A stretch of DNA of 64,000 bases from Thiohalobacter thiocyanaticus. GTDB taxonomy: Bacteria > Pseudomonadota > Gammaproteobacteria > Thiohalobacterales > Thiohalobacteraceae. The stretch lies in the NCBI RefSeq assembly GCF_002356355.1, contig NZ_AP018052.1, positions 744,001-808,000 of the forward strand, in the 5' to 3' direction. The notes beneath the pieces were generated by a model that was not told where the DNA came from, ran no database searches, and saw only the letters and a list, made by a program, of their open reading frames with translations. Positions 1-64,000 of this stretch are shown here, one piece after another; position 1 is the first letter of the stretch; each line of letters begins with the position of its first letter. The translations under genes and the position numbers were made by a program.

Positions 1-1527
1 CAGGGTGTTCTCGCCGATGTGCGGTGTGGCATTGACCCAGCCGTACACCGGATCCTCCCAGTTGGCGCCGCGGCCCGGATGCGGCGTAGCACCGGTGGTG
101 AAGCTGGCGGCCAGGGCGCGCTCACTGACGTCCACGACCACCATTTTGTCACTGGCATTGGCGGCGACCATGAAATAGCGTCCGCTATGATCCCAGCCCC
201 CGTCATGCAGGAAGCGCTCAGTGGCGATCGAGGCTACCAGCGGGAAGTCCGGCTGCGAGTAGTCCACAATGCCGACGTAGCCGCTTTCCTTCAGCGAGAT
301 CACCCAGGTGGGCTCGAAGGGCGAGGCGACGATGGAGGCCACGCGGTTCTCCGGCAGGGTGTCGCCGTCGATGCTGGTCATCGGCAGGTCCACCCGCGCC
401 AGCGGTTCCAGGGTCAGGCCGTCGAAGGTGACGTACTGGGGCGGCCAGTAGCAGCCCTCGATCAGGTACTGTTCCTCGTAGCCGGTGAACTTGCTGCCGT
501 CCACGCTGCGGGCGTCGTGGCAACCCTTCACCGTGGCGACCACGGCCGGCTCGCTGCTCCACAGGTCGATCAGCGAAACCAGGCCGTCGCGGCCGATCGC
601 GTAGTAGTAACGTCCGGAGGACGAGGAACGCAGGATGTGCACGGCGAAGCCGACGTCCAGACGCGCCACCTCCTCGTGGCTGTCGCCGTCGAAGATCGCA
701 ATCTGTCCCGCATCCCGCAGTACCACGCCGAAGAAGTTTTCCCAGTTGCGTTCATGCTCCGGTTCGGTGGGCCGGTCGGCGACCGGTACGCTGAGATTCC
801 AGCTGGCCTGAATGTCTTCCATCGGCAGGGCCGGCGGCTCGGGCGGGGGTTGCTGCAGGTAGGCGGCGAGCAGGGTGATGTCCTCTTCGGTGAGCAGGCC
901 GCTGTCACCGAAATCGGGCATGCCGCCCGCGCTGCCGTAGCGCATCAGCGCGCCGAGCCCGTCCGTGCCGATCCACTCGGAGCGCGTCACGCCGATATCC
1001 GGTCCGGTGGCGCCGGTGCGATACAGGCCGTGGCAGCCGGCGCAGCGATCGAAGTAGGTATTCATGGCGTGGCTGAACTCGCCCTCGCTCAGTTCCGCCG
1101 GCGCGGTATGTTCCAGCGGGCCGAGTACGTCCTGGGCGGTGAAGAATGCCAGCAGGTCGTCTATCTGCGATTGCGTCAGTTCGAAATCCGGCATCACGTA
1201 ACCCCACTCCTGCAACAATCGACGGCCATAGCCGGTATAGGTCGTGGCCCATTCGGGGTCGGTGAGAAACCGGCTGGTCCAGCCGTCGTTCAGTTTGCGC
1301 TCGGCAAGATCGGGGCCGAAATGATCGCCATGACCAAAAGTGTGACAGCCGCTGCAGCTGTGGCGGAACAGCGCCTCGCCCGCCGTCGGGTCGCCCCTGT
1401 CGTCGCCGGCGCCGCCGGGTCCGGGGCCGGGGCCGCGGCCGGCTTCGGCGATGCCCAGCGACAATGACAGGCCGAGCAGTAAGGGGATGCTTGCTGTGCG
1501 GGGTGTTAGTTGTCTGTGCTTCATCAT
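1..1527 (-). CDS. NirS-like cytochrome cd1 with an extra N-terminal cytochrome c domain (partial, C-terminus off window)
   Basis: This is a periplasmic haem protein of the cytochrome cd1 (NirS/NirN) family. It starts at ATG 1527 behind GGAGG (1536-1540), with a signal peptide of about 28 residues. Two haem c sites are seen, CSGCH (C58, C61, H62) and CAGCH (C162, C165, H166). Usual NirS has one, so residues about 48-135 are an added cytochrome domain. Residues from about 240 match the d1 propeller, including FAVHI (H297, likely d1 iron ligand), SKFTGYEEQY, YWPPQYV, FLHDGG and TPHPGRGAN. Of the two catalytic histidines of NirS, the one in FLHDGG is kept, but the other (ASH in the family, as I recall it) reads ASP here. 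Nitrite reductase is the default call. The extra haem and the missing histidine leave another d1-type activity open. Confidence is high for family and moderate for reaction. Confidence 0.85.
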   Translation of the reverse strand, partial: MMKHRQLTPRTASIPLLLGLSLSLGIAEAGRGPGPGPGGAGDDRGDPTAGEALFRHSCSGCHTFGHGDHFGPDLAERKLNDGWTSRFLTDPEWATTYTGYGRRLLQEWGYVMPDFELTQSQIDDLLAFFTAQDVLGPLEHTAPAELSEGEFSHAMNTYFDRCAGCHGLYRTGATGPDIGVTRSEWIGTDGLGALMRYGSAGGMPDFGDSGLLTEEDITLLAAYLQQPPPEPPALPMEDIQASWNLSVPVADRPTEPEHERNWENFFGVVLRDAGQIAIFDGDSHEEVARLDVGFAVHILRSSSSGRYYYAIGRDGLVSLIDLWSSEPAVVATVKGCHDARSVDGSKFTGYEEQYLIEGCYWPPQYVTFDGLTLEPLARVDLPMTSIDGDTLPENRVASIVASPFEPTWVISLKESGYVGIVDYSQPDFPLVASIATERFLHDGGWDHSGRYFMVAANASDKMVVVDVSERALAASFTTGATPHPGRGANWEDPVYGWVNATPHIGENTL

Positions 1528-1706
1528 CCTTCCAACCTCCTGGGGTGTGTACAACAAGGCGCGGGAGGAAGGCGTCAGGGCCTGTTGCTGTCCTGCATTG
1601 ATGCATGTGCGCTGCCCGGGTCCGTGCGCCTGTACGAAAGCGATGGCTGCGAGTGCATCGACGTCTTCCCTGCCGGCCATTAGGAGACGATGGAATGAGG
1701 CTCACT

Positions 1707-1720
1707 TTGACCAAGGTCAA
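1707..1720 (-). promoter_or_regulatory. FNR/DNR-type binding site upstream of the cd1 gene
   Basis: TTGACCAAGGTCAA is an inverted repeat TTGAC-N4-GTCAA, the form bound by FNR/DNR/NNR regulators of anaerobic and nitrogen-oxide respiration. On the minus strand a CCTAAT box (1678-1683) lies about 33 bp downstream of the site centre. That is close to the spacing of a class II promoter, with the activator at -41.5. The site is 180 bp before the start codon. The regulator itself is not in the window. Confidence 0.65.
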
Positions 1721-1751
1721 AACGGGGGCGGGCCAATTGACGAAGGGAATG

Positions 1752-1775
1752 TGTTATATGCCGCAGCTTATAACA
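1752..1775. promoter_or_regulatory. 7-bp inverted repeat in the cd1/cbbL intergenic region
   Basis: TGTTATA and TATAACA are separated by 10 bp, inside an AT-rich island that runs on to about 1795 with a second TTATAA. The whole gap 1528-2192 has no convincing gene. It separates the divergent cd1 gene and cbbL. A LysR-type (CbbR) operator is possible, but the spacing is not diagnostic. Confidence 0.35.
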
Positions 1776-2061
1776 TTTAATTATAAATATTAGTCGATTG
1801 GGAGTGGGGGGCTGTGCGGTCTGTCCCGCTGCGGCGGGCAGACCGGTTTTGCGATTGTGTGAATGGGTCGACAGACCCGGGGGGGCACTTCGGCCGGCCC
1901 CTACTGTACTGAGGAGCACCGGGGAGGGGTGAGTGGCAACAGCTTGTTCCGGAGGCGGACCGGCCACCTAGAATTTATGCGCTCGGACTGCCTCCAGTCA
2001 TCGCTCCGGCAGGCATTTTTTCCTTATGTCATAAACGGTTATCTCTCGGCGCCGGTGAAGC

Positions 2062-2077
2062 ATAGACATATGTCTAT
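2062..2077. promoter_or_regulatory. 16-bp perfect palindrome upstream of cbbL
   Basis: ATAGACATATGTCTAT is a perfect palindrome ending 115 bp before the cbbL start. An AT-rich stretch (2079-2100) follows that could be part of a promoter. It is a candidate operator for the carboxysome operon. Which protein binds it cannot be read from the sequence. Confidence 0.4.
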
Positions 2078-2192
2078 CATTTTTTAATAAAAGATTGATT
2101 GGAATGATGAATAGACGCGCACCTATGCTTCGCCATGTCCCGAGGATCAGTTTGCGTACCATCAAATTCCGTAATCGAAGCAGGAGAAGATC

Positions 2193-3608
2193 ATGTCAGT
2201 TAAAGCCTATGACGCGGGTGTAAAAGAATACCGCGACATGTACTGGACGCCGGACTATGTGCCGCTGGATACCGACCTGCTGGCCTGTTTCAAGTGTACC
2301 GGCCAGCCGGGCGTGCCGCGCGAAGAGGTGGCCGCCGCCGTGGCCGCTGAATCCTCCACGGGTACCTGGAGTACCGTGTGGTCCGAACTTCTGACCGACC
2401 TGGAGTACTACAAGGGCCGCGCCTATCGCATCGAGGACGTGCCCGGTGACTCCGAGTCCTTCTATGCCTTCATTGCCTACCCGATCGACCTGTTCGAGGA
2501 AGGTTCCGTCACCAACGTGCTGACCTCGCTGGTGGGCAACGTGTTCGGCTTCAAGGCGCTCAAGCACCTGCGTCTGGAAGATATCCGTTTCCCCATCGCC
2601 TACATCAAGACCTGCGGCGGCCCGCCGGCCGGTATCCAGGTCGAGCGCGATCGCCTGAACAAGTACGGCCGTCCGCTGCTGGGCTGCACCATCAAGCCCA
2701 AGCTGGGCCTGTCCGCCAAGAACTACGGCCGTGCCGTGTACGAATGCCTGCGCGGCGGCCTGGACCTGACCAAGGACGACGAGAACGTCAACTCCCAGCC
2801 CTTCATGCGCTGGCGCGACCGCTTCGAGTTCGTCGCCGAGGCCATCCAGAAGGCCGAGCTGGAGACCGGCGAGCGCAAGGGTCACTATCTGAACGTCACC
2901 GCCCCGGATCCGGAGCAGATGTACGAGCGCGCCGAGTTCGCCAAGGAGGTCGGCTGCCCGATCATCATGCACGACTTCCTGACCAGCGGCTTCACCGCCA
3001 ATACCGGCCTGGCCAACTGGTGCCGCAAGAACGGCATGCTGCTGCACATCCACCGTGCCATGCACGCCGTCATCGACCGCCATCCCAAGCACGGTATCCA
3101 CTTCCGCGTGCTGGCCAAGTGCCTGCGCCTGTCCGGCGGCGATCACCTGCACACCGGTACCGTGGTCGGCAAGCTGGAAGGCGACCGCGCCTCCACCCTG
3201 GGCTTCGTCGATCAGCTGCGCGAATCCTTCGTGCCGGAAGACCGCTCCCGCGGTGTGTTCTTCGATCAGGACTGGGGCTCCATGCCGGGTGTGTTCGCCG
3301 TTGCCTCCGGCGGTATCCACGTCTGGCACATGCCGGCGCTGGTGACCATCTTCGGTGACGATTCCTGCCTGCAGTTCGGTGGTGGTACTCAGGGTCACCC
3401 GTGGGGCAACGCCGCCGGTGCGGCTGCCAACCGCGTCGCGCTGGAAGCCTCCGTCAAGGCCCGCAACGAGGGTCGCGAGATCGAGAAGGAAGCCCGCGAC
3501 ATCCTGACCGAGGCTGCCAAGAACAGCCCCGAACTGGCCATCGCGATGGAGACCTGGAAGGAAATCAAGTTCGAGTTCGAGACCGTGGACAAGCTGGACG
3601 TGGGCTGA
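2193..3608 (+). CDS. cbbL: RubisCO large subunit, form IA (carboxysomal)
   Basis: CbbL fixes CO2 onto ribulose-1,5-bisphosphate inside the carboxysome as part of the L8S8 enzyme. The 471-residue length is normal for form I. The active-site segment [11 protein letters not shown] carries the lysine that is carbamylated. [10 protein letters not shown] holds the catalytic Lys before it, and the HIHRAMH and [11 protein letters not shown] segments are intact. It is the first gene of the carboxysome operon, with AGGAG before ATG 2193. The adjacent csoS2 marks it as the alpha-carboxysome (IA) type. CbbR, encoded about 10 kb downstream, is the likely regulator. Confidence 0.98.
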
Positions 3609-3660
3609 AGCCCCGTCCTGACCCGACTCGCAACCGACCACAAGCTACGAGGAATCAATC

Positions 3661-4005
3661 ATGGCAAGCACGTATGAAATGGGTGACTTCCAGACCGCCC
3701 AGACCCTGGAAACCTTCGGCTTCCTGCCGCCGCTGACCCAGGACGAGATTCAGGATCAGATCGCCTACATCATCGCCCAGGGCTGGACGCCGGCCATCGA
3801 GCACGAGCATCCGTCCAAGGCCGCCAACCACTACTGGACCATGTGGAAGCTGCCGATGTTCGGCGAGTCCAATCTCGACGTCGTCCTGCGTGAGCTGGAG
3901 GCGTGCCATCGGGCCTATCCCGACCACCACGTGAAGCTGCTGGGTTACGACAACTACACCCAGAGCCAGGGTTCGGCCTTCGTGGTCTTCGAGGGCCGCG
4001 GCTGA
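3661..4005 (+). CDS. cbbS: RubisCO small subunit, form IA
   Basis: CbbS caps the octameric RubisCO large-subunit core. It is 114 residues, normal for form IA. The protein begins [12 protein letters not shown] and contains the family segments [14 protein letters not shown] and [12 protein letters not shown]. It lies 52 bp after cbbL and 55 bp before csoS2 on the same strand, which is the standard alpha-carboxysome order. A GAGGAA motif precedes the start by 8 bases. Confidence 0.98.
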
Positions 4006-4060
4006 GCGGCAAGGCAACGCGGCTGAACGCGCACTAGCGACGACGCAACGGGGTTCCATC

Positions 4061-6382
4061 ATGGCACAGACTGCAAACAGCTCCAGCAACAGCGCCCGCG
4101 AGGCTTCCCGCGCCCGGCGCCGGGCGATGTCCCAGGCCGGCAAGGCGGGGCTTCCGCAGGGGGGTAAGCCGCAGGGCGGCGCTCTGCCCAAGTCAGCGGC
4201 CTCCGGCGGCGGCGGGTCTGCTTCGACCGCGCCTCGGGCCAACACCAGCGGCGCGGCGGCCGAAGGCGGCGCGCGCGCGGCATCGCGGGCCCGGCGTCAG
4301 GCACTGTCGACCCAGGGCAAGGCTGCGCTGAAGGGCGGCGACCGCACCCGCAGTGATTCCACTGCAGGTGCGACGATGCCGGCCGGCGCAGCGCCGGAGA
4401 AGAAGGCCGAAGGCAGTTGCGGCTGTGGCTGCAAGGACAAGGAGCGTCAGGCGCAGCGCACTGGGGCGGAGACGACCGCCGGTGCGGCACCGGCCCGCGG
4501 CGATTCCGCTCGCAGCCGGGTGCGGCGCAAGCCGGGCAAGGCCCAGACCAGCAATGCTCGCGCGGCTTCGCTGGCCCGGCGCCAGGCCCTGTCCAGCCGC
4601 GGCAAGGCGGGACTGAGCAGTAACGGCATGACCGCGGCCCAGACCGCGCGGGCGGCCAACCCCCAGCTCACTACCCGGGAACTGGCCCGGGCGGTGCGTG
4701 AGCAGCGCAGCCGCAACGGCGGGGCCGGCCACAAGAAGTCCGAGCCCTGCGGACGCAAGCGCAGCAGCCGTACCAGCGAAACCTCGAAGGTCGGTCCGGC
4801 CCAGGATGCGCCCTGGAAGGTGGGAGCAGGCGAGACCAGCCATGGCCAGACCGTGACCGGTACCATGGTCGGGCGCAGCCGTCGCACCACCGGCGACGAG
4901 TACAGCACCTGCCGCAACGTGACCGGTACCGAATACATGGGTGCGGATATCTTCCGCGACTTCTGCCAGACCGACGCCCCGCGCAGCTTCACCCGGGTCG
5001 GCGTGACCAGCACGGCGCGCGGCGGCCGGGTGACCGGCAACCGGGTCGGTCGCGGCGAGCGGGTCACGGGCGACGAGCCCGGCACCTGCAAGCGCGTGAC
5101 CGGCACCGAATATGTCAGTGCCGAGCAGTCGCAGGCATATTGCGCCAGCCTGCCCGAGTCCGGGCCGGCCAAGGTGACCCGGGCCGAGACCAGCAAGGGC
5201 CGCGCCGTGACCGGCAGCAATGTCGGCCGCTCGTCCCGGGTGACGGGTGACGAGACCGGCGCCGACCGCGAACTGACCGGGACCCAGTACATGCAGCGCG
5301 GCAACGGCAAGCATCCCGACAAGGTCGGGCGCACCGAGACCCTGCGCGGCGGCGGCGTGACCGGCACCCTGGTCGGACGCAGCGAGCGCGTGACCGGTGA
5401 CGAGCCCGGCACCTGCAAGATCATCACCGGCGACGACTATATCGGCCGCGAGCAGTACCAGGGCTTCTGCGGCACCGCCCCGGCGCCACAGGATCAGAAG
5501 GTGGGCGTGTCCCAGACCCTGAAGGGCCTGGGCGTGAGCGGCAGCATGACCGGACGTTCCGGACGCGTGACCGGCGACGAGCCCGGCACCTGCAAGGCCA
5601 TCACCGGCACGCCCTATGCCGGGGCCGAGCAGTATCGCAGCTACTGCGCGCCGGAGCAGGCGCAGGAAGCGGAGATCCGCACCCGGCCGCTGCGCTCCAC
5701 CCCGGGCATGATCATGACCGGCCAGCAGCCGGGCATCGACGGCAAGCTCACCGGGGCCGGAAAGGGTGCCTGCGAGACCGTCAGCGGTACCCCCTATGTG
5801 GGCGCCGACCAGTATGCCGCGGCCTGTCCGGCCACCCCGGCCGAGCCGGGCGCGCCGGACTTCCCGCAGCCGCTGGGCGCGGACGTGCCCTGGGGCCGGT
5901 TCAGCGTGCATCAGCCCTCTGAGGTCGAGCAGATCGCCGAGCACGGCGGTGGTGTGAGCGGGACCCGCTACGAAACCAGCCGCCGCATCACCGGGCCCTT
6001 CGGCATGGCCGGGGGCAAGGTCACCGGCACCGAGGAGGCGCGTTTCGGCCCCGCCCGGCAGCAGAGTGAGACGGTGGCGGTGCCGCCGGCGGCCGCGGAA
6101 GTCGGCGGTCGGGTCAAGCCGCGCATCAGCGGTGAGGGCATGGACGCCGGTGTGAACATCACCGGCGACGACTGGGACCGCGGCGACCGGGTGACCGGCA
6201 CCGAGGGCATGTCGGCCACGCGCCGCAACCCGACCCAGCGCAGCGGCCGCGGCAGCGTGATGAGCCCGCCCGAGTCCAAGCGCAACGAGGGCCTGCCCGA
6301 ACCCGTGAGCCGGGTGACCGGCGGCAGCGGCAACACCGACAAGGGTTCGCTGGTGACCTATTCCGGCGGCGCCCGCGGCTGA
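4061..6382 (+). CDS. csoS2: Carboxysome assembly scaffold CsoS2
   Basis: CsoS2 is the intrinsically disordered scaffold that binds RubisCO through its N-terminus and the shell through its middle and C-terminal repeats. Three clear N-peptides of the form ASRARR-x6-GK lie near residues 12-31, 70-89 and 166-185, with a weaker fourth near 206-220. Six middle repeats run from about residue 252 to 590. They have the pattern VTG-x2-VGR-x3-VTGDE-x-GTCK-x2-TG-x2-Y; the sixth is divergent. The C-terminal region from about 610 ends in the conserved LVTYSGGARG. A Cys-rich patch (GSCGCGC) sits near residue 112. CsoS2 is often made in short and long forms by frameshifting. I could not identify a slippery site here with confidence. 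Confidence 0.97.
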   Translation: MAQTANSSSNSAREASRARRRAMSQAGKAGLPQGGKPQGGALPKSAASGGGGSASTAPRANTSGAAAEGGARAASRARRQALSTQGKAALKGGDRTRSDSTAGATMPAGAAPEKKAEGSCGCGCKDKERQAQRTGAETTAGAAPARGDSARSRVRRKPGKAQTSNARAASLARRQALSSRGKAGLSSNGMTAAQTARAANPQLTTRELARAVREQRSRNGGAGHKKSEPCGRKRSSRTSETSKVGPAQDAPWKVGAGETSHGQTVTGTMVGRSRRTTGDEYSTCRNVTGTEYMGADIFRDFCQTDAPRSFTRVGVTSTARGGRVTGNRVGRGERVTGDEPGTCKRVTGTEYVSAEQSQAYCASLPESGPAKVTRAETSKGRAVTGSNVGRSSRVTGDETGADRELTGTQYMQRGNGKHPDKVGRTETLRGGGVTGTLVGRSERVTGDEPGTCKIITGDDYIGREQYQGFCGTAPAPQDQKVGVSQTLKGLGVSGSMTGRSGRVTGDEPGTCKAITGTPYAGAEQYRSYCAPEQAQEAEIRTRPLRSTPGMIMTGQQPGIDGKLTGAGKGACETVSGTPYVGADQYAAACPATPAEPGAPDFPQPLGADVPWGRFSVHQPSEVEQIAEHGGGVSGTRYETSRRITGPFGMAGGKVTGTEEARFGPARQQSETVAVPPAAAEVGGRVKPRISGEGMDAGVNITGDDWDRGDRVTGTEGMSATRRNPTQRSGRGSVMSPPESKRNEGLPEPVSRVTGGSGNTDKGSLVTYSGGARG

Positions 6383-6423
6383 ACGCAAACAGGTAACGGA
6401 CAGGTAACGGAGACGCAACCGGC

Positions 6424-7950
6424 ATGTTGAATCGCACCCGCAACTCGCACACAGCGCGCCCGGCCCAGCCGGTCGCTGCCCCCCGGCGGCGGCCGGGGGC
6501 GCGGGTGGTGCCCCCGACGGCGCCGGGCGCGCCGCGGGTCGGCGGCGGCGTGCATGCGCTGGTGCGCGGCGACGACAATGCCCGGCTGTTCGACTACGAA
6601 CAACGCGTGAAGGCCGCCTTCGACGCCATCGTGCCGGCCCTGCGCAGGGTTTCGGCCCTGCAGCACGAAGAGGATTTCGAGCGCCAGGCCCAGGCCATCG
6701 CCCGCGAACGGCTCGGCTTCGAACTGCCGGCCTGGATCCTGGCCGACGCCTGGGTGGACCAACTCGATATGCGCCGGCTGTATGCCTGGTGCGTGTTCGA
6801 GACCTACCTGCGGTTTTCGGACGACTTCTTCAGCGCCGACCCGCTGGGCTGGGCTGACGAGGGCGAGTTCCAGGCCTTTCTGCAGGAGTGCGGATTCCAC
6901 ATCCTGGATATATCGCCCTGCGCCGACGGCCGCCTGGCGCACGTGATCCGTTACGTGCTGCGCCTGCCCTACCGCACGGTGCGGCGCAAGTCCTACGCCG
7001 GCGCGCTGTTCGACATCGAGGACAGCCTGGAGAAGTGGGGCGAGACCGAGTTGCTGCGCTTTCGCGAGGGCACGCCGAATACGGCCGATGCACCGACCCG
7101 CTACCTCAAGGCGGTGGTGTATCACTACAGCTCCAGCGCCCCCGACACCGAGGGCTGCGCGGCCCACGGTTCGGATGCGGTACGTGCCGCCGAGGCCGGA
7201 CGCGAGCGCCTGCTGGCCTTTCAGCAGGCGGTGGAGAACAGCTACTGCTGCGGGGCGTCCATCGACCTGCTGCTGATCGGGCTGGATACCGACACCGATG
7301 CCATCCGGCTGCACCTGCCGTCCGCCGAGGGCGGCATCGAGCCCGGGGCCTGGGTGGACGCCGCGCAGCTCTATGACGAGACCCGTGGCCTGCACGCCCG
7401 GGATGCCGGCGAGCGCATCGACGCCCGGCTGCGCGAAGCCGCCCCGGAGGCGCCGAGCGGCATGCTGCGGCTGCTGGCGCGGCTGCTGGAGAACAATCTG
7501 TCGCAGATCGAGTACGTGCAGCGTCATCATGGCGGGCGCTACCCGGATATCGGCCATGCCGAGCGTTTCATCGGCGCCGGCAAGGGCTTTGAGGAAGTTC
7601 AGCTGCGCAACCTCACTTATTTCGCCTACCTCGACACGGTCGAGGAGGCCGCACCCGACCTGGACGTGGGCGTGAAGATCTTCAGCCGGCTCAATGTCGG
7701 ACACGGCCTGCCCATCCCGGTGGTGGTGCGTTTCGACTACCACGGCAAGGTGCCCGCGGCGCGTGAACGCGCGGTGGAGCACTGCCGGCGGGTGGCCGGC
7801 GCCCTGGCGGCGCGCTACCCCGCACTGGCCGCGGACGGTCTGCTGCACACACTGCAACTGGTGCGGGATATCGATCACGAGCAGGGCGTCGGCGGCCGGG
7901 TCGAGGTACTGGATTGCAGCGTGCGGGAACCGGCACAGGAGGCGCACTGA
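6424..7950 (+). CDS. csoSCA: Carboxysome shell carbonic anhydrase
   Basis: CsoSCA (CsoS3) converts bicarbonate to CO2 next to RubisCO. At 508 residues it matches the family length. The zinc site by spacing is C166, H234 (in VVYHYSS) and C245 (in TEGC). D168 and R170, in the CADGR motif, form the Asp-Arg dyad. The AVENSYCCGASIDLLLIG segment is typical. It lies 41 bp after csoS2 and its stop directly abuts the csoS4A start, so translation of the two is probably coupled. Confidence 0.96.
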   Translation: MLNRTRNSHTARPAQPVAAPRRRPGARVVPPTAPGAPRVGGGVHALVRGDDNARLFDYEQRVKAAFDAIVPALRRVSALQHEEDFERQAQAIARERLGFELPAWILADAWVDQLDMRRLYAWCVFETYLRFSDDFFSADPLGWADEGEFQAFLQECGFHILDISPCADGRLAHVIRYVLRLPYRTVRRKSYAGALFDIEDSLEKWGETELLRFREGTPNTADAPTRYLKAVVYHYSSSAPDTEGCAAHGSDAVRAAEAGRERLLAFQQAVENSYCCGASIDLLLIGLDTDTDAIRLHLPSAEGGIEPGAWVDAAQLYDETRGLHARDAGERIDARLREAAPEAPSGMLRLLARLLENNLSQIEYVQRHHGGRYPDIGHAERFIGAGKGFEEVQLRNLTYFAYLDTVEEAAPDLDVGVKIFSRLNVGHGLPIPVVVRFDYHGKVPAARERAVEHCRRVAGALAARYPALAADGLLHTLQLVRDIDHEQGVGGRVEVLDCSVREPAQEAH

Positions 7951-8232
7951 ATGAAGATCTGTCAGGTGGAACGCCCACTGGTGGCGACCAACCGCATCCC
8001 CGGTATGGAGCACAAGCACCTGCAGGTGGTGCGCGACGGCAGTGCGCTGGCGGTGGCGGTGGATGCAGTCGGCTGCATCCCCGGCGACTGGGTGATCTGC
8101 GTGGGCAGTTCGGCGGCCCGCGAGGCCGCCGGCAGCAAGGAATACCCGAGTGATCTGACCATCGTCGGCATCATCGACCGCTGGCCGCCCGAGGAGGATC
8201 AGGCGCCGGAATCGGAACGGGGCCGGGGCTGA
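7951..8232 (+). CDS. csoS4A: Carboxysome vertex protein CsoS4A
   Basis: This is a BMV-fold pentamer that closes the vertices of the carboxysome shell. It has 93 residues, with the family core CQVERPLVATNRIPGMEH, GCIPGDWVICVGSSAAR and a LTIVGIIDRW strand. The last 15 residues are a polar acidic extension. Its start follows the csoSCA stop without a gap. Its TGA overlaps the csoS4B ATG (TGATG at 8230-8234). Confidence 0.95.
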   Translation: MKICQVERPLVATNRIPGMEHKHLQVVRDGSALAVAVDAVGCIPGDWVICVGSSAAREAAGSKEYPSDLTIVGIIDRWPPEEDQAPESERGRG

Positions 8233-8486
8233 TGGAGATCTTCCAGGTCGAGGCCCCGCTGGTCTGCACCCGCCGCGTGGACGGGCTCAAGCAGATCAGT
8301 CTGCGGGTGCTGCGCAGCGCGGCCGGCAAGCGCCAGGTGGCGGTCGACCCGGTCGGGGCCCGCACCGGCAACTGGGTATTCACGGTCAGCGGATCGGCGG
8401 CCCGCTATGCGGCAGGGGATTTCGGTGTACACACCGACCTGACCATCGGCGGCATCATCGATCACTGGGAACAGGCGACGGACTAA
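8232..8486 (+). CDS. csoS4B: Carboxysome vertex protein CsoS4B
   Basis: This is the second pentameric vertex protein, paralogous to CsoS4A (84 residues). It shows the matching segments VEAPLVCTRRV, GARTGNWVFTVSGSAARYA and LTIGGIIDHW. It is translationally coupled to csoS4A through a TGATG overlap. A 60-bp gap follows before the first csoS1. Confidence 0.95.
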   Translation: MEIFQVEAPLVCTRRVDGLKQISLRVLRSAAGKRQVAVDPVGARTGNWVFTVSGSAARYAAGDFGVHTDLTIGGIIDHWEQATD

Positions 8487-8546
8487 CCGCGTCGGAAATT
8501 GAAGCAAACGATTTGAAGCAACGACGAGCGAGCAGGAGAGACAGAG

Positions 8547-8846
8547 ATGGCAAATGACAATTACGGCATCGCACTGGGCATGATCGAAACCCGCGGGCTG
8601 GTGCCCGCCATCGAGGCGGCGGACGCCATGACCAAGGCCTCTGAGGTCCGGCTGATCGGCCGAGACTTTGTCGGCGGCGGTTATGTCACCGTACTGGTGC
8701 GCGGTGAGACCGGCGCGGTCAACGCGGCGGTGCGTGCCGGTGCCGATGCCTGCGAGCGCGTGGGTGACGGTCTGGTTGCGGCGCACATCATTGCGCGTCC
8801 GCACCGCGAGGTCGAGCCGGTTCTGGGCTCGAGCCAGGCCAACTGA
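8547..8846 (+). CDS. csoS1: Carboxysome shell hexamer CsoS1 (copy 1)
   Basis: This single-BMC-domain protein of 99 residues forms the hexameric shell facets. It starts MANDNYGIALGMIETRG and has a complete BMC fold through HIIARPHREVEPVL. AGGAG precedes the start. Compared with copies 2 and 3 it differs mainly in a few core residues (KASEVRLIGRDF rather than KAAEVRLIGREF) and the C-terminal tail (GSSQAN). The three copies cannot be matched to csoS1A, B or C by sequence alone. Confidence 0.95.
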   Translation: MANDNYGIALGMIETRGLVPAIEAADAMTKASEVRLIGRDFVGGGYVTVLVRGETGAVNAAVRAGADACERVGDGLVAAHIIARPHREVEPVLGSSQAN

Positions 8847-8880
8847 TTACTTGATCAATCCTTACAACGGAGACACGAAG

Positions 8881-9195
8881 ATGGCAACTGAGAACTACGG
8901 TATTGCTCTGGGCATGATCGAAACCCGCGGGCTGGTGCCCGCCATCGAGGCGGCGGACGCCATGACCAAGGCGGCGGAAGTGCGGCTGATCGGCCGTGAG
9001 TTCGTCGGCGGCGGCTACGTCACCGTGCTGGTGCGCGGCGAGACCGGCGCGGTCAACGCGGCGGTGCGTGCCGGTGCCGATGCCTGCGAGCGCGTGGGTG
9101 ACGGTCTGGTTGCGGCGCACATCATTGCCCGTCCGCACCGCGAGGTCGAGCCGGTGCTGCCGACCGGCGGTGACAAGCCTGCGAGCGCAGCCTGA
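8881..9195 (+). CDS. csoS1: Carboxysome shell hexamer CsoS1 (copy 2)
   Basis: This is a 104-residue BMC shell protein, nearly identical to its neighbours through the BMC core. The start is ATG 8881 (MATENYGIALG) behind GGAGA. The open frame upstream of it has no homology. The tail (PTGGDKPASAA) is unique to this copy. Nucleotide identity between copies is very high across the core, which suggests recent duplication or gene conversion. Confidence 0.95.
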   Translation: MATENYGIALGMIETRGLVPAIEAADAMTKAAEVRLIGREFVGGGYVTVLVRGETGAVNAAVRAGADACERVGDGLVAAHIIARPHREVEPVLPTGGDKPASAA

Positions 9196-9211
9196 GCCAT
9201 CCCCGACCCAG

Positions 9212-9298
9212 CGTCATTGCGAGCGTAAGCGTGGCAATCTCGTACCGCAGCCGCAATCTGTCAGAGATTGCCGCGGCGCTGCGCGCCTCGCAATGACG
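9212..9298. repeat. Family A palindromic repeat inside the carboxysome operon
   Basis: This imperfect palindrome is bounded by CGTCATTGCGAG and CTCGCAATGACG, with inner arms GGCAATCTC and GAGATTGCC. Further copies lie at 45052-45190, 50365-50503, 52778-52857 and, degenerate, 39264-39350. Here it separates csoS1 copies 2 and 3. It could act as an mRNA-stabilising or partial termination hairpin, but it has no T-run. Confidence 0.85.
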
Positions 9299-9366
9299 AA
9301 GGGAAAGGGATCGGTCAGGGTTATCTGATCCGTCATTATTTGTTTATCGAACAGGAGATCCCAGCC

Positions 9367-9690
9367 ATGGCCAACGATACCTACGGTATTGCGCTCGGCA
9401 TGATTGAAACCCGCGGCCTGGTGCCCGCCATCGAAGCGGCGGACGCCATGACCAAGGCGGCAGAGGTGCGCCTGATCGGGCGCGAGTTCGTGGGCGGCGG
9501 CTACGTCACCGTGCTGGTGCGAGGCGAGACCGGCGCGGTCAACGCGGCGGTGCGTGCCGGTGCCGATGCCTGCGAGCGTGTGGGTGACGGCCTGGTCGCG
9601 GCGCACATCATTGCGCGTCCGCACCGCGAGGTCGAGCCGGTGCTGGACGAGGCGTCCGGCATGGCTGGCAACCGCCCGCAGCGCAGTTGA
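9367..9690 (+). CDS. csoS1: Carboxysome shell hexamer CsoS1 (copy 3)
   Basis: This is the third BMC shell paralogue, 107 residues. It starts MANDTYGIALGMIETRG at ATG 9367 behind AGGAG, and its tail is DEASGMAGNRPQRS. It is separated from copy 2 by a palindromic repeat, so its expression relative to the other copies may be set by that element. Confidence 0.95.
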   Translation: MANDTYGIALGMIETRGLVPAIEAADAMTKAAEVRLIGREFVGGGYVTVLVRGETGAVNAAVRAGADACERVGDGLVAAHIIARPHREVEPVLDEASGMAGNRPQRS

Positions 9691-9730
9691 GTGAGGGCGG
9701 GACAGGGATCCCACTGACGGAGGCATGACC

Positions 9731-10192
9731 ATGGCCTATGCCAGTGCCGATCAGCGTGTCCTCGGTTATCTCGGTCGGGCCCTGAGTCTCGAGCTCAGCG
9801 CGGTCCAGCTCTACAGCACCCAGGCCCGCCTGACCGCGACCTGGGGTCTGACCGAGGCGGCCGAACGGCTGCGTACCGAAGCCCGCGAGGAGATGGGGCA
9901 CGTGGAGCGTATCATCGCGCGTCTGCTTGCCCTGGGGGCCGCCCCCAATGCCTCGCAACTGCGGCCGGTGCGCCTGGGCGCCAACCTGGAGGCGCTGCTG
10001 CAGGAGGATCAGTCCTTCGAGCAGGAACTGGTGCAACTCTATACCGAGGCCGCCGGTCACTGTGCCCTACAGGGCGATCACGACAGCCGCCTGTTCTTCA
10101 CCACCCTCCTGGAGGAGGAGCGCGAACACGCACGCGAGCTGGCCGCCTGGATCGAGGAACTCAAGCGACCCGCTGCCACGTCCGGCAGCTGA
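9731..10192 (+). CDS. Bacterioferritin-like protein of the carboxysome operon
   Basis: This is a ferritin-like four-helix protein of 153 residues. The diiron ligands E21, E54 and H57 (EMGH) and a second ExxH (EEREHARE) are visible. M55 sits where bacterioferritin has its haem ligand. The start at ATG 9731 is chosen because GGAGG (9719-9723) is 7 bases away, while ATG 9725 is too close. Bacterioferritin homologues are a regular part of alpha-carboxysome operons, but their role there is not settled. Iron handling is the inference. Confidence 0.85.
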   Translation: MAYASADQRVLGYLGRALSLELSAVQLYSTQARLTATWGLTEAAERLRTEAREEMGHVERIIARLLALGAAPNASQLRPVRLGANLEALLQEDQSFEQELVQLYTEAAGHCALQGDHDSRLFFTTLLEEEREHARELAAWIEELKRPAATSGS

Positions 10193-10207
10193 TACAGGAG
10201 ACGCGTC

Positions 10208-10471
10208 ATGAATTCCGAATGGCAGGAACGCAATCGTCCCCACCGTCTCGAACGCCGTTACCAGTTTCCGGATTATTCATCGCTGCGCGATTTTCTGGAT
10301 CGCGCAGCCGATCTCTCCGAGCGCGAGGGCCTGTACCCCGATATGGGCTTCGGCCGTGATTACGTCAATATCACGATCCATGCCGAGGAGGGCGCCGAGG
10401 CGCTGAGCGACAGCCAGCGTCGGTTTGCCGAGCAGCTCGACGAGCTGCGCGGCACCGACAGCGCCAACTGA
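10208..10471 (+). CDS. acRAF: Alpha-carboxysome RubisCO assembly factor, pterin-dehydratase-like
   Basis: This 87-residue protein has the pterin-4a-carbinolamine dehydratase fold pattern (RRYQFPDYSSLRDFL, then YVNITIHAEEG). The catalytic His-His-Pro of true dehydratases is absent; the position reads GLYPDMG. That matches the acRAF family, which promotes RubisCO assembly instead of pterin recycling. It lies between the bacterioferritin-like gene and mcdA, its usual place. Confidence 0.85.
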   Translation: MNSEWQERNRPHRLERRYQFPDYSSLRDFLDRAADLSEREGLYPDMGFGRDYVNITIHAEEGAEALSDSQRRFAEQLDELRGTDSAN

Positions 10472-10483
10472 GGCGACGGCGCC

Positions 10484-11116
10484 ATGGCCGTAATCGCGCT
10501 GGTCGGCAACAAGGGCGGTGCCGGCAAGACCACGCTGGCCATCAATCTGGCCACCGGGTTGGCACATCGCGCGGCCGAACCCACGATCATCCTGGATGCC
10601 GATCCCCAGGGCTCCTCACTGCAGTGGCGGGCCTTTGCCGAGAGCGAGACCGCTCCCGGCGTGATCGCCGCTCAGGCCGATCTCGAGCGCCTGTATGCGC
10701 GCCGGCGACGCGATTACCGACATATCGTCATCGACTGCCCGCCCTCGGTGCATGCGCCACAGACACTGGCCGCGCTGCGCCTGTGCGATGTCGCCCTGAT
10801 TCCCGTGCAGCCCTCGCCCCTGGACCTGTGGGCGACGGTTCATATCGAGCGTGCCGTGACCCAGGCGCGTGAAGTGAATCCCGATCTGCGTGCCTGGCTG
10901 GTGATCAACCAGCTCGAACCGCGGACAAAACTCTCCCGCCTGATTCGCCAGGCCCTGGACGAACTGGACCTGCCCGCTGCCCAAACCGCAGTGCGGCGCC
11001 GGGCCGCGTATCGCGCCAGCGTGCTGGAAGGCCGGACGGTGCTGGATCTGGGGCGCCGCGGTGCCGAGGCCGCAGAGGAGATCAACAACCTGATCAGTGA
11101 GGTGATCGCATCATGA
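10484..11116 (+). CDS. mcdA: Carboxysome-positioning ParA-type ATPase McdA
   Basis: This 210-residue ParA/MinD ATPase spreads carboxysomes over the nucleoid. The deviant Walker A motif GNKGGAGKTT holds the signature lysine K10 and K15. Walker A' is ILDADPQGS and Walker B is HIVIDCPPSV. A chromosomal ParA for DNA partition is ruled out as the likely role by position, since it overlaps mcdB in a carboxysome operon (ATGA at 11113-11116). Confidence 0.9.
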   Translation: MAVIALVGNKGGAGKTTLAINLATGLAHRAAEPTIILDADPQGSSLQWRAFAESETAPGVIAAQADLERLYARRRRDYRHIVIDCPPSVHAPQTLAALRLCDVALIPVQPSPLDLWATVHIERAVTQAREVNPDLRAWLVINQLEPRTKLSRLIRQALDELDLPAAQTAVRRRAAYRASVLEGRTVLDLGRRGAEAAEEINNLISEVIAS

Positions 11117-11328
11117 GCGAAGCAGACAAGACCGGTGAAAAACTCGTTGCCTCCATGCGCAAGACCAAGGCCGGTGCCGGCTCGGCTTCGGGTGCGGCGA
11201 AGAAATCCACTGCCGCCTCCGGCAAGGCGTCCGCGGGCAGGAAACCTGCGGCCCGCAAGTCGAAGCCGACGCCGGCGGCACCCGTGGCCGACCCCTATCA
11301 GAGCGGGCGGCGGGTGTGGCCGGACTGA
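11113..11328 (+). CDS. mcdB: Carboxysome-positioning adaptor McdB
   Basis: This small disordered partner of McdA has 71 residues, rich in Lys, Ala, Ser and Pro. It ends in RRVWPD. A C-terminal motif with an invariant tryptophan is the hallmark of alpha-carboxysome McdB. It overlaps the mcdA stop by 4 bases. It is probably the last gene of the main operon, since an AT-rich gap with inverted repeats follows. Confidence 0.85.
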   Translation: MSEADKTGEKLVASMRKTKAGAGSASGAAKKSTAASGKASAGRKPAARKSKPTPAAPVADPYQSGRRVWPD

Positions 11329-11341
11329 GACCTATAGGTAT

Positions 11342-11443
11342 AAATCGATCAATAACCTTTTTATTATCGATTTGTATTGAAGTGGCAATCACCAGATACT
11401 CGAAACTACCAATCGCTGTTATGGGTAAAACACCCAATAACTG
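11342..11443. promoter_or_regulatory. AT-rich intergenic block with inverted repeats between mcdB and the transporter
   Basis: AAATCGAT (11342-11349) and ATCGATTT (11366-11373) form a perfect inverted repeat around a T-rich spacer. A second hairpin, GTTATGGGT paired with ACCCAATAAC, lies at 11418-11443. The low GC contrasts with the neighbours. It may end the carboxysome transcript and start the transporter transcript. No clear -35/-10 pair could be fixed. Confidence 0.4.
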
Positions 11444-11566
11444 TTAGGTATTCAGTTGATGCCCGGGTGGACGTGGTCTGCGCTGGGCGGAGGTGGCCGG
11501 CCGGGGCGCGGGCGGTTTTGTCTGCCCGGGCCCGGAAAGGCAAATGCCACTGGAGTCAGAGTGAAT

Positions 11567-13711
11567 ATGCCCGCCGTTTTTCAAACACTGTTCCCGTTTC
11601 TGCGCTGGTTTCCGCTCAGTCGGGCCAAGCTGCGCGCGGATCTGCTTGCCGGAATCACCGTGGCCCTGGTGCTGGTGCCGCAGAGCATGGCCTACGCTCA
11701 GCTGGCCGGTCTGCCGGTGGTCTACGGCCTGTACGCCTCCTTCGTGCCGGTCATTGTCGGCTCCCTGTGGGGCTCATGCAGTCAGCTGCATACCGGGCCG
11801 GTGGCGATGCTGTCGCTGATGTCGGCCGCGGCCCTGATCCCCTTCGCCAGTCCGGGCAGCGACCACTTCATCGCCCTGTCCGTGATGCTGGCCATGATGG
11901 TGGGTGTGCTGCGCCTGTTCCTGGGTGCGTTCCGCCTGGGGGCGATCGTCAATCTGCTGTCCACGCCGGTGATCGTGGGTTTCACCAATGCCGCGGCGCT
12001 CATCATCGGCCTGTCCCAGTTGAGCAAGGTGATCGGCGTGCCCTTCCCGCGCACCGATTCCTACCTGCTCGATCTGTGGCGGGTGGTGACGCAGGTGCCG
12101 CAGCTGCACTGGGCAACCCTGGCGTTCGCGCTGGGCGCCTGGCTGGTGATCGCCGGCCTGCGCCGAGTGGCGCCGTCGCTGCCGGGCGTGCTGATTGCAG
12201 TGGTGGTGGCCACGGTGGCCAGCAAACTGATCGGGTTCGAACACCGTACCAGTGTCAGTCCGGAGCAGATCGAACATAGCTCATTGCTGGCCACGGTGGA
12301 GGCGTTCGACAAGGCGCGTACCCGTATCGATCAGCTCACGACCGAGATCGCCGATCTCAGCCGCCAGGCCGAGCGGCTGGAGCAGCGCGGCGGCCACGAC
12401 GCGATCAAGGAGGCCGCCGGCCTGCGTGCCGAGGCCGCCGTGCTCGAGCATGATCTGAAGCGGTTGAAATCGGACAACACCCTGCGTCAGGTCGAAATGC
12501 ATGCCACGCCGCTGCGCGCGGTGCGCGCGCCCGAGGGCGTGCTGCGCTTTCACGCCGACGCGGATCTGACCGAGAAAGCCGAACACGAACCCGGCCTGTG
12601 GCGCTTCAGCAATGTCAGCAACGGCACCATCGTGCTGTCGGCCGGCGGCGCGGTGGTCGGCGACATCCCGCAGGGCCTGCCCAGCTTCGAGTTGCCGAAG
12701 ATGGAATGGGGCCTGGTGCCGGCGCTGCTGCCGGCGGCGCTGGTCATGGCCCTGATAGGCTTCATGGAGGCGACCTCGATCTCGCGCGCCATTGCCACCA
12801 CCACCGGTGAGCGGGTGGATACCAGCAAGGAACTGGTCGGGCAGGGCCTGGCCAACATCGCCGGCAGCTTCTTCGGCTCCTATACCGTCAGCGGCTCCTT
12901 CTCCCGCTCGGCGGTGGCGGCCCGTACCGGGGCGAAGACGGGACTGTTTGCCATCATCAGCGCCCTGGCCGTGGTGCTGGTGCTGCTGTCCTTCACCGCC
13001 TATCTCTATCACCTGCCGCAGGCGGTGCTGGCGGTGATCGTGATGCTGGCCGTGTTCGGACTGATCCGCATCCAGCCGCTGATCCAGGCCTGGCGCATCG
13101 ACCGGGTCGGGGCGGTGATCGGAATCATCACCTTTGCCGCCACCCTGCTGATGGCGCCGGACATCGCCAACGGCATCCTGCTGGGTGTGGTACTGACCGT
13201 GTTGCATTACCTGATCCGCACCATGCGGCCGCGCGCCGAGATCGTCAGCCGCAAGGCCGACGGCACCCTCGGTGGGATCGAGGCCCACCGGCTGCAGCCA
13301 CTGAGCCAGGACTTCGTGCCGGTGCGCTTCGACGGCTCGCTGACCTTCATCAATGTGGCCTATTTCGAGGATATGGTCCTGGAGGCCCACAGTGAGTTTC
13401 CGCGCGCCTGCGCCGTGCTGGTGATCGGCAGCGGCATCAACGAGATCGACGCCTCCGGCGAGGACCGCATCCACGAGGTGGCGCGTCGGTTGCGCGAAGT
13501 CGGGGTATGCCTGTGTTTCAGCGGCCTCAAGCACCAGGTCATGCAGGCGCTGGAAAAGAGCGGTCTGGTGGACGAACTGGGCCGTGAGGCCTTCTTTCCG
13601 GACAAGGAAACGGCTCTGGAGATGCTTCAGGAACGCTGTGCCGGGGCGGCAGAGCGGGCCGGGGCGGGCCCCCGCACCGGCGGCGCGATTCATACGCCCG
13701 TGGCCGGCTGA
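11567..13711 (+). CDS. SulP-family transporter, probable bicarbonate importer, with a coiled-coil insertion
   Basis: This inner-membrane SLC26/SulP anion transporter has about 714 residues. The N-terminal transport core (LLAGITVALVLVPQSMAYAQ) runs to about residue 225. Residues about 230-355 are a hydrophilic insertion with coiled-coil character (KARTRIDQLTTEIADLSRQ), absent from usual SulP proteins. The core resumes at VVGDIPQGLPSF, and a STAS domain covers about 570-690. The start is ATG 11567 (GTG 11561 also possible) behind GGAG. Bicarbonate as substrate is inferred from its place between mcdB and cbbR; sulfate is the alternative. Confidence 0.85.
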   Translation: MPAVFQTLFPFLRWFPLSRAKLRADLLAGITVALVLVPQSMAYAQLAGLPVVYGLYASFVPVIVGSLWGSCSQLHTGPVAMLSLMSAAALIPFASPGSDHFIALSVMLAMMVGVLRLFLGAFRLGAIVNLLSTPVIVGFTNAAALIIGLSQLSKVIGVPFPRTDSYLLDLWRVVTQVPQLHWATLAFALGAWLVIAGLRRVAPSLPGVLIAVVVATVASKLIGFEHRTSVSPEQIEHSSLLATVEAFDKARTRIDQLTTEIADLSRQAERLEQRGGHDAIKEAAGLRAEAAVLEHDLKRLKSDNTLRQVEMHATPLRAVRAPEGVLRFHADADLTEKAEHEPGLWRFSNVSNGTIVLSAGGAVVGDIPQGLPSFELPKMEWGLVPALLPAALVMALIGFMEATSISRAIATTTGERVDTSKELVGQGLANIAGSFFGSYTVSGSFSRSAVAARTGAKTGLFAIISALAVVLVLLSFTAYLYHLPQAVLAVIVMLAVFGLIRIQPLIQAWRIDRVGAVIGIITFAATLLMAPDIANGILLGVVLTVLHYLIRTMRPRAEIVSRKADGTLGGIEAHRLQPLSQDFVPVRFDGSLTFINVAYFEDMVLEAHSEFPRACAVLVIGSGINEIDASGEDRIHEVARRLREVGVCLCFSGLKHQVMQALEKSGLVDELGREAFFPDKETALEMLQERCAGAAERAGAGPRTGGAIHTPVAG

Positions 13712-13755
13712 GAGTTGGATACTGCTTTGCACACAGAAGCTGTACACTGGAGGGC

Positions 13756-14829
13756 ATGAGCGAGATGCCGAGTTCACGTGATCGGGACTACACGCCGCCG
13801 TCGGCGATGCCGGATTATCTGATCCGGCATGCCACCCTGCGCCAGCTGCAGGTGTTCGAGGCCATTGTCCGTCTGGGCAGCTTCACCCGTGCGGCCGAAG
13901 AGCTGTTCCTGACCCAGCCCACCGTGTCCATGCAGATCAAGAAGCTGACCGACGCCATGGGGCTGACCCTGTTCGAGCACGTCGGCCGCAACGTGCGCCC
14001 GACCGAGGCCGGGCATGTGCTCTACGAAGCCTGCCGGCGCATGTTCGACACCCTGTCCAATCTGGAAATGCAGATGGCCGACCTCAAGGGCATGCGCCGC
14101 GGCCGGCTGCGCCTGGGGGTGATCACCACGGCCAAGTACCTGGCCCCGGAGATCCTGGGCGAGTTCAGTCGGCTGTACCCAGGGGTGGATGTCGCGCTGA
14201 AGGTCACCAACCGCGACCGCATCATCGACCGCATGCTGTCCAATGAGGACGACCTCTATATCATGGGCCAGGCGCCCTCGGACGAGCTCGAGGTCGAGGC
14301 CTATCCCTTCGCCCCCAATCCCCTGGTGGTGATGGCGCCGCGCGAGCACCCGCTGGTGGGCAAGAAGAATATCCCGCTGTCGCGCCTGGTCGAGGAGCCG
14401 TTCATCCTGCGCGAGCCGGGTTCCGGCATCCGCGATGCCATGCTGCGCATCTTCGACGCCCACGGGCCGCGGCCGCGGGTGCGCATGGAACTGGGCAGCA
14501 ACGAGGCCATCAAGCATGCCATCGTGGGCGGGTTGGGGCTGTCGGTCCTGTCGCTGCACACCCTGACCCTGGAGGGCACGGACGGGCCGGTGGCCATCCT
14601 CGATGTCGAGGGCTTCCCCATCATGCGCCAGTGGTACCTGGTCTACCCCAAGGGCAAGGAACTGTCGCTGGTGGCGCGCACCTTCCTGGAGTTTGCCAGG
14701 GAGATCGAGCCGGACCTGCGCAAACAGGTCGAGTCGATGTGGCCCGAATTGAACAGGTACATGCACAAGGAAGAGCAGGGCGGTCCGCCGAAGAAAAAGA
14801 AGACCGCCCGCCGCAGGAAAAAGGCCTGA
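13756..14829 (+). CDS. cbbR: LysR-type regulator of CO2 fixation genes
   Basis: This LysR-family regulator has 357 residues. The winged helix-turn-helix lies at about 25-85 (LGSFTRAAEELFLTQPTVSM) and is followed by the effector domain, with a basic KKKKTARRRKKA tail. Sequence and position after the carboxysome and transporter genes support CbbR. Unlike many cbbR genes it is not divergent from cbbL. The start is ATG 13756 or, with better spacing to GGAGGG, ATG 13765. It ends 10 bp from a convergent gene. Confidence 0.88.
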   Translation: MSEMPSSRDRDYTPPSAMPDYLIRHATLRQLQVFEAIVRLGSFTRAAEELFLTQPTVSMQIKKLTDAMGLTLFEHVGRNVRPTEAGHVLYEACRRMFDTLSNLEMQMADLKGMRRGRLRLGVITTAKYLAPEILGEFSRLYPGVDVALKVTNRDRIIDRMLSNEDDLYIMGQAPSDELEVEAYPFAPNPLVVMAPREHPLVGKKNIPLSRLVEEPFILREPGSGIRDAMLRIFDAHGPRPRVRMELGSNEAIKHAIVGGLGLSVLSLHTLTLEGTDGPVAILDVEGFPIMRQWYLVYPKGKELSLVARTFLEFAREIEPDLRKQVESMWPELNRYMHKEEQGGPPKKKKTARRRKKA

Positions 14830-14838
14830 GCGATCGCT

Positions 14839-15030
14839 TCAGCTGCCGGCCTTGCGGGAACTGATGCCGAGCAGGCTGTAACCCGGACACCAGCCGACCA
14901 GGCCGGTGACCAGCGGCAGCACGCCGATCCAGCCCCAGACGCCGATGGTGCCGGCCAGGGTCAGACCGATCAGCGCCAGCCCGACGATGATGCGGATGCC
15001 GCGGTCCAGACTGCCTTCATTGATCTTCAT
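14839..15030 (-). CDS. DUF2892 small inner-membrane protein
   Basis: This 63-residue protein has two hydrophobic segments (IRIIVGLALIGLTLAG and the following IGVLPLVTGLVGW) and the motif CPGYSLLG, which is the YgaP-type transmembrane domain (DUF2892). The start at 15030 is chosen for GGAG 8 bases upstream. The longer frame to 15183 overlaps the divergent radical SAM promoter region. Such proteins often sit with sulfur-transfer genes, but no rhodanese is next to it here. Confidence 0.8.
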   Translation of the reverse strand: MKINEGSLDRGIRIIVGLALIGLTLAGTIGVWGWIGVLPLVTGLVGWCPGYSLLGISSRKAGS

Positions 15031-15181
15031 GCTGACATCTCCGGTTGGTTGAACATTATACCAAGCATGGCACAAAACCCCTGCGCTTTCAGCCGCGCGG
15101 GCATATCCGCTGCCATGGCGCCGGCCGGGGAGGATGGGGTAATATCGATCCGGTTCCCAGCCCCGGCCACCGGATACTGCC

Positions 15182-16939
15182 ATGACAGAGACTGCAGCCA
15201 GTTTGTCCGCTGAGGATGAGTCCCCGCTGCGGGACGTCTATCTGAGCAGCACCCGCCAGCGGTTCAAGAACGAGGTCAACCGCCTGACCCGGGATGGCGG
15301 CATGGCGGCGCTGCTGGAGGGACGCGGGGAGGCGGCCGACCTGGCCTTCGTGCTGGCCTGGGTCTACCTGTACCACTGGCTGGCACACAATGTGCCGGCG
15401 GCGTGGCGCGAGCCGGTGGTGGCGCGGTTTCGCAGCGGCGGCCGTGCCTTCCTGATGGATCTGCTGCTGGAGCCGGACGTGGCAGGTTTTCTGCGCGGCT
15501 ATATCGCGCACTGGCAGTCGCTGCCGTCCAGCGGCGTGCAGCCGCCGCTCCAGCAGCAACAGCTGCAGCGCCTGCTGGCCGCCCGCGGCGGCGACCCCGA
15601 GGCCCTGATCGCCGATCTGCTGGAGACCTGGCGCGGCCTCGACCTGTTCAGTCGTTCCTACAAGGTGGCCTACAGTGAGATCGGACGGGCGGAGCGCGAC
15701 CGCTACGGCGAGATGCTGGCCGAGGCCGATCGCGAGCGGCTGGCCCTGGTCGATGGCCTGCCGGATCCCGGTTTCGCGGGCGAGCGGCCGCGCCTGGCCA
15801 AGGCCGGCCTGATCCCCGCCATGGGCTGCCCCCAGACCTGCCGCCACTGCATGTTCATCTGGCGCCCGCCGAAACCGAAGCATGCCGATCCCGACCGGCT
15901 CTACCGGCTGGTCGACGGGCTCGCCGACAATGTGCTGTTCACCGGCGGCGACCTGACCCGGCAGCTGGACAGCTTCTATGCCGCCATCCGCAGCATGCCG
16001 AACATCACCAGCTTCGCCATCCTGCTCAACGGCGATTTCGCCGACGACCCGGAGACGACCGACGCGGTGCTGGGCGCCATGGCGGCGGCTGTCGACAGCC
16101 GTCCGGCCGACTGGGCGCGGGCGCAGGTGCTGCTCCAGATCAGCTTCGACGAGTTCCACCAGGAGGTGATCGTCGACAAGCGCGGGCAACTCAAAGAACG
16201 CATCCCGGTGGCCAAGATCGCCAACATCGTCGAGCGCGCGCCATACTACGCCGACCGGATCCAGCTGGCGTTGCTGCACAAACAGACGGCGCTCAACTTC
16301 TCCATGGACGTGTTCAACAAGGGCGTGTTCGCCCGCCTGGCCGCCGAACTGGGACGGCGCGGCCACCGGGTTCAGGTGCTGAGCGCGGCCCCCGCGCCCC
16401 GGCCCAAACGCAACCCGCTGGCCCCGGATCAGCTCGCGCCGGTGGTCAAGGATGCCAGCTTCATCCTCACCCGGCACCCGGACAGTCCGATTCTGTTCAC
16501 CAGTTCCACCATCGACGGCTACGGCCGTGCCGCGGAGATGGATGCCTGGGAAACGGTCAAGGAGAAGGAGCTGCTGGCCGAGGTCCTGGCCGGTCGCACC
16601 CCGCCCGGGGTGAGCTTTGATATCGACCTGATGTTCTGGTTCAACGGCTGGGCCACCCTGTTCAACGCGGTGCACATCTGTCTGGGCGATATCTATGCGG
16701 ATGGCGAGGACGCCGTGCTCGCGCGTCAGCGCAAGGACCCACTGTCCCATGCCCTGCATCGTTTCGATACCCGTCTGCTCGACTATTACCGCGAACTGCG
16801 CCCGGACCTGGAGCAGAGGATCGCGGCGGCGACCGGACCGCACCACCTGTTCCATACCCTGACCGAGGACGCCGAAGTCCGGCTGCACCTGACCCGGCGG
16901 CTGATCGAGGCAGGCCACGCCGCGGCGGCCGGTCATTGA
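15182..16939 (+). CDS. Radical SAM protein of unknown function
   Basis: This 585-residue protein has a radical SAM cluster motif C216-x3-C220-x2-C223 (CPQTCRHC), followed by MFIWRPP and a GG-type SAM contact (VLFTGGD). The first 200 residues are not recognisable and look helical. The substrate is unknown. It is followed 117 bp later by fccAB on the same strand, which may hint at a role in sulfur or redox cofactor chemistry, but this is only context. The start codon is ATG 15182; no strong ribosome site is seen. Confidence 0.8.
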   Translation: MTETAASLSAEDESPLRDVYLSSTRQRFKNEVNRLTRDGGMAALLEGRGEAADLAFVLAWVYLYHWLAHNVPAAWREPVVARFRSGGRAFLMDLLLEPDVAGFLRGYIAHWQSLPSSGVQPPLQQQQLQRLLAARGGDPEALIADLLETWRGLDLFSRSYKVAYSEIGRAERDRYGEMLAEADRERLALVDGLPDPGFAGERPRLAKAGLIPAMGCPQTCRHCMFIWRPPKPKHADPDRLYRLVDGLADNVLFTGGDLTRQLDSFYAAIRSMPNITSFAILLNGDFADDPETTDAVLGAMAAAVDSRPADWARAQVLLQISFDEFHQEVIVDKRGQLKERIPVAKIANIVERAPYYADRIQLALLHKQTALNFSMDVFNKGVFARLAAELGRRGHRVQVLSAAPAPRPKRNPLAPDQLAPVVKDASFILTRHPDSPILFTSSTIDGYGRAAEMDAWETVKEKELLAEVLAGRTPPGVSFDIDLMFWFNGWATLFNAVHICLGDIYADGEDAVLARQRKDPLSHALHRFDTRLLDYYRELRPDLEQRIAAATGPHHLFHTLTEDAEVRLHLTRRLIEAGHAAAAGH

Positions 16940-17056
16940 GTTCGCGCGGCCCCGGGCCGTTGCATTCCTGTCCGCCTGCGCTATACCTACCCCTGTATAA
17001 CCACTGAACAGGCCGCCGGAATCCCGGCATTGCCGCATCCGGCCGAGGAGGGGAAG

Positions 17057-17365
17057 ATGCGTAAGCACCTGTATACGGCTGCCTTGTGTCTGGCGGCCGG
17101 CCTGCTGCCGGCGGCGGGGGCGGCGACCGAACTGACCCGCGGTGCCATGCTCGCCAACTCCTGTGCCGGTTGCCACGGCACCGACGGCCACAGTCCCGGC
17201 GCTATCCCGAGCATCGCCGACAAGTCATCCGCCTTCATCGAAACCGCCATGAAGGAGTTTCGCAGCGGTGCGCGTCACGGCACCGTCATGGGCCGCCACG
17301 CCAGGGCCTACACGGATGAGGAAATCCGCCTGATCGCCGAGTTCTTCGGCGGGGAGTCGCAGTGA
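17057..17365 (+). CDS. fccA: Flavocytochrome c sulfide dehydrogenase, cytochrome subunit
   Basis: This periplasmic c-type cytochrome has 102 residues with a signal peptide cleaved near AGAATE. There is a single haem site, CAGCH, and a likely Met ligand in GTVMGRH. It is of the small monohaem type that partners FccB. The start at ATG 17057 is supported by GAGGAGGGG upstream. Its stop overlaps the fccB start (TGATG at 17363-17367). It passes electrons from sulfide oxidation to the respiratory chain. Confidence 0.9.
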
Positions 17366-18714
17366 TGAGCCGCTATACACGACGGGAACTGCTGCGGCTG
17401 CTGGGCCGGGCCGGCACCGCTTCCATGCTCGGTGCCATGGGCCTGCCGCTGGTCGGCTGCGGCGGCAGGGATGAATCGGTGGGCGAGGCCGGTGAAGCGG
17501 CCGGGAGCCGGCAGACCGCCCTGAACCGGCCGCGGGTCGTCATCGTTGGCGGCGGTTTCGGCGGCGCCAGCTGCGCCAAGTATCTGCGCCGCTATGTCCA
17601 GGACGTGGAAATCCTCCTGGTCGAGCCTCAGAAGACCTACCATACCTGTCCGTTCAGCAACACGGTGCTGGCGGGGATGAATCCCATCGATTTCATTGCC
17701 CATGATTACGACACCCTGCGCACGGCCCACGGTGTGGAGGTGATCCATCAGACGGTCAGCGAAATCGATCCCGTGGCCAAGGCCGCCAGCCTGGATGACG
17801 GCCGCACGCTGGGTTACGACTACCTGGTGCTCGCACCCGGCATCGACATGCGCTGGGATGCCATCGAGGGCTACGACGCGGCCGCGGCCGAGGCCATGCC
17901 GCATGCCTGGCAGGCCGGTGACCAGACCCGGCTGCTGCGGGCTCAGCTCGAGGCCATGGACGATGGCGGCACCGTCATCATCGCGCCGCCGAACAATCCG
18001 TTCCGCTGCCCGCCGGGACCCTACGAGCGCGCCAGCCTGATCGCCCACTATCTGAAGCAGCATAAGCCGAAGTCCAAGATCCTGATCCTGGATGCCAAGG
18101 AGAAGTTCTCCAAGCAGGGCCTGTTCATGCAGGGCTGGGAGGCGCTGTATCCCGGCATGATCGAGTGGGTGAAGGGATCGGACTGGGGCGGCATGGGCCG
18201 GGTCGATGCCGGGCAAAAGACCATCTACAGCATGTTCGACAAGGCGTTCAAGGCTGATGTGGTCAACCTGATCCCGCCCCAGCAGGCCGGAGAGATCGCC
18301 CTGCGCACGGGCCTGGCCAACGACGACGGCTGGTGCCCGGTGGATCAGCGCAGTTTCGAATCCAGCATCCATCCGGATCTGTTCGTCATCGGGGACGCCG
18401 CGGTGGCCGGGCAGATGCCCAAGTCGGGCTTTGCCGCCAACAGCCAGGGCAAGGTCTGCGCCGCGGCCATCGCCGCTCGTCTTCTGGAGGTGGATCTGCC
18501 CGAGCCTTCCTACGTGAATACCTGCTACAGCCTGGTGGGGCCGGACTACGGCATCTCTGTGGCGGCGGTCTACCGGATGCAGGAGGGGCAGATCAAAAGC
18601 GTTGAGGACTCCGGCGGGGTCAGCCCGACCGAGGCCGACGCGCAGTTCCGGCGCGACGAAGCCCGGTATGCCCGTGGCTGGTACCAGAGCATCACCTCGG
18701 ATATGTTCGGCTGA
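17365..18714 (+). CDS. fccB: Flavocytochrome c sulfide dehydrogenase, flavoprotein subunit
   Basis: FccB oxidises sulfide in the periplasm and passes electrons to FccA. It has 449 residues. A twin-arginine signal ([11 protein letters not shown]) opens the protein. The FAD-binding [17 protein letters not shown] follows, and C95 in HTCPFSN is the position of the covalent FAD link. C215 ([10 protein letters not shown]) and C387 (NTCYSLV) match the redox disulfide by spacing. The start ATG 17365 overlaps the fccA stop. This gene is the clearest sign of a sulfur-oxidising lifestyle in the window. Confidence 0.93.
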
Positions 18715-18754
18715 GTCCGGCCGTCCACAACACGCACAAGCGCAGGATAAGGAC

Positions 18755-18967
18755 ATGCCTTACGCATCCGTCAGCGAGTTGCCGGACAGCGTCCGGGAGC
18801 ATCTTCCCGAACACGCACGGGAGATCTTCCTGGAAGCCTTCAACAATGCCTGGGAGCAATACGCCGACCGCGACGATCGCGAAGAGACGGCCTTTCGTGT
18901 CGCCTGGTCGGCAGTGAAGCAGAAATACAGGAAGTCGGGCGATAAATGGGTCAGGAAACAGGCGTAG
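18755..18967 (+). CDS. chaB: ChaB family protein
   Basis: This is a 70-residue ChaB-type protein (MPYASVSELPDSVREHLPEH, then AWEQYADR and FRVAWSAVKQKY). ChaB was named as a regulator of the ChaA cation antiporter, but its function is uncertain and no chaA is nearby. AAGGA precedes the start. The TAG stop lies inside a family C palindromic repeat, so the repeat supplies the stop codon. Confidence 0.85.
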   Translation: MPYASVSELPDSVREHLPEHAREIFLEAFNNAWEQYADRDDREETAFRVAWSAVKQKYRKSGDKWVRKQA

Positions 18968-19052
18968 GTTGGGTTGGCCCGGAGGGTGCAACCCAACATG
19001 ACATATCAGCATATTGGTCGGGTTACGGCGCTCACGCGCCTGACTCAACCTG
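18964..19052. repeat. Family C palindromic repeat overlapping the chaB stop
   Basis: GTAGGTTGGGTTGG pairs imperfectly with the far end TGACTCAACCTGC, and an inner GGGTTGG/CAACCC hairpin is present. Other C copies are at 42143-42221, 53478-53558, 56945-57028, 61167-61242, 61784-61861 and 62553-62630. The TAG of its first five bases ends chaB. Confidence 0.75.
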
Positions 19053-19070
19053 CAGAGCTGTCAGCTTTGC

Positions 19071-19277
19071 CTAATCCAGCCGGAAACCGATCTTGAGCTT
19101 GACCTGATAATGGCCCACCTTGCCGTCGACGATGTGGCCGCGGGTCTCCACCACTTCGAACCAGTCCAGGTTGTGCAGGGTCTCGCTGGCCTTGCTGATG
19201 GCGCGCTGGATGGCAGCGTCCGTGCCCGCGCTGGAAGATCCGACGATCTCGATGACCTTGTAGACATGGTCGCTCAC
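19071..19277 (-). CDS. Dodecin flavin-binding protein
   Basis: This 68-residue dodecin forms a dodecamer that stores flavin or protects it from light. VYKVIEIVGSSSAG opens the protein and W36-type LDWFEV supplies the flavin-stacking tryptophan; VKLKIGFRLD closes it. The start is GTG 19277, behind GAGGAG at 7 bases, giving the exact family length. The longer upstream frame is not dodecin-like. Confidence 0.9.
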   Translation of the reverse strand: MSDHVYKVIEIVGSSSAGTDAAIQRAISKASETLHNLDWFEVVETRGHIVDGKVGHYQVKLKIGFRLD

Positions 19278-19366
19278 TGGCGTTCTCCTCGTTGAATGGC
19301 TTATGATCAGGATAGAAGCTGGAGACGGCTTTGTCAGGTCCATCCGTGCATGACGAGGATATCCGG

Positions 19367-19747
19367 ATGACGAACAGAAAGACCGGGCCGGACAGCGACC
19401 GGCTCGACCGCGTGGTGGCCGAGGCGCACCGCTACCGTGATCAGCGTGAAAAGGACTACCGGGAACAGGCGCTCAAGCTCTATCCGTGGGTATGCGGGCG
19501 CTGCGGCCGGGAGTTCGATCGCAGCAACCTGCGCGAGCTCACCGTGCATCACCGTGACCACAACCACGACAACAACCCCGCTGACGGCAGCAACTGGGAA
19601 CTGCTGTGCCTCTATTGCCACGACAACGAGCATCAGAAGCAGCTGGAAGCGGCGATGGGCGGGACTGTCAGCAGCCCTGGTGAATCGGGGCAGGGTGCCC
19701 GCCACAATCCCTTCGCCGATCTTAAATCCCTGCTGAAAAAGGAATAA
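19367..19747 (+). CDS. yajD: HNH nuclease family protein, YajD-like
   Basis: This 126-residue HNH-fold protein has two Cys pairs, CGRC and CLYC, which bind the structural zinc. The catalytic-type motif is VHHRDHNHDNNP with the later H in CHDNEH. It matches the YajD family, whose biological role is unknown. The start at ATG 19367 is chosen over an upstream TTG because GAGGAT is well placed and the length fits. A 12-bp stem hairpin follows the stop. Confidence 0.85.
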   Translation: MTNRKTGPDSDRLDRVVAEAHRYRDQREKDYREQALKLYPWVCGRCGREFDRSNLRELTVHHRDHNHDNNPADGSNWELLCLYCHDNEHQKQLEAAMGGTVSSPGESGQGARHNPFADLKSLLKKE

Positions 19748-19782
19748 CAGCGCCGCGGGCTGCGACGAGTCCGCGGCGCTGT
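19747..19782. terminator. Hairpin between convergent yajD and DUF4242 genes
   Basis: ACAGCGCCGCGG and CCGCGGCGCTGT form a perfect 12-bp stem with a 12-base loop, starting at the yajD stop. There is no T-run on either side. A bidirectional terminator or mRNA 3'-end stabiliser is likely from position. Confidence 0.55.
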
Positions 19783-19788
19783 CCCGCT

Positions 19789-20088
19789 TCAGGCGACCCG
19801 GCTGACTGCGGTGCGGTTCGCCGTGGTCGGATCGATCATCGTCACCACTTCGGTGATGCGGTTGGCGGGGAAGCCGCTGAGGCGGGCGTGCTCGCGGATC
19901 ACCTCCTCATTTTCGGCCAGATAAATGCAATAGGTCCTGTCCGCGGTGACGTAGGAATGCACCCACTGGATGCGGGTGCCCAACCTGGCCAGGGCGGTAT
20001 TGGATGTCCCGGCGACGGTGCAGAAGCCTTCGGCGCTGTTGCTGCCGATCCCGGGTACCTCGCGTTCGATGACGTATTTGCGCAGCAT
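19789..20088 (-). CDS. DUF4242 protein
   Basis: This 99-residue ferredoxin-fold protein belongs to DUF4242, the family of the nickel-binding SCO4226. It shows MLRKYVIEREVPGIGS, WVHSYVTADRTYCIYLAENEE and FPANRITEVVTMIDP. The start at 20088 has GAGGA upstream; the longer frame to 20205 has no family similarity. Function is not established. It stands alone, convergent with yajD. Confidence 0.85.
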   Translation of the reverse strand: MLRKYVIEREVPGIGSNSAEGFCTVAGTSNTALARLGTRIQWVHSYVTADRTYCIYLAENEEVIREHARLSGFPANRITEVVTMIDPTTANRTAVSRVA

Positions 20089-20237
20089 ATCGGTGTCCTC
20101 ACTGGTGGCCTGACGCCAGGAAGACCGGATGCCGGGCCAGGCCTTCCGGCATCCGCAACCACTCTGGCGCAGGGGTGTAACAGGTTGATTGCCCCGATGC
20201 TGCAAACTGTTTCGGGATTGTTGTTGCAGGATACGGT

Positions 20238-22118
<1,881 letters not shown>

Positions 22119-22178
22119 GGTGCAAGGATGTCGGTCAGAGTCAAACCGTTATTGTAACCGACGCGGACCGTTCGCGGC

Positions 22179-22862
22179 CTACCGGGATGTGGCTGGTTCC
22201 GCCTCAGCCGCCTGTGTCAGCGGTCGGCGCAGCCGGTCGAACTCCCGCGGCGGGACATACTGCAGAACCTCCTTGCCGTCGCGGTCCAGGATCAGATCCA
22301 GGCCGAGCTCAGGGTAGAGCAGGTGCTCGACCTGCGCGTTGATCTGAATGCGCTCGGACGGGACCCCGAAGCGGTGCTCGGCCACCTCGACATCGATGTC
22401 GGCGGCGGGGATGAAGGTGATCGAGGCGATGGTCGCCGCATGGGCGGTGGGCAGATCGGCGGGGTCCAGGCTGAAGCGGCGGGCGCCGCTGTCCAGTACC
22501 CTGCTGCTGACGGCGCGTTCGCGCAGTTCCCGCAGGGTCGCGCTGTCCAGCCGGGTGCCGAGGATCAGCCGGCCCGACAGCATCCCGGCCATGAACCGGC
22601 TGTAGAACAGTTCCAGCGCCCCGGCCTCGCCCGGGTCGGCGATGATGGCCAGTTCCGCGTCGCGGCCGTGCTGCTGCAGGGCGTCGCCGAAGCTGCTCTC
22701 GCCCAGGGTCAGTCCGAACACCCGGCTCATGCCCTCGGGCGTGGTCTCGACCTGCCAGGGCAGGCCGGTCACCGGCTCGCGCGGGGACTGGCCGTCGCGC
22801 AGCAGCGGGACCAGGACCAGGACGAGCAGCAGCAGGATCAGCAGCGGTAGCAGGCGTTTCAT
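22179..22862 (-). CDS. Membrane-anchored hypothetical protein
   Basis: This 227-residue protein starts MKRLLPLLILLLLVLVLV, one N-terminal signal anchor, followed by a soluble periplasmic part. I do not recognise the family. The mature part is about half charged and polar, without cysteines or repeats (GLPWQVETTPEGMSRVFGL, then SLDPADLPTAHAATIASITF). It lies 60 bp upstream of uup on the same strand, so co-transcription is possible. The start is taken at the Lys-Arg before the hydrophobic run. Confidence 0.7.
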   Translation of the reverse strand: MKRLLPLLILLLLVLVLVPLLRDGQSPREPVTGLPWQVETTPEGMSRVFGLTLGESSFGDALQQHGRDAELAIIADPGEAGALELFYSRFMAGMLSGRLILGTRLDSATLRELRERAVSSRVLDSGARRFSLDPADLPTAHAATIASITFIPAADIDVEVAEHRFGVPSERIQINAQVEHLLYPELGLDLILDRDGKEVLQYVPPREFDRLRRPLTQAAEAEPATSR

Positions 22863-23060
22863 GGGCGATGACCAACAGGTTGAACAGGATGCCGGGAGGG
22901 CCCGGCGCAATGCTGTCACAGGCCGGGGCCTGTTGACAGACCCTAGCATACCCGGCCCGGCTGGCGGCACCCGGCCGCGGCCGGCGCCCGGCGCGCCAGC
23001 GAAACCGCCTATAATAGGTTACAGTAATCGCTTTATGTCGAAACAATCCGGGGGGAGAGC

Positions 23061-23957
23061 ATGCTGGATGCCGTGACTGACTGGTTCAGGCAGAACTGGA
23101 ACGAGGAAAGCAATATCGGCAAGGCCAAGATCGCCGCCGTGGTGGTGCTGGTGTTTCTGTTCGTTGCCAGCCTGATGCCGGAGACCCGCGACGAGGAGAC
23201 GACGCAACAGGCCGCAGGTCCGGAGACCGGAGAGGTGGAACCGACCCTGGAGCAGGCCGAGAAGCAGGCCGCCGAGACCTACGCCAGCTATGAAAGCTAC
23301 CTGGCCGAACTGGCACGGGAGAAGGCGCAGGGGGAACAGCAGGCGCGCGCGACCTATGACAGCTATGAGCAGCGGGTCCGCGAACTGGAGCAGGAAAAGG
23401 AAGAGGCTGCCATCCAGGCCAGGGCCGCCTATCAGGACTACGAGGACCGCGTCGGTGAACTGGAGCACGAGCTCGAGGCCGCCCAGGCACAGAGTCAACA
23501 GGCCTATGTGGCCTACGAAAGACGCGTCGCCGAACTGGAGCAGGGACGCGAGGATCACGTCGCGGGCAGTGCCGCCCTGACCGGGCTTGAGGCCGCTGCG
23601 GCCGAGGCGCGCGAGACCTATGAACAGTATCAGGCCCGGGTAAGCGATCTGGAGCATGAACTCGAGGCCGCCGAGCACCAGGCCCGGGATGCCTATGCCA
23701 GCTACGAGGCGCGGGTCGCGGAACTGGAACGGGCGCAGGCGCAGGGCGAACGCGAGGCCGCCGAGACCTATGCCAGCTACGAGGCCCGGGTGGCGGAGTT
23801 GGAGCGCGAGAACGAGGCCCTGCGGCAGCAGCTGAACGAGTTGCGGCAGCGACAGTCGGGTCAGGCCGAGGCGGGGGACCCGGACAGCCGGGCGGCCATG
23901 CGGGAGGAACTCAAGGCCCTGCAGCAGCGTATCGATCGGCTGCTGCAGGATTTGTGA
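23061..23957 (+). CDS. Single-pass membrane protein with 25-residue coiled-coil repeats
   Basis: This 298-residue protein has one transmembrane segment (about 24-40, IAAVVVLVFLFVASL) and a long charged domain. The domain carries at least six repeats of about 25 residues with the consensus A-x-x-YASYEARVAELE. Five lie in register, with a degenerate linker after the fourth. The repeat fits a nearly straight coiled coil (25 residues in 7 turns). A further Leu-rich coiled coil ends the protein. No family is recognised. It may be a periplasmic spacer or a scaffold. It stands alone, with GGGGGAGAG before the start and a terminator after it. Confidence 0.75.
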   Translation: MLDAVTDWFRQNWNEESNIGKAKIAAVVVLVFLFVASLMPETRDEETTQQAAGPETGEVEPTLEQAEKQAAETYASYESYLAELAREKAQGEQQARATYDSYEQRVRELEQEKEEAAIQARAAYQDYEDRVGELEHELEAAQAQSQQAYVAYERRVAELEQGREDHVAGSAALTGLEAAAAEARETYEQYQARVSDLEHELEAAEHQARDAYASYEARVAELERAQAQGEREAAETYASYEARVAELERENEALRQQLNELRQRQSGQAEAGDPDSRAAMREELKALQQRIDRLLQDL

Positions 23958-24007
23958 TTGGGGTAATGCTGCAGAGCAGCAGGCCCTGATTCATTGCCGT
24001 CCCCAAT

Positions 24008-24039
24008 GCGGCCCGGATTCTGTCCGGGCCGCTTTTTTT
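24008..24039 (+). terminator. Rho-independent terminator
   Basis: GCGGCCCGGA and TCCGGGCCGC form a 10-bp GC-rich stem with a 5-base loop, followed by seven T (24033-24039). It lies 50 bp after the coiled-coil protein gene. Confidence 0.92.
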
Positions 24040-24121
24040 GCCCGGCCGAATGGCCCGGATGTTGCTACTCCTGTATGCAGGGCGGCATCGAGGCTGCGGT
24101 TGAGATGGGGTAACTTGCTGT

Positions 24122-24628
24122 ATGAAAAAACGATTCTGGAAACGTCTGGGGCTTGGTGCGGCGGCATTCTGGCTGCTGGGACCCGCCATGGGTCAGGAAT
24201 TCGACGTCCGAATACCGATGCAGGAAAGATCGGCGGCGACCTTCTACGTCAGTGCTGAGATCGCAGGGCTCGGGGCATCCGACTTCCTGGTCGACACCGG
24301 CTCGGGCTACATGACCATCAACGAGGTGACCCTGGCCGCGCTGCAGGAAACCGGCCAGGCCGAATATCTCAAGGACCTGTCCGGTATTCTGGCCAACGGT
24401 GAGCGCATGCGGGTGCCGGTATATCGCATCGAGCGCCTGGCCATAGGCGGCCGCTGCGAACTGAGGGATGTCGAGGCGGCGGTGTTCCCGGGCAAGAGCC
24501 GGCAGATCCTGGGGTTGAGCGTACTGACGCGGACCGCGCCTTTCGTGTTCTCCACCGACCCGGCGGAACTGCACTTGAGTTGCGGGGAAGGCAGCCTGGC
24601 GGCGGCCGGTGAGGCGCCGCCGGGCTGA
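24122..24628 (+). CDS. Retropepsin-like aspartic protease, secreted
   Basis: This 168-residue protein has a signal peptide (MKKRFWKRLGLGAAAFWLLG, cut near AMGQ). A clan AA aspartyl protease site follows: FLVDTGSGYMTI, with the hydrophobic-hydrophobic-Gly end at ILGLSVL. It is a single-domain form, so it probably works as a homodimer. The substrate is unknown. There is no partner gene on its strand; the next gene is convergent. Confidence 0.8.
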   Translation: MKKRFWKRLGLGAAAFWLLGPAMGQEFDVRIPMQERSAATFYVSAEIAGLGASDFLVDTGSGYMTINEVTLAALQETGQAEYLKDLSGILANGERMRVPVYRIERLAIGGRCELRDVEAAVFPGKSRQILGLSVLTRTAPFVFSTDPAELHLSCGEGSLAAAGEAPPG

Positions 24629-24640
24629 GGGTGGGACTTA

Positions 24641-24892
24641 TTACTGGTTCGTGTCCTGCTGCGGCTCCATTTCGAAGGCGCTGAATTCGGACTCGTCGAC
24701 CTGGTTGTTGCCGTCCTGGTCAACCGACTGCCACTGGCTGCTCAGGGCCTGGCTGGCCTGTGCCTCCTCGGCGGAGATGTAGCCGTCCTGGTTGGCGTCC
24801 AGCTGCTTGAACTTGCCGGCCTGTTCCCCGGCCATGGCGGAGCCGCTGGCAAAGGCGAATGCACAGGCGATGACAGTGATCTGCTTCTTCAT
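24641..24892 (-). CDS. Secreted EF-hand calcium-binding protein
   Basis: This 83-residue protein has a signal peptide (MKKQITVIACAFAFASGSAM). Two EF-hand loops are visible, DANQDGYISAEE and DQDGNNQVDESE, each with the Asp/Asn ligands and the final Glu. It is probably periplasmic. GGAGG precedes the start at 24892. The longer frame to 25060 adds only unrelated sequence. It is convergent with the protease gene, 12 bp apart. Confidence 0.85.
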   Translation of the reverse strand: MKKQITVIACAFAFASGSAMAGEQAGKFKQLDANQDGYISAEEAQASQALSSQWQSVDQDGNNQVDESEFSAFEMEPQQDTNQ

Positions 24893-25088
24893 GGGTATAC
24901 CTCCTGACGCTGTTTGTTGTTGATGGAACCACGAACGTTGTTCGTTCGTGGCGCCATGAAACGCCTGTTTCGATCCGACTGCCGTTAAGTGCATCACATT
25001 TCGCGAGGCGGGTCGGCTGCGGTCGCCGCGGTTCTGCCAGTGACCGGTTTCCGGTATCATAGGTATGACTCCCAGCCCGTGAATCCCT

Positions 25089-25922
25089 ATGAAATTTGCA
25101 GTTTTATCCGATGCTCACGGCAATCTGCCGGCGCTGACCGCGGTCCTCGACGACATCGAGCGCTGGGGCGCGGATCAGGTAATCGTCAACGGCGACCTGG
25201 TCAATCGCGGCCCCTGCAGCCTGGAATGCCTGCGACTGCTGCAGGCACGCTTTCCCGGCAGCCGCTGCATCAAGGGCAACCACGAGGCCTATGTGCTGGC
25301 CTGTGCCGATGACCCGCTCCCCGCAGACGATCCGACCCGGGAGTTGCGCCTGTTTGCCCACTGGACCTATCGCCAGCTCGGGGATGCCGTGGCCGATATC
25401 GCCGCCTGGGACGAACACTATGACCTGGATGCGCCGGTCGGCGCCTCCCTGCACATCACGCATGGCTCCCGGCTGGGCAACCGCGCCGGCATCTCGGCCA
25501 GTACGCCTGAAGACGAACTGGCCGAGAAGCTCGGCCCGGCGCGGGATCTGTTCGTCGGCTCTCATACTCACAAGCCGCTGATCAAGCGCTTCAACGGCAC
25601 CCTGGTGGTCAACACCGGCTCGGTCGGCCAGCCGCTGGACGGTGACGAGCGCGCCGCCTACGGGCGCTTCACCCTGGCGGACGGGCGCTGGCGGGCCGAG
25701 ATCGCCCGCGTGCCCTTCGACAAGGCGCGCGCCCTGCGCGACATGGACGAAAGCGGTTTTCTCGAGCAAGGCGGCGCCATCACCCGGCTGATCCGGCTGG
25801 AACTGGAACAGGCGCGGATGCATGTCGGGCCCTGGATGCGCGAATACCTGCCCCGGGTCAAGGCCGGAGAGATCAGCGTGGCCGCGGGTGTCGACTCCTA
25901 CCTGCGATCCACCAAGGTCTGA
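25089..25922 (+). CDS. Metallophosphoesterase
   Basis: This 277-residue calcineurin-like phosphoesterase has the metal motifs in order: DAHGN, NGDLVNRG, GNHE and GSHTH. MKFAVLSDAHGNLPAL opens the protein, which resembles YfcE/ApaH-related single-domain enzymes. The substrate cannot be told from sequence. The C-terminal 80 residues are helical and end in VDSYLRSTKV. A family E hairpin starts 16 bp after the stop. Confidence 0.88.
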   Translation: MKFAVLSDAHGNLPALTAVLDDIERWGADQVIVNGDLVNRGPCSLECLRLLQARFPGSRCIKGNHEAYVLACADDPLPADDPTRELRLFAHWTYRQLGDAVADIAAWDEHYDLDAPVGASLHITHGSRLGNRAGISASTPEDELAEKLGPARDLFVGSHTHKPLIKRFNGTLVVNTGSVGQPLDGDERAAYGRFTLADGRWRAEIARVPFDKARALRDMDESGFLEQGGAITRLIRLELEQARMHVGPWMREYLPRVKAGEISVAAGVDSYLRSTKV

Positions 25923-25937
25923 CGCCGGACCTGAATC

Positions 25938-26013
25938 CAGTGCCGGGCGGGCAGGGCTTTCGGGCGCATGTGCGCAGCACGCTAAGCCCGAAAGCCCTGC
26001 CCGCCCGGCGCTG
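25938..26013. repeat. Family E hairpin, copy 1 (variable arms, conserved loop)
   Basis: The arms 25942-25965 and 25986-26009 are perfectly complementary over 24 bp and extend a few more with one T-G pair. The loop holds GCGCATGTGCGC and CACGCTAAGCCC, shared with the copies at 28282-28363, 38074-38149 and 51939-52022. This copy lacks four loop bases. Arm sequence differs from the other copies. A TTTCGTGGATTTCGTGGCG fragment of family F follows at about 26057-26080. Confidence 0.9.
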
Positions 26014-26120
26014 GCCCGCCTCCGGTTCCGGTCTGGTCAATCAATATTATTCTGGTGGGTTTCGTGGATTTCGTGGCGCTTTAGCCCCTGCGTCGTGGGC
26101 AGACAACAACCCTGTTGTTT

Positions 26121-26160
26121 CGTAATCCAAATGTCATCAACCGGTAATCCAGGCGTCATA
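26121..26160 (+). promoter_or_regulatory. Tandem PhoB-box-like direct repeats
   Basis: Four half-sites lie exactly 11 bp apart: CGTAAT (26121), TGTCAT (26132), GGTAAT (26143) and CGTCAT (26154). Seen as pairs, GTAATCCAAATGTCAT repeats as GTAATCCAGGCGTCAT 22 bp later. PhoB sites consist of TGTCAT-type half-sites with 11-bp period. The block ends 63 bp before a phosphate-type porin gene, so phosphate-starvation control is likely. Confidence 0.75.
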
Positions 26161-26223
26161 CCCCCTCCCTACACTGCGCCCCGTATTCCGATTCTTCCAT
26201 TCACCAGAAATACGGGGAAAGAC

Positions 26224-27360
26224 ATGCGCATGCAGAAGATTACCGCGGCAATGACCGCATTGATCGGCGGCACCCTGCTCGCCACCACGGCCACCGCCGG
26301 CGTCACCGTCTACCAGGAGGGCGACACCTATGTGAAGCTCGGCGGCCGCATCCAGCTGCAGTACAACTCGATCGATCCGGACAACGGCAGCAGCGAGGAC
26401 GAAGTCATCTTCCGTCGCTTCCGCCCCTACATCGAGGGCAGCGTGCATCCCGACTGGAAGGGCAAGTTCCAGTGGGACATGGGCAAGGCCTCGGGCGATA
26501 ACGAGATCGCGGTCAAGGATGCCTACATGCAGTACACCGGCATGGACAACATGAAGCTGACCCTGGGCAATGCCAAATTCCCCTTCTCGCGCGAGAACCT
26601 GACCTCGTCCAAGAAACAGCAGCTGGTCGAGCGCACCTTCGTCGGTGACCACAACTACGGCAGTCCGGACCGCACCGCAGGCATCCACCTGGCCGGCAAG
26701 AGCGGCGACGTGATCACCTGGGGCGCCTCCTTCGCTTCCTCCTCCATCGATCCCGACGAGGACAAGCTGGATTTCGACACCCCGATCAACAGCAACAGTG
26801 ATTTCAACGAAGGCTGGGTCTACGGCGCCCGCGTCGATTTCCATCCCTTCGGCATCCTCAAGTTCTCCCAGGGTGACTTCAAGGGCGAGACGAAGGCCAC
26901 CATCGGCATGGCGGCCTTCCAGTGGGAGAATGACAACGACAACAATACCAACCAGGCAGGCAAGCCCGATGTGGACAGCGTGACCGGTTTTGAGATCAGC
27001 GGCGCCTTGCGCGCGGCCGGGTTTTCCGTCGATGCCCAGTACAACCTGTTCGACGCCGACACCGTTGCCGGCGGCTACACCGGCGGCATTTTCCGCAACG
27101 GCAGCACCGACCTGGAGAACTGGGCGCTGGAAGGCGGCTACATGATCATGCCGGGCAAGCTGGAACTGGTGGCCGGCTACGAGTCCCAGGATGCCGACAA
27201 CTACGCCGACGAATGGACCCGGGCCTCGGTCGGTGCCAACTGGTTCGTGCACAAGCACGACCTGAAATTCCAGTTCACCTACCGCATGGGCGAGAATGTC
27301 GAGGGTGTGAACGGCAACGATCAGGACGAGATCTACCTGCAGGGCCAGTTCGTGTTCTAG
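26224..27360 (+). CDS. Phosphate-selective porin (OprO/OprP family)
   Basis: This outer-membrane trimeric porin has 378 residues with a signal peptide cut after ATTATAG. The family motifs are YVKLGGRIQLQY, FRRFRPYIEGSVHPDWKGKF and LTLGNAKFPFSREN. The C-terminus ends in phenylalanine (GQFVF), as needed for outer-membrane insertion. The start is ATG 26224 behind GGGGAAAG. The PhoB-like boxes upstream support phosphate or polyphosphate uptake. A terminator follows. Confidence 0.9.
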   Translation: MRMQKITAAMTALIGGTLLATTATAGVTVYQEGDTYVKLGGRIQLQYNSIDPDNGSSEDEVIFRRFRPYIEGSVHPDWKGKFQWDMGKASGDNEIAVKDAYMQYTGMDNMKLTLGNAKFPFSRENLTSSKKQQLVERTFVGDHNYGSPDRTAGIHLAGKSGDVITWGASFASSSIDPDEDKLDFDTPINSNSDFNEGWVYGARVDFHPFGILKFSQGDFKGETKATIGMAAFQWENDNDNNTNQAGKPDVDSVTGFEISGALRAAGFSVDAQYNLFDADTVAGGYTGGIFRNGSTDLENWALEGGYMIMPGKLELVAGYESQDADNYADEWTRASVGANWFVHKHDLKFQFTYRMGENVEGVNGNDQDEIYLQGQFVF

Positions 27361-27410
27361 ACCGGACGGAGGTTACTTCCCCCTTATCCTCCTTCATGCA
27401 GGGATGCCTG

Positions 27411-27435
27411 AGCCCCGCCTTGTGGCGGGGCTTTT
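27411..27435 (+). terminator. Rho-independent terminator after the porin gene
   Basis: AGCCCCGCC and GGCGGGGCT form a 9-bp stem with a TTGT-type loop, followed by TTTTCT. It lies 50 bp after the porin stop and just before the rsuA start. Confidence 0.85.
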
Positions 27436-27481
27436 CTGTGTGCCTGAGGCGGGCGGGCGCAGTGCGGCGTACAATAGCGCC

Positions 27482-28177
27482 ATGCGCCTGGACCGCTTTC
27501 TCAGCCAGAACACCGCCCTGACCCGTTCGCGTGCACGGCAGGCGATCCGCCGTGGCCGGGTGACGCTGGCGGGAGCCGAGGTGCGGGACCCGGCCGCGGC
27601 GGTTATGGGGGCGTCGGAGGTGTGTCTGGACGGCGCGCCGGTGCGTGTGCGCGGCCTGCGCTATTTCATGCTGTACAAACCGGTGGGCTGGGTCAGTGTC
27701 ACCCGGCACGACCGTCATCCGACCGTGCTGGACCTGCTCGGGGTGGAGCCGCGCGCAGGGCTGCACGCGGCCGGGCGGTTGGACCTCTCAGCATCCGGAA
27801 TGGTCCTGATTACGGATGACGGCGACTGGTCACACCGGCTGACCTCGCCGCGGCGCCACTGCCCCAAGCGTTATCGGGTCACCCTGGCCGAGCCCCTGAC
27901 CGAGGCCCAGACAGCGGCGCTGCGAACGGGCGTGATACTGCGAGGCGAGAGTGAGCCGACGCGGCCGGCCCGGCTCGAGATCCTGGATGCCACCACCATC
28001 CTGCTGACGCTGACCGAGGGGCGCTATCACCAGGTTAAACGCATGTGCGCTGCGGCGGGCAACCGGGTGGTGGCGCTGCATCGGGAGGCCATCGGACCGC
28101 TGGAACTGGACGCCGCGCTGGAACCCGGCCAATGGCGGCCCCTGACGGATGAGGAAGTCAGATGTGCCGTGACGTAG
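27482..28177 (+). CDS. rsuA: 16S rRNA pseudouridine synthase RsuA
   Basis: This 231-residue protein has an S4 RNA-binding domain (MRLDRFLSQNTALTRSRARQ) followed by a pseudouridine synthase domain. The catalytic Asp lies in AAGRLDLSASG. LLTLTEGRYHQVKRMCAAAGN is the RsuA/RluB family end motif. It modifies 16S rRNA in E. coli (position 516). RluB/E/F-type specificity cannot be fully excluded. Its TAG stop lies in the first bases of a family B repeat. Confidence 0.88.
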   Translation: MRLDRFLSQNTALTRSRARQAIRRGRVTLAGAEVRDPAAAVMGASEVCLDGAPVRVRGLRYFMLYKPVGWVSVTRHDRHPTVLDLLGVEPRAGLHAAGRLDLSASGMVLITDDGDWSHRLTSPRRHCPKRYRVTLAEPLTEAQTAALRTGVILRGESEPTRPARLEILDATTILLTLTEGRYHQVKRMCAAAGNRVVALHREAIGPLELDAALEPGQWRPLTDEEVRCAVT

Positions 28178-28260
28178 GATGGGTGAAGGCGTTGCGCGCC
28201 GCAACCCATCGGTCCGCTCCCGAAAAAAAGATGGGTTTCGCCCGGCTTCACCCATCCTAC
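28174..28260. repeat. Family B palindromic repeat supplying the rsuA stop
   Basis: GTAGGATGGGTGAAG and CTTCACCCATCCTAC form perfect 15-bp outer arms, with inner AACCCATC and GATGGGTT. Other copies are at 49729-49811, 57666-57751 and the tandem array at 58629-59148. The rsuA stop TAG (28175-28177) is inside the left arm. Confidence 0.9.
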
Positions 28261-28281
28261 GATACTCAACCCGCCAAACGA

Positions 28282-28363
28282 GTGCCTGCGGCCGGCCCCC
28301 TCTTGTGGGCGCATGTGCGCCGTTTGCACGCTAAGCCCGCAAGAGGGGGCCGGCCGCAGGCAC
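28282..28363. repeat. Family E hairpin, copy 2
   Basis: The arms 28282-28310 and 28335-28363 are complementary over 29 bp with one T-G pair. The 24-base loop matches the other copies except for one base. Arm sequence (GTGCCTGCGGCCGG start) is unlike copies 1, 3 and 4. Confidence 0.92.
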
Positions 28364-28448
28364 GGCGCTGGTTCAATCGACACCGGAACCGGAGTGCACA
28401 TCCGCCGCTGGCTTAACCGGGGGACGGGAACGCTGCGTTTGTTCCGGC

Positions 28449-28778
28449 CTACGAAGAGTTGTTCTGCAGCCGGTCCAGGAAGGCCCGGCGGGCCTGTTCC
28501 AGCCGTGCGTCCAGTTGTACGTCGTTGCCGCATTCGGCCAGCAGTTGCCGGCACTGAGCGTAGAAGGCGTCGAAGGCTGCCAGCACGGCGGCGGCCGGAA
28601 CTTCGCGGCGGGCAGGCGTGCCGGCAGTTTCGGGAGGGCAGGGCTCGACTGCGGCCGAGCGTTTGATCAGCTGCTGCCGGCCGCTGGTGGCATGCACGGC
28701 CAGCAGGGCATTGTGCTTGGTATAGAGCTCTCCCTCAAACCGGAACCGGTCTCCTATCCTGAGCTGGTGAAATCGCAT
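28449..28778 (-). CDS. Small hypothetical protein with SH3-like N-terminus
   Basis: This 109-residue cytosolic protein starts MRFHQLRIGDRFRFEGELYT, a short beta-rich domain seen at the start of other small bacterial proteins. It is followed by a helical half (AFYAQCRQLLAECG). No function is known. It stands alone between repeats and the divergent diguanylate cyclase gene. Confidence 0.7.
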   Translation of the reverse strand: MRFHQLRIGDRFRFEGELYTKHNALLAVHATSGRQQLIKRSAAVEPCPPETAGTPARREVPAAAVLAAFDAFYAQCRQLLAECGNDVQLDARLEQARRAFLDRLQNNSS

Positions 28779-28885
28779 TGACTGTATCTCCAGGCGGATT
28801 GCCGCAGGCGCATCAGGTTTGCAGCCCGGGCAGTGCGGGTTTATCGTTGCATTCTATGCCGCTGCCCGGCTAACAATGCAACAGG

Positions 28886-29800
28886 ATGGCTATGGACCGT
28901 TCGCTGGCCCTGATTCTGGACGAGGATGAGACCCAGCGTGTGATCAACACGCTGGAACGGGCCGACCGGAATCATCAATTATGGCTGCGGCGGCTGCACA
29001 GCGGCCTGATCACCGGCCGGCCGGCCTTCACCGATGACATCCTGGATCCGGCCGCGCACCAGCGCTGCAAGTTCGGCCTCTGGTACTATCACGAGGCCGC
29101 CGGCGTCATCCGCGAGCATCCCCATTTCACCGCCATCGAGTCACTGCACCGCAGGATGCACGACCAGGGACGGCTGCTGGCGGGCAAGGCGCAGGAAGGT
29201 CGCGCCATCCGCGAGGACGAGTACGCCCACTTCATGGATCTGCAGAAGGGCCTGTGCGAACGTCTGGTCGGCCTGCGCGAGGAACTGCAGGTCCTGCGCT
29301 ACTCCTTCGATGCCCTGACCGGTACACTCAATCGCCAGGCCTGCGAACTGCTGCTCAACCAGGAATTCGCCCGGGTCAGCCGGGAGCAGGAGACCTGCTG
29401 CCTCAGCCTGGTGGACATCGATCATTTCAAATCCATCAACGACAGCTATGGCCACATGGTCGGCGACCAGGTCATCAAGACCCTGTCCGGCCTGCTGCGC
29501 GAGCAGTTGCGGCCCTATGACACCATCTGCCGTTACGGTGGCGAGGAATTCCTGATCTCACTGCCGAATACCGACCTGGCGCAGGCCGAGGAGATCCTGG
29601 AGCGGCTGCGCCGCGAGATCGCCGGGCGCGAGATCGGTTTCGAGGCAGGTGACATCCGGGTGACGGTCTCCTGCGGCCTGGCGCGGCTGGACACCCGGGT
29701 GCCGCTGGCCGAAACCGTGCGCCGTGCCGACGAGGCCCTGTACGCGGCCAAGGCGGCAGGGCGCAACTGCATCCGCGTTGCCGCCGAGACTTGTTGTTGA
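28886..29800 (+). CDS. dgcZ: Zinc-sensing diguanylate cyclase (CZB-GGDEF, DgcZ-like)
   Basis: This 304-residue protein makes c-di-GMP. The N-terminal CZB domain has the zinc ligands H30, C61 (CKFGLW), H88 and H92, spaced as in E. coli DgcZ, where zinc inhibits activity. The GGDEF domain follows from about 140, with the active site YGGEEF and an inhibitory site RPYD five residues before it, so product feedback is likely. The start is ATG 28886 or 28892. Confidence 0.88.
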   Translation: MAMDRSLALILDEDETQRVINTLERADRNHQLWLRRLHSGLITGRPAFTDDILDPAAHQRCKFGLWYYHEAAGVIREHPHFTAIESLHRRMHDQGRLLAGKAQEGRAIREDEYAHFMDLQKGLCERLVGLREELQVLRYSFDALTGTLNRQACELLLNQEFARVSREQETCCLSLVDIDHFKSINDSYGHMVGDQVIKTLSGLLREQLRPYDTICRYGGEEFLISLPNTDLAQAEEILERLRREIAGREIGFEAGDIRVTVSCGLARLDTRVPLAETVRRADEALYAAKAAGRNCIRVAAETCC

Positions 29801-29806
29801 CCGGTC

Positions 29807-30907
29807 CTAGAACCCCGGGACCGGGGTACGCTCCTCGAAGGTCCTGATGCCCAGCGGATTCTGCGGGTCCACGCTGGCCTTGAACGGATAGCGGCGATCG
29901 ATGTTGGTGGTCTGGTAGACCTTCCCGATCCAGTTATTGATGACTGCCTCGGCGCTGTCGTGCCAGGTGTTGTCCAGCCAGGGCATGATCAGGGCCTCGG
30001 GCAGTTCCGGCAGAGGTTTGTTCCGCGCCAGCGCCCGGGTCAGCCGCTCCTGGTGCTCGTCCAGGATGGCCTGGATGGTGATGCTGAAGTAGTTGTCCGG
30101 AAACGGCGGGTAGTCCTCGCGCTCGCCGCTGGCAAAGCGCATGATCTCGCGCTTGTATTCCTTGAGCAGGCTGATGGCGTCGTACTCAGGATGTCCCTGG
30201 AAGAAGATCAGCCGAAAGCCGTCCTCGCTGACAGCCAGGTGCACGTCGGCCTCCTCGCTCTCCACCAGGATGTGCAGGCCGGCGGCCTCGAAATCCTCGC
30301 GGTCGATCTGGTTGAAACGTGAGTGCGGGACGTCGAAGCGGGTGTTCATGCCGCTGACCAGCGGGTGGCGGCGCTGCATGACCCGATGCGGGTATACCCC
30401 CCAGCGCTTGAAGCCCAGCGGCCGGCGCTTGCGTCCGTAGCGGAACTCCATCACCGCATGGGTGGCCAGACAGGAGCAGACCGTGGAGGTTACGTTCTCG
30501 TAGGCCCAGTCGATGACCTCGATCAGAGGGTCCCAGAACGGCTGCTCCGACAACTCCGGGCCGATCACGTTGGCGCCGGTGATGATCAGTGCGTCCAGGC
30601 CTTCCGCCTTGATCTGGTCGAAGGACTCGTAATAGCGATCAACGTGCGCCTGGCCCTCGGGGCCGCGCTTGAGCTCCTTGAGCGTGAAGGGATGGATATA
30701 GAACTGGGCGATCTGGTTGCTTTCACCGATCAGCCGGAAGAACTGGCGTTCGGTGGCGGCCAGCGCGGCGTCCGGCATCATGTTCAACAGACCGATGTGC
30801 AGTTCGCGGATATCCTGACGAATGGCCTCATCGTTGGAGATGATGGTCTCGCCCTCGCCGCGCAGGCGGTCGAAGGCGGGCAGTTCGGAATTGGCAACCA
30901 GTGGCAT
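29807..30907 (-). CDS. metA: Homoserine O-succinyltransferase family (MetA)
   Basis: This acyltransferase works in methionine synthesis. It has 366 residues, longer than the 309 of E. coli MetA because of a C-terminal extension after about 310. The nucleophile is C146 by alignment of VCSCLATHA, and H239-x-E241 (FFQGHPEYD) completes the triad. The protein begins with the family core LHIGLLNMMPDAALAATERQ. Succinyl versus acetyl preference cannot be read. It lies 10 bp upstream of dgcZ's convergent end. Confidence 0.85.
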   Translation of the reverse strand: MPLVANSELPAFDRLRGEGETIISNDEAIRQDIRELHIGLLNMMPDAALAATERQFFRLIGESNQIAQFYIHPFTLKELKRGPEGQAHVDRYYESFDQIKAEGLDALIITGANVIGPELSEQPFWDPLIEVIDWAYENVTSTVCSCLATHAVMEFRYGRKRRPLGFKRWGVYPHRVMQRRHPLVSGMNTRFDVPHSRFNQIDREDFEAAGLHILVESEEADVHLAVSEDGFRLIFFQGHPEYDAISLLKEYKREIMRFASGEREDYPPFPDNYFSITIQAILDEHQERLTRALARNKPLPELPEALIMPWLDNTWHDSAEAVINNWIGKVYQTTNIDRRYPFKASVDPQNPLGIRTFEERTPVPGF

Positions 30908-30917
30908 GCGCGTTTCC

Positions 30918-31760
30918 TTAGTGTCGGTCCAGGACGCTGCAGATCAGGTCCAGGAAATCGGTCTCGTCGCGGGCCTGGTGCAGTTCGTCCGTGGTAATGG
31001 TGTAGCCGTGTTCCCCGGCAATCGCCTCGTAGCGCGGGATGCGGGAATAGAACAGCCGCGGGAAGATCCAGCGCACGAAATCGTCGGGATCGATCAGGGC
31101 GACATAGGGCAGGTCGTTTTCCTGCATGTAGATTTCCAGCTGTTCGTCCAGGAATGCCTCGCGGTAGTACAGCGGCTTGGGCGAGGACTCGGCGCGGCGG
31201 ATCAGTTCCTTCTCATCCTTCTCGGTGGCCTGGATGTAGAGGATCAGTGTGTGTTCGGCCAGGGCCTGCAGCGTCGGCGGGTCGTCCAGTTCACATACGC
31301 TGCCGCCGGCATCATTGATGAAGTGCTGGTAGCCGTAGATCTGCCGCGCCTTGAGAATGAACTCGGGCACATCGCGCATGGCCGCGATCTCGGCGCAGTG
31401 GTGCAGGGCCTGGCGGCGCTTGAACTCCTTCAGGCCAAGCCCGCCCAGGCTGGGATTGCCGAGCTTGCCGAGAAAGCTGGAGACCGGCTGCAGGTTGTCC
31501 ACCGTGATGTTGTTGATCACCTGGATCGAGTCCGAGCGCAGCAGATCGCGCAGGAACGGGATCTGCATGGCCTGCAGCTTGATGTTGTCCAGGATGGACT
31601 CGTCCAGGTAACGGGTGCCGATGCGGTAATCGCCGGAGAAGTGAAACCAGTTGCGCTGGCGCAGGATGTTCGACAGGCGGGTCTTGCCCACTCCCGACAT
31701 GCCGAGCAGAGTGATGCTCTTGTGCTCCCAATCCCGGAATTCCTGCGCGCTCAGTTTCAC
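30918..31760 (-). CDS. P-loop ATPase of unknown role
   Basis: This nucleotide-binding protein of about 280 residues has a P-loop, LLGMSGVGKT, close to the N-terminus. The rest is not a recognised domain, but LYIQATEKDEKELIRRAESS and PYVALIDPDDFVRWIFPR look like a well-conserved soluble enzyme. The start chosen is GTG 31760, with GGGAG at 6 bases. A longer frame from GTG 31862 has no ribosome site. It lies just upstream of metA (10 bp), so the two are probably one operon. Confidence 0.7.
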   Translation of the reverse strand: MKLSAQEFRDWEHKSITLLGMSGVGKTRLSNILRQRNWFHFSGDYRIGTRYLDESILDNIKLQAMQIPFLRDLLRSDSIQVINNITVDNLQPVSSFLGKLGNPSLGGLGLKEFKRRQALHHCAEIAAMRDVPEFILKARQIYGYQHFINDAGGSVCELDDPPTLQALAEHTLILYIQATEKDEKELIRRAESSPKPLYYREAFLDEQLEIYMQENDLPYVALIDPDDFVRWIFPRLFYSRIPRYEAIAGEHGYTITTDELHQARDETDFLDLICSVLDRH

Positions 31761-31903
31761 TTGCTGTCTCCCGCCTGGCGGTGGGTTGATTGTCTTCCTG
31801 TATTCTAAGGGATTTTCCGCGGTGGGGACATATGCCCGCTGCCGGCTGGGTTCTGTCGTCACGATTGGCTATCATGCACCCGTTACCCAGCATACGATTT
31901 GAT

Positions 31904-32890
31904 ATGAACGACGCTACGCTTGAATCGATCACGGCCGGCGACGGCCTGCAGGCCAGCATCACCCGCCAGCGCCAGGCGCTGGAAGGCATGATCACCATCC
32001 CGCTGCAGCGGCTGGCCGAGCGCTGCGCGCAGGTCTGGCCGGAACGCGAATGGCTGAATCAGGCCCTGAGTTCGGGCCTGCACGAATTGCCGTACTGCCA
32101 GTTCCTGTACGTGACCGACAAGTACGGTCGCCAGATCTGCGACAACGCCACCCACCAGGGGCTGCTGCCCGAGCACTTCGGCCGTGACCGTTCGGATCGG
32201 CCCTACATGAACCGGGTGCTGCCGATCCAGGGCATGCTGCTGTCGGACTCCTACATGAGTCTGCGCGCCCACCGGCCCTCGATCACCGCGGTTCAGGTGA
32301 TCCGCAAGGACGATGCGATCGTGGGGTTTCTCGGCGCGGACTTCGACCTGCGCGACCTGCCGCTGACGCGCGAGCTCTACGACGAGCCGCACCACTGGCG
32401 CCAGATCAAGGGCGACCCGGCCATCCGCCGCAACGTCTTTCTGCAGACCCGTACCGAGACCGAGCTGGACCGTCGCATCCGCGACGTGCTTGCCATCATG
32501 GAGGAGTTGATCATCGATCACGGGGTGTTCCACTGTATCCTGCATTTTTCCAGCAATCGCGCCACGGTCTGGTTCGTCGACGACCCCTACCGTTACCGCC
32601 TGCTGGATCTGGATGCACTCATCGATCCGGACGTCTGCATGGCCTTCGGCCGTACGCCCTATCCGGACAAGGCGGTGATCCCGGCCGTGCGCATAGGCGA
32701 GATCCTGGACGGCTTTCGCGAACTGCGTTTCGCCGACGAGACCATCTACCTGCGTTCCGGCTCGCTCAACATCTTCAACGGCCTGGTGGCGCTGACCTTC
32801 TCCTGCGACGGCAGTCATTACCTGCCCTATGCCGAATTCCTCGATCGCGGTATGCCCTTCTGGAGCGCTGCCAACTCCACTCCCGCCTGA
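31904..32890 (+). CDS. Stand-alone PDC/Cache sensor domain protein
   Basis: This 328-residue protein has no clear membrane segment. The first half has Cache features (YCQFLYVTDKYGRQICDNAT, then RDRSDRPYMNRVL and SLRAHRPSITAVQVI), as in PDC sensors that bind small ligands. The second half (from about 170) is unrecognised. No output domain is present, so it may act on a partner. It is divergent from the ATPase gene. The start could also be ATG 31874. Confidence 0.7.
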   Translation: MNDATLESITAGDGLQASITRQRQALEGMITIPLQRLAERCAQVWPEREWLNQALSSGLHELPYCQFLYVTDKYGRQICDNATHQGLLPEHFGRDRSDRPYMNRVLPIQGMLLSDSYMSLRAHRPSITAVQVIRKDDAIVGFLGADFDLRDLPLTRELYDEPHHWRQIKGDPAIRRNVFLQTRTETELDRRIRDVLAIMEELIIDHGVFHCILHFSSNRATVWFVDDPYRYRLLDLDALIDPDVCMAFGRTPYPDKAVIPAVRIGEILDGFRELRFADETIYLRSGSLNIFNGLVALTFSCDGSHYLPYAEFLDRGMPFWSAANSTPA

Positions 32891-32959
32891 TCCGTGCGGG
32901 ATTGGGTGTGCGGGGCTGCGTTACCATGGCGGCTGGCGAACCGGGGAGATCCGCACGGC

Positions 32960-33298
32960 ATGAGCACGAATATGGTGGTGTATATCAACGACAGCAGGCG
33001 TATCGAGTTCGACCGCGGCAGCAGTCTGCCCGGCCAGGTGCGTCACCGGCTCGAGGCCCTGGACCTGGAGTTGGCGCGGGGCGTGGAACTGCCGCAGGGC
33101 CGTATCGATACGCCCACCACTGAACAGAAGGCGCACTTCGCCATCGAGCAGCTGCTCAACCAGCTCACCCGCGAGGCGGGTGACTCGGCGGTCGCCTCCC
33201 TCTGGTGCGCCTATGTCGCCACCCGGCTGCCGGCGCTGGCCGCCATCCGGGTCGCCGAAACCGCCGAGGGCTTCGAGGTCGACCTGCAGTTTGACTGA
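32960..33298 (+). CDS. Hypothetical protein
   Basis: This 112-residue cytosolic protein, with no family recognised, starts MSTNMVVYINDSRRIEFDRG at ATG 32960 behind GGGGAGAT. It is helical in the middle and ends with a beta strand (EGFEVDLQFD). It precedes the PilZ gene by 41 bp on the same strand. Confidence 0.65.
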   Translation: MSTNMVVYINDSRRIEFDRGSSLPGQVRHRLEALDLELARGVELPQGRIDTPTTEQKAHFAIEQLLNQLTREAGDSAVASLWCAYVATRLPALAAIRVAETAEGFEVDLQFD

Positions 33299-33339
33299 AA
33301 TGTGCCGTTAACATGGAAGGATTTCGGAGGAAATTTTCC

Positions 33340-34008
33340 ATGATGATGGCAAGCCATCCCTTCAATCTGGTGGTCGGGAGCCGCCTGCAGCTGGAGGCGG
33401 AGAACGACGACTGCAGCCGTCCCGTGACCCTGCTCGGCTATCGGGAACCGCACTCGGTCATGCTCAGCTGGCCCGAGCAGGACGGCACCTGCCTGGCGCT
33501 GGCGGCGGACGAGCCGGTTCTGATCCGCTTCGAGGCCGGCGACAGCCTGTACCAGTTCCAGTCCCGTATCCTGCGTACCTGTACCGATCCCTATCCCTAC
33601 CTGCATATCGCCTTCCCCGAGGGCGTGCACAGCGTGCAGGGCCGGCGCGCCTCGCGCATCCCGGTCAACGACATGGCGATGATGCTGGTGATGGAGGAGC
33701 AGGGGCAGAAGCTGTCGGTGGCGCTGGCCGACATCAGCATGACCGGCGCCCGGCTGGTGGCCGGTACGCGTCTGGGCGAAGTCGGGGAGCGCTTCTCGAT
33801 CGAGATTCCGAGCATGAGCGGTGACGGCGGCCGGCGCCTGGTGCTGCCCTGCGAGGTGCGCTATGTGCGCGAGGAGATGAGCAGCAATGCCGGCAAGCGG
33901 GTCTATCACCACGGCGTGGAATTCGCCGGTCTGAATCACCAGGCCCTGGCCTTCATCGAGCAGTACATCGGCAACAAGGTGGTCGAGCGCCGCGGTGCCG
34001 GGGGGTGA
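33340..34008 (+). CDS. YcgR-like PilZ protein, c-di-GMP receptor
   Basis: This 222-residue two-domain protein has an N-terminal YcgR-type barrel (about 5-100) and a C-terminal PilZ domain. The domain has the c-di-GMP motifs RRASR and DISMTGARL. ATG 33340 is chosen because GGAGG is 9 bases upstream. YcgR brakes flagella; whether this one acts on flagella or pili is open, since no motility genes are nearby. Confidence 0.85.
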   Translation: MMMASHPFNLVVGSRLQLEAENDDCSRPVTLLGYREPHSVMLSWPEQDGTCLALAADEPVLIRFEAGDSLYQFQSRILRTCTDPYPYLHIAFPEGVHSVQGRRASRIPVNDMAMMLVMEEQGQKLSVALADISMTGARLVAGTRLGEVGERFSIEIPSMSGDGGRRLVLPCEVRYVREEMSSNAGKRVYHHGVEFAGLNHQALAFIEQYIGNKVVERRGAGG

Positions 34009-34034
34009 TCATCATTTTCGCTGCGGCGACGGGT

Positions 34035-34068
34035 AACGCAGAGGGCGCAGAGGCGCAGAGACGCAAAG
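34035..34068. repeat. Family G repeat, copy 1
   Basis: CGCAGAGGGCGCAGAGGCGC and further CGCAGAG-type units form a short array. The reverse-oriented partner is at 52041-52080 (TCTCTGCGCC, TTTGCGCCCCTGCG). It is a dispersed repeat of unknown role. Confidence 0.65.
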
Positions 34069-34171
34069 AAAACGACTATAAAATCTCTTCGCTACCTTGA
34101 TCTGCGACGGCAGAAGTGATGCAGGCAATACAGAATTTTTCGAAAACCCTGCGTTATTGCCGCTGCCCCGG

Positions 34172-34495
34172 TCAGGTAAAGACATCAATGCCGCGTTTGG
34201 GCGGCTCGTCCGCGTCGGCAGTTTCGGGATTGCGGCGGCGCTCGCGGTTGCTGCGGGTGTCGAGCAGGACGGGGATATCACGCTGGCGCCGGTCGTGGCC
34301 CTTGCGCCGTTCCCGCCCCTGTCGCTGCAGGGTCGGCGGCGGGGGTTCGGGCTGCGGCCGCGACTCGGTGCCGGCGATGGCCGGCTTGGGCGCGGTGGCG
34401 CTGACGGCCCGGGTCTCCTTCGGGCCGGTGTTCTCCCGCTCCAGTGCCCGGGTGCCCAGGTCGTCGGGCCGGTAATTGGTGTTGATGGTAACCAT
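34172..34495 (-). CDS. Small basic hypothetical protein
   Basis: This 107-residue protein with no hydrophobic segment is likely disordered: Pro-rich in the middle (PQPEPPPPTLQ), then Arg-rich (GRERRKGHDRRQRDIPVLLD). The C-terminal part looks conserved in form, but I cannot name the family. It starts MVTINTNYRPDDLGTRALER. It lies 62 bp downstream of the HDOD gene on the same strand. Confidence 0.6.
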   Translation of the reverse strand: MVTINTNYRPDDLGTRALERENTGPKETRAVSATAPKPAIAGTESRPQPEPPPPTLQRQGRERRKGHDRRQRDIPVLLDTRSNRERRRNPETADADEPPKRGIDVFT

Positions 34496-34557
34496 CTGAC
34501 TGAATTCTAGGGGCTTGTCCGCAGTGTCGCCAGCCGCTTCGACGGCCCGGCCGGCGT

Positions 34558-35457
34558 TCAGGCCCGGGCCAGCAGCAGCCCGGCGGTATCGGTGAACTGA
34601 TTCCCCGCCTCTCCGATAACGGCCGCGGCATCGAAATCTTCAGCCCTGAGTTCCAGGATGTCCCACACCACCGGGTCGACCGGGGTCTCCGGCGCCGCCG
34701 TCTCGGCAAAGGCGCCGATCTCGGAACGGTTGGCCAGGGTCTCGCCCAGGTGGACGATGGCCGCCTCGATCCGGGCCTCGGCGGCGTAGGCGGGGAGATG
34801 GTGATAGCGGATGGCCTCGCACAGGGCCTCGGGCAGGTTCCAGCGCTCGGCCAGGGCCGCGCCCACCTCGGCGTGGGTGAAGCCCAACTCGGCCAGTTCG
34901 GCCTGGTGCAGGATGGCCTCGTCGCCGTCGCTGACCAGCAGCAGGTCGCGCATCAGTTCGGGCTGGCGGGTATACAGGGCCAGGCTGCCGATATCGTGCA
35001 GCAGGCCGGCCACGAACAGCCGTTCCGGGTGCAGGATCCGGCACTCGCGGCCCAGGTTGCGTGAGATCAGGCCGGTGTAGAGCGAGTGCCGCCAGAAGGT
35101 GTCGATGTTGACCAGCTTCACCGGCAGGTTGGAGAAGGAGCGGATGGCCGAGACCGCGATCACCAGGCTGTACAGCTCGCGCACCCCGAGCACGGTCACG
35201 GCCCGACTGACGGTGTCGATGCGGCGCGGGAAATTGAAGAAGGAGCTGTTGACCAGCCGCAGCAGCCGGGCGGTCAGGCTGGGGTCGTGGCTGATCGCGT
35301 CGCCGATGTCGCGGGCCGAGGCGTCGTTGGATTCGATCAGGTCGAAGACCTTCACGCAGACATCGGGCGGAGAGACCAGATAGCTGACGTCGTCGACGAT
35401 CTCCGTGATCAGGTCCGGGGCAAGATCATGGGTGGCGTGGGATTCGATATTCTGCAT
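34558..35457 (-). CDS. HDOD domain signalling protein
   Basis: This 299-residue HDOD (degenerate HD hydrolase-like) protein has the early LVSPPDVCVKVFDLIESND, the SLTARLLRLVNSSFF core and LLHDIGSLALY. HDOD proteins act as protein-interaction modules in signalling and motility. No further domain follows besides a short C-terminal tail. The start is ATG 35457. Confidence 0.85.
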   Translation of the reverse strand: MQNIESHATHDLAPDLITEIVDDVSYLVSPPDVCVKVFDLIESNDASARDIGDAISHDPSLTARLLRLVNSSFFNFPRRIDTVSRAVTVLGVRELYSLVIAVSAIRSFSNLPVKLVNIDTFWRHSLYTGLISRNLGRECRILHPERLFVAGLLHDIGSLALYTRQPELMRDLLLVSDGDEAILHQAELAELGFTHAEVGAALAERWNLPEALCEAIRYHHLPAYAAEARIEAAIVHLGETLANRSEIGAFAETAAPETPVDPVVWDILELRAEDFDAAAVIGEAGNQFTDTAGLLLARA

Positions 35458-35664
35458 GGCTACCCCGTCGAATGGCTGACAGCATCTCCTGTTACCGGGA
35501 TTGTCGGCCCCGTGGCTGCGGAGTTGAGCCAACCCGGGCCGGTCGGCCGGATTTTGCGCCAGCGATCACATTTTTCAGCATCGGGACTGAGCCTTTGCAT
35601 GAGGCGGCCGAAACAACTCACGCAGGAGAACTAATTCAACCGGATCGCATCGACGAGGCACGCC

Positions 35665-38016
35665 ATGAGAGTCGTTCATATGAATGAGTACGAACGCAGC
35701 CGCAGGGGATTGGATCAGCGCAGAGCGAACGAACTGCTGCGCGCCTGCCGCGAACAGGCGAAGCAGCATCTGTGTGCTGCCGTTGGCAGAATGCTGGACA
35801 AGGTCGACGACGCCCTGTTCGAGTTGGCCGAAAAGGCCGAGAACAATGCGGTCCAGAGCCAGTATTTCGATGCCATGCGGGAAGTCCGGATCAAGCGTAG
35901 TGACATGGAGCGGATTTTCCAGTCCACCCTGATCGACGGCTTCAATACCGCCGTTGCCCCGGCGCCCGCCGGCAGCGCCGCCGGCCGGGAGGGGGATGAG
36001 TTGGAACTCGACCTGGTGGGCGACGACGAAATGGAGGAGAACCTCGCCGTCACCAACATGGTCCAGAAGATCGAAACCGGCTGCACCCAGGAGTTGGGGA
36101 TGCTGGATCGGCGCATAGGCTATCTTCTGGCCGACGAAGCGCTGGAGGGCCACGCCAACCCGGTCGGGCCGCGGGTGCTGTGCAACGCCTTTCTGCAGGC
36201 CTGCAGCCCGGTCGAGTCCGGCCTCAAGGTCAAGCTGATCATCCTCAAGCTCTACGACCGCTATGTGGTCAGCGAGGATGTCCTGCCGCTGTACAAGACG
36301 CTCAACCGCTTCCTGGTCAGCCAGGACGTGCTTCCCGACCTGCGCTCCCGGGTGCCTTCGAAATCACGCACTGCGACGGCGGGCGGCACGGCTGCCGGCG
36401 CTGACTCGCAGGCGCCGGCCGGGGAGGATGAGCAGGATCAGGGTCCCGACCTGTTCGCCGCGCTGCAGCAGCTGGCGCCGGCGGGCGGCTACGGGGCGCC
36501 TGGCGGCGTCGGTGGTGCAGGTGGTGTAGGTGGTGTAGGTGGTGTAGGTGGTGTAGGTGGCGGCTTCGGGATCGGTGGCACGGTTCCGGCCGGCTTTCTG
36601 CAGGGGCTGACCCTGCTGCAGCAGGGTACGGGCGGCTATGCCGGCCTCGATGCCCGGGCCCTGGGCGGCGGCAGCGTCAATGTGATTCATGACGTCAAGG
36701 CCGCAGCGCTGGCTGAGGGCGTGGGCGGGCTGGACGCACTGATCATCGACGTGGTGTCCATGCTGTTCGACTACATCCTGGATGACCGCGATATCCCCGA
36801 TCCCATGAAGGCGTTGATCGGTCGACTGCAGATCCCCATGCTCAAGATCGCCATGCAGGATCAGGCCTTCTTCAATCGCAAGAGTCATCCGGCCAGGCGC
36901 CTGCTCAATGCGCTGGCCGAGGCCGCCGCGGGCTGGAATCCGGATGATCGTGACAGCACCCTTTACCAGACGGTCGAATCCATTGTGCAGCGGGTGCAGA
37001 CGGAGTTCGATGATGATGTCGCGCTGTTCGAGGAACTGCTGGAGGAGTTGGAGGCCTTCATGGCCGAGGAGGCCGAACGGGCGAGCGAGCAGGAGGCCGC
37101 CTCGACCGGCCTGCTGCGCAGCAAGGAGCAGCTGCATTATGCCAAGCAGTACGTGGAAGAGGAGATCGCGCACCGCACCCGCAACCTGAGCCTGCCCGCC
37201 TTCATCCGCAGCTTCATGGTCAATTACTGGAAGAATTATCTGCTGGTCATGCTGGTCAGGGAAGGCGACGGCAGCCTGGAGTGGAAGCGTGCGCTGACGG
37301 TGACCGACAACCTGCTGTGGAGCATACGGCCCAAGCTTGCCAGCGAGCGCGACCGTCTGGTGCGTATGCTGCCCGGGCTGCTGGAGAGCCTGCGCGAGGG
37401 TATGGAACTGGTGGCGATGAGCGATGACAGCTATCAGGCCTTCCTCTCCCAGCTGGGCGATCTGCATGCGCAGGTGGTTCAGCAGGCACGGGCCGATGCC
37501 GGTGCCGAAGCCGGGGAACAGGCGTTGTCCACGGCCGACCCGCTTGCCGCCGATCCGCTGGCGGAGGATATCGACGACGTCGATGAACAGGTGGACGAAC
37601 TGGCTGACGCCATGGATGCCGAGGCCCACGCGGCTGCCCACGCGACCCTGCACCGGCTGCTGGACGAGCAGGGGCTGGGTGAACTGGATGTCGAGGAGAT
37701 CATCCTCGACGAGTCCGGGGACGAGCACGAGGTCATGGAGGACGAGTTCACCGAGATGGCCCGCTCTCTGCAGCAGGGCGGCTGGGTGGAATTCGTCAGG
37801 GAATCCGGTGAAACGGTGCGCGCCAAGCTGACCTGGATCAGCCCGGTGACCGGCAGCTATCTGTTTACCAACCGCAAGGGACTCAAGGAGGCCGACATGA
37901 CCCTGCAGGGGCTGGCCGCCGAATTCCGCCGTGGCAGCGCCCGACCGATCGACGCCGTGCCGTTGTTCGACCGTGCCGTCAGCCACATGCTCGACGGGCT
38001 GCAGCAGGCGGGGTGA
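35665..38016 (+). CDS. DUF1631 family protein
   Basis: This large cytosolic protein of 783 residues belongs to DUF1631. The N-terminal helical part (LLRACREQAKQHLCAAVGRM) resembles the family start. A Gly-Val rich linker (about 283-300, encoded by 9-bp tandem repeats) follows, and then the main domain (KALIGRLQIPMLKIAMQD, NYWKNYLLVMLV). The C-terminus has a PilZ-like stretch, LTWISPVTGSYLFTNRKGLK. Its function is unknown in general; c-di-GMP or regulatory roles have been suggested for family members with PilZ-like ends. Confidence 0.8.
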   Translation: MRVVHMNEYERSRRGLDQRRANELLRACREQAKQHLCAAVGRMLDKVDDALFELAEKAENNAVQSQYFDAMREVRIKRSDMERIFQSTLIDGFNTAVAPAPAGSAAGREGDELELDLVGDDEMEENLAVTNMVQKIETGCTQELGMLDRRIGYLLADEALEGHANPVGPRVLCNAFLQACSPVESGLKVKLIILKLYDRYVVSEDVLPLYKTLNRFLVSQDVLPDLRSRVPSKSRTATAGGTAAGADSQAPAGEDEQDQGPDLFAALQQLAPAGGYGAPGGVGGAGGVGGVGGVGGVGGGFGIGGTVPAGFLQGLTLLQQGTGGYAGLDARALGGGSVNVIHDVKAAALAEGVGGLDALIIDVVSMLFDYILDDRDIPDPMKALIGRLQIPMLKIAMQDQAFFNRKSHPARRLLNALAEAAAGWNPDDRDSTLYQTVESIVQRVQTEFDDDVALFEELLEELEAFMAEEAERASEQEAASTGLLRSKEQLHYAKQYVEEEIAHRTRNLSLPAFIRSFMVNYWKNYLLVMLVREGDGSLEWKRALTVTDNLLWSIRPKLASERDRLVRMLPGLLESLREGMELVAMSDDSYQAFLSQLGDLHAQVVQQARADAGAEAGEQALSTADPLAADPLAEDIDDVDEQVDELADAMDAEAHAAAHATLHRLLDEQGLGELDVEEIILDESGDEHEVMEDEFTEMARSLQQGGWVEFVRESGETVRAKLTWISPVTGSYLFTNRKGLKEADMTLQGLAAEFRRGSARPIDAVPLFDRAVSHMLDGLQQAG
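36511..36560 (+). repeat. 9-bp coding minisatellite
   Basis: GGTGGTGCA and four copies of GGTGGTGTA run in frame at 36511-36555, then GGTGG. They encode Gly-Gly-Val steps in the linker of the DUF1631 protein. Copy number is likely to vary by slippage, and change by whole units keeps the frame. Confidence 0.9.
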
Positions 38017-38073
38017 CACTCAGGCGTCCTTGAGCAGAGTATCCCCGGCAATGTCCGCTGTCTCCGGAACCGC

Positions 38074-38149
38074 TGTCGGCCGGGGGAGGGCTTCCGGGCG
38101 CATGTGCGCAGTTTGCACGCTAAGCCCGGAAGCCCTCCCCCGGCCAACA
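38074..38149. repeat. Family E hairpin, copy 3
   Basis: The arms 38078-38099 and 38124-38145 are perfectly complementary over 22 bp and extend past one mismatch. The loop carries GCGCATGTGCGC and CACGCTAAGCCC. It lies between the convergent DUF1631 and DUF481 genes, 58 bp after the first stop. Confidence 0.92.
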
Positions 38150-38165
38150 CCGCCCGCCCAAGCCG

Positions 38166-39188
38166 TTACCACGCATAGCCCAGGTTGAGCAGATAGCGCA
38201 TATCCGTGCTGTCGTTGCCGTCGGCCGGGGTGTTGTCCCAGTCCACGTCGATCTGGGTGGTGGCGGTCAGGCCCTGGCCCAACGGCACCCGCAGACCGGT
38301 CCGGCTCAGGATCAGGATGTCGTTGATGTCCTCCAGCCCCAGCAGACCTTCATGATAGTGGAAGAAGCGCAGCCGGCTGCCGAACAGCAGGCGGTCGTAG
38401 TTCAACGCCCAGCGTCCGGCCGGGTAGCTCTCGTCTTCCTTGTCGTAGAAATCCTCGTTGACATAGGTCAGACCGCCTTCCAGTGACAGGTTCAGCGGTT
38501 CCGATTCGTAGAACTGATAGCCCGAGCCCAGACCGAGGGTGGTGCGCAGCTTCAGGTCCTTGAACTCGTCGCGGGTGAACAGGGCGTTGGCGTAGGTATA
38601 CCACTTCTCGGTGAGGAAATGATCATACTTGCCGTAGCCGGTGGCGTTGGAGGCGGTCTCGGTGCCGTCGTCGGTGGAACGGTTGAAGGTCGCCCCGACA
38701 GTGAAACGATTGGTGAGGGTGCGCGCCACCACCTCGGCATCGAGATGATACTGCTCGGTGTCGGTGTTGCCGCTGCTGATATTGGCGCCGGCATTGATGT
38801 TGCCCTTGACCCGCACCCCGCCGTTGACCTCCACCGGCGGGTTGATGTAACGCACTGCCGACAGTTCGATGGGGGCGGTCTCCAGGATCTCGCCGGCCTT
38901 GATCCGCAGCGTCCCGTCCCCGGCCGGCAGCAGGGTGCCGGTCAGGCGGGTTTCGTCCTCGAGGATGATCTGCACCGGCTGGTCGCTGATCACCTGCCTG
39001 ATCTGGGACCACTGGATCTCGAGCGTGCCGGCATAGGGAGTCTTCAGGGTCAGGGTGTCGGCCTGTTTGGTGACCACCGTGCCGGTCAGGCGGTCGCCGT
39101 TGTGCATGATCAGGGTATCGGCAAGGGCCGGCGAGCAGGCCAGTGCGGAGCAGAGCAGGGCGGTGAGCCGGGTGTGTTTGAAAGGCAT
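38166..39188 (-). CDS. DUF481 outer-membrane protein
   Basis: This 340-residue secreted protein has a signal peptide (MPFKHTRLTALLCSALACSP, cut near ALAD). The N-terminal part has SH3-like repeats (IMHNGDRLTGTVV, later EDETRLTGTLL), then a beta-barrel-like DUF481 domain (about 130-340) ends in LNLGYAW. DUF481 proteins sit in the outer membrane and have been linked to salt stress; the role is not known here. CAGGA precedes ATG 39188. Confidence 0.8.
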   Translation of the reverse strand: MPFKHTRLTALLCSALACSPALADTLIMHNGDRLTGTVVTKQADTLTLKTPYAGTLEIQWSQIRQVISDQPVQIILEDETRLTGTLLPAGDGTLRIKAGEILETAPIELSAVRYINPPVEVNGGVRVKGNINAGANISSGNTDTEQYHLDAEVVARTLTNRFTVGATFNRSTDDGTETASNATGYGKYDHFLTEKWYTYANALFTRDEFKDLKLRTTLGLGSGYQFYESEPLNLSLEGGLTYVNEDFYDKEDESYPAGRWALNYDRLLFGSRLRFFHYHEGLLGLEDINDILILSRTGLRVPLGQGLTATTQIDVDWDNTPADGNDSTDMRYLLNLGYAW

Positions 39189-39263
39189 GGGTGTTCCTGA
39201 TGAATTGTTGTCGGGAGTGGCGCCATGGTACGGCAGCCATTCAATGTGCCTTGAAACTGGATG

Positions 39264-39350
39264 AGATTGCCACGCCGCTTGCGCGGCCATAGAACCCCTG
39301 CGGGTTTTCATTATGTATACCCCACCCTTCCGGGCCGGGCATCGCAATGA
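39264..39350. repeat. Family A repeat, degenerate copy
   Basis: It contains the second half of the long form of the element: AGATTGCCACGCCGC, CATAGAACCCC, TACCCCACCC and CGGGCATCGCAATGA. The first arm is missing. A matching long form is at 45052-45190. Confidence 0.7.
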
Positions 39351-39382
39351 CCCCGTTGCGGTCAACTGACCGCAACGGGGTC
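39349..39382 (-). terminator. Hairpin at the end of the TPR gene
   Basis: GACCCCGTTGCGGT and ACCGCAACGGGGTC form a perfect 14-bp stem with a 6-base loop. It overlaps the end of the gene read on the minus strand by two bases. No T-run follows, so termination is only likely. Confidence 0.45.
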
Positions 39383-40070
39383 AGTTGACCGGCAGCCGCG
39401 CCCGCAGGGCGTCGCGGTCATACCACCAGTTGTCGTTGACGATCACCTCCAGCACCTTGCCCAGGCGCGGCAGGAACTCGCCCGGATCGTTGAGTTGCAG
39501 CGCCTCCATCCAGACGTTGATCATCTCCGGGTCCTTGATGTCGCGATGGCGCTCGGCCACCCGGCCCAGGATCTGTGCCGTCAGGAAGGTCAGGCTCTCG
39601 TGCTCCCTGCCTTCGGTGCGCAGGTCGGCGAGGTAGTGTGCCGCCGCCGCGGCCACGGCGCCGCCGTCGGAGCGCTCCGGCGTCTCGTCGACGATGTGGT
39701 GCAGCATGGCCACGCTGGTGGCGGGCGCGATCGGGTAGGTCACTGCCAGCCAGGTGCCGTTGCCCAGGGCGAGGATGGACTCCGGCTGGTCGCAGCGATA
39801 GAGGATGTCGCAGGCCTCGACCGCCTCCTGCCAGAGTTCGTTGTCGATGAAGGTATCGAAGACCGCGCGAGCCTCGTCCCAGGCCTCGGCATTGCGGCCC
39901 AGGCCGAGCAGGGCCTCGGCGATATCGAGCCGGACCCGGGCGCGGTCGGCAGCCGGGGCGGTCTCGGGCAGGGCCTTGAGGTGCTGGCGGTGATCGGCCA
40001 GCAGCTGTTCCAGTTCGGCCTGGGACTGGCCCGTGTCCAGGGCCTGGATGGGATGGGTATCGTCGCTCAT
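39381..40070 (-). CDS. TPR-like conserved protein
   Basis: This 229-residue cytosolic protein has helical repeats in the first half (ALLGLGRNAEAWDEARAVFD reads as a TPR unit). The second half (FLTAQILGRVAERHRDI, MINVWMEALQLNDPGEFLP) is of unknown fold. No function is assigned. It stands alone, with ATG 40070 as the start and no strong ribosome site seen. Confidence 0.7.
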   Translation of the reverse strand: MSDDTHPIQALDTGQSQAELEQLLADHRQHLKALPETAPAADRARVRLDIAEALLGLGRNAEAWDEARAVFDTFIDNELWQEAVEACDILYRCDQPESILALGNGTWLAVTYPIAPATSVAMLHHIVDETPERSDGGAVAAAAAHYLADLRTEGREHESLTFLTAQILGRVAERHRDIKDPEMINVWMEALQLNDPGEFLPRLGKVLEVIVNDNWWYDRDALRARLPVN

Positions 40071-40269
40071 GGATCCGGATTATATCAGGTGATTGGGTCG
40101 GCCTCCTTTTACCCAAGCCTGGCAAGGAACACAACCCATGGATTGTGCGGTATAGGCGGGCCCGGAGCCGGCAATGGCGGCTGCAGACGGATTCAACCGC
40201 CGGGGTTCATGCTATTGTGCCCGGCAGTGAGCGGCCGCCGCGGGGCTGCGCGGGAGGCAGTGACCATCG

Positions 40270-40653
40270 ATGGTATCAACCGATGACACCGAGACAGTGC
40301 AGGCGCAGCTGCAGGCGCTGCACGAACGCTACCAGCTGGCCCTGCCGGAGCGCCTGGCCGAACTGAACGCGCACGGGCAGCGGCTGTGCCGGGACGGCTG
40401 GGAGCAGGGCCTGGCCGAGCAGCTGCAGCGCGAACTGCACAACCTGGCCGGCGGTGCGTCCACCTTCGGTCATCCGGAACTGGGACAGGCGGCAGGGGTT
40501 CTGGAACAGCAGCTGCGGCGGTGGCTGGAGCGGGACGCGTTGCCGCCGGCGTCGGAGTGCGAAGCCTTCCGCGACCGTTTGCAGTCCCTGGCGCAGCTGG
40601 CCACTGCCGCCCCGGTGCCGCCGCCGACTGCGCCGACCCTGCCGCGGCGGTGA
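40270..40653 (+). CDS. HPt phosphotransfer protein
   Basis: This 127-residue protein has a helical histidine phosphotransfer domain, with the phosphorylated His in LQRELHNLAGGASTFG. It would carry phosphate between a hybrid kinase and a response regulator. No kinase is nearby. The last 15 residues are Pro-rich. The start is ATG 40270 in ATCGATGG, without a strong ribosome site. Confidence 0.8.
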   Translation: MVSTDDTETVQAQLQALHERYQLALPERLAELNAHGQRLCRDGWEQGLAEQLQRELHNLAGGASTFGHPELGQAAGVLEQQLRRWLERDALPPASECEAFRDRLQSLAQLATAAPVPPPTAPTLPRR

Positions 40654-40694
40654 GTTCGTCGTCGTCCTGCCCCGCTGCGTCGCTCCGGGCGGGG

Positions 40695-41171
40695 TTAGTC
40701 TGCCGTCCAGTCGCCCGACTTGCCGCCGCGCTTCTCGCGCAGCCGTATCCCTTCCATGCGCATGCCGCGATCGACGGCCTTGCACATGTCGTAGATGGTC
40801 AGCAGCGCGACCTGCACGGCGGTCAGGGCCTCCATCTCCACCCCGGTCGGACCGCGGGTCTCCACCGTGGCGCTGCAGTGCACCGCTGCCGGGTTGTCCG
40901 TGGTCTCGAAGCCCAGTTCCACCCGGGTCAGGGCCAGCGGGTGACACAGGGGCACCAGGTCGGAGGTCTTCTTGGCGGCCATGATCCCGGCCACCCGGGC
41001 GATGCCCAGGACATCGCCCTTCTTGTGGTCGCCGGCGCGGATCATGGCCAGGGTCTCGGGCTGCATCTCGATCCGCCCCTCGGCCACGGCCACGCGGCGG
41101 GTGCTGTCCTTGTCGCCGACGTCGACCATGTGGGCCTCGCCGGCGGCGTTGAAATGCGTGAATTCCGACAT
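40695..41171 (-). CDS. moaC: Cyclic pyranopterin monophosphate synthase MoaC
   Basis: MoaC makes cyclic pyranopterin in molybdenum cofactor synthesis. It has 158 residues, with [35 protein letters not shown] and the conserved [20 protein letters not shown], all intact. It points away from moaD and moaE, which lie across a repeat-rich gap. The start is ATG 41171. Confidence 0.95.
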
Positions 41172-41212
41172 GGGAAGCAGGGCCTTTGCTTGTGATGGCG
41201 TGTTAAACTTAA

Positions 41213-41371
41213 AGAATAGCCACGGAAAGCACGGACAAGACCTTTCCGTCATTCCCGCGAAGGCGGGAATCCAGACGCCGCCGTGGTCCATGGATTCCCG
41301 CCTTCGCGGGAATGACGGTGGGTAACGACCAGAGTTTGATCAAGCATTTTCCGTGTTTTCCGTGGCTATTC
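41213..41371. repeat. Nested F and D palindromic repeats
   Basis: The outer arms are family F: AGCCACGGAAAGCACGGA near 41217 and the reverse TCCGTGTTTTCCGTGGCT near 41350. Inside lies a D element (41246-41318) with arms CCGTCATTCCCGCG and CGCGGGAATGACGG. The D sequence is a common REP-type element, also seen at 61081-61153 and 61700-61772. The block fills the moaC-moaD divergent gap. Confidence 0.88.
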
Positions 41372-41404
41372 GACCAGATTACAGCCGTTGAACGCAAATC
41401 GACC

Positions 41405-41638
41405 ATGTGGATCAATGTCAAATTCTTCGCCAGCCTGCGCGAACTGATGAACCGCGCCGAGACCCGGGTCGAGCTGCCCGAGGGCGGTTCGGTGGAGGAT
41501 GTCTGGCTGGCGGCCACCGACGGTCGCGAGCAGCCGGCCAATGTGCTGGCGGCGGTGAACATGGAATATGTCGACTTCTCCGCCCCGGTCAGCGACGGTG
41601 ACGAGGTGGCCTTCTTCCCCCCGGTGACCGGAGGCTGA
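41405..41638 (+). CDS. moaD: Molybdopterin synthase sulfur carrier MoaD
   Basis: This 77-residue ubiquitin-like protein ends in Gly-Gly (FFPPVTGG), the site that is thiocarboxylated. The start is ATG 41405 (MWINVKFFASLREL). It is followed 1 bp after its stop by moaE, so the two subunits of molybdopterin synthase are co-translated. Confidence 0.93.
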   Translation: MWINVKFFASLRELMNRAETRVELPEGGSVEDVWLAATDGREQPANVLAAVNMEYVDFSAPVSDGDEVAFFPPVTGG

Positions 41639-41639
41639 A

Positions 41640-42080
41640 ATGCCGGTCGAGGTGCTGACGACCCCCTTCAACCCCTGGCAGCGGCTGGCCGACTACGAGG
41701 CCCGGCCGCAGGCGCCGCATGGCCGCATCGGCGCCACAGCGGTGTTCGTGGGCAGTATGCGCGATTTCAATCAGGACGATGACGTCCGGGCCATGACGCT
41801 GGAGCATTATCCCGGCATGACCGAGGGCTATCTGGAGAGGATCAGCGCCGAGGCCGGCGAGCGCTGGGGGCTGCTGGATACCCTGATCCTGCACCGGGTC
41901 GGCGAACTGGCCCCGCAGGACCCCATCGTACTGGTCGCGGTCTGGTCGTCCCATCGCCGCGAGGCCTTCGAGGCCTGCCGCTGGCTGATGGAGGAACTCA
42001 AATCGAAGGCGCCGTTCTGGAAGCGCGAGACCCTCGCCGACGGCAGCGCCCGCTGGGTGGAGCAGAACACGCCGGGGTAG
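41640..42080 (+). CDS. moaE: Molybdopterin synthase large subunit MoaE
   Basis: MoaE transfers sulfur from MoaD to the pterin. It has 146 residues, with GATAVFVGSMRDFN, LEHYPGMTEGY, HRVGEL and the catalytic lysine region KSKAPFWKRE. It is paired with moaD. The stop is followed by a composite repeat. Confidence 0.95.
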   Translation: MPVEVLTTPFNPWQRLADYEARPQAPHGRIGATAVFVGSMRDFNQDDDVRAMTLEHYPGMTEGYLERISAEAGERWGLLDTLILHRVGELAPQDPIVLVAVWSSHRREAFEACRWLMEELKSKAPFWKRETLADGSARWVEQNTPG

Positions 42081-42098
42081 TGATAAGCGCCAGGATCA

Positions 42099-42277
42099 AG
42101 AGCGCCACGGAATACACGGAAAGCACGGACAATGTGTTATGTGTAGGTCGGGTTAGCCCGCAGGGCGTAACCCGACGTTTCCCGTCGCCCTGTCGGGTTA
42201 CGCTGTGCTAACCCGACCTGCAATAACTGACAGCAATAATTATTTCCGTGCTTTCCGTGTATTCCGTGGCGCTCTTG
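42099..42277. repeat. Nested F and C palindromic repeats
   Basis: The outer F arms are AGAGCGCCACGGAATACACG (42100) and the reverse complement ending GGCGCTCTT near 42277. A C element (42143-42221) sits inside, with GTAGGTCGGGTTAGC and GCTAACCCGACCTGC. No gene lies in the moaE-ppa gap. Confidence 0.9.
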
Positions 42278-42283
42278 AAGTAA

Positions 42284-42832
42284 TCAGAACTTCGGCTTCT
42301 CCGGCGCCTCGTTGTACATCTTCACGCTGTTCATTATCTCCGCCTTGGCCTCGTCGATGCCGCCCCAGCCCTCGACGCGCACCCACTTGCCCTCGTCCAG
42401 ATCCTTGTAGTGTTCGAAGAAGTGAGCGATCTGCTCCAGGATCATGTCGGGGACGTCACGGAAGGTCTCCACCTTGCGGTACTGCTTGCACAGCTTGTCC
42501 ACCGGCACGGCCAGCACCTTGGCGTCGTCGCCGGATTCATCCGTCATCTTCAGCACCCCGATCGGGCGGCAGCGCACCACCGAGCCGGTGATCAGCGGCA
42601 CCGGGGTCAGCACCAGCACGTCCACCGGGTCGCCGTCGTCGGACAGGGTGTGGGGCACGTAACCGTAATTGCAGGGATAGTGCATGGCCGTGTTCATGAA
42701 CCGGTCCACGTACATGGCCCCGGTATCCTTGTCCACCTCGTACTTGACCGGATCGCTGTGGGCCGGGATCTCGATAATGACATGGATATCGTTCGGCACA
42801 TCACGGCCGGAGTCGACGCGATCGAGGTTCAT
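42284..42832 (-). CDS. ppa: Inorganic pyrophosphatase, family I
   Basis: This is a cytosolic Mg-dependent PPase of 182 residues. The metal-binding signature [13 protein letters not shown] is intact, with [15 protein letters not shown] and KYGYVPHT-type [14 protein letters not shown] lies 6 bases before ATG 42832. It lies next to the membrane pyrophosphatase gene, separated by a hairpin, so the cell has both a heat-dissipating and an energy-saving PPase. Confidence 0.95.
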
Positions 42833-42855
42833 GACAGGCTCCCAGATAAACGGAA

Positions 42856-42878
42856 AGGGCCGGTATTATACCGGCCCT
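42856..42878. promoter_or_regulatory. Hairpin containing a TATAAT upstream of ppa
   Basis: AGGGCCGGTA-TTA-TACCGGCCCT is a perfect 10-bp stem with a 3-base loop. On the minus strand its centre reads GGTATAATACC, which includes TATAAT, 24 bp before the ppa start. It could be an operator over a ppa promoter -10 box or an attenuator after hppA. The T-run after it is only three bases. Confidence 0.5.
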
Positions 42879-42892
42879 GAATCAAAAGACTA

Positions 42893-42979
42893 AAGATCGC
42901 CACGGAATACACGGAAGTCACGGAGTTTCCATTGAATTATTGAATTCCGTGCTTTCCGTGTATTCCGTGGCAGATCTTT
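42893..42979. repeat. Family F inverted repeat
   Basis: GATCGCCACGGAATACACGG and its reverse, GTGTATTCCGTGGCAGATC, bracket a short AT-rich loop (42926-42943). It is the shortest F pair in the window and fills the gap between hppA and ppa. Confidence 0.85.
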
Positions 42980-42983
42980 ATAT

Positions 42984-45002
42984 TTACAGCAACGGCACGA
43001 TCAGCAGCGCCACGATGTTGATGATCTTGATCAGCGGATTGATGGCCGGGCCCGCGGTGTCCTTGTAGGGGTCGCCCACGGTGTCGCCGGTCACGGCCGC
43101 CTTGTGGGCGTCCGAGCCCTTGCCGCCGTAATTGCCGTCCTCGATGTATTTCTTGGCGTTGTCCCAGGCGCCGCCGCCGGTGGTCATGGAAATAGCCACG
43201 AACAGGCCGGTGATGATGGTGCCGAGCAGCACCCCGCCCAGGGCCTTCGGCCCCAGCACCAGGCCGACGATGATGGGCACCAGCACCGGCAGCAGCGAGG
43301 GCAGCACCATCTCCTTGATGGCGGACTTGGTCAGCATGTCCACGGCGCGGCCGTAGTCCGGTTTCTCGCTGTGGTCCATGATGCCGGGCTTTTCCTTGAA
43401 CTGACGCCGCACCTCGTTGACGATGCCGCCGGCCGCGCGGCCCACCGCCTCCATGGCCATGGCGCCGAAGAGATACGGGATCAGGCCGCCGATGAACAGG
43501 CCGATGATCACCATGTGATCCGACAGGTCGAAGGCGAACGACTTGCCCACCGCCTCCAGCCCGTGGGTGTAGTCGGCGAACAGCACCAGCGCGGCCAGTC
43601 CGGCCGAGCCGATGGCATAGCCCTTGGTCACCGCCTTGGTGGTGTTGCCCACCGCGTCCAGCGGATCGGTGATGTTGCGGATGGACTCGTCCAGTTCGGC
43701 CATCTCGGCGATGCCGCCGGCGTTGTCGGTGATGGGTCCGTAGGCGTCCAGCGCCACGATGATGCCGGTCATGGACAGCATGGAGGTCGCGGCGATGGCG
43801 ATGCCGTACAGGCCGGCCAGTTCATAGGCGCCCCAGATGGAGGCGCATACGGCCAGCACCGGCGCGGCGGTCGCCTTCATGGACACGCCCAGGCCGGCGA
43901 TGACATTGGTGCCGTCGCCGGTGGTGGAGGCCGCCGCGATATGACGCACCGGCGAGAACTCGGTGGCGGTGTAGTACTCGGTGATCACCACCATGGCCGC
44001 GGTCAGGGCCAGGCCGATCAGGGCCGCACCCCACAGGGCCATGACGCTGTGCTGGCCGTTGTCGCCCATCATCATGCTGGTGACCGGGTAGAAGGCGATG
44101 GCCGCGAGCACGCCGGCAACGATCAGGCCGCGGTACAGGGCGTTCATGATCTTGCCGCCCTCCCTGGCCTTGACGAAGAAGGTGCCGATGATGGAGGCGA
44201 TGATGGATACGCCGCCCAGCGCCAGCGGATAGATGGCCGCCGAGGGACCGGCGTCCTGCAGCATCAGGCTGCCCAGCAGCATGGTGGCGATGACGGTGAC
44301 GGCATAGGTCTCGAACAGGTCGGCCGCCATGCCGGCGCAGTCGCCGACATTGTCGCCCACGTTGTCGGCGATCACGGCCGGGTTGCGCGGGTCGTCCTCG
44401 GGGATGCCGGCCTCGACCTTGCCGACGATGTCGGCGCCCACGTCCGCGCCCTTGGTGAAGATGCCGCCGCCGAGGCGGGCGAAGATGGAAATCAGCGAGC
44501 CGCCGAAGGCCAGACCCACCAGGGCATGCAGGGCCTTGTCGGTGGAGACGCCGGTCATGGTCAGGATGCCGTAGTAGCCGGCCACGCCCAGCAGCCCCAG
44601 ACCGACCACCAGCAGGCCGGTAATGGCGCCGCCGCGGAAGGCGACCTGCATGGCGGCGTTCAGTCCGTTGTGGGCGGCCTCGGCGGTGCGCACATTGGCC
44701 CGCACCGAGATGTGCATGCCGATGTAGCCGGCCAGACCCGAGAACACCGCGCCGATGGCAAAGCCGATGGCGCTGGCCCAGTCCAGGAACAGGCCCACCA
44801 GGATGAACAGGGCCACGCCGGCAATGCCGATGGTGGTGTACTGGCGGTTGAGGTAGGCGCTGGCGCCTTCCTGGATGGCCTGGGCGATCTCCTGCATGCG
44901 GGCGTTGCCGCTGGGCTTGCCGAGGATCCACTTGACCGAGATGGCGCCATAGACGATGGCGCCGATGGCGCAGACGAGCGCGAAAACGAGCGCAGACGAC
45001 AT
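42984..45002 (-). CDS. hppA: K+-independent H+-translocating membrane pyrophosphatase
   Basis: This integral membrane pump of 672 residues and about 16 helices couples PPi hydrolysis to H+ export. It has the [24 protein letters not shown] and [15 protein letters not shown] motifs. [16 protein letters not shown] carries the lysine typical of K+-independent pumps (K+-dependent ones have Ala). The start is ATG 45002 behind GGAGGG. Together with ppa and PPi-PFK it forms a pyrophosphate-metabolism block. Confidence 0.95.
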
Positions 45003-45051
45003 GATGGGTTTCCCTCCGTTACCTTTTGATGGAATGGCGCTGAGACTCAAG

Positions 45052-45190
45052 CGTCATTGCGAGCCAGGCGTGGCAATCTCGTGCAGCAGAATCAACCGGT
45101 TGGAGATTGCCGCGGCGCTGCACGCCCATAGAACCCTGTCGGGTTTCATCATGGGTACCCCACCCTGCGGGTCCGGGCATCGCAATGACG
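45052..45190. repeat. Family A palindromic repeat, long form
   Basis: It is bounded by CGTCATTGCGAGCC and CGCAATGACG, with GGCAATCTCG and GAGATTGCC inside and an extra segment with CATAGAACCCTG and GGTACCCCACCC. It lies between hppA and PPi-PFK. The gap 45003-45361 has no gene. Confidence 0.85.
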
Positions 45191-45323
45191 AATAAATCAG
45201 AGATTCCTTAATGGTGTTTGCTGGCTATTCTTGTTGGTTGGTGGTTACACCGGCCTTGACGGATATCAAGCCGGACCGGATCCGCTGCCCCGACTGCTGT
45301 GTATCGGATAGGCGGCAGGGCAC

Positions 45324-45348
45324 AAAAAAGGGGCGCGATGCGCCCCTT
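45324..45348 (-). terminator. Rho-independent terminator after PPi-PFK
   Basis: On the minus strand AAGGGGCGC-ATC-GCGCCCCTT forms a 9-bp stem followed by TTTTTTG. It lies about 14 bp after the phosphofructokinase stop. PPi-PFK and hppA are therefore likely separate transcripts. Confidence 0.88.
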
Positions 45349-45361
45349 CCTGCGGATTGCT

Positions 45362-46636
45362 TCAGACCTTGAAATCCCCAAGCTTGCGCTTGACCGGCGC
45401 ATTCTTGAGCCGGACATATTTGGGCAGGCCGTCCTTGCCGTAGGGCGGATAGTCCTCGCCCTTCATCAGCGGCCCCAGGTAGTCGCGGCACTTCTTGGTG
45501 ATGCCGAAGCCGTCCTTGCTGATGAAGCTCTTGGGCATCATCTTCTCCACATTGGCCACCCGCGACAGGTTGGCCTCGCCGACCTTCCAGCGATAGGGGC
45601 TGTTGGAGGTGCGCACTACCGTGGGCATGACCGAGTTTTTGCCCTTGATGGCCAGTTCCACTGCGGCCTTGCCCATGGCGTAGGCCTGCTCGACATCGCT
45701 CTTGGAAGCGATGTGGCGGGCGGCACGCTGCAGGTAGTCGGCCACGGCCCAGTGGTACTTCAGTTTCAGGTCCTCGCGGATCATGTTGGCCACCACCGGG
45801 GCGACGCCGCCGAGCTGGGCATGGCCGAAGGCGTCCTTCAGGCCCTGGTCGGCAAGGAACTTGCCGTCGCGGCTCTTCACGCCTTCGGAAACCACGATGG
45901 AGACATAGCCGAACTGCTTCACCTTGGCCTTGACTGCCTGCATGAACTTGCGGCGGTTGAAGGTGACCTCCGGGAACAGGACGATCACGGGGATCTCGCA
46001 GTCCTCGGAGGAGGCCATCGCGCCGGCGGCGGCGATCCAGCCGGCGTGGCGGCCCATCACTTCCAGGATGAAGACCTTGGTGGAGGTCTTGGCCATGGAA
46101 GCGACGTCGAAGCTGGCCTCGCGGGTGGAGACGGCGATGTACTTGGCCACCGAGCCGAAGCCGGGGCAGTTGTCGGTGATGGGCAGGTCGTTGTCCACCG
46201 TCTTGGGCACATGGATGGCCTGGATGGGGTAACCCAGCTTCTTGGACAGCTGCGAGACCTTCAGGCAGGTGTCGGCCGAGTCGCCGCCGCCGTTATAGAA
46301 GAAGTAGCCGATGTTGTGGGCCTCGAACACCTCGATCAGGCGCTCGTACTCGCGCCGGTTCTGCTCCAGGCTCTTGAGCTTGTAGCGGCAGGAGCCGAAG
46401 GCGCCGGAAGGGGTGTGGCGCAGCGCGGCGATCGCGCTCTTGGATTCCCTGCTGGTGTCGATCAGGTCCTCGGTCAGCGCGCCGATGATCCCGTTGCGCC
46501 CGGCATAGACCTTGCCGATCTTGTCCTTGTGCTTGCGTGCGGTCTCGATCACGCCGCAGGCGCTGGCATTGATGACGGCGGTCACGCCTCCCGATTGTGC
46601 ATAGAAAGCGTTCTTCTTGCCCGACGATTTCGCCAT
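45362..46636 (-). CDS. pfp: Pyrophosphate-dependent 6-phosphofructokinase
   Basis: This 424-residue enzyme interconverts fructose-6-phosphate and fructose-1,6-bisphosphate using PPi. GGGDSADT and PKTVDNDLPITDNCPGFGS are the PPi-type signatures; ATP-type enzymes differ there. MGRHAGW and SEGVKS are also present. GGGAG precedes ATG 46636. In autotrophs with this gene next to a H+-PPase, the enzyme is proposed to replace fructose- and sedoheptulose-bisphosphatase in the Calvin cycle and recover PPi energy. Confidence 0.9.
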   Translation of the reverse strand: MAKSSGKKNAFYAQSGGVTAVINASACGVIETARKHKDKIGKVYAGRNGIIGALTEDLIDTSRESKSAIAALRHTPSGAFGSCRYKLKSLEQNRREYERLIEVFEAHNIGYFFYNGGGDSADTCLKVSQLSKKLGYPIQAIHVPKTVDNDLPITDNCPGFGSVAKYIAVSTREASFDVASMAKTSTKVFILEVMGRHAGWIAAAGAMASSEDCEIPVIVLFPEVTFNRRKFMQAVKAKVKQFGYVSIVVSEGVKSRDGKFLADQGLKDAFGHAQLGGVAPVVANMIREDLKLKYHWAVADYLQRAARHIASKSDVEQAYAMGKAAVELAIKGKNSVMPTVVRTSNSPYRWKVGEANLSRVANVEKMMPKSFISKDGFGITKKCRDYLGPLMKGEDYPPYGKDGLPKYVRLKNAPVKRKLGDFKV

Positions 46637-47060
46637 TGTGTACTCCCGGTTTATTGATTTGACGGTAAGGAAACCCGGCGCCGCGCGGGCCGGGCGGTGG
46701 CGTTCAGCCGACACCCGCCTGCGCGTGCTGCCTGGATGTTCTGAAATCGGCTGTCTGGGTCATTGGGTTCGGTCGCGTCACGCGGGCCAGGGTCAGGCAC
46801 AAACCGGAATCCGCAGGCAATAAAACACGCCAGCCGCAACTCATGCAACCCTGGCGGCCTGATCGGCGGTTACCGCGTTGACTTGCAGTGACTCGAGGCG
46901 GTAGCTTAAACGCATGCGGGGGGTGGGGCCATCTAAAAAATATGTATGCGCCCATGCAAAAAAATTAATACGCGGACGGTCCCGGGCCACCGGGGACGGT
47001 CTGGCCGCCATGATTTCGACGTCACCGGATAACGAATAAAACCAAGGAGTCACCACCAAA
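46637..47060. other. Intergenic gap without a gene
   Basis: This 424-base gap lies between the divergent pfp and adk genes. It holds no convincing ORF. A partly AT-rich stretch (46930-46970, with AAAAAATATG and AAAAAAATTAATA) probably contains the adk promoter. An imperfect direct repeat (GGACGGTC) occurs near 46974 and 46993. AAGGAG lies 13 bases before the adk ATG. Confidence 0.5.
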
Positions 47061-48509
47061 ATGAGAATCGTATTGCTGGGTGCGCCGGGTTCGGGGAAGG
47101 GGACCCAGGCCAAACGTCTGCAGGACAAGTACCGTATTCCGCAAGTCTCCACCGGCGATCTGCTGCGCGCCGCCGTTGCCGCCGGCACCCCGCTGGGCCG
47201 CCAGGCCAAGGCCGCCATGGACGCGGGCCAGCTGGTTTCCGACGACATCGTGCTGGGTATCATCCGCGAGCGGCTGCAGGAGCCCGATGCCCGTCGCGGC
47301 TTCATCCTCGACGGTTTCCCCCGCAACCAGCCCCAGGCCGAGGCATTGGATACCCTGCTGGAGGAGATCGGTCAGCCGCTGGAACTGGCATTGCTGATCA
47401 ATGTCGATTTCGACATCCTGATGCAGCGCCTGACCGGTCGGCGCACCTGCACCAGCTGCGGCTGGACCTGCAATATCTACTCCTCACCGCCGCACGTCGA
47501 CGGTGTCTGCGATGAATGCGGCGGCAACCTGCATCACCGCGCCGACGACAACGAGGAAACCATCGGCAACCGGCTGCGGGTCTATGAGACCCAGACTGCG
47601 CCGCTGGTCGATTACTACCAGGGCCAGGACAAGCTGCGTACGGTCCAGGGCGTGGGCGAGATCGAGGATATCTTCAAGGCCGTGGTTCAGGTGGTGGAGG
47701 CGTCCACCACCGGCAAACCGGCGGCACCGGCGCCCCGGGCGGCGACGCCGGCCCGTCCGGAACGCAGTCAGGCCATCAGCAGCGCGGCCCGTGCCATTGC
47801 CGCCCAGCGGGCCGCCGGCGCGGAACAGGCCCGCGAAGCGGCGTCAGCCGCGGCAGAGCCGGCGACCGGGGCAACCGCGAACAAGGCGTCTGGCAAGGCA
47901 TCCGCCGCCAAGGCCGCTGCCGGTGAAACTGCAGCCGGCAAGAAGGCGGCTGCGAAAAAGAAGGCGGCGACGAAAAAGGCCGTCGTCAGCAAGAAGGCCG
48001 GGGTGAAGAAAAAGGCCGCGGTGAAGAAGACTGCGGCGAAGAAGGCGGCCGGGAAAAAGGTCGTGAAGAAAAAACCGGCCGGCAAGAAGTCCGCGGCCAC
48101 CAAAGCGGCCGCCGGAAAGCAGGTCAGCAGGAAGGCCGCAGCGAAGAAAAAGGCCGCGAAGAAAAAAGTGGCCAGGAAGACAGCCGCCAGGAAGTCGGCC
48201 GCGAAGAAGCAGGTCACCAGGAAGAAAGTCGCCAAGAAGACAGCCGCAAAGAAGAAGGTTGTCAAGAAAAAGGTAGCGAAGAAGAAGGCAGCCAGGAAAG
48301 CCCCGGTGAGGAAGAAAACGGCGAAACAGGCCGTGCGCAAATCCGCTGCAAAGAAAAAGACGGTGAAGAAGAGCGGCGGAAAGAAGTCCGCCAAGAAGAA
48401 GGTCGCGAAGAAGAAAGTCGCGAAGAAGAAAGTCGCGAAGAAGAAAGTCGCGAAGAAGAAAGTCGCGAAGAAGAAAGTCGCGAAGAAGAAGGCGGCGCGC
48501 CGGCGCTGA
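47061..48509 (+). CDS. adk: Adenylate kinase fused to a histone-H1-like Lys/Ala tail
   Basis: Residues 1-215 are a complete long-type adenylate kinase: P-loop [10 protein letters not shown], a lid zinc site C130-x2-C133...C150-x2-C153, and the [10 protein letters not shown] motif. Usual length is 215-220. After it come about 45 Ala/Arg-rich residues and then about 210 residues of Lys, Ala and Val in KKKAAKK-type repeats, as in histone H1-like bacterial proteins (AlgP type). The tail ends with seven AKKKV-type repeats. The tail should bind DNA or RNA. The fusion is one continuous frame and its 3' end is tandem-repeat DNA. Confidence 0.9.
48390..48494 (+). repeat. 15-bp tandem repeat encoding AKKKV
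   Basis: Seven units of 15 bp fit GCGAAGAAGAAAGTC, the first and last slightly changed. Five are identical. The repeat is in frame, so copy number changes alter the tail length of the adenylate kinase fusion without a frameshift. Confidence 0.93.
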
Positions 48510-48526
48510 GTGGAGACCCTGCCGGG

Positions 48527-49660
48527 TCAGCGGCGGATGGCCCGTTCGGAAAGCTGGTCGAGCAGCCCGAACAGATATTCCCGGAGCCGTTCCAGGCGCG
48601 GGCGGCGCAGCCAGTCGTACAGCCGGATTTCCCGGCTCTGCTGCAGGTCAGCCTCCAGCATGGCCATGACCCCGGCCGCAAAGGCCGCATCCTCCACCTC
48701 CTGGTTGGCCTCCAGGTTCCAGCGGAAGTTCCAGCGGTCCAGGTTGCTGGAACCGATGCTGCTCCAGTCATCGCACAGCACCACCTTCTGATGCAGTATC
48801 CGTGGCTGATACTCGAAAATGCGCACCCCGGCGCGCAGCAGCCGGGTGTAATGCCGGCGGCCGGCGAAGCGCACGCCGGGATGGTCGGTCAGCGGGCCCG
48901 GCAGCAGCAGGCGCACGTCACGCCCCTGGCGGGCGGCCCGGGCCAACGCCCGGCGCAGTTTCCAGGCGGGGACGAAATAGCCGGTACTCACCCAGAGCCG
49001 CTCCCGGCAGCGGCGTATCCGGCGCAGCAGGTGGCGCTTGATTTCGGTGTAGGGGCGACGCATGGCGACGGCCACCCGGCCCTGCTGGCCGGGTGCGAGC
49101 GGGGCGGGTCCGGGCACCGCGGGCAGGGCCTCGCCGGTGGCGGCGCCCCAGTTGGCAGTGAACAGTTCCGCCCAGTCGCCGACATTCGGGCCCCGGATGC
49201 GGATGCCGGTCTCCCGCCAGGGCGCCGCACTGTCCGGGCTGAAGCCGTCGGTCAGACCCCAGCCGCCGGTGAAGGCGATTGCGTCGTCCACCACCAGGAT
49301 CTTGCGATGGTCGCGCAACAGGTTGCGGCGCAGCCGGCCATAGTCGAGCGGATTGTACAGGTGCAGCCGCATGCCCGGACCCTGCAGTGCCGTCTTGTCG
49401 GCCCGGTTCAGGCCGCGGGCGCCGAAATCATCCAGCATCACCCGTATGGTCACGCCACGCCGGGCCGCGGCCTGCAGGGTCTGGATGAACTGCGTGGCGA
49501 CCTGGCCCGATTCGGCCAGGTAGGTCTCCAGCCAGACACTGCGGCGGGCCTGCGCGATCGCTTCCAGCATGACGGGAAAGATGGCCTTGCCATCAATCAG
49601 CAGTCCGAATTCATTGCCCCCGCGCCAGGGCAGGTCCAGCTTGGGATGAGGCGTTTTCAC
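48527..49660 (-). CDS. Phospholipase D family cardiolipin synthase
   Basis: This ClsB-like enzyme of about 377 residues joins phosphatidyl groups to make cardiolipin. Two HKD motifs are present, LRDHRKILVVDD and ILHQKVVLCDD, with FTGGWGLTDGF and SSIGSSNLDRW. There is no N-terminal membrane helix, as in ClsB. Start uncertain: GTG 49660 is chosen, TTG 49696 would add 12 residues; neither has a clear ribosome site. Convergent with adk. Confidence 0.85.
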   Translation of the reverse strand: MKTPHPKLDLPWRGGNEFGLLIDGKAIFPVMLEAIAQARRSVWLETYLAESGQVATQFIQTLQAAARRGVTIRVMLDDFGARGLNRADKTALQGPGMRLHLYNPLDYGRLRRNLLRDHRKILVVDDAIAFTGGWGLTDGFSPDSAAPWRETGIRIRGPNVGDWAELFTANWGAATGEALPAVPGPAPLAPGQQGRVAVAMRRPYTEIKRHLLRRIRRCRERLWVSTGYFVPAWKLRRALARAARQGRDVRLLLPGPLTDHPGVRFAGRRHYTRLLRAGVRIFEYQPRILHQKVVLCDDWSSIGSSNLDRWNFRWNLEANQEVEDAAFAAGVMAMLEADLQQSREIRLYDWLRRPRLERLREYLFGLLDQLSERAIRR

Positions 49661-49728
49661 CCGGGCGACGCTAGCCCAAAGCCGCTGGTATGGCAATATG
49701 ATATGTTACAGGCGTGGTTGCGGCCTGC

Positions 49729-49811
49729 AGGATGGGTGCAGGCGCATTGCGCCCTGACCCATCGCCGGCCGTGAATGGCTGATGGGTTGCGCTTCACTCC
49801 ACCCATCCTAC
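49729..49811. repeat. Family B palindromic repeat
   Basis: CAGGATGGGTGCAG and CCACCCATCCTA are the outer arms, with inner TGACCCATC and GATGGGTTGC. It ends 19 bp before the membrane protein start. Confidence 0.8.
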
Positions 49812-49830
49812 CCTCTGCGACCCTTGCCTT

Positions 49831-50346
49831 ATGTCCGCACTGTTCAGATTCATGCTCGATCTCTGCCTGCTCCGGGTCGGGCCCCAGCGGCTGCCGCCGG
49901 CACGCGAACTGCTGTGGCTGTTCGTGGCCCTGTATATGACGCTCGGGACGATGGTGTATCTGTCCCGCTACGAACTGCGTTTCGCCTTCGGCGCCAGCCT
50001 GGTGGAGACCCTGCTGATCGCGGCCTTCATCCAGCTGCTGCTCAGGGCTTGGGGCAGGCCCGAGCGCTTCACCCAGACCCTGACCGCCCTGCTCTCCGCC
50101 TGGACCCTGCTCGGGCTGCTGGTCGCGCCCCTGATCTACGCCACCCGGGACCTCGAGCCCGGCGGCCAGGAGGCGCTGCTGGTGTTCGTCGGCATGACCC
50201 TGTACCTGGCCTGGAGCCTTGCCGTGCTGGGCAACATCCTCCACCATGCGTTGGAGATACCGCTGTACGGCGGTATCGGCCTGGGCGTGATCTATTTCCT
50301 GCTGTCGCAGATGGTGGTGGCCGCCGTGCTGCCGGCGCTGAACTGA
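49831..50346 (+). CDS. Small multi-pass membrane protein
   Basis: This 171-residue protein has about five transmembrane segments (LLWLFVALYMTLG, LLIAAFIQLLLRAW, LSAWTLLGLLVAPLI, LLVFVGMTLYLAW and LGVIYFLLSQMVV). It starts MSALFRFMLDLCLLRVGP. No family or function is recognised. It lies before a family A repeat and mpl. Confidence 0.7.
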   Translation: MSALFRFMLDLCLLRVGPQRLPPARELLWLFVALYMTLGTMVYLSRYELRFAFGASLVETLLIAAFIQLLLRAWGRPERFTQTLTALLSAWTLLGLLVAPLIYATRDLEPGGQEALLVFVGMTLYLAWSLAVLGNILHHALEIPLYGGIGLGVIYFLLSQMVVAAVLPALN

Positions 50347-50364
50347 CGAATCCCTGCTGGATTG

Positions 50365-50503
50365 GTCATTGCGAGGCGCCTGGCGCCGTGGCAATCTCCA
50401 ATCGATTGATCCGGCTCTGCGGGATTGCCATGCCAGGCTCATGGAGCCCGTTCGGGTGTCCTTATCAGAGCGCCCATCCTGCGGGCCCGGGCCTCAACAT
50501 GAC
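50365..50503. repeat. Family A repeat, diverged copy
   Basis: GTCATTGCGAGGCG and GTGGCAATCTC open it. GGATTGCCATGCC, CATGGAGCCC and CAACATGACG follow in the long-form layout. It has more changes than the 45052 copy. Its last bases adjoin the mpl start. Confidence 0.75.
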
Positions 50504-50533
50504 GGTAACTGGATTCACCCCAGGGGACGCGTT

Positions 50534-51919
50534 TTGCACATACACATTCTCGGCATCTGCGGCACCTTCATGGGCGGCATCGCGGTCCTGGCGCGGGAGT
50601 CGGGTATCGAGGTCACGGGTGCCGATGCCGGCGTCTACCCGCCCATGAGCACCCAGCTCGAGGCGCTGGGCATCGGGCTGCAGGAGGGCTACCGGGCGGA
50701 GGATCTGCCGTCGGCGCCGGATGCAGTGGTCATCGGCAATGCGCTGTCGCGCGGCAATCCGGCCGTGGAGGCGGTGCTGGATGCGGGCATGCCCTATACC
50801 TCGGGCCCGCAGTGGCTGGCCGACAACATCCTGCGTCAGCGCTGGGTGCTGGCGGTGGCGGGCACCCATGGCAAGACCAGTACCGCCAGCATGCTGGCAT
50901 GGATCCTGGAGCATGCCGGACTGAATCCGGGTTTTCTCATCGGCGGTGTGCCGGCCAACTTCGGCATCTCGGCGCGCCTGGGCGACTCGCCCTTCTTCGT
51001 GGTCGAGGCCGATGAGTACGACACCGCCTTCTTCGACAAGCGCTCGAAATTCATTCATTACCGGCCGCGGACCCTGATCCTCAACAACCTCGAATTCGAC
51101 CACGCCGACATCTTTGAAGATCTGACCGCCATCCAGCGTCAGTTCCATCACCTGGTGCGCACCGTGCCGGGGCAGGGGCTGATCGTGGAGAACGCCGACG
51201 ACGCCCATGTCGCCGAGGTGCTGGAGATGGGGTGCTGGACGCCCACCGAGACCGTCTCGGTGGGGGAGTTTCCCGGCCAGTGGCAGGCGCGCCGGCTCCG
51301 GGCCGATGCCAGTGAATTCGAGGTGCTGTTCGAGGGGCGAGCGCAGGGGACGGTGCGCTGGGGACAGGTCGGCGAGCACAACCTGCACAACGCCCTGGCC
51401 GCCATCGCCGCGGCCCGCCATGCCGGGGTGCCGGCGGCCCATGCCATCGAGGCGCTGGGCGAATACCGGGGCGTGAAGCGGCGTCTGGAGGTGCGCGGCG
51501 AGGTGCGCGGGGTGACCGTCTACGATGACTTCGCCCATCATCCCACCGCGATCGCGCTGACCCTGCAGGGGCTGCGCCGCCACCGCTCTGAGGGGCGGAT
51601 CCTGGCCGTGCTGGAGCCGCGGTCCAATACCATGCGTCTGGGCGTGCACCACGCCACCCTGGGCCCGGCGCTCAATGAGGCCGACCGGGTCTGGCTGTAT
51701 CAGCCGCCGGAACTGGACTGGGATCTCGACGAGGTCGGCGGCCGCAGCCGCGCCCCGGTCCGGGTGATGCGCGAGCTCGAGGCCCTGGTCATGGACGTGG
51801 TCGCCCACGCCCGCCCCGGCGATGCCATCCTGGTCATGAGCAACGGCGGCTTCGGCGGCATCCATGACAAGCTGCTGGATGCGCTGCGCATGTCCGAGGC
51901 GATCGAGGCCGGCGGGTGA
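50534..51919 (+). CDS. mpl: Murein tripeptide ligase Mpl
   Basis: Mpl recycles cell wall by joining the tripeptide L-Ala-gamma-D-Glu-mDAP to UDP-MurNAc. It is a 461-residue Mur ligase: HIHILGICGTFMGGIAVLAR, ATP site GTHGKTSTA near residue 110, VEADEYDTAFFDKRSKF and the late YDDFAHHPTA. The start is TTG 50534, with AGGGGA upstream, because it lines up with the start of E. coli Mpl. An upstream longer frame is repeat sequence. Confidence 0.93.
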   Translation: MHIHILGICGTFMGGIAVLARESGIEVTGADAGVYPPMSTQLEALGIGLQEGYRAEDLPSAPDAVVIGNALSRGNPAVEAVLDAGMPYTSGPQWLADNILRQRWVLAVAGTHGKTSTASMLAWILEHAGLNPGFLIGGVPANFGISARLGDSPFFVVEADEYDTAFFDKRSKFIHYRPRTLILNNLEFDHADIFEDLTAIQRQFHHLVRTVPGQGLIVENADDAHVAEVLEMGCWTPTETVSVGEFPGQWQARRLRADASEFEVLFEGRAQGTVRWGQVGEHNLHNALAAIAAARHAGVPAAHAIEALGEYRGVKRRLEVRGEVRGVTVYDDFAHHPTAIALTLQGLRRHRSEGRILAVLEPRSNTMRLGVHHATLGPALNEADRVWLYQPPELDWDLDEVGGRSRAPVRVMRELEALVMDVVAHARPGDAILVMSNGGFGGIHDKLLDALRMSEAIEAGG

Positions 51920-51938
51920 GGAATACAGGGGTGGTCAA

Positions 51939-52022
51939 GTCAGCACCGGGCGGGCGAGGTCTTCGGGCTTAGCGTGCAGACTGCGCACATGCGCCCGAAG
52001 ACCTCGCCCGCCCGGTGCTGAC
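51939..52022. repeat. Family E hairpin, copy 4 (inverted loop)
   Basis: The arms 51941-51968 and 51993-52020 are perfectly complementary over 28 bp, 30 bp with the next pair on each side. The loop is the reverse complement of the loop in copies 1-3, with one base changed. It lies 21 bp after the mpl stop. Confidence 0.94.
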
Positions 52023-52040
52023 CCGTACCTGTTGATGCAT

Positions 52041-52080
52041 TCTCTGCTGTCTCTGCGCCTTTGCGCCCCTGCGTTGAAGG
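52041..52080. repeat. Family G repeat, copy 2 (reverse)
   Basis: TCTCTGCGCC, TTTGCGCCCC and TGCGTTG match the reverse complement of the array at 34035-34068. It lies directly before the ubiX start region. Confidence 0.6.
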
Positions 52081-52113
52081 ATTTTCAGTCCAGGAGATTA
52101 ACCGGAGCCATTT

Positions 52114-52743
52114 ATGACCCTGCCCGCCCGCCAGCCCGTCGCCGTCGCCATCACCGGGGCCTCCGGCGCCCAGTACGCCCTGCGGCTGCTGGAATGCCTG
52201 ATCGAGGCCGACGAGCAGGTCTACCTGATGCTGTCCGAGCCCGGGCAGATCGTCATCGGCATGGAGACCGATCTGTCCCTGCCGGGGCGCAGCCGCGACA
52301 TCCAGCGCTTTCTCACCGAATACTTCGCCGCCGAGGAAGGCCAGTTGCAGGTCTTCGGCCGCAAGGAATGGACCGCGCCGGTGGCCAGCGGCTCCAGCGC
52401 GCCGCGGGCCATGACGGTCTGTCCCTGCACCATGGGTACCCTGGCCTCCATCGCCTGCGGGGCAAGCGGCAATCTGATCGAACGCGCCGCTGACGTGATG
52501 ATCAAGGAGGGTCGCAAACTGATCCTGGTGCCGCGCGAGACGCCCTTTTCCGCCATCCATCTGGAGAACATGCTCCGACTGGCGCGGCTGGGCGTGGTGA
52601 TGCTGGCGGCCAATCCCGGCTTTTATCACCGGCCGCAGACGCTGGAGGATATCGTGGACTTCGTGGTGGCACGCATCCTGGATCAGCTCGAGGTGCCGCA
52701 TACCCTGTCCTCGCGCTGGGGGGATCTGTTCGAGGAGGAGTGA
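52114..52743 (+). CDS. ubiX: Flavin prenyltransferase UbiX
   Basis: UbiX makes prenylated FMN, the cofactor of the UbiD decarboxylase in ubiquinone synthesis. It has 209 residues. The AVAITGASGAQYALRLLECL start, TVCPCTMGTLASIACG, and VPRETPFSAIHLENML segments are complete. ubiD is not in the window. GGAG lies about 9 bases before the ATG. Confidence 0.93.
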   Translation: MTLPARQPVAVAITGASGAQYALRLLECLIEADEQVYLMLSEPGQIVIGMETDLSLPGRSRDIQRFLTEYFAAEEGQLQVFGRKEWTAPVASGSSAPRAMTVCPCTMGTLASIACGASGNLIERAADVMIKEGRKLILVPRETPFSAIHLENMLRLARLGVVMLAANPGFYHRPQTLEDIVDFVVARILDQLEVPHTLSSRWGDLFEEE

Positions 52744-52777
52744 ATCATTCCATGGAACCTCTGAGTCATCAATTATC

Positions 52778-52857
52778 CGTCATTGCGAGCGAAGCGTGGC
52801 AATCTCGTAAAGTGGAATCGATCAGTTAGAGATTGCCACGCTTCGCTCGCAATGACG
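52778..52857. repeat. Family A repeat, most symmetric copy
   Basis: CGTCATTGCGAGCGAAGCGT and ACGCTTCGCTCGCAATGACG are perfect 20-bp arms, with inner GGCAATCTC/GAGATTGCC. It is the shortest and cleanest A copy. It lies between ubiX and the LON-domain gene. Confidence 0.93.
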
Positions 52858-52879
52858 TGATCAATTAGGAGTGCCGCAG

Positions 52880-53473
52880 GTGACCGAGAACACCATGGGC
52901 GAGACCCTGCCCATCTTTCCGCTGTCGACCGTCCTGTTTCCCGAGGGCGTGCTGCCGCTGCGCATCTTCGAGCCGCGCTATCTCGACATGGTCGCCGACT
53001 GCCTGCGCAACGATGCCGGCTTCGGGGTGTGCCTGCTGCGCGGCGGCCGCGAGGTCGGTCCGGCCGCCTCCTGCCACGATGTCGGCACCCTGGCCATGAT
53101 CGAGGACTGGGAGCAGGGCGAGGAGGGACTGCTGCACATCGCCGCCCGCGGCCGGCAGCGCTTTCGTCTGCTGGATGCGCGGGTGCAGCCGAACCAGCTT
53201 ACCCTGGGCGAGGTGGAATGGCTGGAACCGGAGGCGGTCGTGCCCGTGCCCGCCGGCGCCCGTCTGCTGCCGGGCCTGCTCGGTCGCCTGCTCGAGGAAC
53301 TGGGGCCGCCCTTCGATCGCCTGGCGCGGCGGGAAGACGATCTGGGTTGGGTCACGGCCCGTCTGACCGAGATCCTGCCCCTGCCGCTGGCCACCAAGCA
53401 GGCCTGGCTGGAGGCCGCCGATCCGCAGCAGCGGGCCGAGGGGCTGCTGGAGTTTCTGCGCAGTCAGAGGTAG
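52880..53473 (+). CDS. LON substrate-binding domain protein
   Basis: This 197-residue protein resembles only the N-terminal domain of Lon protease: LPIFPLSTVLFPEGVLPLRI then FEPRYLDMVADCL. It has no ATPase or protease domain. Such proteins may act as adaptors, but no function is known. The start at GTG 52880 is chosen because AGGAG is 8 bases upstream; GTG 52871 is too close. Confidence 0.85.
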   Translation: MTENTMGETLPIFPLSTVLFPEGVLPLRIFEPRYLDMVADCLRNDAGFGVCLLRGGREVGPAASCHDVGTLAMIEDWEQGEEGLLHIAARGRQRFRLLDARVQPNQLTLGEVEWLEPEAVVPVPAGARLLPGLLGRLLEELGPPFDRLARREDDLGWVTARLTEILPLPLATKQAWLEAADPQQRAEGLLEFLRSQR

Positions 53474-53477
53474 CCGA

Positions 53478-53558
53478 GTAGGTCGGGTTAGCGCAGCGTA
53501 ACCCGACACGCACGGCGGCCTGTGTCGGGTTACGCCCTGACGGGCTAACCCGACCTAC
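53478..53558. repeat. Family C palindromic repeat
   Basis: GTAGGTCGGGTTAGC and GCTAACCCGACCTAC form perfect 15-bp arms. Inner ACCCGACA and TGTCGGGT pair too. It lies 5 bp after the LON-domain gene stop, between convergent genes. Confidence 0.93.
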
Positions 53559-53593
53559 GATCCACTCACTCCTCACTCCTTACCCCCTCACTC

Positions 53594-55600
53594 TCAATAC
53601 ACCAGCATCACCCGCTCCACCGCCATCGCCCTGCCGGCCGGCCGTTCGCGCGGTTCGACCCGGAACACGGTCTGGAGATCGCCCCGCAGTTCCAACACCG
53701 CAGCCGGATCATAGCGGGTGTCGAGATAGACCAGATAGTCGAACGGCCGGGTCGGCTCCAGTGCGCTGACATTGCCGATCCACAGGGGCGTGCCGTTGGC
53801 GTCCTGTTCCCGGTCCGAACGCCACAGCCGCAGGATCCAGAGCCGGTTGCCGTCGCCGCCCTTGATCAGACGCAGCGATTCGTAATGGCCATCGTGGATC
53901 TGCGGCAGAACCGGCAGCCGGCTGGCGGTGGCGTCCGGCGACAGCCACAGCATCAGGTTGTCCAGGCGCAGCGGCGGCGGTGTGCGCCAGCCGCGGGCGG
54001 TGAGTGCGGTCTCCAGGGCGGCGAGCGTCCCCAGGTACTGGATGTTCAGGGGGTGGCGGTCACCGCCGGCCAGATCCAGACGGTGGGCGGGCAGCTGCTG
54101 CCAGTCGCCGGCCCGCCACTCGGCCTGGTTCAGCGGGGCCTGTTCCAGCACCGGGGTATAGCGGGCCAGGGCCGGGTCGAAGCGCAGGACGGTATGGCTT
54201 GAGGCCAGCGCCAGCTGTGCCAGCAGGAACACCCCCAGCAGCCGCCGCCAGGGCAGGGCCGGCGCCGGATGCCGGCGATAGGCGATGCCGAACAATGCCA
54301 CCGTCGCCAGCCCCAGAGCCAGGCCGCCGGCGATATCGCTCAGCCAGTGCGCCCCCAGATACAGCCGCGAGAAGGCCATCAGCACGATGGGCAGACTGGC
54401 GAGGCTGTAGGGCAGCCAGCGGCGCTCGGGGGCGAGTTCACGCGCGATCAGGATGGCCAGGAAGCCGTAGCCGACGCTTGCCAGGGTCACATGCACGCTC
54501 GGGAAGGCATAGGCAGCCACCCCGTCGTACATGGGCAGGGGACGGGCCACCTGCAGCAGCAGTTTCAGGCCCTGGGCCATGGCCCAGGCGCTGGTGACGG
54601 CGAACAGCCAGTGGACGGCGGCGCGGCCATAACCGCGCCAGGCCAGCCAGGCCAGCACCAGAACCAGGCCGGTCAGCACCGGCAGGCTGTCGCCGGTCGT
54701 GGTGATGGCCACGAGGATGCGGTCGGCGGTGGGGGTGCGCAGGTTCTGCAGCCCTGCATGCAGCCAGTGATCGATGCCGATCAGCGGCTGCGCCAGCAGC
54801 AGTCCCAGCGCCGCGGCCGACAGGAACAGCAGTGCCAGCCACGCGGCCAGGCCGCGGGCCTCGGGATGCTCCGGCTCCAGCAGGGCCCCGGCCAGGGGCC
54901 GCAGCCGGGGATGGCGCCGGCCCCATACCAGCGCCCGGTCGGTCCAGCTGGCGAGATGCGGCTGCAGCAGGTTGAACAGCCGATGGATCAGCCACAGGCT
55001 GAACCAGACCAGCGCCACCAGGATCAGGATCAGCACCGCCAGCCGTCCGGCCACCTCCGCGGCCAGGCTGAGCGAGGCCCCGAACACCACGCCGGGAATC
55101 AGGTAGGCCGGGGCCCAGACCAGGGCCGACAGCACATTGACCAGGAAGAAGCGCGCGGCCGGCATGTCGAGCATCCCGGCCACCGCCGGCAGGAAGGGCC
55201 GCACCGGTCCGACGAAGCGGGCGAACACCACGCTCTTGCCGCCATGGCGGTGAAAGAAGTCCACACCGTGGTTGATCAGGGCCGGGTAGCGCCGGAACGG
55301 CCAGACCACGCGCAGGCGCTGGTGGAAATGCCGGCCGACCCAGAAGCTCAGGCCGTCGCCGGCCACCGCGCCCGCGGCGGCCCACAGGCAGGCCGGCCAG
55401 AAGGCCAGGGCATCGGCGGCGATCAGGGCGCCGATGGCGAACATCAGCACCGTGCCCGGCAGGAACAGGCCGACCACCACCAGCGATTCCAGGCAGGCGG
55501 TGAGAAAGACCAGAAAATACGCCCAGTGCGGGTGCAACTCGATCCAGGCGACCAGGTCGCCGAAGCCCTGGTGCAGCCAGCCGGAGAGCTCACCCAGCAT
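53594..55600 (-). CDS. DedA-PAP2-LssY fusion membrane protein
   Basis: This 668-residue three-part protein begins with a DedA/SNARE-associated domain (about 20-180, with GLFLPGTVL and FARFVGPVRPFLPAVAG). A PAP2 phosphatase domain follows (about 280-440, KLLLQVARP, PSVHVTL, SRLYLGAHWLSD). Its PSGH motif reads PSVH. A LssY-like C-terminal domain completes it. It probably dephosphorylates or moves lipid phosphates such as undecaprenyl phosphate. It ends 9 bp from hemL's end. Confidence 0.85.
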   Translation of the reverse strand: MLGELSGWLHQGFGDLVAWIELHPHWAYFLVFLTACLESLVVVGLFLPGTVLMFAIGALIAADALAFWPACLWAAAGAVAGDGLSFWVGRHFHQRLRVVWPFRRYPALINHGVDFFHRHGGKSVVFARFVGPVRPFLPAVAGMLDMPAARFFLVNVLSALVWAPAYLIPGVVFGASLSLAAEVAGRLAVLILILVALVWFSLWLIHRLFNLLQPHLASWTDRALVWGRRHPRLRPLAGALLEPEHPEARGLAAWLALLFLSAAALGLLLAQPLIGIDHWLHAGLQNLRTPTADRILVAITTTGDSLPVLTGLVLVLAWLAWRGYGRAAVHWLFAVTSAWAMAQGLKLLLQVARPLPMYDGVAAYAFPSVHVTLASVGYGFLAILIARELAPERRWLPYSLASLPIVLMAFSRLYLGAHWLSDIAGGLALGLATVALFGIAYRRHPAPALPWRRLLGVFLLAQLALASSHTVLRFDPALARYTPVLEQAPLNQAEWRAGDWQQLPAHRLDLAGGDRHPLNIQYLGTLAALETALTARGWRTPPPLRLDNLMLWLSPDATASRLPVLPQIHDGHYESLRLIKGGDGNRLWILRLWRSDREQDANGTPLWIGNVSALEPTRPFDYLVYLDTRYDPAAVLELRGDLQTVFRVEPRERPAGRAMAVERVMLVY

Positions 55601-55609
55601 GGGCGCGGG

Positions 55610-56890
55610 TCACATCTCGGCGAGCACGGCCTCCGCCGTGTCCAGGGTGGCCGTGACGGCGGCCTCGTCATGGGCGGCGGAGACGAAGCCGGCCTCGAAG
55701 GCCGAGGGCGCGAGATACACGCCGCGCTTGAGCATTTCGTGGAAGAACAGCCGGAAGCGGTCCAGGTTGCACTGGCCGACCTGGTAGAAGTTGCCGACCG
55801 ACTCGGCCTCGGTGAAGAAGAGTCCGAACATACCGCCGACGCAGTTGCAGGTCATGGGGATGTCGCGCGCACGGGCACGCTCGACGATGCCCTCGGCGAT
55901 GCGCCGGGTCCGGGTGGCGAGTTCGTCGTGGAAGCCGGGCCGGCTGATGCCCGCGAGCGTGGCCAGGCCCGCCGCCATCGCCACCGGGTTGCCGGCCAGG
56001 GTGCCGGCCTGATAGACCGGCCCCAGCGGGGCGAGCATTTCCATGATCTCGCGCCGGCCGCCGAAGGCGCCCACCGGCATGCCGCCGCCGATCACCTTGC
56101 CCAGCGCGGTGAGATCGGGCGTGACGCCGTAATGCGCCTGCGCCCCGCCCAGTGCGACCCGGAAGCCGGTCATCACCTCGTCGAAGATCAGCACCGATTC
56201 GTACTCGTCGCAGACAGCGCGCAGGCCTTCCAGGAAACCGGGCGCAGGCGGCACGCAGTTCATGTTGCCGGCCACCGGCTCGACGATGATGGCGGCGATC
56301 TGCCCGCCCAGATGGCCGAACACCTCGCGCACCTGGTCCAGGTTGTTGTACTCGACCGTCAGGGTGTGCTCGGCCAGGGCCACCGGTACGCCCGGCGAGG
56401 TCGGCACGCCCAGGGTCAGGGCGCCGGAGCCGGCCTTGACCAGCAGCGAGTCGGCATGGCCGTGATAGCAGCCCTCGAATTTGAGGATCTTGTCGCGGCC
56501 GGTGAAGGCGCGGGCCAGGCGGATTGCACTCATGGTGGCCTCGGTGCCGGAGTTGACCATGCGCACCATGTCCATGGAGGGCACCAGTTCACACACCCGG
56601 TCCGCCATGGTGGTCTCGACCTCGGTGGGGGCGCCGAAACCCAGGCCGTTGGCCACCGTGTCCGTCACTGCCTTGATGACATCGGGATGGCTGTGGCCCA
56701 GGATCATCGGCCCCCAGGAGCCGACATAGTCCACGTAGCGCTGGCCGTCGGCGTCATACAGCCAGGCGCCCTCGCCGCGGACGAAGTAGATCGGCTCGCC
56801 GCCCACGCCCTTGAAGGCGCGTACCGGCGAGTTCACGCCGCCGGGGATGTGTTTCTGGGCCTGGGTGAAGAGGTCGTGGGATCGGGTCAT
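55610..56890 (-). CDS. hemL: Glutamate-1-semialdehyde 2,1-aminomutase
   Basis: HemL is the PLP enzyme that makes 5-aminolevulinate, the first committed haem precursor. It has 426 residues, with [20 protein letters not shown], the DEVMTGFRV Asp that contacts PLP, and the PLP lysine in [20 protein letters not shown]-type upstream bases give no strong ribosome site. The next gene downstream on this strand is the DedA fusion. Confidence 0.95.
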
Positions 56891-56944
56891 GATGAGTCCT
56901 TGTCAGGCAGATACAGGATGCAAATCCGCAGGTCGGGTGAGTGT

Positions 56945-57028
56945 GTAGGTCGGATTAGCCCGCAGGGCGTAATCCGACATCGCGCCGCGATGCCGGCGTC
57001 GGGTTACGCTGACGCTAACCCGACCTAC
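56945..57028. repeat. Family C repeat overlapping the end of thiE
   Basis: GTAGGTCGGATTAGC and GCTAACCCGACCTAC are the outer arms (one mismatch). Read on the minus strand, the arm encodes the last ThiE residues (RSG) and the TAG stop (57015-57017). Confidence 0.9.
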
Positions 57029-57641
57029 GATTGCGGAACAGCGTCGCGTAGCGCCGCGCCGCGGTCGCGATATCCTCCGCGCCGAACAGGCCGTGGATCA
57101 CCGCCAGCATGTCCGCGCCGGCCTCGAGCAACAGCCCGCCATTTTCCGGCGTGATGCCGCCGATGGCAACCAGCGGCAGTTCCAGTTCGGCGCGCGCCGC
57201 CCGCAGCAGTGCCGGCTCGGCCTGGACCGCCTGCGGCTTGGTGCGGGAGGGGAAGAAGCGGCCGAAGGCGACATAGTCCGCGCCCAGGCGCGCGGCGTGG
57301 CGGGCGCGGTCCAGTTCGTTGTAGCAGGACACGCCGATGACGGCCTCGCGGCCGAGTCGCTCGCGGGCGGCGGTGACGGCTGCATCGTCCCGCCCCAGGT
57401 GTACGCCGTGGGCGCCGACGGCGGCCGCCAGTTCGACGTCGTCGTTGATCAGGAACAGGGCGCCGAAGTCGCGGCACAGGGTGTTCAGTGCCCGGGCGAG
57501 TTCCAGCTTCAGGGCCGTCTCGGGCCGCTTGTCGCGGAACTGGATGGCGCGCGCGCCGCCGGCCAGCGCCGCGGTTACCGCGTCCACCAGACGATCGTCG
57601 GGCAGCAGGTCGGGGTCGGTGATGGCGTAGAGGCCGTGCAT
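57015..57641 (-). CDS. thiE: Thiamine phosphate synthase ThiE
   Basis: ThiE joins the thiazole and pyrimidine halves of thiamine. It has 208 residues: MHGLYAITDPDLLPDDRL, IQFRDKR, the LFLINDDVELAAAVGAHGVH segment and GGITPENGGLL. The last residues and the stop come from a C-family repeat. It is 127 bp downstream of thiD on the same strand, with a B repeat between. No TPP riboswitch was found by eye. Confidence 0.93.
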   Translation of the reverse strand: MHGLYAITDPDLLPDDRLVDAVTAALAGGARAIQFRDKRPETALKLELARALNTLCRDFGALFLINDDVELAAAVGAHGVHLGRDDAAVTAARERLGREAVIGVSCYNELDRARHAARLGADYVAFGRFFPSRTKPQAVQAEPALLRAARAELELPLVAIGGITPENGGLLLEAGADMLAVIHGLFGAEDIATAARRYATLFRNRRSG

Positions 57642-57665
57642 GATACAGGTTCAGGTGCCAGGGCC

Positions 57666-57751
57666 GTAGGATGGGTGGAGGCGCCTGCGCCGCAACCCAT
57701 CTTGAGGATGCCGGTCCAATGATGGGTTGCGCTGCGCTTCACCCATCCTAC
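57666..57751. repeat. Family B palindromic repeat between thiE and thiD
   Basis: GTAGGATGGGTGGAG and a mirror CACCCATCCTAC are the outer arms, with inner GCAACCCATC and GATGGGTTGC. Confidence 0.9.
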
Positions 57752-57768
57752 GGTGTACTCCGGGCATG

Positions 57769-58569
57769 TTACATCTCGTCCTCCGGCCGCGCCCAGAACA
57801 GCCGGTTGGGCAGCTGCTGGCCCATGCCGATGCGATAGCCCTGCCTGAGCGTCTCCCAGGTGTACTCCTGTGCCTCGTGCACGGCGCCGAAGGGTTCCAG
57901 CCCCTGGGCCAGCAGCCCGGCACAGGCCGAGGCCAGGGTGCAGCCCGAGCCGTGATAGCTGCCGGACAGGCGTTCCCAGGTGAAGGATTCCAGCAGCCGG
58001 TTGTTGCCGAACAGGTGATTGATCACATGCTGGGTGTTCTCGTGGGTGCCGGTTACCAGCACGAACTCGGTGCCGTGGGCCAGCAGCGCCATGGCGCAGG
58101 CCTCGACGGTGTCGCCCTCGGGCGCCAGGCTGCGCGCCTCCAGGCTGTTGGGCGTGAGCAGGGTGGTGTGGGGCAGCAGCAGCTTGAGCATGGCGTCGAG
58201 GCTGTCCTCGTCGGCCAGTTCGCTGCCGCCGCCGGAGGCCAGAACCGGGTCGAGCACCACCGGGATGTCCGGGTAATCGATCAGCACCGCGTGGATGTTC
58301 TCGATGATATCCACGCTGCCGAGCAGGCCGATCTTGATCGCCGCCACCGGCATGTCCTCCAGCACGGCGCGGGCCTGTTCCGCGACCAGGATGCCGTCGA
58401 TGGGCGCCAGGCTCTGGATGTCGCGGGTGTCCTGCACGGTGAGGGCAGTGATCACCGGCGCGCAGTGACAGCCCTGGCTGGCCAGCGCCTCGATGTCGGC
58501 CTGGATGCCGGCGCCGCCGCTGGGGTCATTGCCGGAAAAGGTGAGGACGACGGGGACGGGTGAGGACAT
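57769..58569 (-). CDS. thiD: Hydroxymethylpyrimidine kinase ThiD
   Basis: ThiD phosphorylates HMP and HMP-phosphate in thiamine synthesis. It has 266 residues, with the ribokinase-fold start VVLTFSGNDPSGGAGIQADI, IKIGLLGSV, DPVLASGGG and the anion hole GSGCTLASA. The residue context supports the true ThiD (not PdxK). It is located just upstream of thiE. Confidence 0.93.
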   Translation of the reverse strand: MSSPVPVVLTFSGNDPSGGAGIQADIEALASQGCHCAPVITALTVQDTRDIQSLAPIDGILVAEQARAVLEDMPVAAIKIGLLGSVDIIENIHAVLIDYPDIPVVLDPVLASGGGSELADEDSLDAMLKLLLPHTTLLTPNSLEARSLAPEGDTVEACAMALLAHGTEFVLVTGTHENTQHVINHLFGNNRLLESFTWERLSGSYHGSGCTLASACAGLLAQGLEPFGAVHEAQEYTWETLRQGYRIGMGQQLPNRLFWARPEDEM

Positions 58570-58628
58570 GGGGGAATTCCTTGGGGACTGCCTGGATAGC
58601 TGATTCTAACGTATTGAGTGAGGAGTGC

Positions 58629-59148
58629 GTAGGATGGGTGGAGCGCAGCGCAACCCTCATGGTCGCGGCCTGGTGATGGGTTGCGGCGCACGCGCCTCCA
58701 CCCATCCTACCGGTTCGTGTGTTGAACCAGCCACGCCAGCCGGGCGGAGGATTCGAACGAGCAGGTCCAGTGCGTAGGATGGGTGGAGCGAAGCGTAACC
58801 CATCGTTACCCGGCAATGCGATGGGTTATGGCGCTTCGCACCTCCACCCATCCTACCGGTTCGTGTGCTGAATCAGCCACGCCAGCCGGGCGGAGGATTC
58901 GAACGAGCAGGTCCAGTGCGTAGGATGGGTGGAGCGCAGCGCAACCCATCATGGTCGCGGCCTGGTGATGGGTTGCGGCGCACGCACCTCCACCCATCCT
59001 ACCGGTTCGTGTGCTGAATCAGCCACGCCAGCCGGGCGGAGGATTCGAACGAGCAGGTCCAGTGCGTAGGATGGGTGGAGCGAAGCGTAACCCATCGTTA
59101 CCCGGCAATGCGATGGGTTATGGCGCTGCGCACCTCCACCCATCCTAC
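58629..59148. repeat. 146-bp tandem array containing family B palindromes and aldolase 3' ends
   Basis: The CGGTTCGTGTG marker recurs at 58711, 58857, 59003 and 59149, exactly 146 bp apart. Each unit holds a B palindrome plus 57 bp copied from the end of the adjacent aldolase gene. The palindrome inner sequence alternates (GGTCGCGGCC, then TTACCCGGCAATGCG, then the first again, then the second). This indicates duplication of a 292-bp double unit. No gene lies in 58570-59144. Confidence 0.93.
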
Positions 59149-59699
59149 CGGTTCGTGTGTTGAATCAGCCACGCCAGCCGGGCGGAGGATTCGAACGAGC
59201 AGGTCCACTTGTAGGCCCGGTCCAGCGACTCGGCGCAGACATAGACGCCGTGTCCGCGCACCACGGCCGCCGGCCGCTCGGCCAGTTCGGCCGCGACCCG
59301 GCCCGGCGAATCCGCCAGATAATCCGCCAGCCCTATGTCCAGCACCGGGATGCGGTCGAAGTAGTACTGGCCCTCGAAATCGACCGGCACGAAATCCCGG
59401 CCGTCGAAGGTCATGCTGATGCTGTAGGGCCCGTGGCTGTGCAGGATCGCGGTGGCGGCCGGGTTGGCCCGGTACACGGCCTGGTGCAGCGGGGTGTCGA
59501 GCGAGCCGCCGTCGGGCGCAGGCGCGCCGATCTGTCCGTGCACCAGGTCATCGATTGTCAGCGTGTCCGCACAGGCGCCGCTGGGCGTGATCCAGAAGTC
59601 CTCGCCGCTGCGCACCGAGGCGTTGCCGCTGTGCGAGTCATTCAGGCCGTACTGGCGCAGCCAGCGGTAGTACTGTACGAGCGATTGCCGCAGATCCAT
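59145..59699 (-). CDS. Class II aldolase/adducin family protein
   Basis: This 184-residue fold is of the fuculose-phosphate aldolase type. Zinc ligands HSHG and the later RGHGVY are present, with NASVR and ITPSGA near the start. The substrate is not defined. The C-terminus (SSARLAWLIQHTNR) is encoded by DNA copied in the tandem array, and the TAG stop is in a family B arm. GATCTGCGG-type upstream bases give no clear ribosome site. Confidence 0.85.
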   Translation of the reverse strand: MDLRQSLVQYYRWLRQYGLNDSHSGNASVRSGEDFWITPSGACADTLTIDDLVHGQIGAPAPDGGSLDTPLHQAVYRANPAATAILHSHGPYSISMTFDGRDFVPVDFEGQYYFDRIPVLDIGLADYLADSPGRVAAELAERPAAVVRGHGVYVCAESLDRAYKWTCSFESSARLAWLIQHTNR

Positions 59700-59725
59700 G
59701 AATTTATCCTGTTTTCAAGATGCCA

Positions 59726-59970
59726 AAGAGCGCCACGGAATACACGGAAGGCACGGAAGAAGAATAGAACTCCATGATTTGGTTACTGAGTGCCATGATG
59801 GGTTCCCTCTATCCGGGGATGGTCCGATAAATCTCATTAATATAATGATTCATATATTATTTTTCTTCTCCTGATTGGTTCGGAAGCTTTGCATGAGACC
59901 GATCATTCTTGGACTTGAATGAAAAGAATTATTTATTTCCGTGCCTTCCGTGTATTCCGTGGCGCTCTTT
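59726..59970. repeat. Family F inverted repeat around an AT-rich insert
   Basis: AAGAGCGCCACGGAATACAC (59727) and its reverse, GTGTATTCCGTGGCGCTCTT (59951-59970), enclose about 180 bp of much lower GC, including ATTAATATAATGATTCATAT. No ORF of note is in it. It is the widest F pair. It may contain the gsp operon promoter. Confidence 0.85.
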
Positions 59971-60055
59971 ACCGGAGGTCAGTCTAATGACCGGGCACTC
60001 TATCTGTCATCCGATTCGCGTTACAATCGAGCCGCAATCATTCAAAGGAACAGGC

Positions 60056-60478
60056 ATGAGCAGGCAACGCAAGCAACAGGGTTTCACCCTGATCGAAATC
60101 ATGGTGGTGGTGGTCATCCTCGGCATCCTGGCCGCAGTGGTGGTGCCGCGGATCATGAGCCGCCCGGACGAGGCGCGCATCGTCAAGGCGCGGGCGGATA
60201 TCCAGGCGCTGGAATCGGCGCTGAACCTCTACCGGCTGGACAACTATACCTATCCGACCACCGACCAGGGGCTGGAGGCGCTGGTGGAGAAACCCACCTC
60301 GCCGGAACCGCAGAACTGGAAGGAGGGGGGCTACCTCGACCGCATGCCACGCGATCCCTGGCAGCGGCCCTACCAGTACCTCAACCCCGGTCAGCACGGC
60401 GAGATCGATATCTATTCCATTGGTCCTGACGGCCGCCCCAACACCGACGACGATATCGGCAACTGGGATCTTGAATAG
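60056..60478 (+). CDS. gspG: Type II secretion major pseudopilin GspG
   Basis: This 140-residue pseudopilin has the cleavage site G/FTLIEIMVVVVILGILA after a 9-residue leader. The Ca-site loop near the end (GRPNTDDDIGNW) is typical of GspG. The start is ATG 60056 with AAGGAACAGGC upstream. It is the first gene of the gsp block here; gspC-F are not in view. Confidence 0.95.
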   Translation: MSRQRKQQGFTLIEIMVVVVILGILAAVVVPRIMSRPDEARIVKARADIQALESALNLYRLDNYTYPTTDQGLEALVEKPTSPEPQNWKEGGYLDRMPRDPWQRPYQYLNPGQHGEIDIYSIGPDGRPNTDDDIGNWDLE

Positions 60479-61013
60479 CTCCTCTCCTGCTGCGCGTCCC
60501 ACGGCCGGCTTCACCCTGTTCGAACTGCTGGTGGTGCTGGCCATCGTCGGTATCCTGGTCACTGCCGTGACCCTGTCCGTCGGCGGCGACCGCCGCGGCG
60601 ATGCCCTGGCGCGGGAGAGCCAGCGCTTTGCCGCCCTGGTGCGGCTGGCTGCCGAACAGGCCGTGCTGCGCAGCGAGGAATGGGCGGTACAGGTCGAGCC
60701 CGACCGCTATCGCTTTCTGCGCCTGGACGAGACGCTCGGCCGGGAACCCGAGTGGATCCCGATCGAGGACGATGCCCTGTTCCGGACCCGCGAACTGGAG
60801 GCGGGCACCCGCCTGGAACTCGAATTGGAGGGTCGGGAGATGACCCTGGTCGATGCCGAGGACGAAGCCGGTATCAAGCCCACGCTGTTGCTGCTGTCCA
60901 GCGGCGAGGTGAGCCCCTTCGTGGCCGGGTTCGAGGCCCGCGATACCGACAGTCGGTTCCGGGTCACCAGTAATCTGCTCGGCGAGTTGGAGTGGGAACG
61001 GGTGGAGGAGTGA
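60471..61013 (+). CDS. gspH: Type II secretion minor pseudopilin GspH
   Basis: This minor pseudopilin has about 180 residues, with G/FTLFELLVVLAIVGILV. The start is TTG 60471, overlapping the gspG stop by 8 bases; this gives a 14-residue leader. A longer TTG start at 60420 lies within gspG. It ends in GGTGGAGGAGTGA, which also serves as the ribosome site of gspI. Confidence 0.88.
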   Translation: MNSSSPAARPTAGFTLFELLVVLAIVGILVTAVTLSVGGDRRGDALARESQRFAALVRLAAEQAVLRSEEWAVQVEPDRYRFLRLDETLGREPEWIPIEDDALFRTRELEAGTRLELELEGREMTLVDAEDEAGIKPTLLLLSSGEVSPFVAGFEARDTDSRFRVTSNLLGELEWERVEE

Positions 61014-61016
61014 GGC

Positions 61017-61275
61017 GTGAGGCGTGAGGAGACCCCCCGGCTGACGGCGGCCATTCGCCCCTTGCCCGCCGCCCGCTTACCCGTCATCCCGGCGCAGGCC
61101 GGGATCCAGATACCGCCGCGGCCACTGGATCCCGGCCTGCGCCGGGATGACGGAAACGGATGCGCAGGTCGGGTTGGCCCGTCAGGGCGTAACCCGACGG
61201 GAACCGCAGTGCCTGTCGGGTTACGCTGCGCTGCCCCGACCTGCCCTGGCTCGCCTCACGCCTCACGCCTCACGC
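61017..61275. repeat. Composite D plus C repeat inside gspI
   Basis: GGCGTGAGGAG at the left and CTCACGCCTCACGCC at the right are outer arms. A D element (61081-61153) and a C element (61167-61242) sit between. The same arrangement recurs in gspJ (61646-61905). It is read in frame and encodes residues 1-88 of the GspI leader. Confidence 0.9.
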
Positions 61276-61643
61276 CTCACGCCCACCGCGGCTTCACCCT
61301 GATGGAATTGCTGGTCGCGCTGCTGGTGATCAGCCTGGGCATGCTGGCCGCGGTCAAGGCCGGCGGCAGCTACGCCGGCAATCTCGACTACCTGCAGCAG
61401 CGCACCTATGCCCACTGGGTGGCGCGCAATGTACTCAACGAACTGCGTCTGACCGAACGCAGCGCCGGCAGCCGCCGGCGCCAGGACGAGACCCGCTTCG
61501 CCGAACTCGACTGGCACTGGGAGGTCGAGTTCGAGGACACGCCCGATCCCGACCTGGTGCGAGCCGAGATCCGGGTCTGGCGCGGACGCGACGACGACGG
61601 CGAGCCGCTGGCGCTGCTGACAGGGTTCATGGAGCGGCCGTGA
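61017..61643 (+). CDS. gspI: Type II secretion minor pseudopilin GspI with a repeat-derived leader
   Basis: The pseudopilin part starts at G/FTLMELLVALLVISLGM (cut after residue 92) and the body ends LLTGFMERP. The frame is open from GTG 61017, with GGAGGAG at 61004-61010, six bases away, so translation probably begins there. The first 92 residues are encoded by D and C palindromic repeats. The leader is about 10 times longer than usual; no start codon lies close to the cleavage site in frame. Confidence 0.8.
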   Translation: MRREETPRLTAAIRPLPAARLPVIPAQAGIQIPPRPLDPGLRRDDGNGCAGRVGPSGRNPTGTAVPVGLRCAAPTCPGSPHASRLTPHAHRGFTLMELLVALLVISLGMLAAVKAGGSYAGNLDYLQQRTYAHWVARNVLNELRLTERSAGSRRRQDETRFAELDWHWEVEFEDTPDPDLVRAEIRVWRGRDDDGEPLALLTGFMERP

Positions 61644-61645
61644 GG

Positions 61646-61905
61646 AGTGAGGCGTGAGGCGTGAGGAGAAAACCGGGGCGGCAGCCACACTTACCTTACC
61701 CGTCATCCCCGCGCAGGCGGGGATCCAGACACCGCAGCGGCCACTGGATCCCCGCCTGCGCGGGGATGACGGATGTCGTGTTGGTCGGGTCAGCCCGTCA
61801 GGGCGTAACCCGACGGGAGCCGCCGTGCGTGTCGGGTTACGCTGCGCCAACCCGACCTGCCCTGGCTCTCCTCGCGCCTCACGCCTCACGCCTCACGCCA
61901 TACGC
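61646..61905. repeat. Composite D plus C repeat inside gspJ
   Basis: GAGTGAGGCGTGAGGCGTGA at the left and CTCACGCCTCACGCC at the right enclose a D element (61700-61772) and a C element (61784-61861). The order, orientation and reading frame are the same as in gspI. Confidence 0.9.
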
Positions 61906-62487
61906 GGCTTCACCCTGCTGGAAATGCTGGTCGCCGTGGCCATCTTCGCCATCCTGGCCATGGTGGCTCACAGCGGCCTCAACAGCGTGTTGCTGACCCA
62001 GGCCCGGGTCGAGGAGAGTGCCCGCGCGCTCACCGAACTGCAACAGGCCTACCGCTGGCTGCAGCGCGATCTGGAGCAGGTGGTCGCGCGGCCGGTCCGC
62101 GATGAACTGGGCGGGGAGCAACTGGCCCTGCAGGCCGGCAGCCGCTATGGGGTGATGCTGACGCTGACCCGCGGCGGCTGGCGCAATCCCGCCGGCCAGG
62201 ATCGCAGCACCCTGATGCGGGTGGCCTACCGGCTGGATGACGAGACCCTGGTCCGCCATCAGTGGCTGGTGCTGGACCGGGCCCAGGACAGCGAGCCGCT
62301 GGATCGGGAGCTGCTGGACGGCGTGGAAGCGCTGGAGTTGCGCTGGCTGGACGCCGACGGCGACTGGCAGCCGCAGTGGCCGCCGCCCAACGTCCTGGAA
62401 GAGGCCGGCCTGCCGCGTGCCGCCGAGGTCATTCTGCGCCTGACCGGCCGCGGCGAACTGCGCTGGCTGTTCCGGCTGCCGGGATAG
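61654..62487 (+). CDS. gspJ: Type II secretion minor pseudopilin GspJ with a repeat-derived leader
   Basis: The pseudopilin part starts G/FTLLEMLVAVAIFAILAMVA after residue 85; the body is a typical GspJ of about 190 residues ending RWLFRLPG. The frame is open from GTG 61654, with AGGAG (61643-61647) six bases upstream. The leader has the same translated repeat as GspI (LPVIPAQAGIQ, SGRNPTG, LTPHA). Function depends on whether prepilin peptidase accepts this long leader. Confidence 0.82.
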   Translation: MRREEKTGAAATLTLPVIPAQAGIQTPQRPLDPRLRGDDGCRVGRVSPSGRNPTGAAVRVGLRCANPTCPGSPRASRLTPHAIRGFTLLEMLVAVAIFAILAMVAHSGLNSVLLTQARVEESARALTELQQAYRWLQRDLEQVVARPVRDELGGEQLALQAGSRYGVMLTLTRGGWRNPAGQDRSTLMRVAYRLDDETLVRHQWLVLDRAQDSEPLDRELLDGVEALELRWLDADGDWQPQWPPPNVLEEAGLPRAAEVILRLTGRGELRWLFRLPG

Positions 62488-62552
62488 ATGGATGATTTGA
62501 TAACCCTGTTTGCCAGGGAGCCATACGCAAACAACAACGGATGGGAGTGGAT

Positions 62553-62630
62553 GTAGGTTGGGTCAGGTGCGTAGCAGCGTAATCCAACAGGCCGCGGGCT
62601 GTCGGGTTACGCTGCGCTAACCCGACCTAC
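62553..62630. repeat. Family C palindromic repeat before gspK
   Basis: GTAGGTTGGGTCAG and GCTAACCCGACCTAC are imperfect arms, with inner GTAATCCAACAG and CTGTCGGGTTAC. It separates gspJ from gspK. The small inter-gene gap 62488-62666 holds no gene. Confidence 0.85.
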
Positions 62631-62666
62631 GCGCTGACAAACATGTCTTCCGACGGAATGTATCCT

Positions 62667-63608
62667 ATGCAGCGACAGCGCGGTATCGCCCTGATCACGG
62701 CCATCCTGCTGGTGAGCATCGCCACCATCACGGCCGTGACCCTGGCCGCGCGTCAGCAGTACGACCTGCGCCGCAGCGCCAACCTGCTCGACGGCGATCA
62801 GGCCTATGCCTACGCCGAGGGGGTGGAGACCTGGGCGCGCCTGATCCTGGCCCGCGACGCCGGGGACAACCAGACCGATCACCTGCGCGAAGCCTGGGCC
62901 ACGCAGCTGGCGCCGGTGCCGGTGCCGGGCGGACAGATCAATGGCCGCATCCGCGATGCCCAGGGACGGTTCAATCTCAACAACCTGGTGACCGATGCCG
63001 GCGCCGAGAACCCGCTGGCGGTGGAGCGCTACCGGCGCCTGCTGGCGCTGCTGCAGCTGGCGCCGGAACTGGCCGACAGTCTGCTGGACTGGCTGGATGC
63101 CGATATCGATCTGCGCCTGAACGGCGCGGAGGACAACGAATACCTGCTGGAGAGCCCGCCCTACCGCGCCGCCAACCGCCGGCTGACCGCGGTCAGCGAG
63201 TTGTACTACGTCCGGGGTTATGACGCCGAGGCCGTACGGCGCCTGCAGCCCTTCGTCACCGCCCTGCCGCAGCCCACCGCACTCAACGTCAACACGGTCG
63301 CGGTCCCGGAGCAGGAGCCGCGGCCCTTCGTGCTGCTGCAGATGCTGGTCGAGGACATGAGCGAGAGCGAGGCCCGCCAGCTGGTCACGGCACGCGGCGA
63401 GGACGGCTACGAATCGGTCGATGCCTTCGCCCAGGAGCCGGCCCTGGCCGGGCGCGCCCCGCAGCTGGATAATCTCACCGTGAGCAGCCAGTACTTCGTG
63501 GTCGAGGCCGAGGTCGACATCGGCACCGCCCGCAGCCGCCTGTTCAGCCTGCTGCGCCGGGACGGTGAGCAGCTGACCACGCTGCAACGCACCCGGGGTA
63601 CGCAGTGA
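62667..63608 (+). CDS. gspK: Type II secretion minor pseudopilin GspK
   Basis: This is the largest pseudopilin, about 313 residues. The cleavage site is RG/IALITAILLVSIATITA after a six-residue leader. A conserved GRFNLNNLV motif and the helical domain (LLALLQLAPELADSLLDWLD) follow. The start is ATG 62667, 9 bases after CGGAA; ATG 62643 and 62658 are alternatives. Confidence 0.9.
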   Translation: MQRQRGIALITAILLVSIATITAVTLAARQQYDLRRSANLLDGDQAYAYAEGVETWARLILARDAGDNQTDHLREAWATQLAPVPVPGGQINGRIRDAQGRFNLNNLVTDAGAENPLAVERYRRLLALLQLAPELADSLLDWLDADIDLRLNGAEDNEYLLESPPYRAANRRLTAVSELYYVRGYDAEAVRRLQPFVTALPQPTALNVNTVAVPEQEPRPFVLLQMLVEDMSESEARQLVTARGEDGYESVDAFAQEPALAGRAPQLDNLTVSSQYFVVEAEVDIGTARSRLFSLLRRDGEQLTTLQRTRGTQ

Positions 63609-63677
63609 ATGCCCGTTTTGCCAAGGTGGAGTGTTTCGGTTACTGTCTTCGCCAGCGGATGCCATAAAACGATAACC

Positions 63678-64000
63678 ATGCCTGAAACCCTGCTGATACG
63701 CCTCTCCGACGCCTCCGACGAAACGGTCGAATACGCCGTGATCGGTGCTGACGGCAAGCCGCTGACCCAGGTCCAGCGCGGGACGCCCGCCAGCCTCGCG
63801 GCCCAGGCCGCCGGCCGCCGGGTGGTGCTCGCGGTGCCGGGCACGGACGTGTCCCTGTTCCGGGTCGAGGTGCCCACCGACAACCGCCAGCGCATGCGCC
63901 GGGCGGTGCCCTATGCGCTGGAGGAACAACTGGCCGACGACGTCGACAGCCTGCACTTTGCTGTCGGCAGCCGCGGCGAAGACGGCCGGGTTGGCGTGGC
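63678..64000 (+). CDS. gspL: Type II secretion protein GspL (partial, N-terminus only)
   Basis: This is the start of the cytosolic actin-like domain of GspL, which links the GspE ATPase to the inner-membrane platform. MPETLLIRLSDASDE and VPYALEEQLADDVDSLHFA match the family. ATG 63678 follows AAAACGATAACC, with no strong ribosome site. The rest is beyond the window. Confidence 0.85.
   Translation, partial: MPETLLIRLSDASDETVEYAVIGADGKPLTQVQRGTPASLAAQAAGRRVVLAVPGTDVSLFRVEVPTDNRQRMRRAVPYALEEQLADDVDSLHFAVGSRGEDGRVGV

What the first reader, a model, noticed from the sequence alone, without database searches (positions are those of the whole stretch)
23061..23957. Membrane-anchored protein of 25-residue YASYEARVAELE repeats
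At least six repeats of about 25 residues with consensus A-x-x-YASYEARVAELE form a predicted straight coiled coil behind one transmembrane helix. I know no named family with this unit.
Basis: seen in the sequence. Interest (0 to 1): 0.5.

Follow-up and report, generated by a model that had tools for sequence, protein, structure and literature searches.

The report
Membrane-anchored helical hairpin with 25-residue repeats
A sulfur-oxidising bacterium carries a small, so far unclassified membrane protein whose outer part is built from seven copies of the same 25-residue helical unit and probably folds back on itself as a long hairpin stalk; it is a real, conserved gene family of narrow range rather than a new kind of system.

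Summary
In detail: ORF 23061-23957 (+, 298 aa) has one N-terminal transmembrane helix and seven copies of a 25-residue unit with consensus YxxYExR[VI]xELE. Five of six unit intervals are exactly 25 residues, one is 38. Third-codon-position excess, purifying selection and homologues show a real gene. The 'straight coiled coil' is not supported: AlphaFold2 gives two helices of about 100 residues (63-165, 171-267) with a turn at 166-170, an antiparallel hairpin; a homologue (43% identity) also gives a turn. The core period is about 3.57 residues (25/7), a shallow left-handed coil of 7+7+11 type. Topology inferred: N-in, repeats periplasmic. Homologues are few: 5 of 11 genomes of the order and 2 of 20 of another family; no curated family above cut-off, no phage or plasmid match. 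In two of these, from different families, the gene lies directly before a calcineurin-type metallophosphoesterase gene; all five bearers at least 90% complete have that gene within 7 kb. Best reading: an inner-membrane-anchored periplasmic stalk or scaffold with a conserved cytosolic docking tail. Function is inferred, not shown. Ordinary in kind, new as a family.

The parts
23061..23957 (+). coding sequence, 298 aa, membrane-anchored 25-residue-repeat protein
23061..23129 (+). residues 1-23, cytosolic N-terminal tail W-x4-W-N-E-E-S-N-x-G-K-A-K; with the TM the part shared most clearly across two bacterial families
   Evidence: cytosolic side inferred from 3-4 Lys/Arg before the helix against 0-1 after it in three homologues
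23130..23177 (+). residues 24-39, single transmembrane helix
   Evidence: sequence; AlphaFold2 helix 18-37
23178..23246 (+). residues 40-62, acidic, predicted disordered linker, fast evolving
   Evidence: pLDDT below 50 at 39-60; dN 0.15-0.40 at 41-70
23247..23555 (+). residues 63-165, predicted helix arm 1 with units 1-4
23268..23342 (+). repeat unit 1 (residues 70-94)
23343..23417 (+). repeat unit 2 (residues 95-119)
23418..23492 (+). repeat unit 3 (residues 120-144)
23493..23567 (+). repeat unit 4 (residues 145-169)
23556..23570 (+). residues 166-170 (VAGSA), predicted hairpin turn within the 38-residue interval
23571..23861 (+). residues 171-267, predicted helix arm 2 with units 5-7
23607..23681 (+). 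repeat unit 5 (residues 183-207)
23682..23756 (+). repeat unit 6 (residues 208-232)
23757..23831 (+). repeat unit 7 (residues 233-257)
23880..23951 (+). residues 274-297, short C-terminal helix, low confidence and weakly constrained
24008..24039 (+). intrinsic-terminator-like site 50 bases after the stop codon (11-pair stem, T run): gene is probably monocistronic here
   Evidence: sequence
25089..25922 (+). calcineurin-type metallophosphoesterase gene; its orthologue lies directly downstream of the repeat-protein gene in two other genomes

Best explanation
The gene encodes a single-pass inner-membrane protein. Its 23-residue N-terminal tail stays in the cytosol, and the rest sits in the periplasm. 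After a flexible acidic linker the chain forms two helices of about 100 residues that pack antiparallel as a hairpin about 15 nm long. Each arm is made of 25-residue units of 7+7+11 type: a hydrophobic cassette (Tyr, Tyr, Val/Ile, Leu) followed by an Ala/Gln/Glu-rich weak stretch. The hairpin most likely acts as a passive stalk or scaffold that pairs with further copies or an envelope partner, while the conserved cytosolic tail docks a cytosolic partner. The metallophosphoesterase encoded next to it in some relatives is the best candidate. Shown: gene, repeats, TM, conservation, narrow distribution in the samples searched, neighbourhood. Predicted: hairpin, topology. Inferred only: scaffold role, docking and partner.
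For: AlphaFold2 hairpin, helices 63-165 and 171-267, ten-residue block means of pLDDT 93-98 over residues 131-210. A homologue (G004, 43% identity) folded with 7 rows also gives a turn, at 121-124, inside its first 38-residue interval. A 38-residue interval occurs in 5 of 5 proteins of the order, the window's included; within the repeat region Pro occurs only in such intervals (G003 and G004). Core period 3.57 and 3.55. N-in by charge in 3 of 3 sequences counted. The tail plus TM is shared with the second family, E 5.5e-14 over 37 residues. dN/dS between G000 and G002 is about 0.13 for residues 1-40 and 0.07 for 71-165. Phosphoesterase gene 8 bp downstream in G003 and 27 bp in G317, about 0.6 kb in G004, 1.1 kb in the window, 6.7 kb in G002.
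Against: pTM is only 0.52 and 0.42 and the alignments hold 5 and 7 sequences; single-chain prediction can turn a long oligomeric coil into a hairpin. The homologue's second 38-residue interval, with Gly-Gly, is not a turn in its model. The window's own break has Gly (162, 169, 175) but no Pro, and Gly also occurs inside 25-residue intervals (91, 132, 229). The two-unit form (G317) has no 38-residue interval, so the hairpin is not universal. In the closest pair (G000-G001) residues 1-40 have too few changes to show selection (dN 0.022, dS 0.038). In the window a terminator-like site follows the gene. The phosphoesterase occurs without the repeat protein in 9 of 13 carrier genomes of the class sample and in G008 and G010 (85% and 79% complete); it was not found in G001 and G376, 78% and 80% complete. 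I found no functional data.
Confidence: 0.5

Rival explanations
1. An extended parallel dimer or trimer: one long rod of about 200 residues reaching across the periplasm towards the outer membrane, with a flexible joint at 166-186. It would work as a spacer between membranes or as a tether.
For: Strong coiled-coil periodicity in both arms with nearly the same period; only a short Gly-containing break without Pro separates the arms in the window protein; core matching between the arms does not single out the hairpin register.
Against: AlphaFold2 places the turn with high local confidence in the window protein and gives a turn again in a homologue. Two of the homologues carry Pro at the break.
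Confidence: 0.25
2. Accessory of an envelope process, functionally like the coiled-coil hairpins of EnvC or RipA (cell-wall hydrolase control) or of EmrA/HlyD adaptors, but reduced to the hairpin.
For: Fold matches include EmrA (Z 12.0, 182 aligned, 4.8 A), the FtsE/FtsX/EnvC complex and SteB-RipA; same N-in single-pass topology as EmrA/HlyD (recalled).
Against: These matches are tied with unrelated hairpins and below the Z of about 13 that long helices need. No LytM, NlpC, lipoyl or beta-barrel domain among the Pfam rows shown; no cell-wall hydrolase, FtsEX or efflux gene recognised among the nine window neighbours scanned, three of which had no hit above cut-off.
Confidence: 0.12
3. A neutral, lineage-restricted coiled-coil protein whose only constraint is helix formation; its place beside the phosphoesterase is retained synteny without functional link.
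For: Unit number varies from 2 to 7 and intervals from 25 to 38; patchy presence; thiC lies upstream in both G003 and G317, so the block may simply be an old gene order.
Against: Tail with TM and arm 1 are under purifying selection between G000 and G002; the second Tyr and the Leu are invariant in 20 of 20 units aligned (20 chosen of 31).
Confidence: 0.13

Closest known systems
Periplasmic adaptor proteins EmrA/HlyD (membrane fusion proteins)
   Same: N-in single-pass anchor and a long periplasmic antiparallel helical hairpin (anchor and location recalled; hairpin match EmrA 4tko Z 12.0)
   Different: No lipoyl or beta-barrel domain among the Pfam rows shown or in the all-helical model; no transporter gene recognised beside it; tandem 25-residue units
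SMC/Rad50 coiled-coil arms
   Same: Long antiparallel two-helix coiled coil; best Foldseek hit (B. subtilis Smc 5nnv, E 8.1e-3), best NCBIfam hit SMC_prok_B 26.2 bits
   Different: No ATPase head or hinge, membrane-anchored, far under the family cut-off of 567 bits
EnvC and RipA N-terminal coiled-coil hairpins
   Same: Extracytoplasmic coiled-coil hairpin (EnvC complex 8tzl, RipA 6ewy and 9hmx)
   Different: No peptidase domain found; no sequence match seen
Window's own metallophosphoesterase relatives 3rqz, 3qfm (candidate partner, not the same family)
   Same: Neighbouring gene, solved relatives E 9e-14 and 1.7e-9
   Different: Soluble-looking enzyme; listed only as the linked candidate partner

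Membership tests
Membrane fusion / periplasmic adaptor protein (EmrA/HlyD type) | lipoyl (biotinyl-like) and beta-barrel domains flanking the hairpin | tested here: not met
   No such Pfam hit up to E 1 among the 25 of 27 families shown; model contains helices only
Membrane fusion / periplasmic adaptor protein (EmrA/HlyD type) | N-terminal membrane anchor with long periplasmic helical hairpin | tested here: inconclusive
   TM and predicted hairpin present; location inferred from charges; fold match tied with unrelated hairpins
SMC / Rad50 ATPases | score above the family cut-off, with ATPase head | tested here: not met
   26.2 bits against 567.35; no ATPase domain among the Pfam rows shown
EnvC / RipA type hydrolase regulators | LytM or NlpC/P60 domain after the coiled coil | tested here: not met
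   Protein ends 31 residues after the predicted hairpin; no such hit among the Pfam rows shown
ZapB, DUF948, Fez1 and other weak Pfam coiled-coil hits | score above the Pfam gathering cut-off | tested here: not met
   All of the 25 hits shown (of 27) are below cut-off, best E 0.0011
Any PHROGs phage protein family | significant full-length match | tested here: not met
   Best of 10 hits up to E 0.1 is E 2.6e-4 over 31 residues; no match in phage or plasmid records, none confirmed in viral contigs
TolA-type envelope-spanning proteins | C-terminal globular TolA domain III and long helical domain II | tested here: inconclusive
   No TolA hit among the Pfam rows shown, no C-terminal globular domain in the model; homology of the helical part cannot be judged by sequence

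The most novel reading that the evidence does not exclude
A two-part transmembrane device in which a periplasmic Tyr-zipper hairpin, whose length is set by the number of 25-residue units, is coupled through its conserved cytosolic tail to a nucleotide- or phosphoprotein-cleaving metallophosphoesterase, so that envelope state controls the enzyme's place or activity.
Probability: 0.08. Interest if true: 0.65.

Novelty: new member of a known kind. Interest (0 to 1): 0.27.

Why it matters
It defines a small, unnamed protein family with an unusually regular 25-residue (7+7+11) coiled-coil unit and a conserved membrane-tail motif, and gives a testable candidate partner (a linked metallophosphoesterase). 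If the hairpin is real, unit number sets stalk length, a simple natural system for studying how coiled-coil length evolves by unit gain and loss. The general kind, membrane-anchored periplasmic coiled coils, is well known.

Tried and rejected
Known families: Pfam, NCBIfam and PHROGs give only generic coiled-coil hits, for Pfam and NCBIfam all those shown below cut-off; the 44-residue tail gives no Pfam hit up to E 0.1 in 5 of 5 sequences. PADLOC was not searched. PDB by sequence: 2 chains up to E 1 with the single protein, 15 up to E 1 with the profile, 12 up to E 5 with the unit profile, none convincing. Fold search: generic hairpins (chemoreceptors, SMC arms, dynein stalk, YscO, PI3K iSH2), no row well above the others. 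Rfam: nothing at gathering score in window 20000-28500.

Mobile-element origin: no match in phages or plasmids; in viral contigs 53 stretches matched a pattern and none was confirmed as a relative.

A second copy in the genome: the only other hit (G000:C1:2704195-2704434, 31% over 80 aa, E 0.0087) lies inside a frame (L002 553-2229 minus, 558 aa) that reads to me as an ABC-transporter permease; chance coil similarity. Weak tail hits in G364, G382 and G617 were dropped: in L030 and L032 the ORF lists (100 aa or more) show no repeat protein, and the G617 frame has a stop inside (its locus was not read). Isolated unit hits in 8 other genomes of the class sample and one elsewhere in G000 match 13-20 residues and occur once each; dropped as chance, their proteins not read.

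My first look for the repeat gene upstream of the phosphoesterase examined the wrong side for three loci with the enzyme on the minus strand (L023, L036, L037); one search repeated it on both strands of 16 phosphoesterase loci: the unit or tail motif is in 4 of 16 (L024, L025, L033, L034, i.e. G004, G003, G000, G317). L021 (G002) is negative because the gene lies 6.7 kb off.

Antiparallel register from core matching alone: the sum 336 is not a peak itself (peaks at 328, 335, 339, 346), so sequence alone neither supports nor excludes the hairpin register. The equal 29-residue intervals in both arms of the G003 protein looked like co-variation of the arms, but duplication of a 67-residue block (80 to 147 and 109 to 176) explains them as well.

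The divergent upstream gene (22179-22862 minus) was found only in the genus neighbourhoods (G001, G002) among those compared and has no Pfam, NCBIfam or PHROGs hit. Literature: six searches listed no paper that I recognised as being about this protein; 'Thiohalobacter' with 'coiled-coil' gave 0 papers. Of the papers listed I read only PMC7892661 (whole text); the others I saw only in search listings with abstract beginnings.

Full report
Observation. The ORF at 23061-23957 (+) encodes 298 residues. Residues 24-39 are the only long hydrophobic stretch that I see in it. Seven units follow, with the first Tyr of the YxxY motif at 74, 99, 124, 149, 187, 212 and 237; 5 of 6 intervals are 25 residues and one is 38. 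Self-similarity at lag 25 has z 11.3 against 300 shuffles of residues 58-265, and at lag 50 z 5.9; no other lag from 5 to 59 exceeded 3. Tandem Repeats Finder did not list the stretch, so the units are alike as protein more than as DNA.

Real gene. Against two congeners the changes fall at codon positions 1/2/3 as 10/15/34 (G001) and 30/46/106 (G002); dN/dS is 0.036/0.190 and 0.139/0.716. Between G000 and G002 the constraint is strongest in residues 1-40 (0.061/0.488) and in arm 1, 71-165 (0.073/1.068), weaker in arm 2 (0.131/0.721), and weak in the linker (0.297/0.871), the turn region (0.238/0.567) and the C-terminal part (0.306/0.348). The closer pair G000-G001 has too few changes in residues 1-40 (0.022/0.038) and 266-298 (0.070/0.042) to judge. 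A TATAAT box at 23010-23015 and a purine-rich stretch before the ATG can be read, but the promoter scan found no full promoter there. A terminator-like 11-pair stem with a T run follows the stop codon.

Unit anatomy. In the seven window units, positions 0 (Tyr), 3 (Tyr), 7 (Val or Leu) and 10 (Leu) are hydrophobic in 7 of 7; positions 11 to 20 are mostly polar or Ala. The core period is 3.57 residues in arm 1 and 3.55 in arm 2, with 0 of 500 shuffles as strong in each. Twenty-five residues in seven turns equals two heptads plus one hendecad, a shallow left-handed coil. So 'straight' is close for the coil's twist but not for the molecule.

Fold. AlphaFold2 on an alignment of 5 sequences, the window's included (mean pLDDT 79.4, pTM 0.52), gives helices 2-13, 18-37, 63-165, 171-267 and 274-297; ten-residue block means are 93-98 over residues 131-210, around the turn. 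With the G004 homologue (43% identity) as query and 7 rows (pLDDT 75.5, pTM 0.42) it gives helices 58-120 and 125-233, with the turn inside the first of its two 38-residue intervals; the second is not a turn. I therefore prefer an antiparallel hairpin, arms about 15 nm (103 and 97 residues at 0.15 nm, my arithmetic), to a single rod. Confidence in the hairpin is moderate: few sequences, no oligomer prediction, and register cannot be confirmed from core matching. Within the repeat region Pro occurs only in 38-residue intervals, in two proteins (G003, G004); the window's own break has Gly at 162, 169 and 175, but Gly also occurs at 91, 132 and 229 inside 25-residue intervals, so Gly is no proof of a turn. 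PDB matches are many generic helical hairpins at Z up to 12.2, none standing out.

Topology. Lys/Arg count before the helix is 3, 4 and 3, after it 1, 1 and 0, in three homologues: N-terminus inside, repeats in the periplasm. This is an inference from the positive-inside rule.

Distribution. In the order, 5 of 11 genomes have it (G000-G004, the window's own included). The window's single contig has 3,233,441 bases; the 3.23 Mb of Thiohalobacter sp. COW1 in the abstract of PMC7892661 fits, though that paper's text gives another length and a second strain of the same species exists, so the strain is not certain. With the 44-residue tail profile, 5 of 369 genomes of the class sample ring, of which 4 are real (G000, G003, G004, G317) and one (G364) was dropped. 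In the family of G317, 2 of 20 have it (G317, G376, where a third weak hit, G382, was dropped). In 398 genomes of the phylum sample only the window's own is real; G617 was dropped. The unit profile rings more than once only in G000, G003, G004 and G317 among 369 genomes. No match in phages or plasmids, none confirmed in viral contigs.

Variation. Unit counts are 7, 7, 7, 5 and 5 in the five proteins of the order and 2 in G317. Intervals are 25, 29, 35 and 38. The G317 protein has no 38-residue interval and so probably no repeat hairpin. The constant parts are the tail, the TM and the unit itself.

Neighbourhood. A calcineurin-type metallophosphoesterase (Pfam Metallophos_2, E 2.1e-17; PDB relatives 3rqz E 9e-14 and 3qfm E 1.7e-9) lies downstream on the same strand: 8 bp in G003, 27 bp in G317, about 0.6 kb in G004, 1.1 kb with two genes between in the window, 6.7 kb in G002. 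Thus 5 of 5 homologue-bearing genomes of at least 90% completeness (G000, G002, G003, G004, G317) have it within 7 kb; in the 2 less complete ones (G001, G376) it was not found. The G001 contig ends 5.2 kb after the gene, and the G376 contig ends 57 bases after it without a start of the enzyme. In the class sample the enzyme is in 13 of 369 genomes (E up to 1e-40), 4 of which have the repeat protein; 9 do not. G008 and G010 have the enzyme only. The link is thus suggestive: the repeat protein goes with the enzyme, not the reverse. thiC lies upstream in both G003 and G317, so shared old gene order is an alternative. Three of the four class-sample cases are of one family and are not independent.

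Mechanism. Most likely a stalk or scaffold in the periplasm, anchored in the inner membrane, with a cytosolic docking tail. The steps shown are gene, repeats, TM, constraint and neighbourhood; predicted are hairpin and topology; inferred are scaffold role and partner. Chance that the physical picture (N-in anchor plus periplasmic hairpin) is right: about 0.6; that the phosphoesterase is a functional partner: about 0.3 (my estimates).

Verdict. A genuine, unnamed, apparently lineage-restricted family with a very regular unit; ordinary in kind. Interest 0.27.

Noticed in passing
47061-48509 (+): Adenylate kinase (Pfam ADK E 1.5e-55, residues 5-189) whose frame runs on into a Lys/Ala-rich tail of about 200 residues (from about 281) matching histone H1-like HC2 (E 3.1e-11, residues 335-478, 44.2 bits over a cut-off of 40); an unusual-looking fusion.
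   Followed up: partly
2193-9195 (+): Carboxysome genes: RuBisCO large subunit, CsoS2, CsoSCA and a BMC shell protein; the stretch 8538-9159 holds 1.9 tandem copies of a 334-base unit at 92% match.
   Followed up: partly
58624-59207: Four tandem copies of a 146-base unit (GTAGGATGGGTGGAGCG...), 88% match; as a 292-base unit 97% match.
   Followed up: no
24641-24895 (-): Small EF-hand protein with a signal-like start, weakly lanmodulin-like (26.6 bits, cut-off 135), next to an aspartyl-protease (retropepsin-like) gene at 24122-24628.
   Followed up: no
L003:2449-3198 and L004:687-1433: In two congeners a gene that reads as an OmpR-type response regulator lies directly after the repeat-protein gene on the same strand (about 50-65 bp gap); tblastn at 1e-8 finds no match to it in the window.
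   Followed up: partly
22179-22862 (-): Divergent gene for a protein of 227 aa with a hydrophobic start and no Pfam, NCBIfam or PHROGs hit, found beside the repeat-protein gene also in G001 and G002.
   Followed up: partly
36511-36560: 5.6 tandem copies of a 9-base unit GGTGGTGTA.
   Followed up: no
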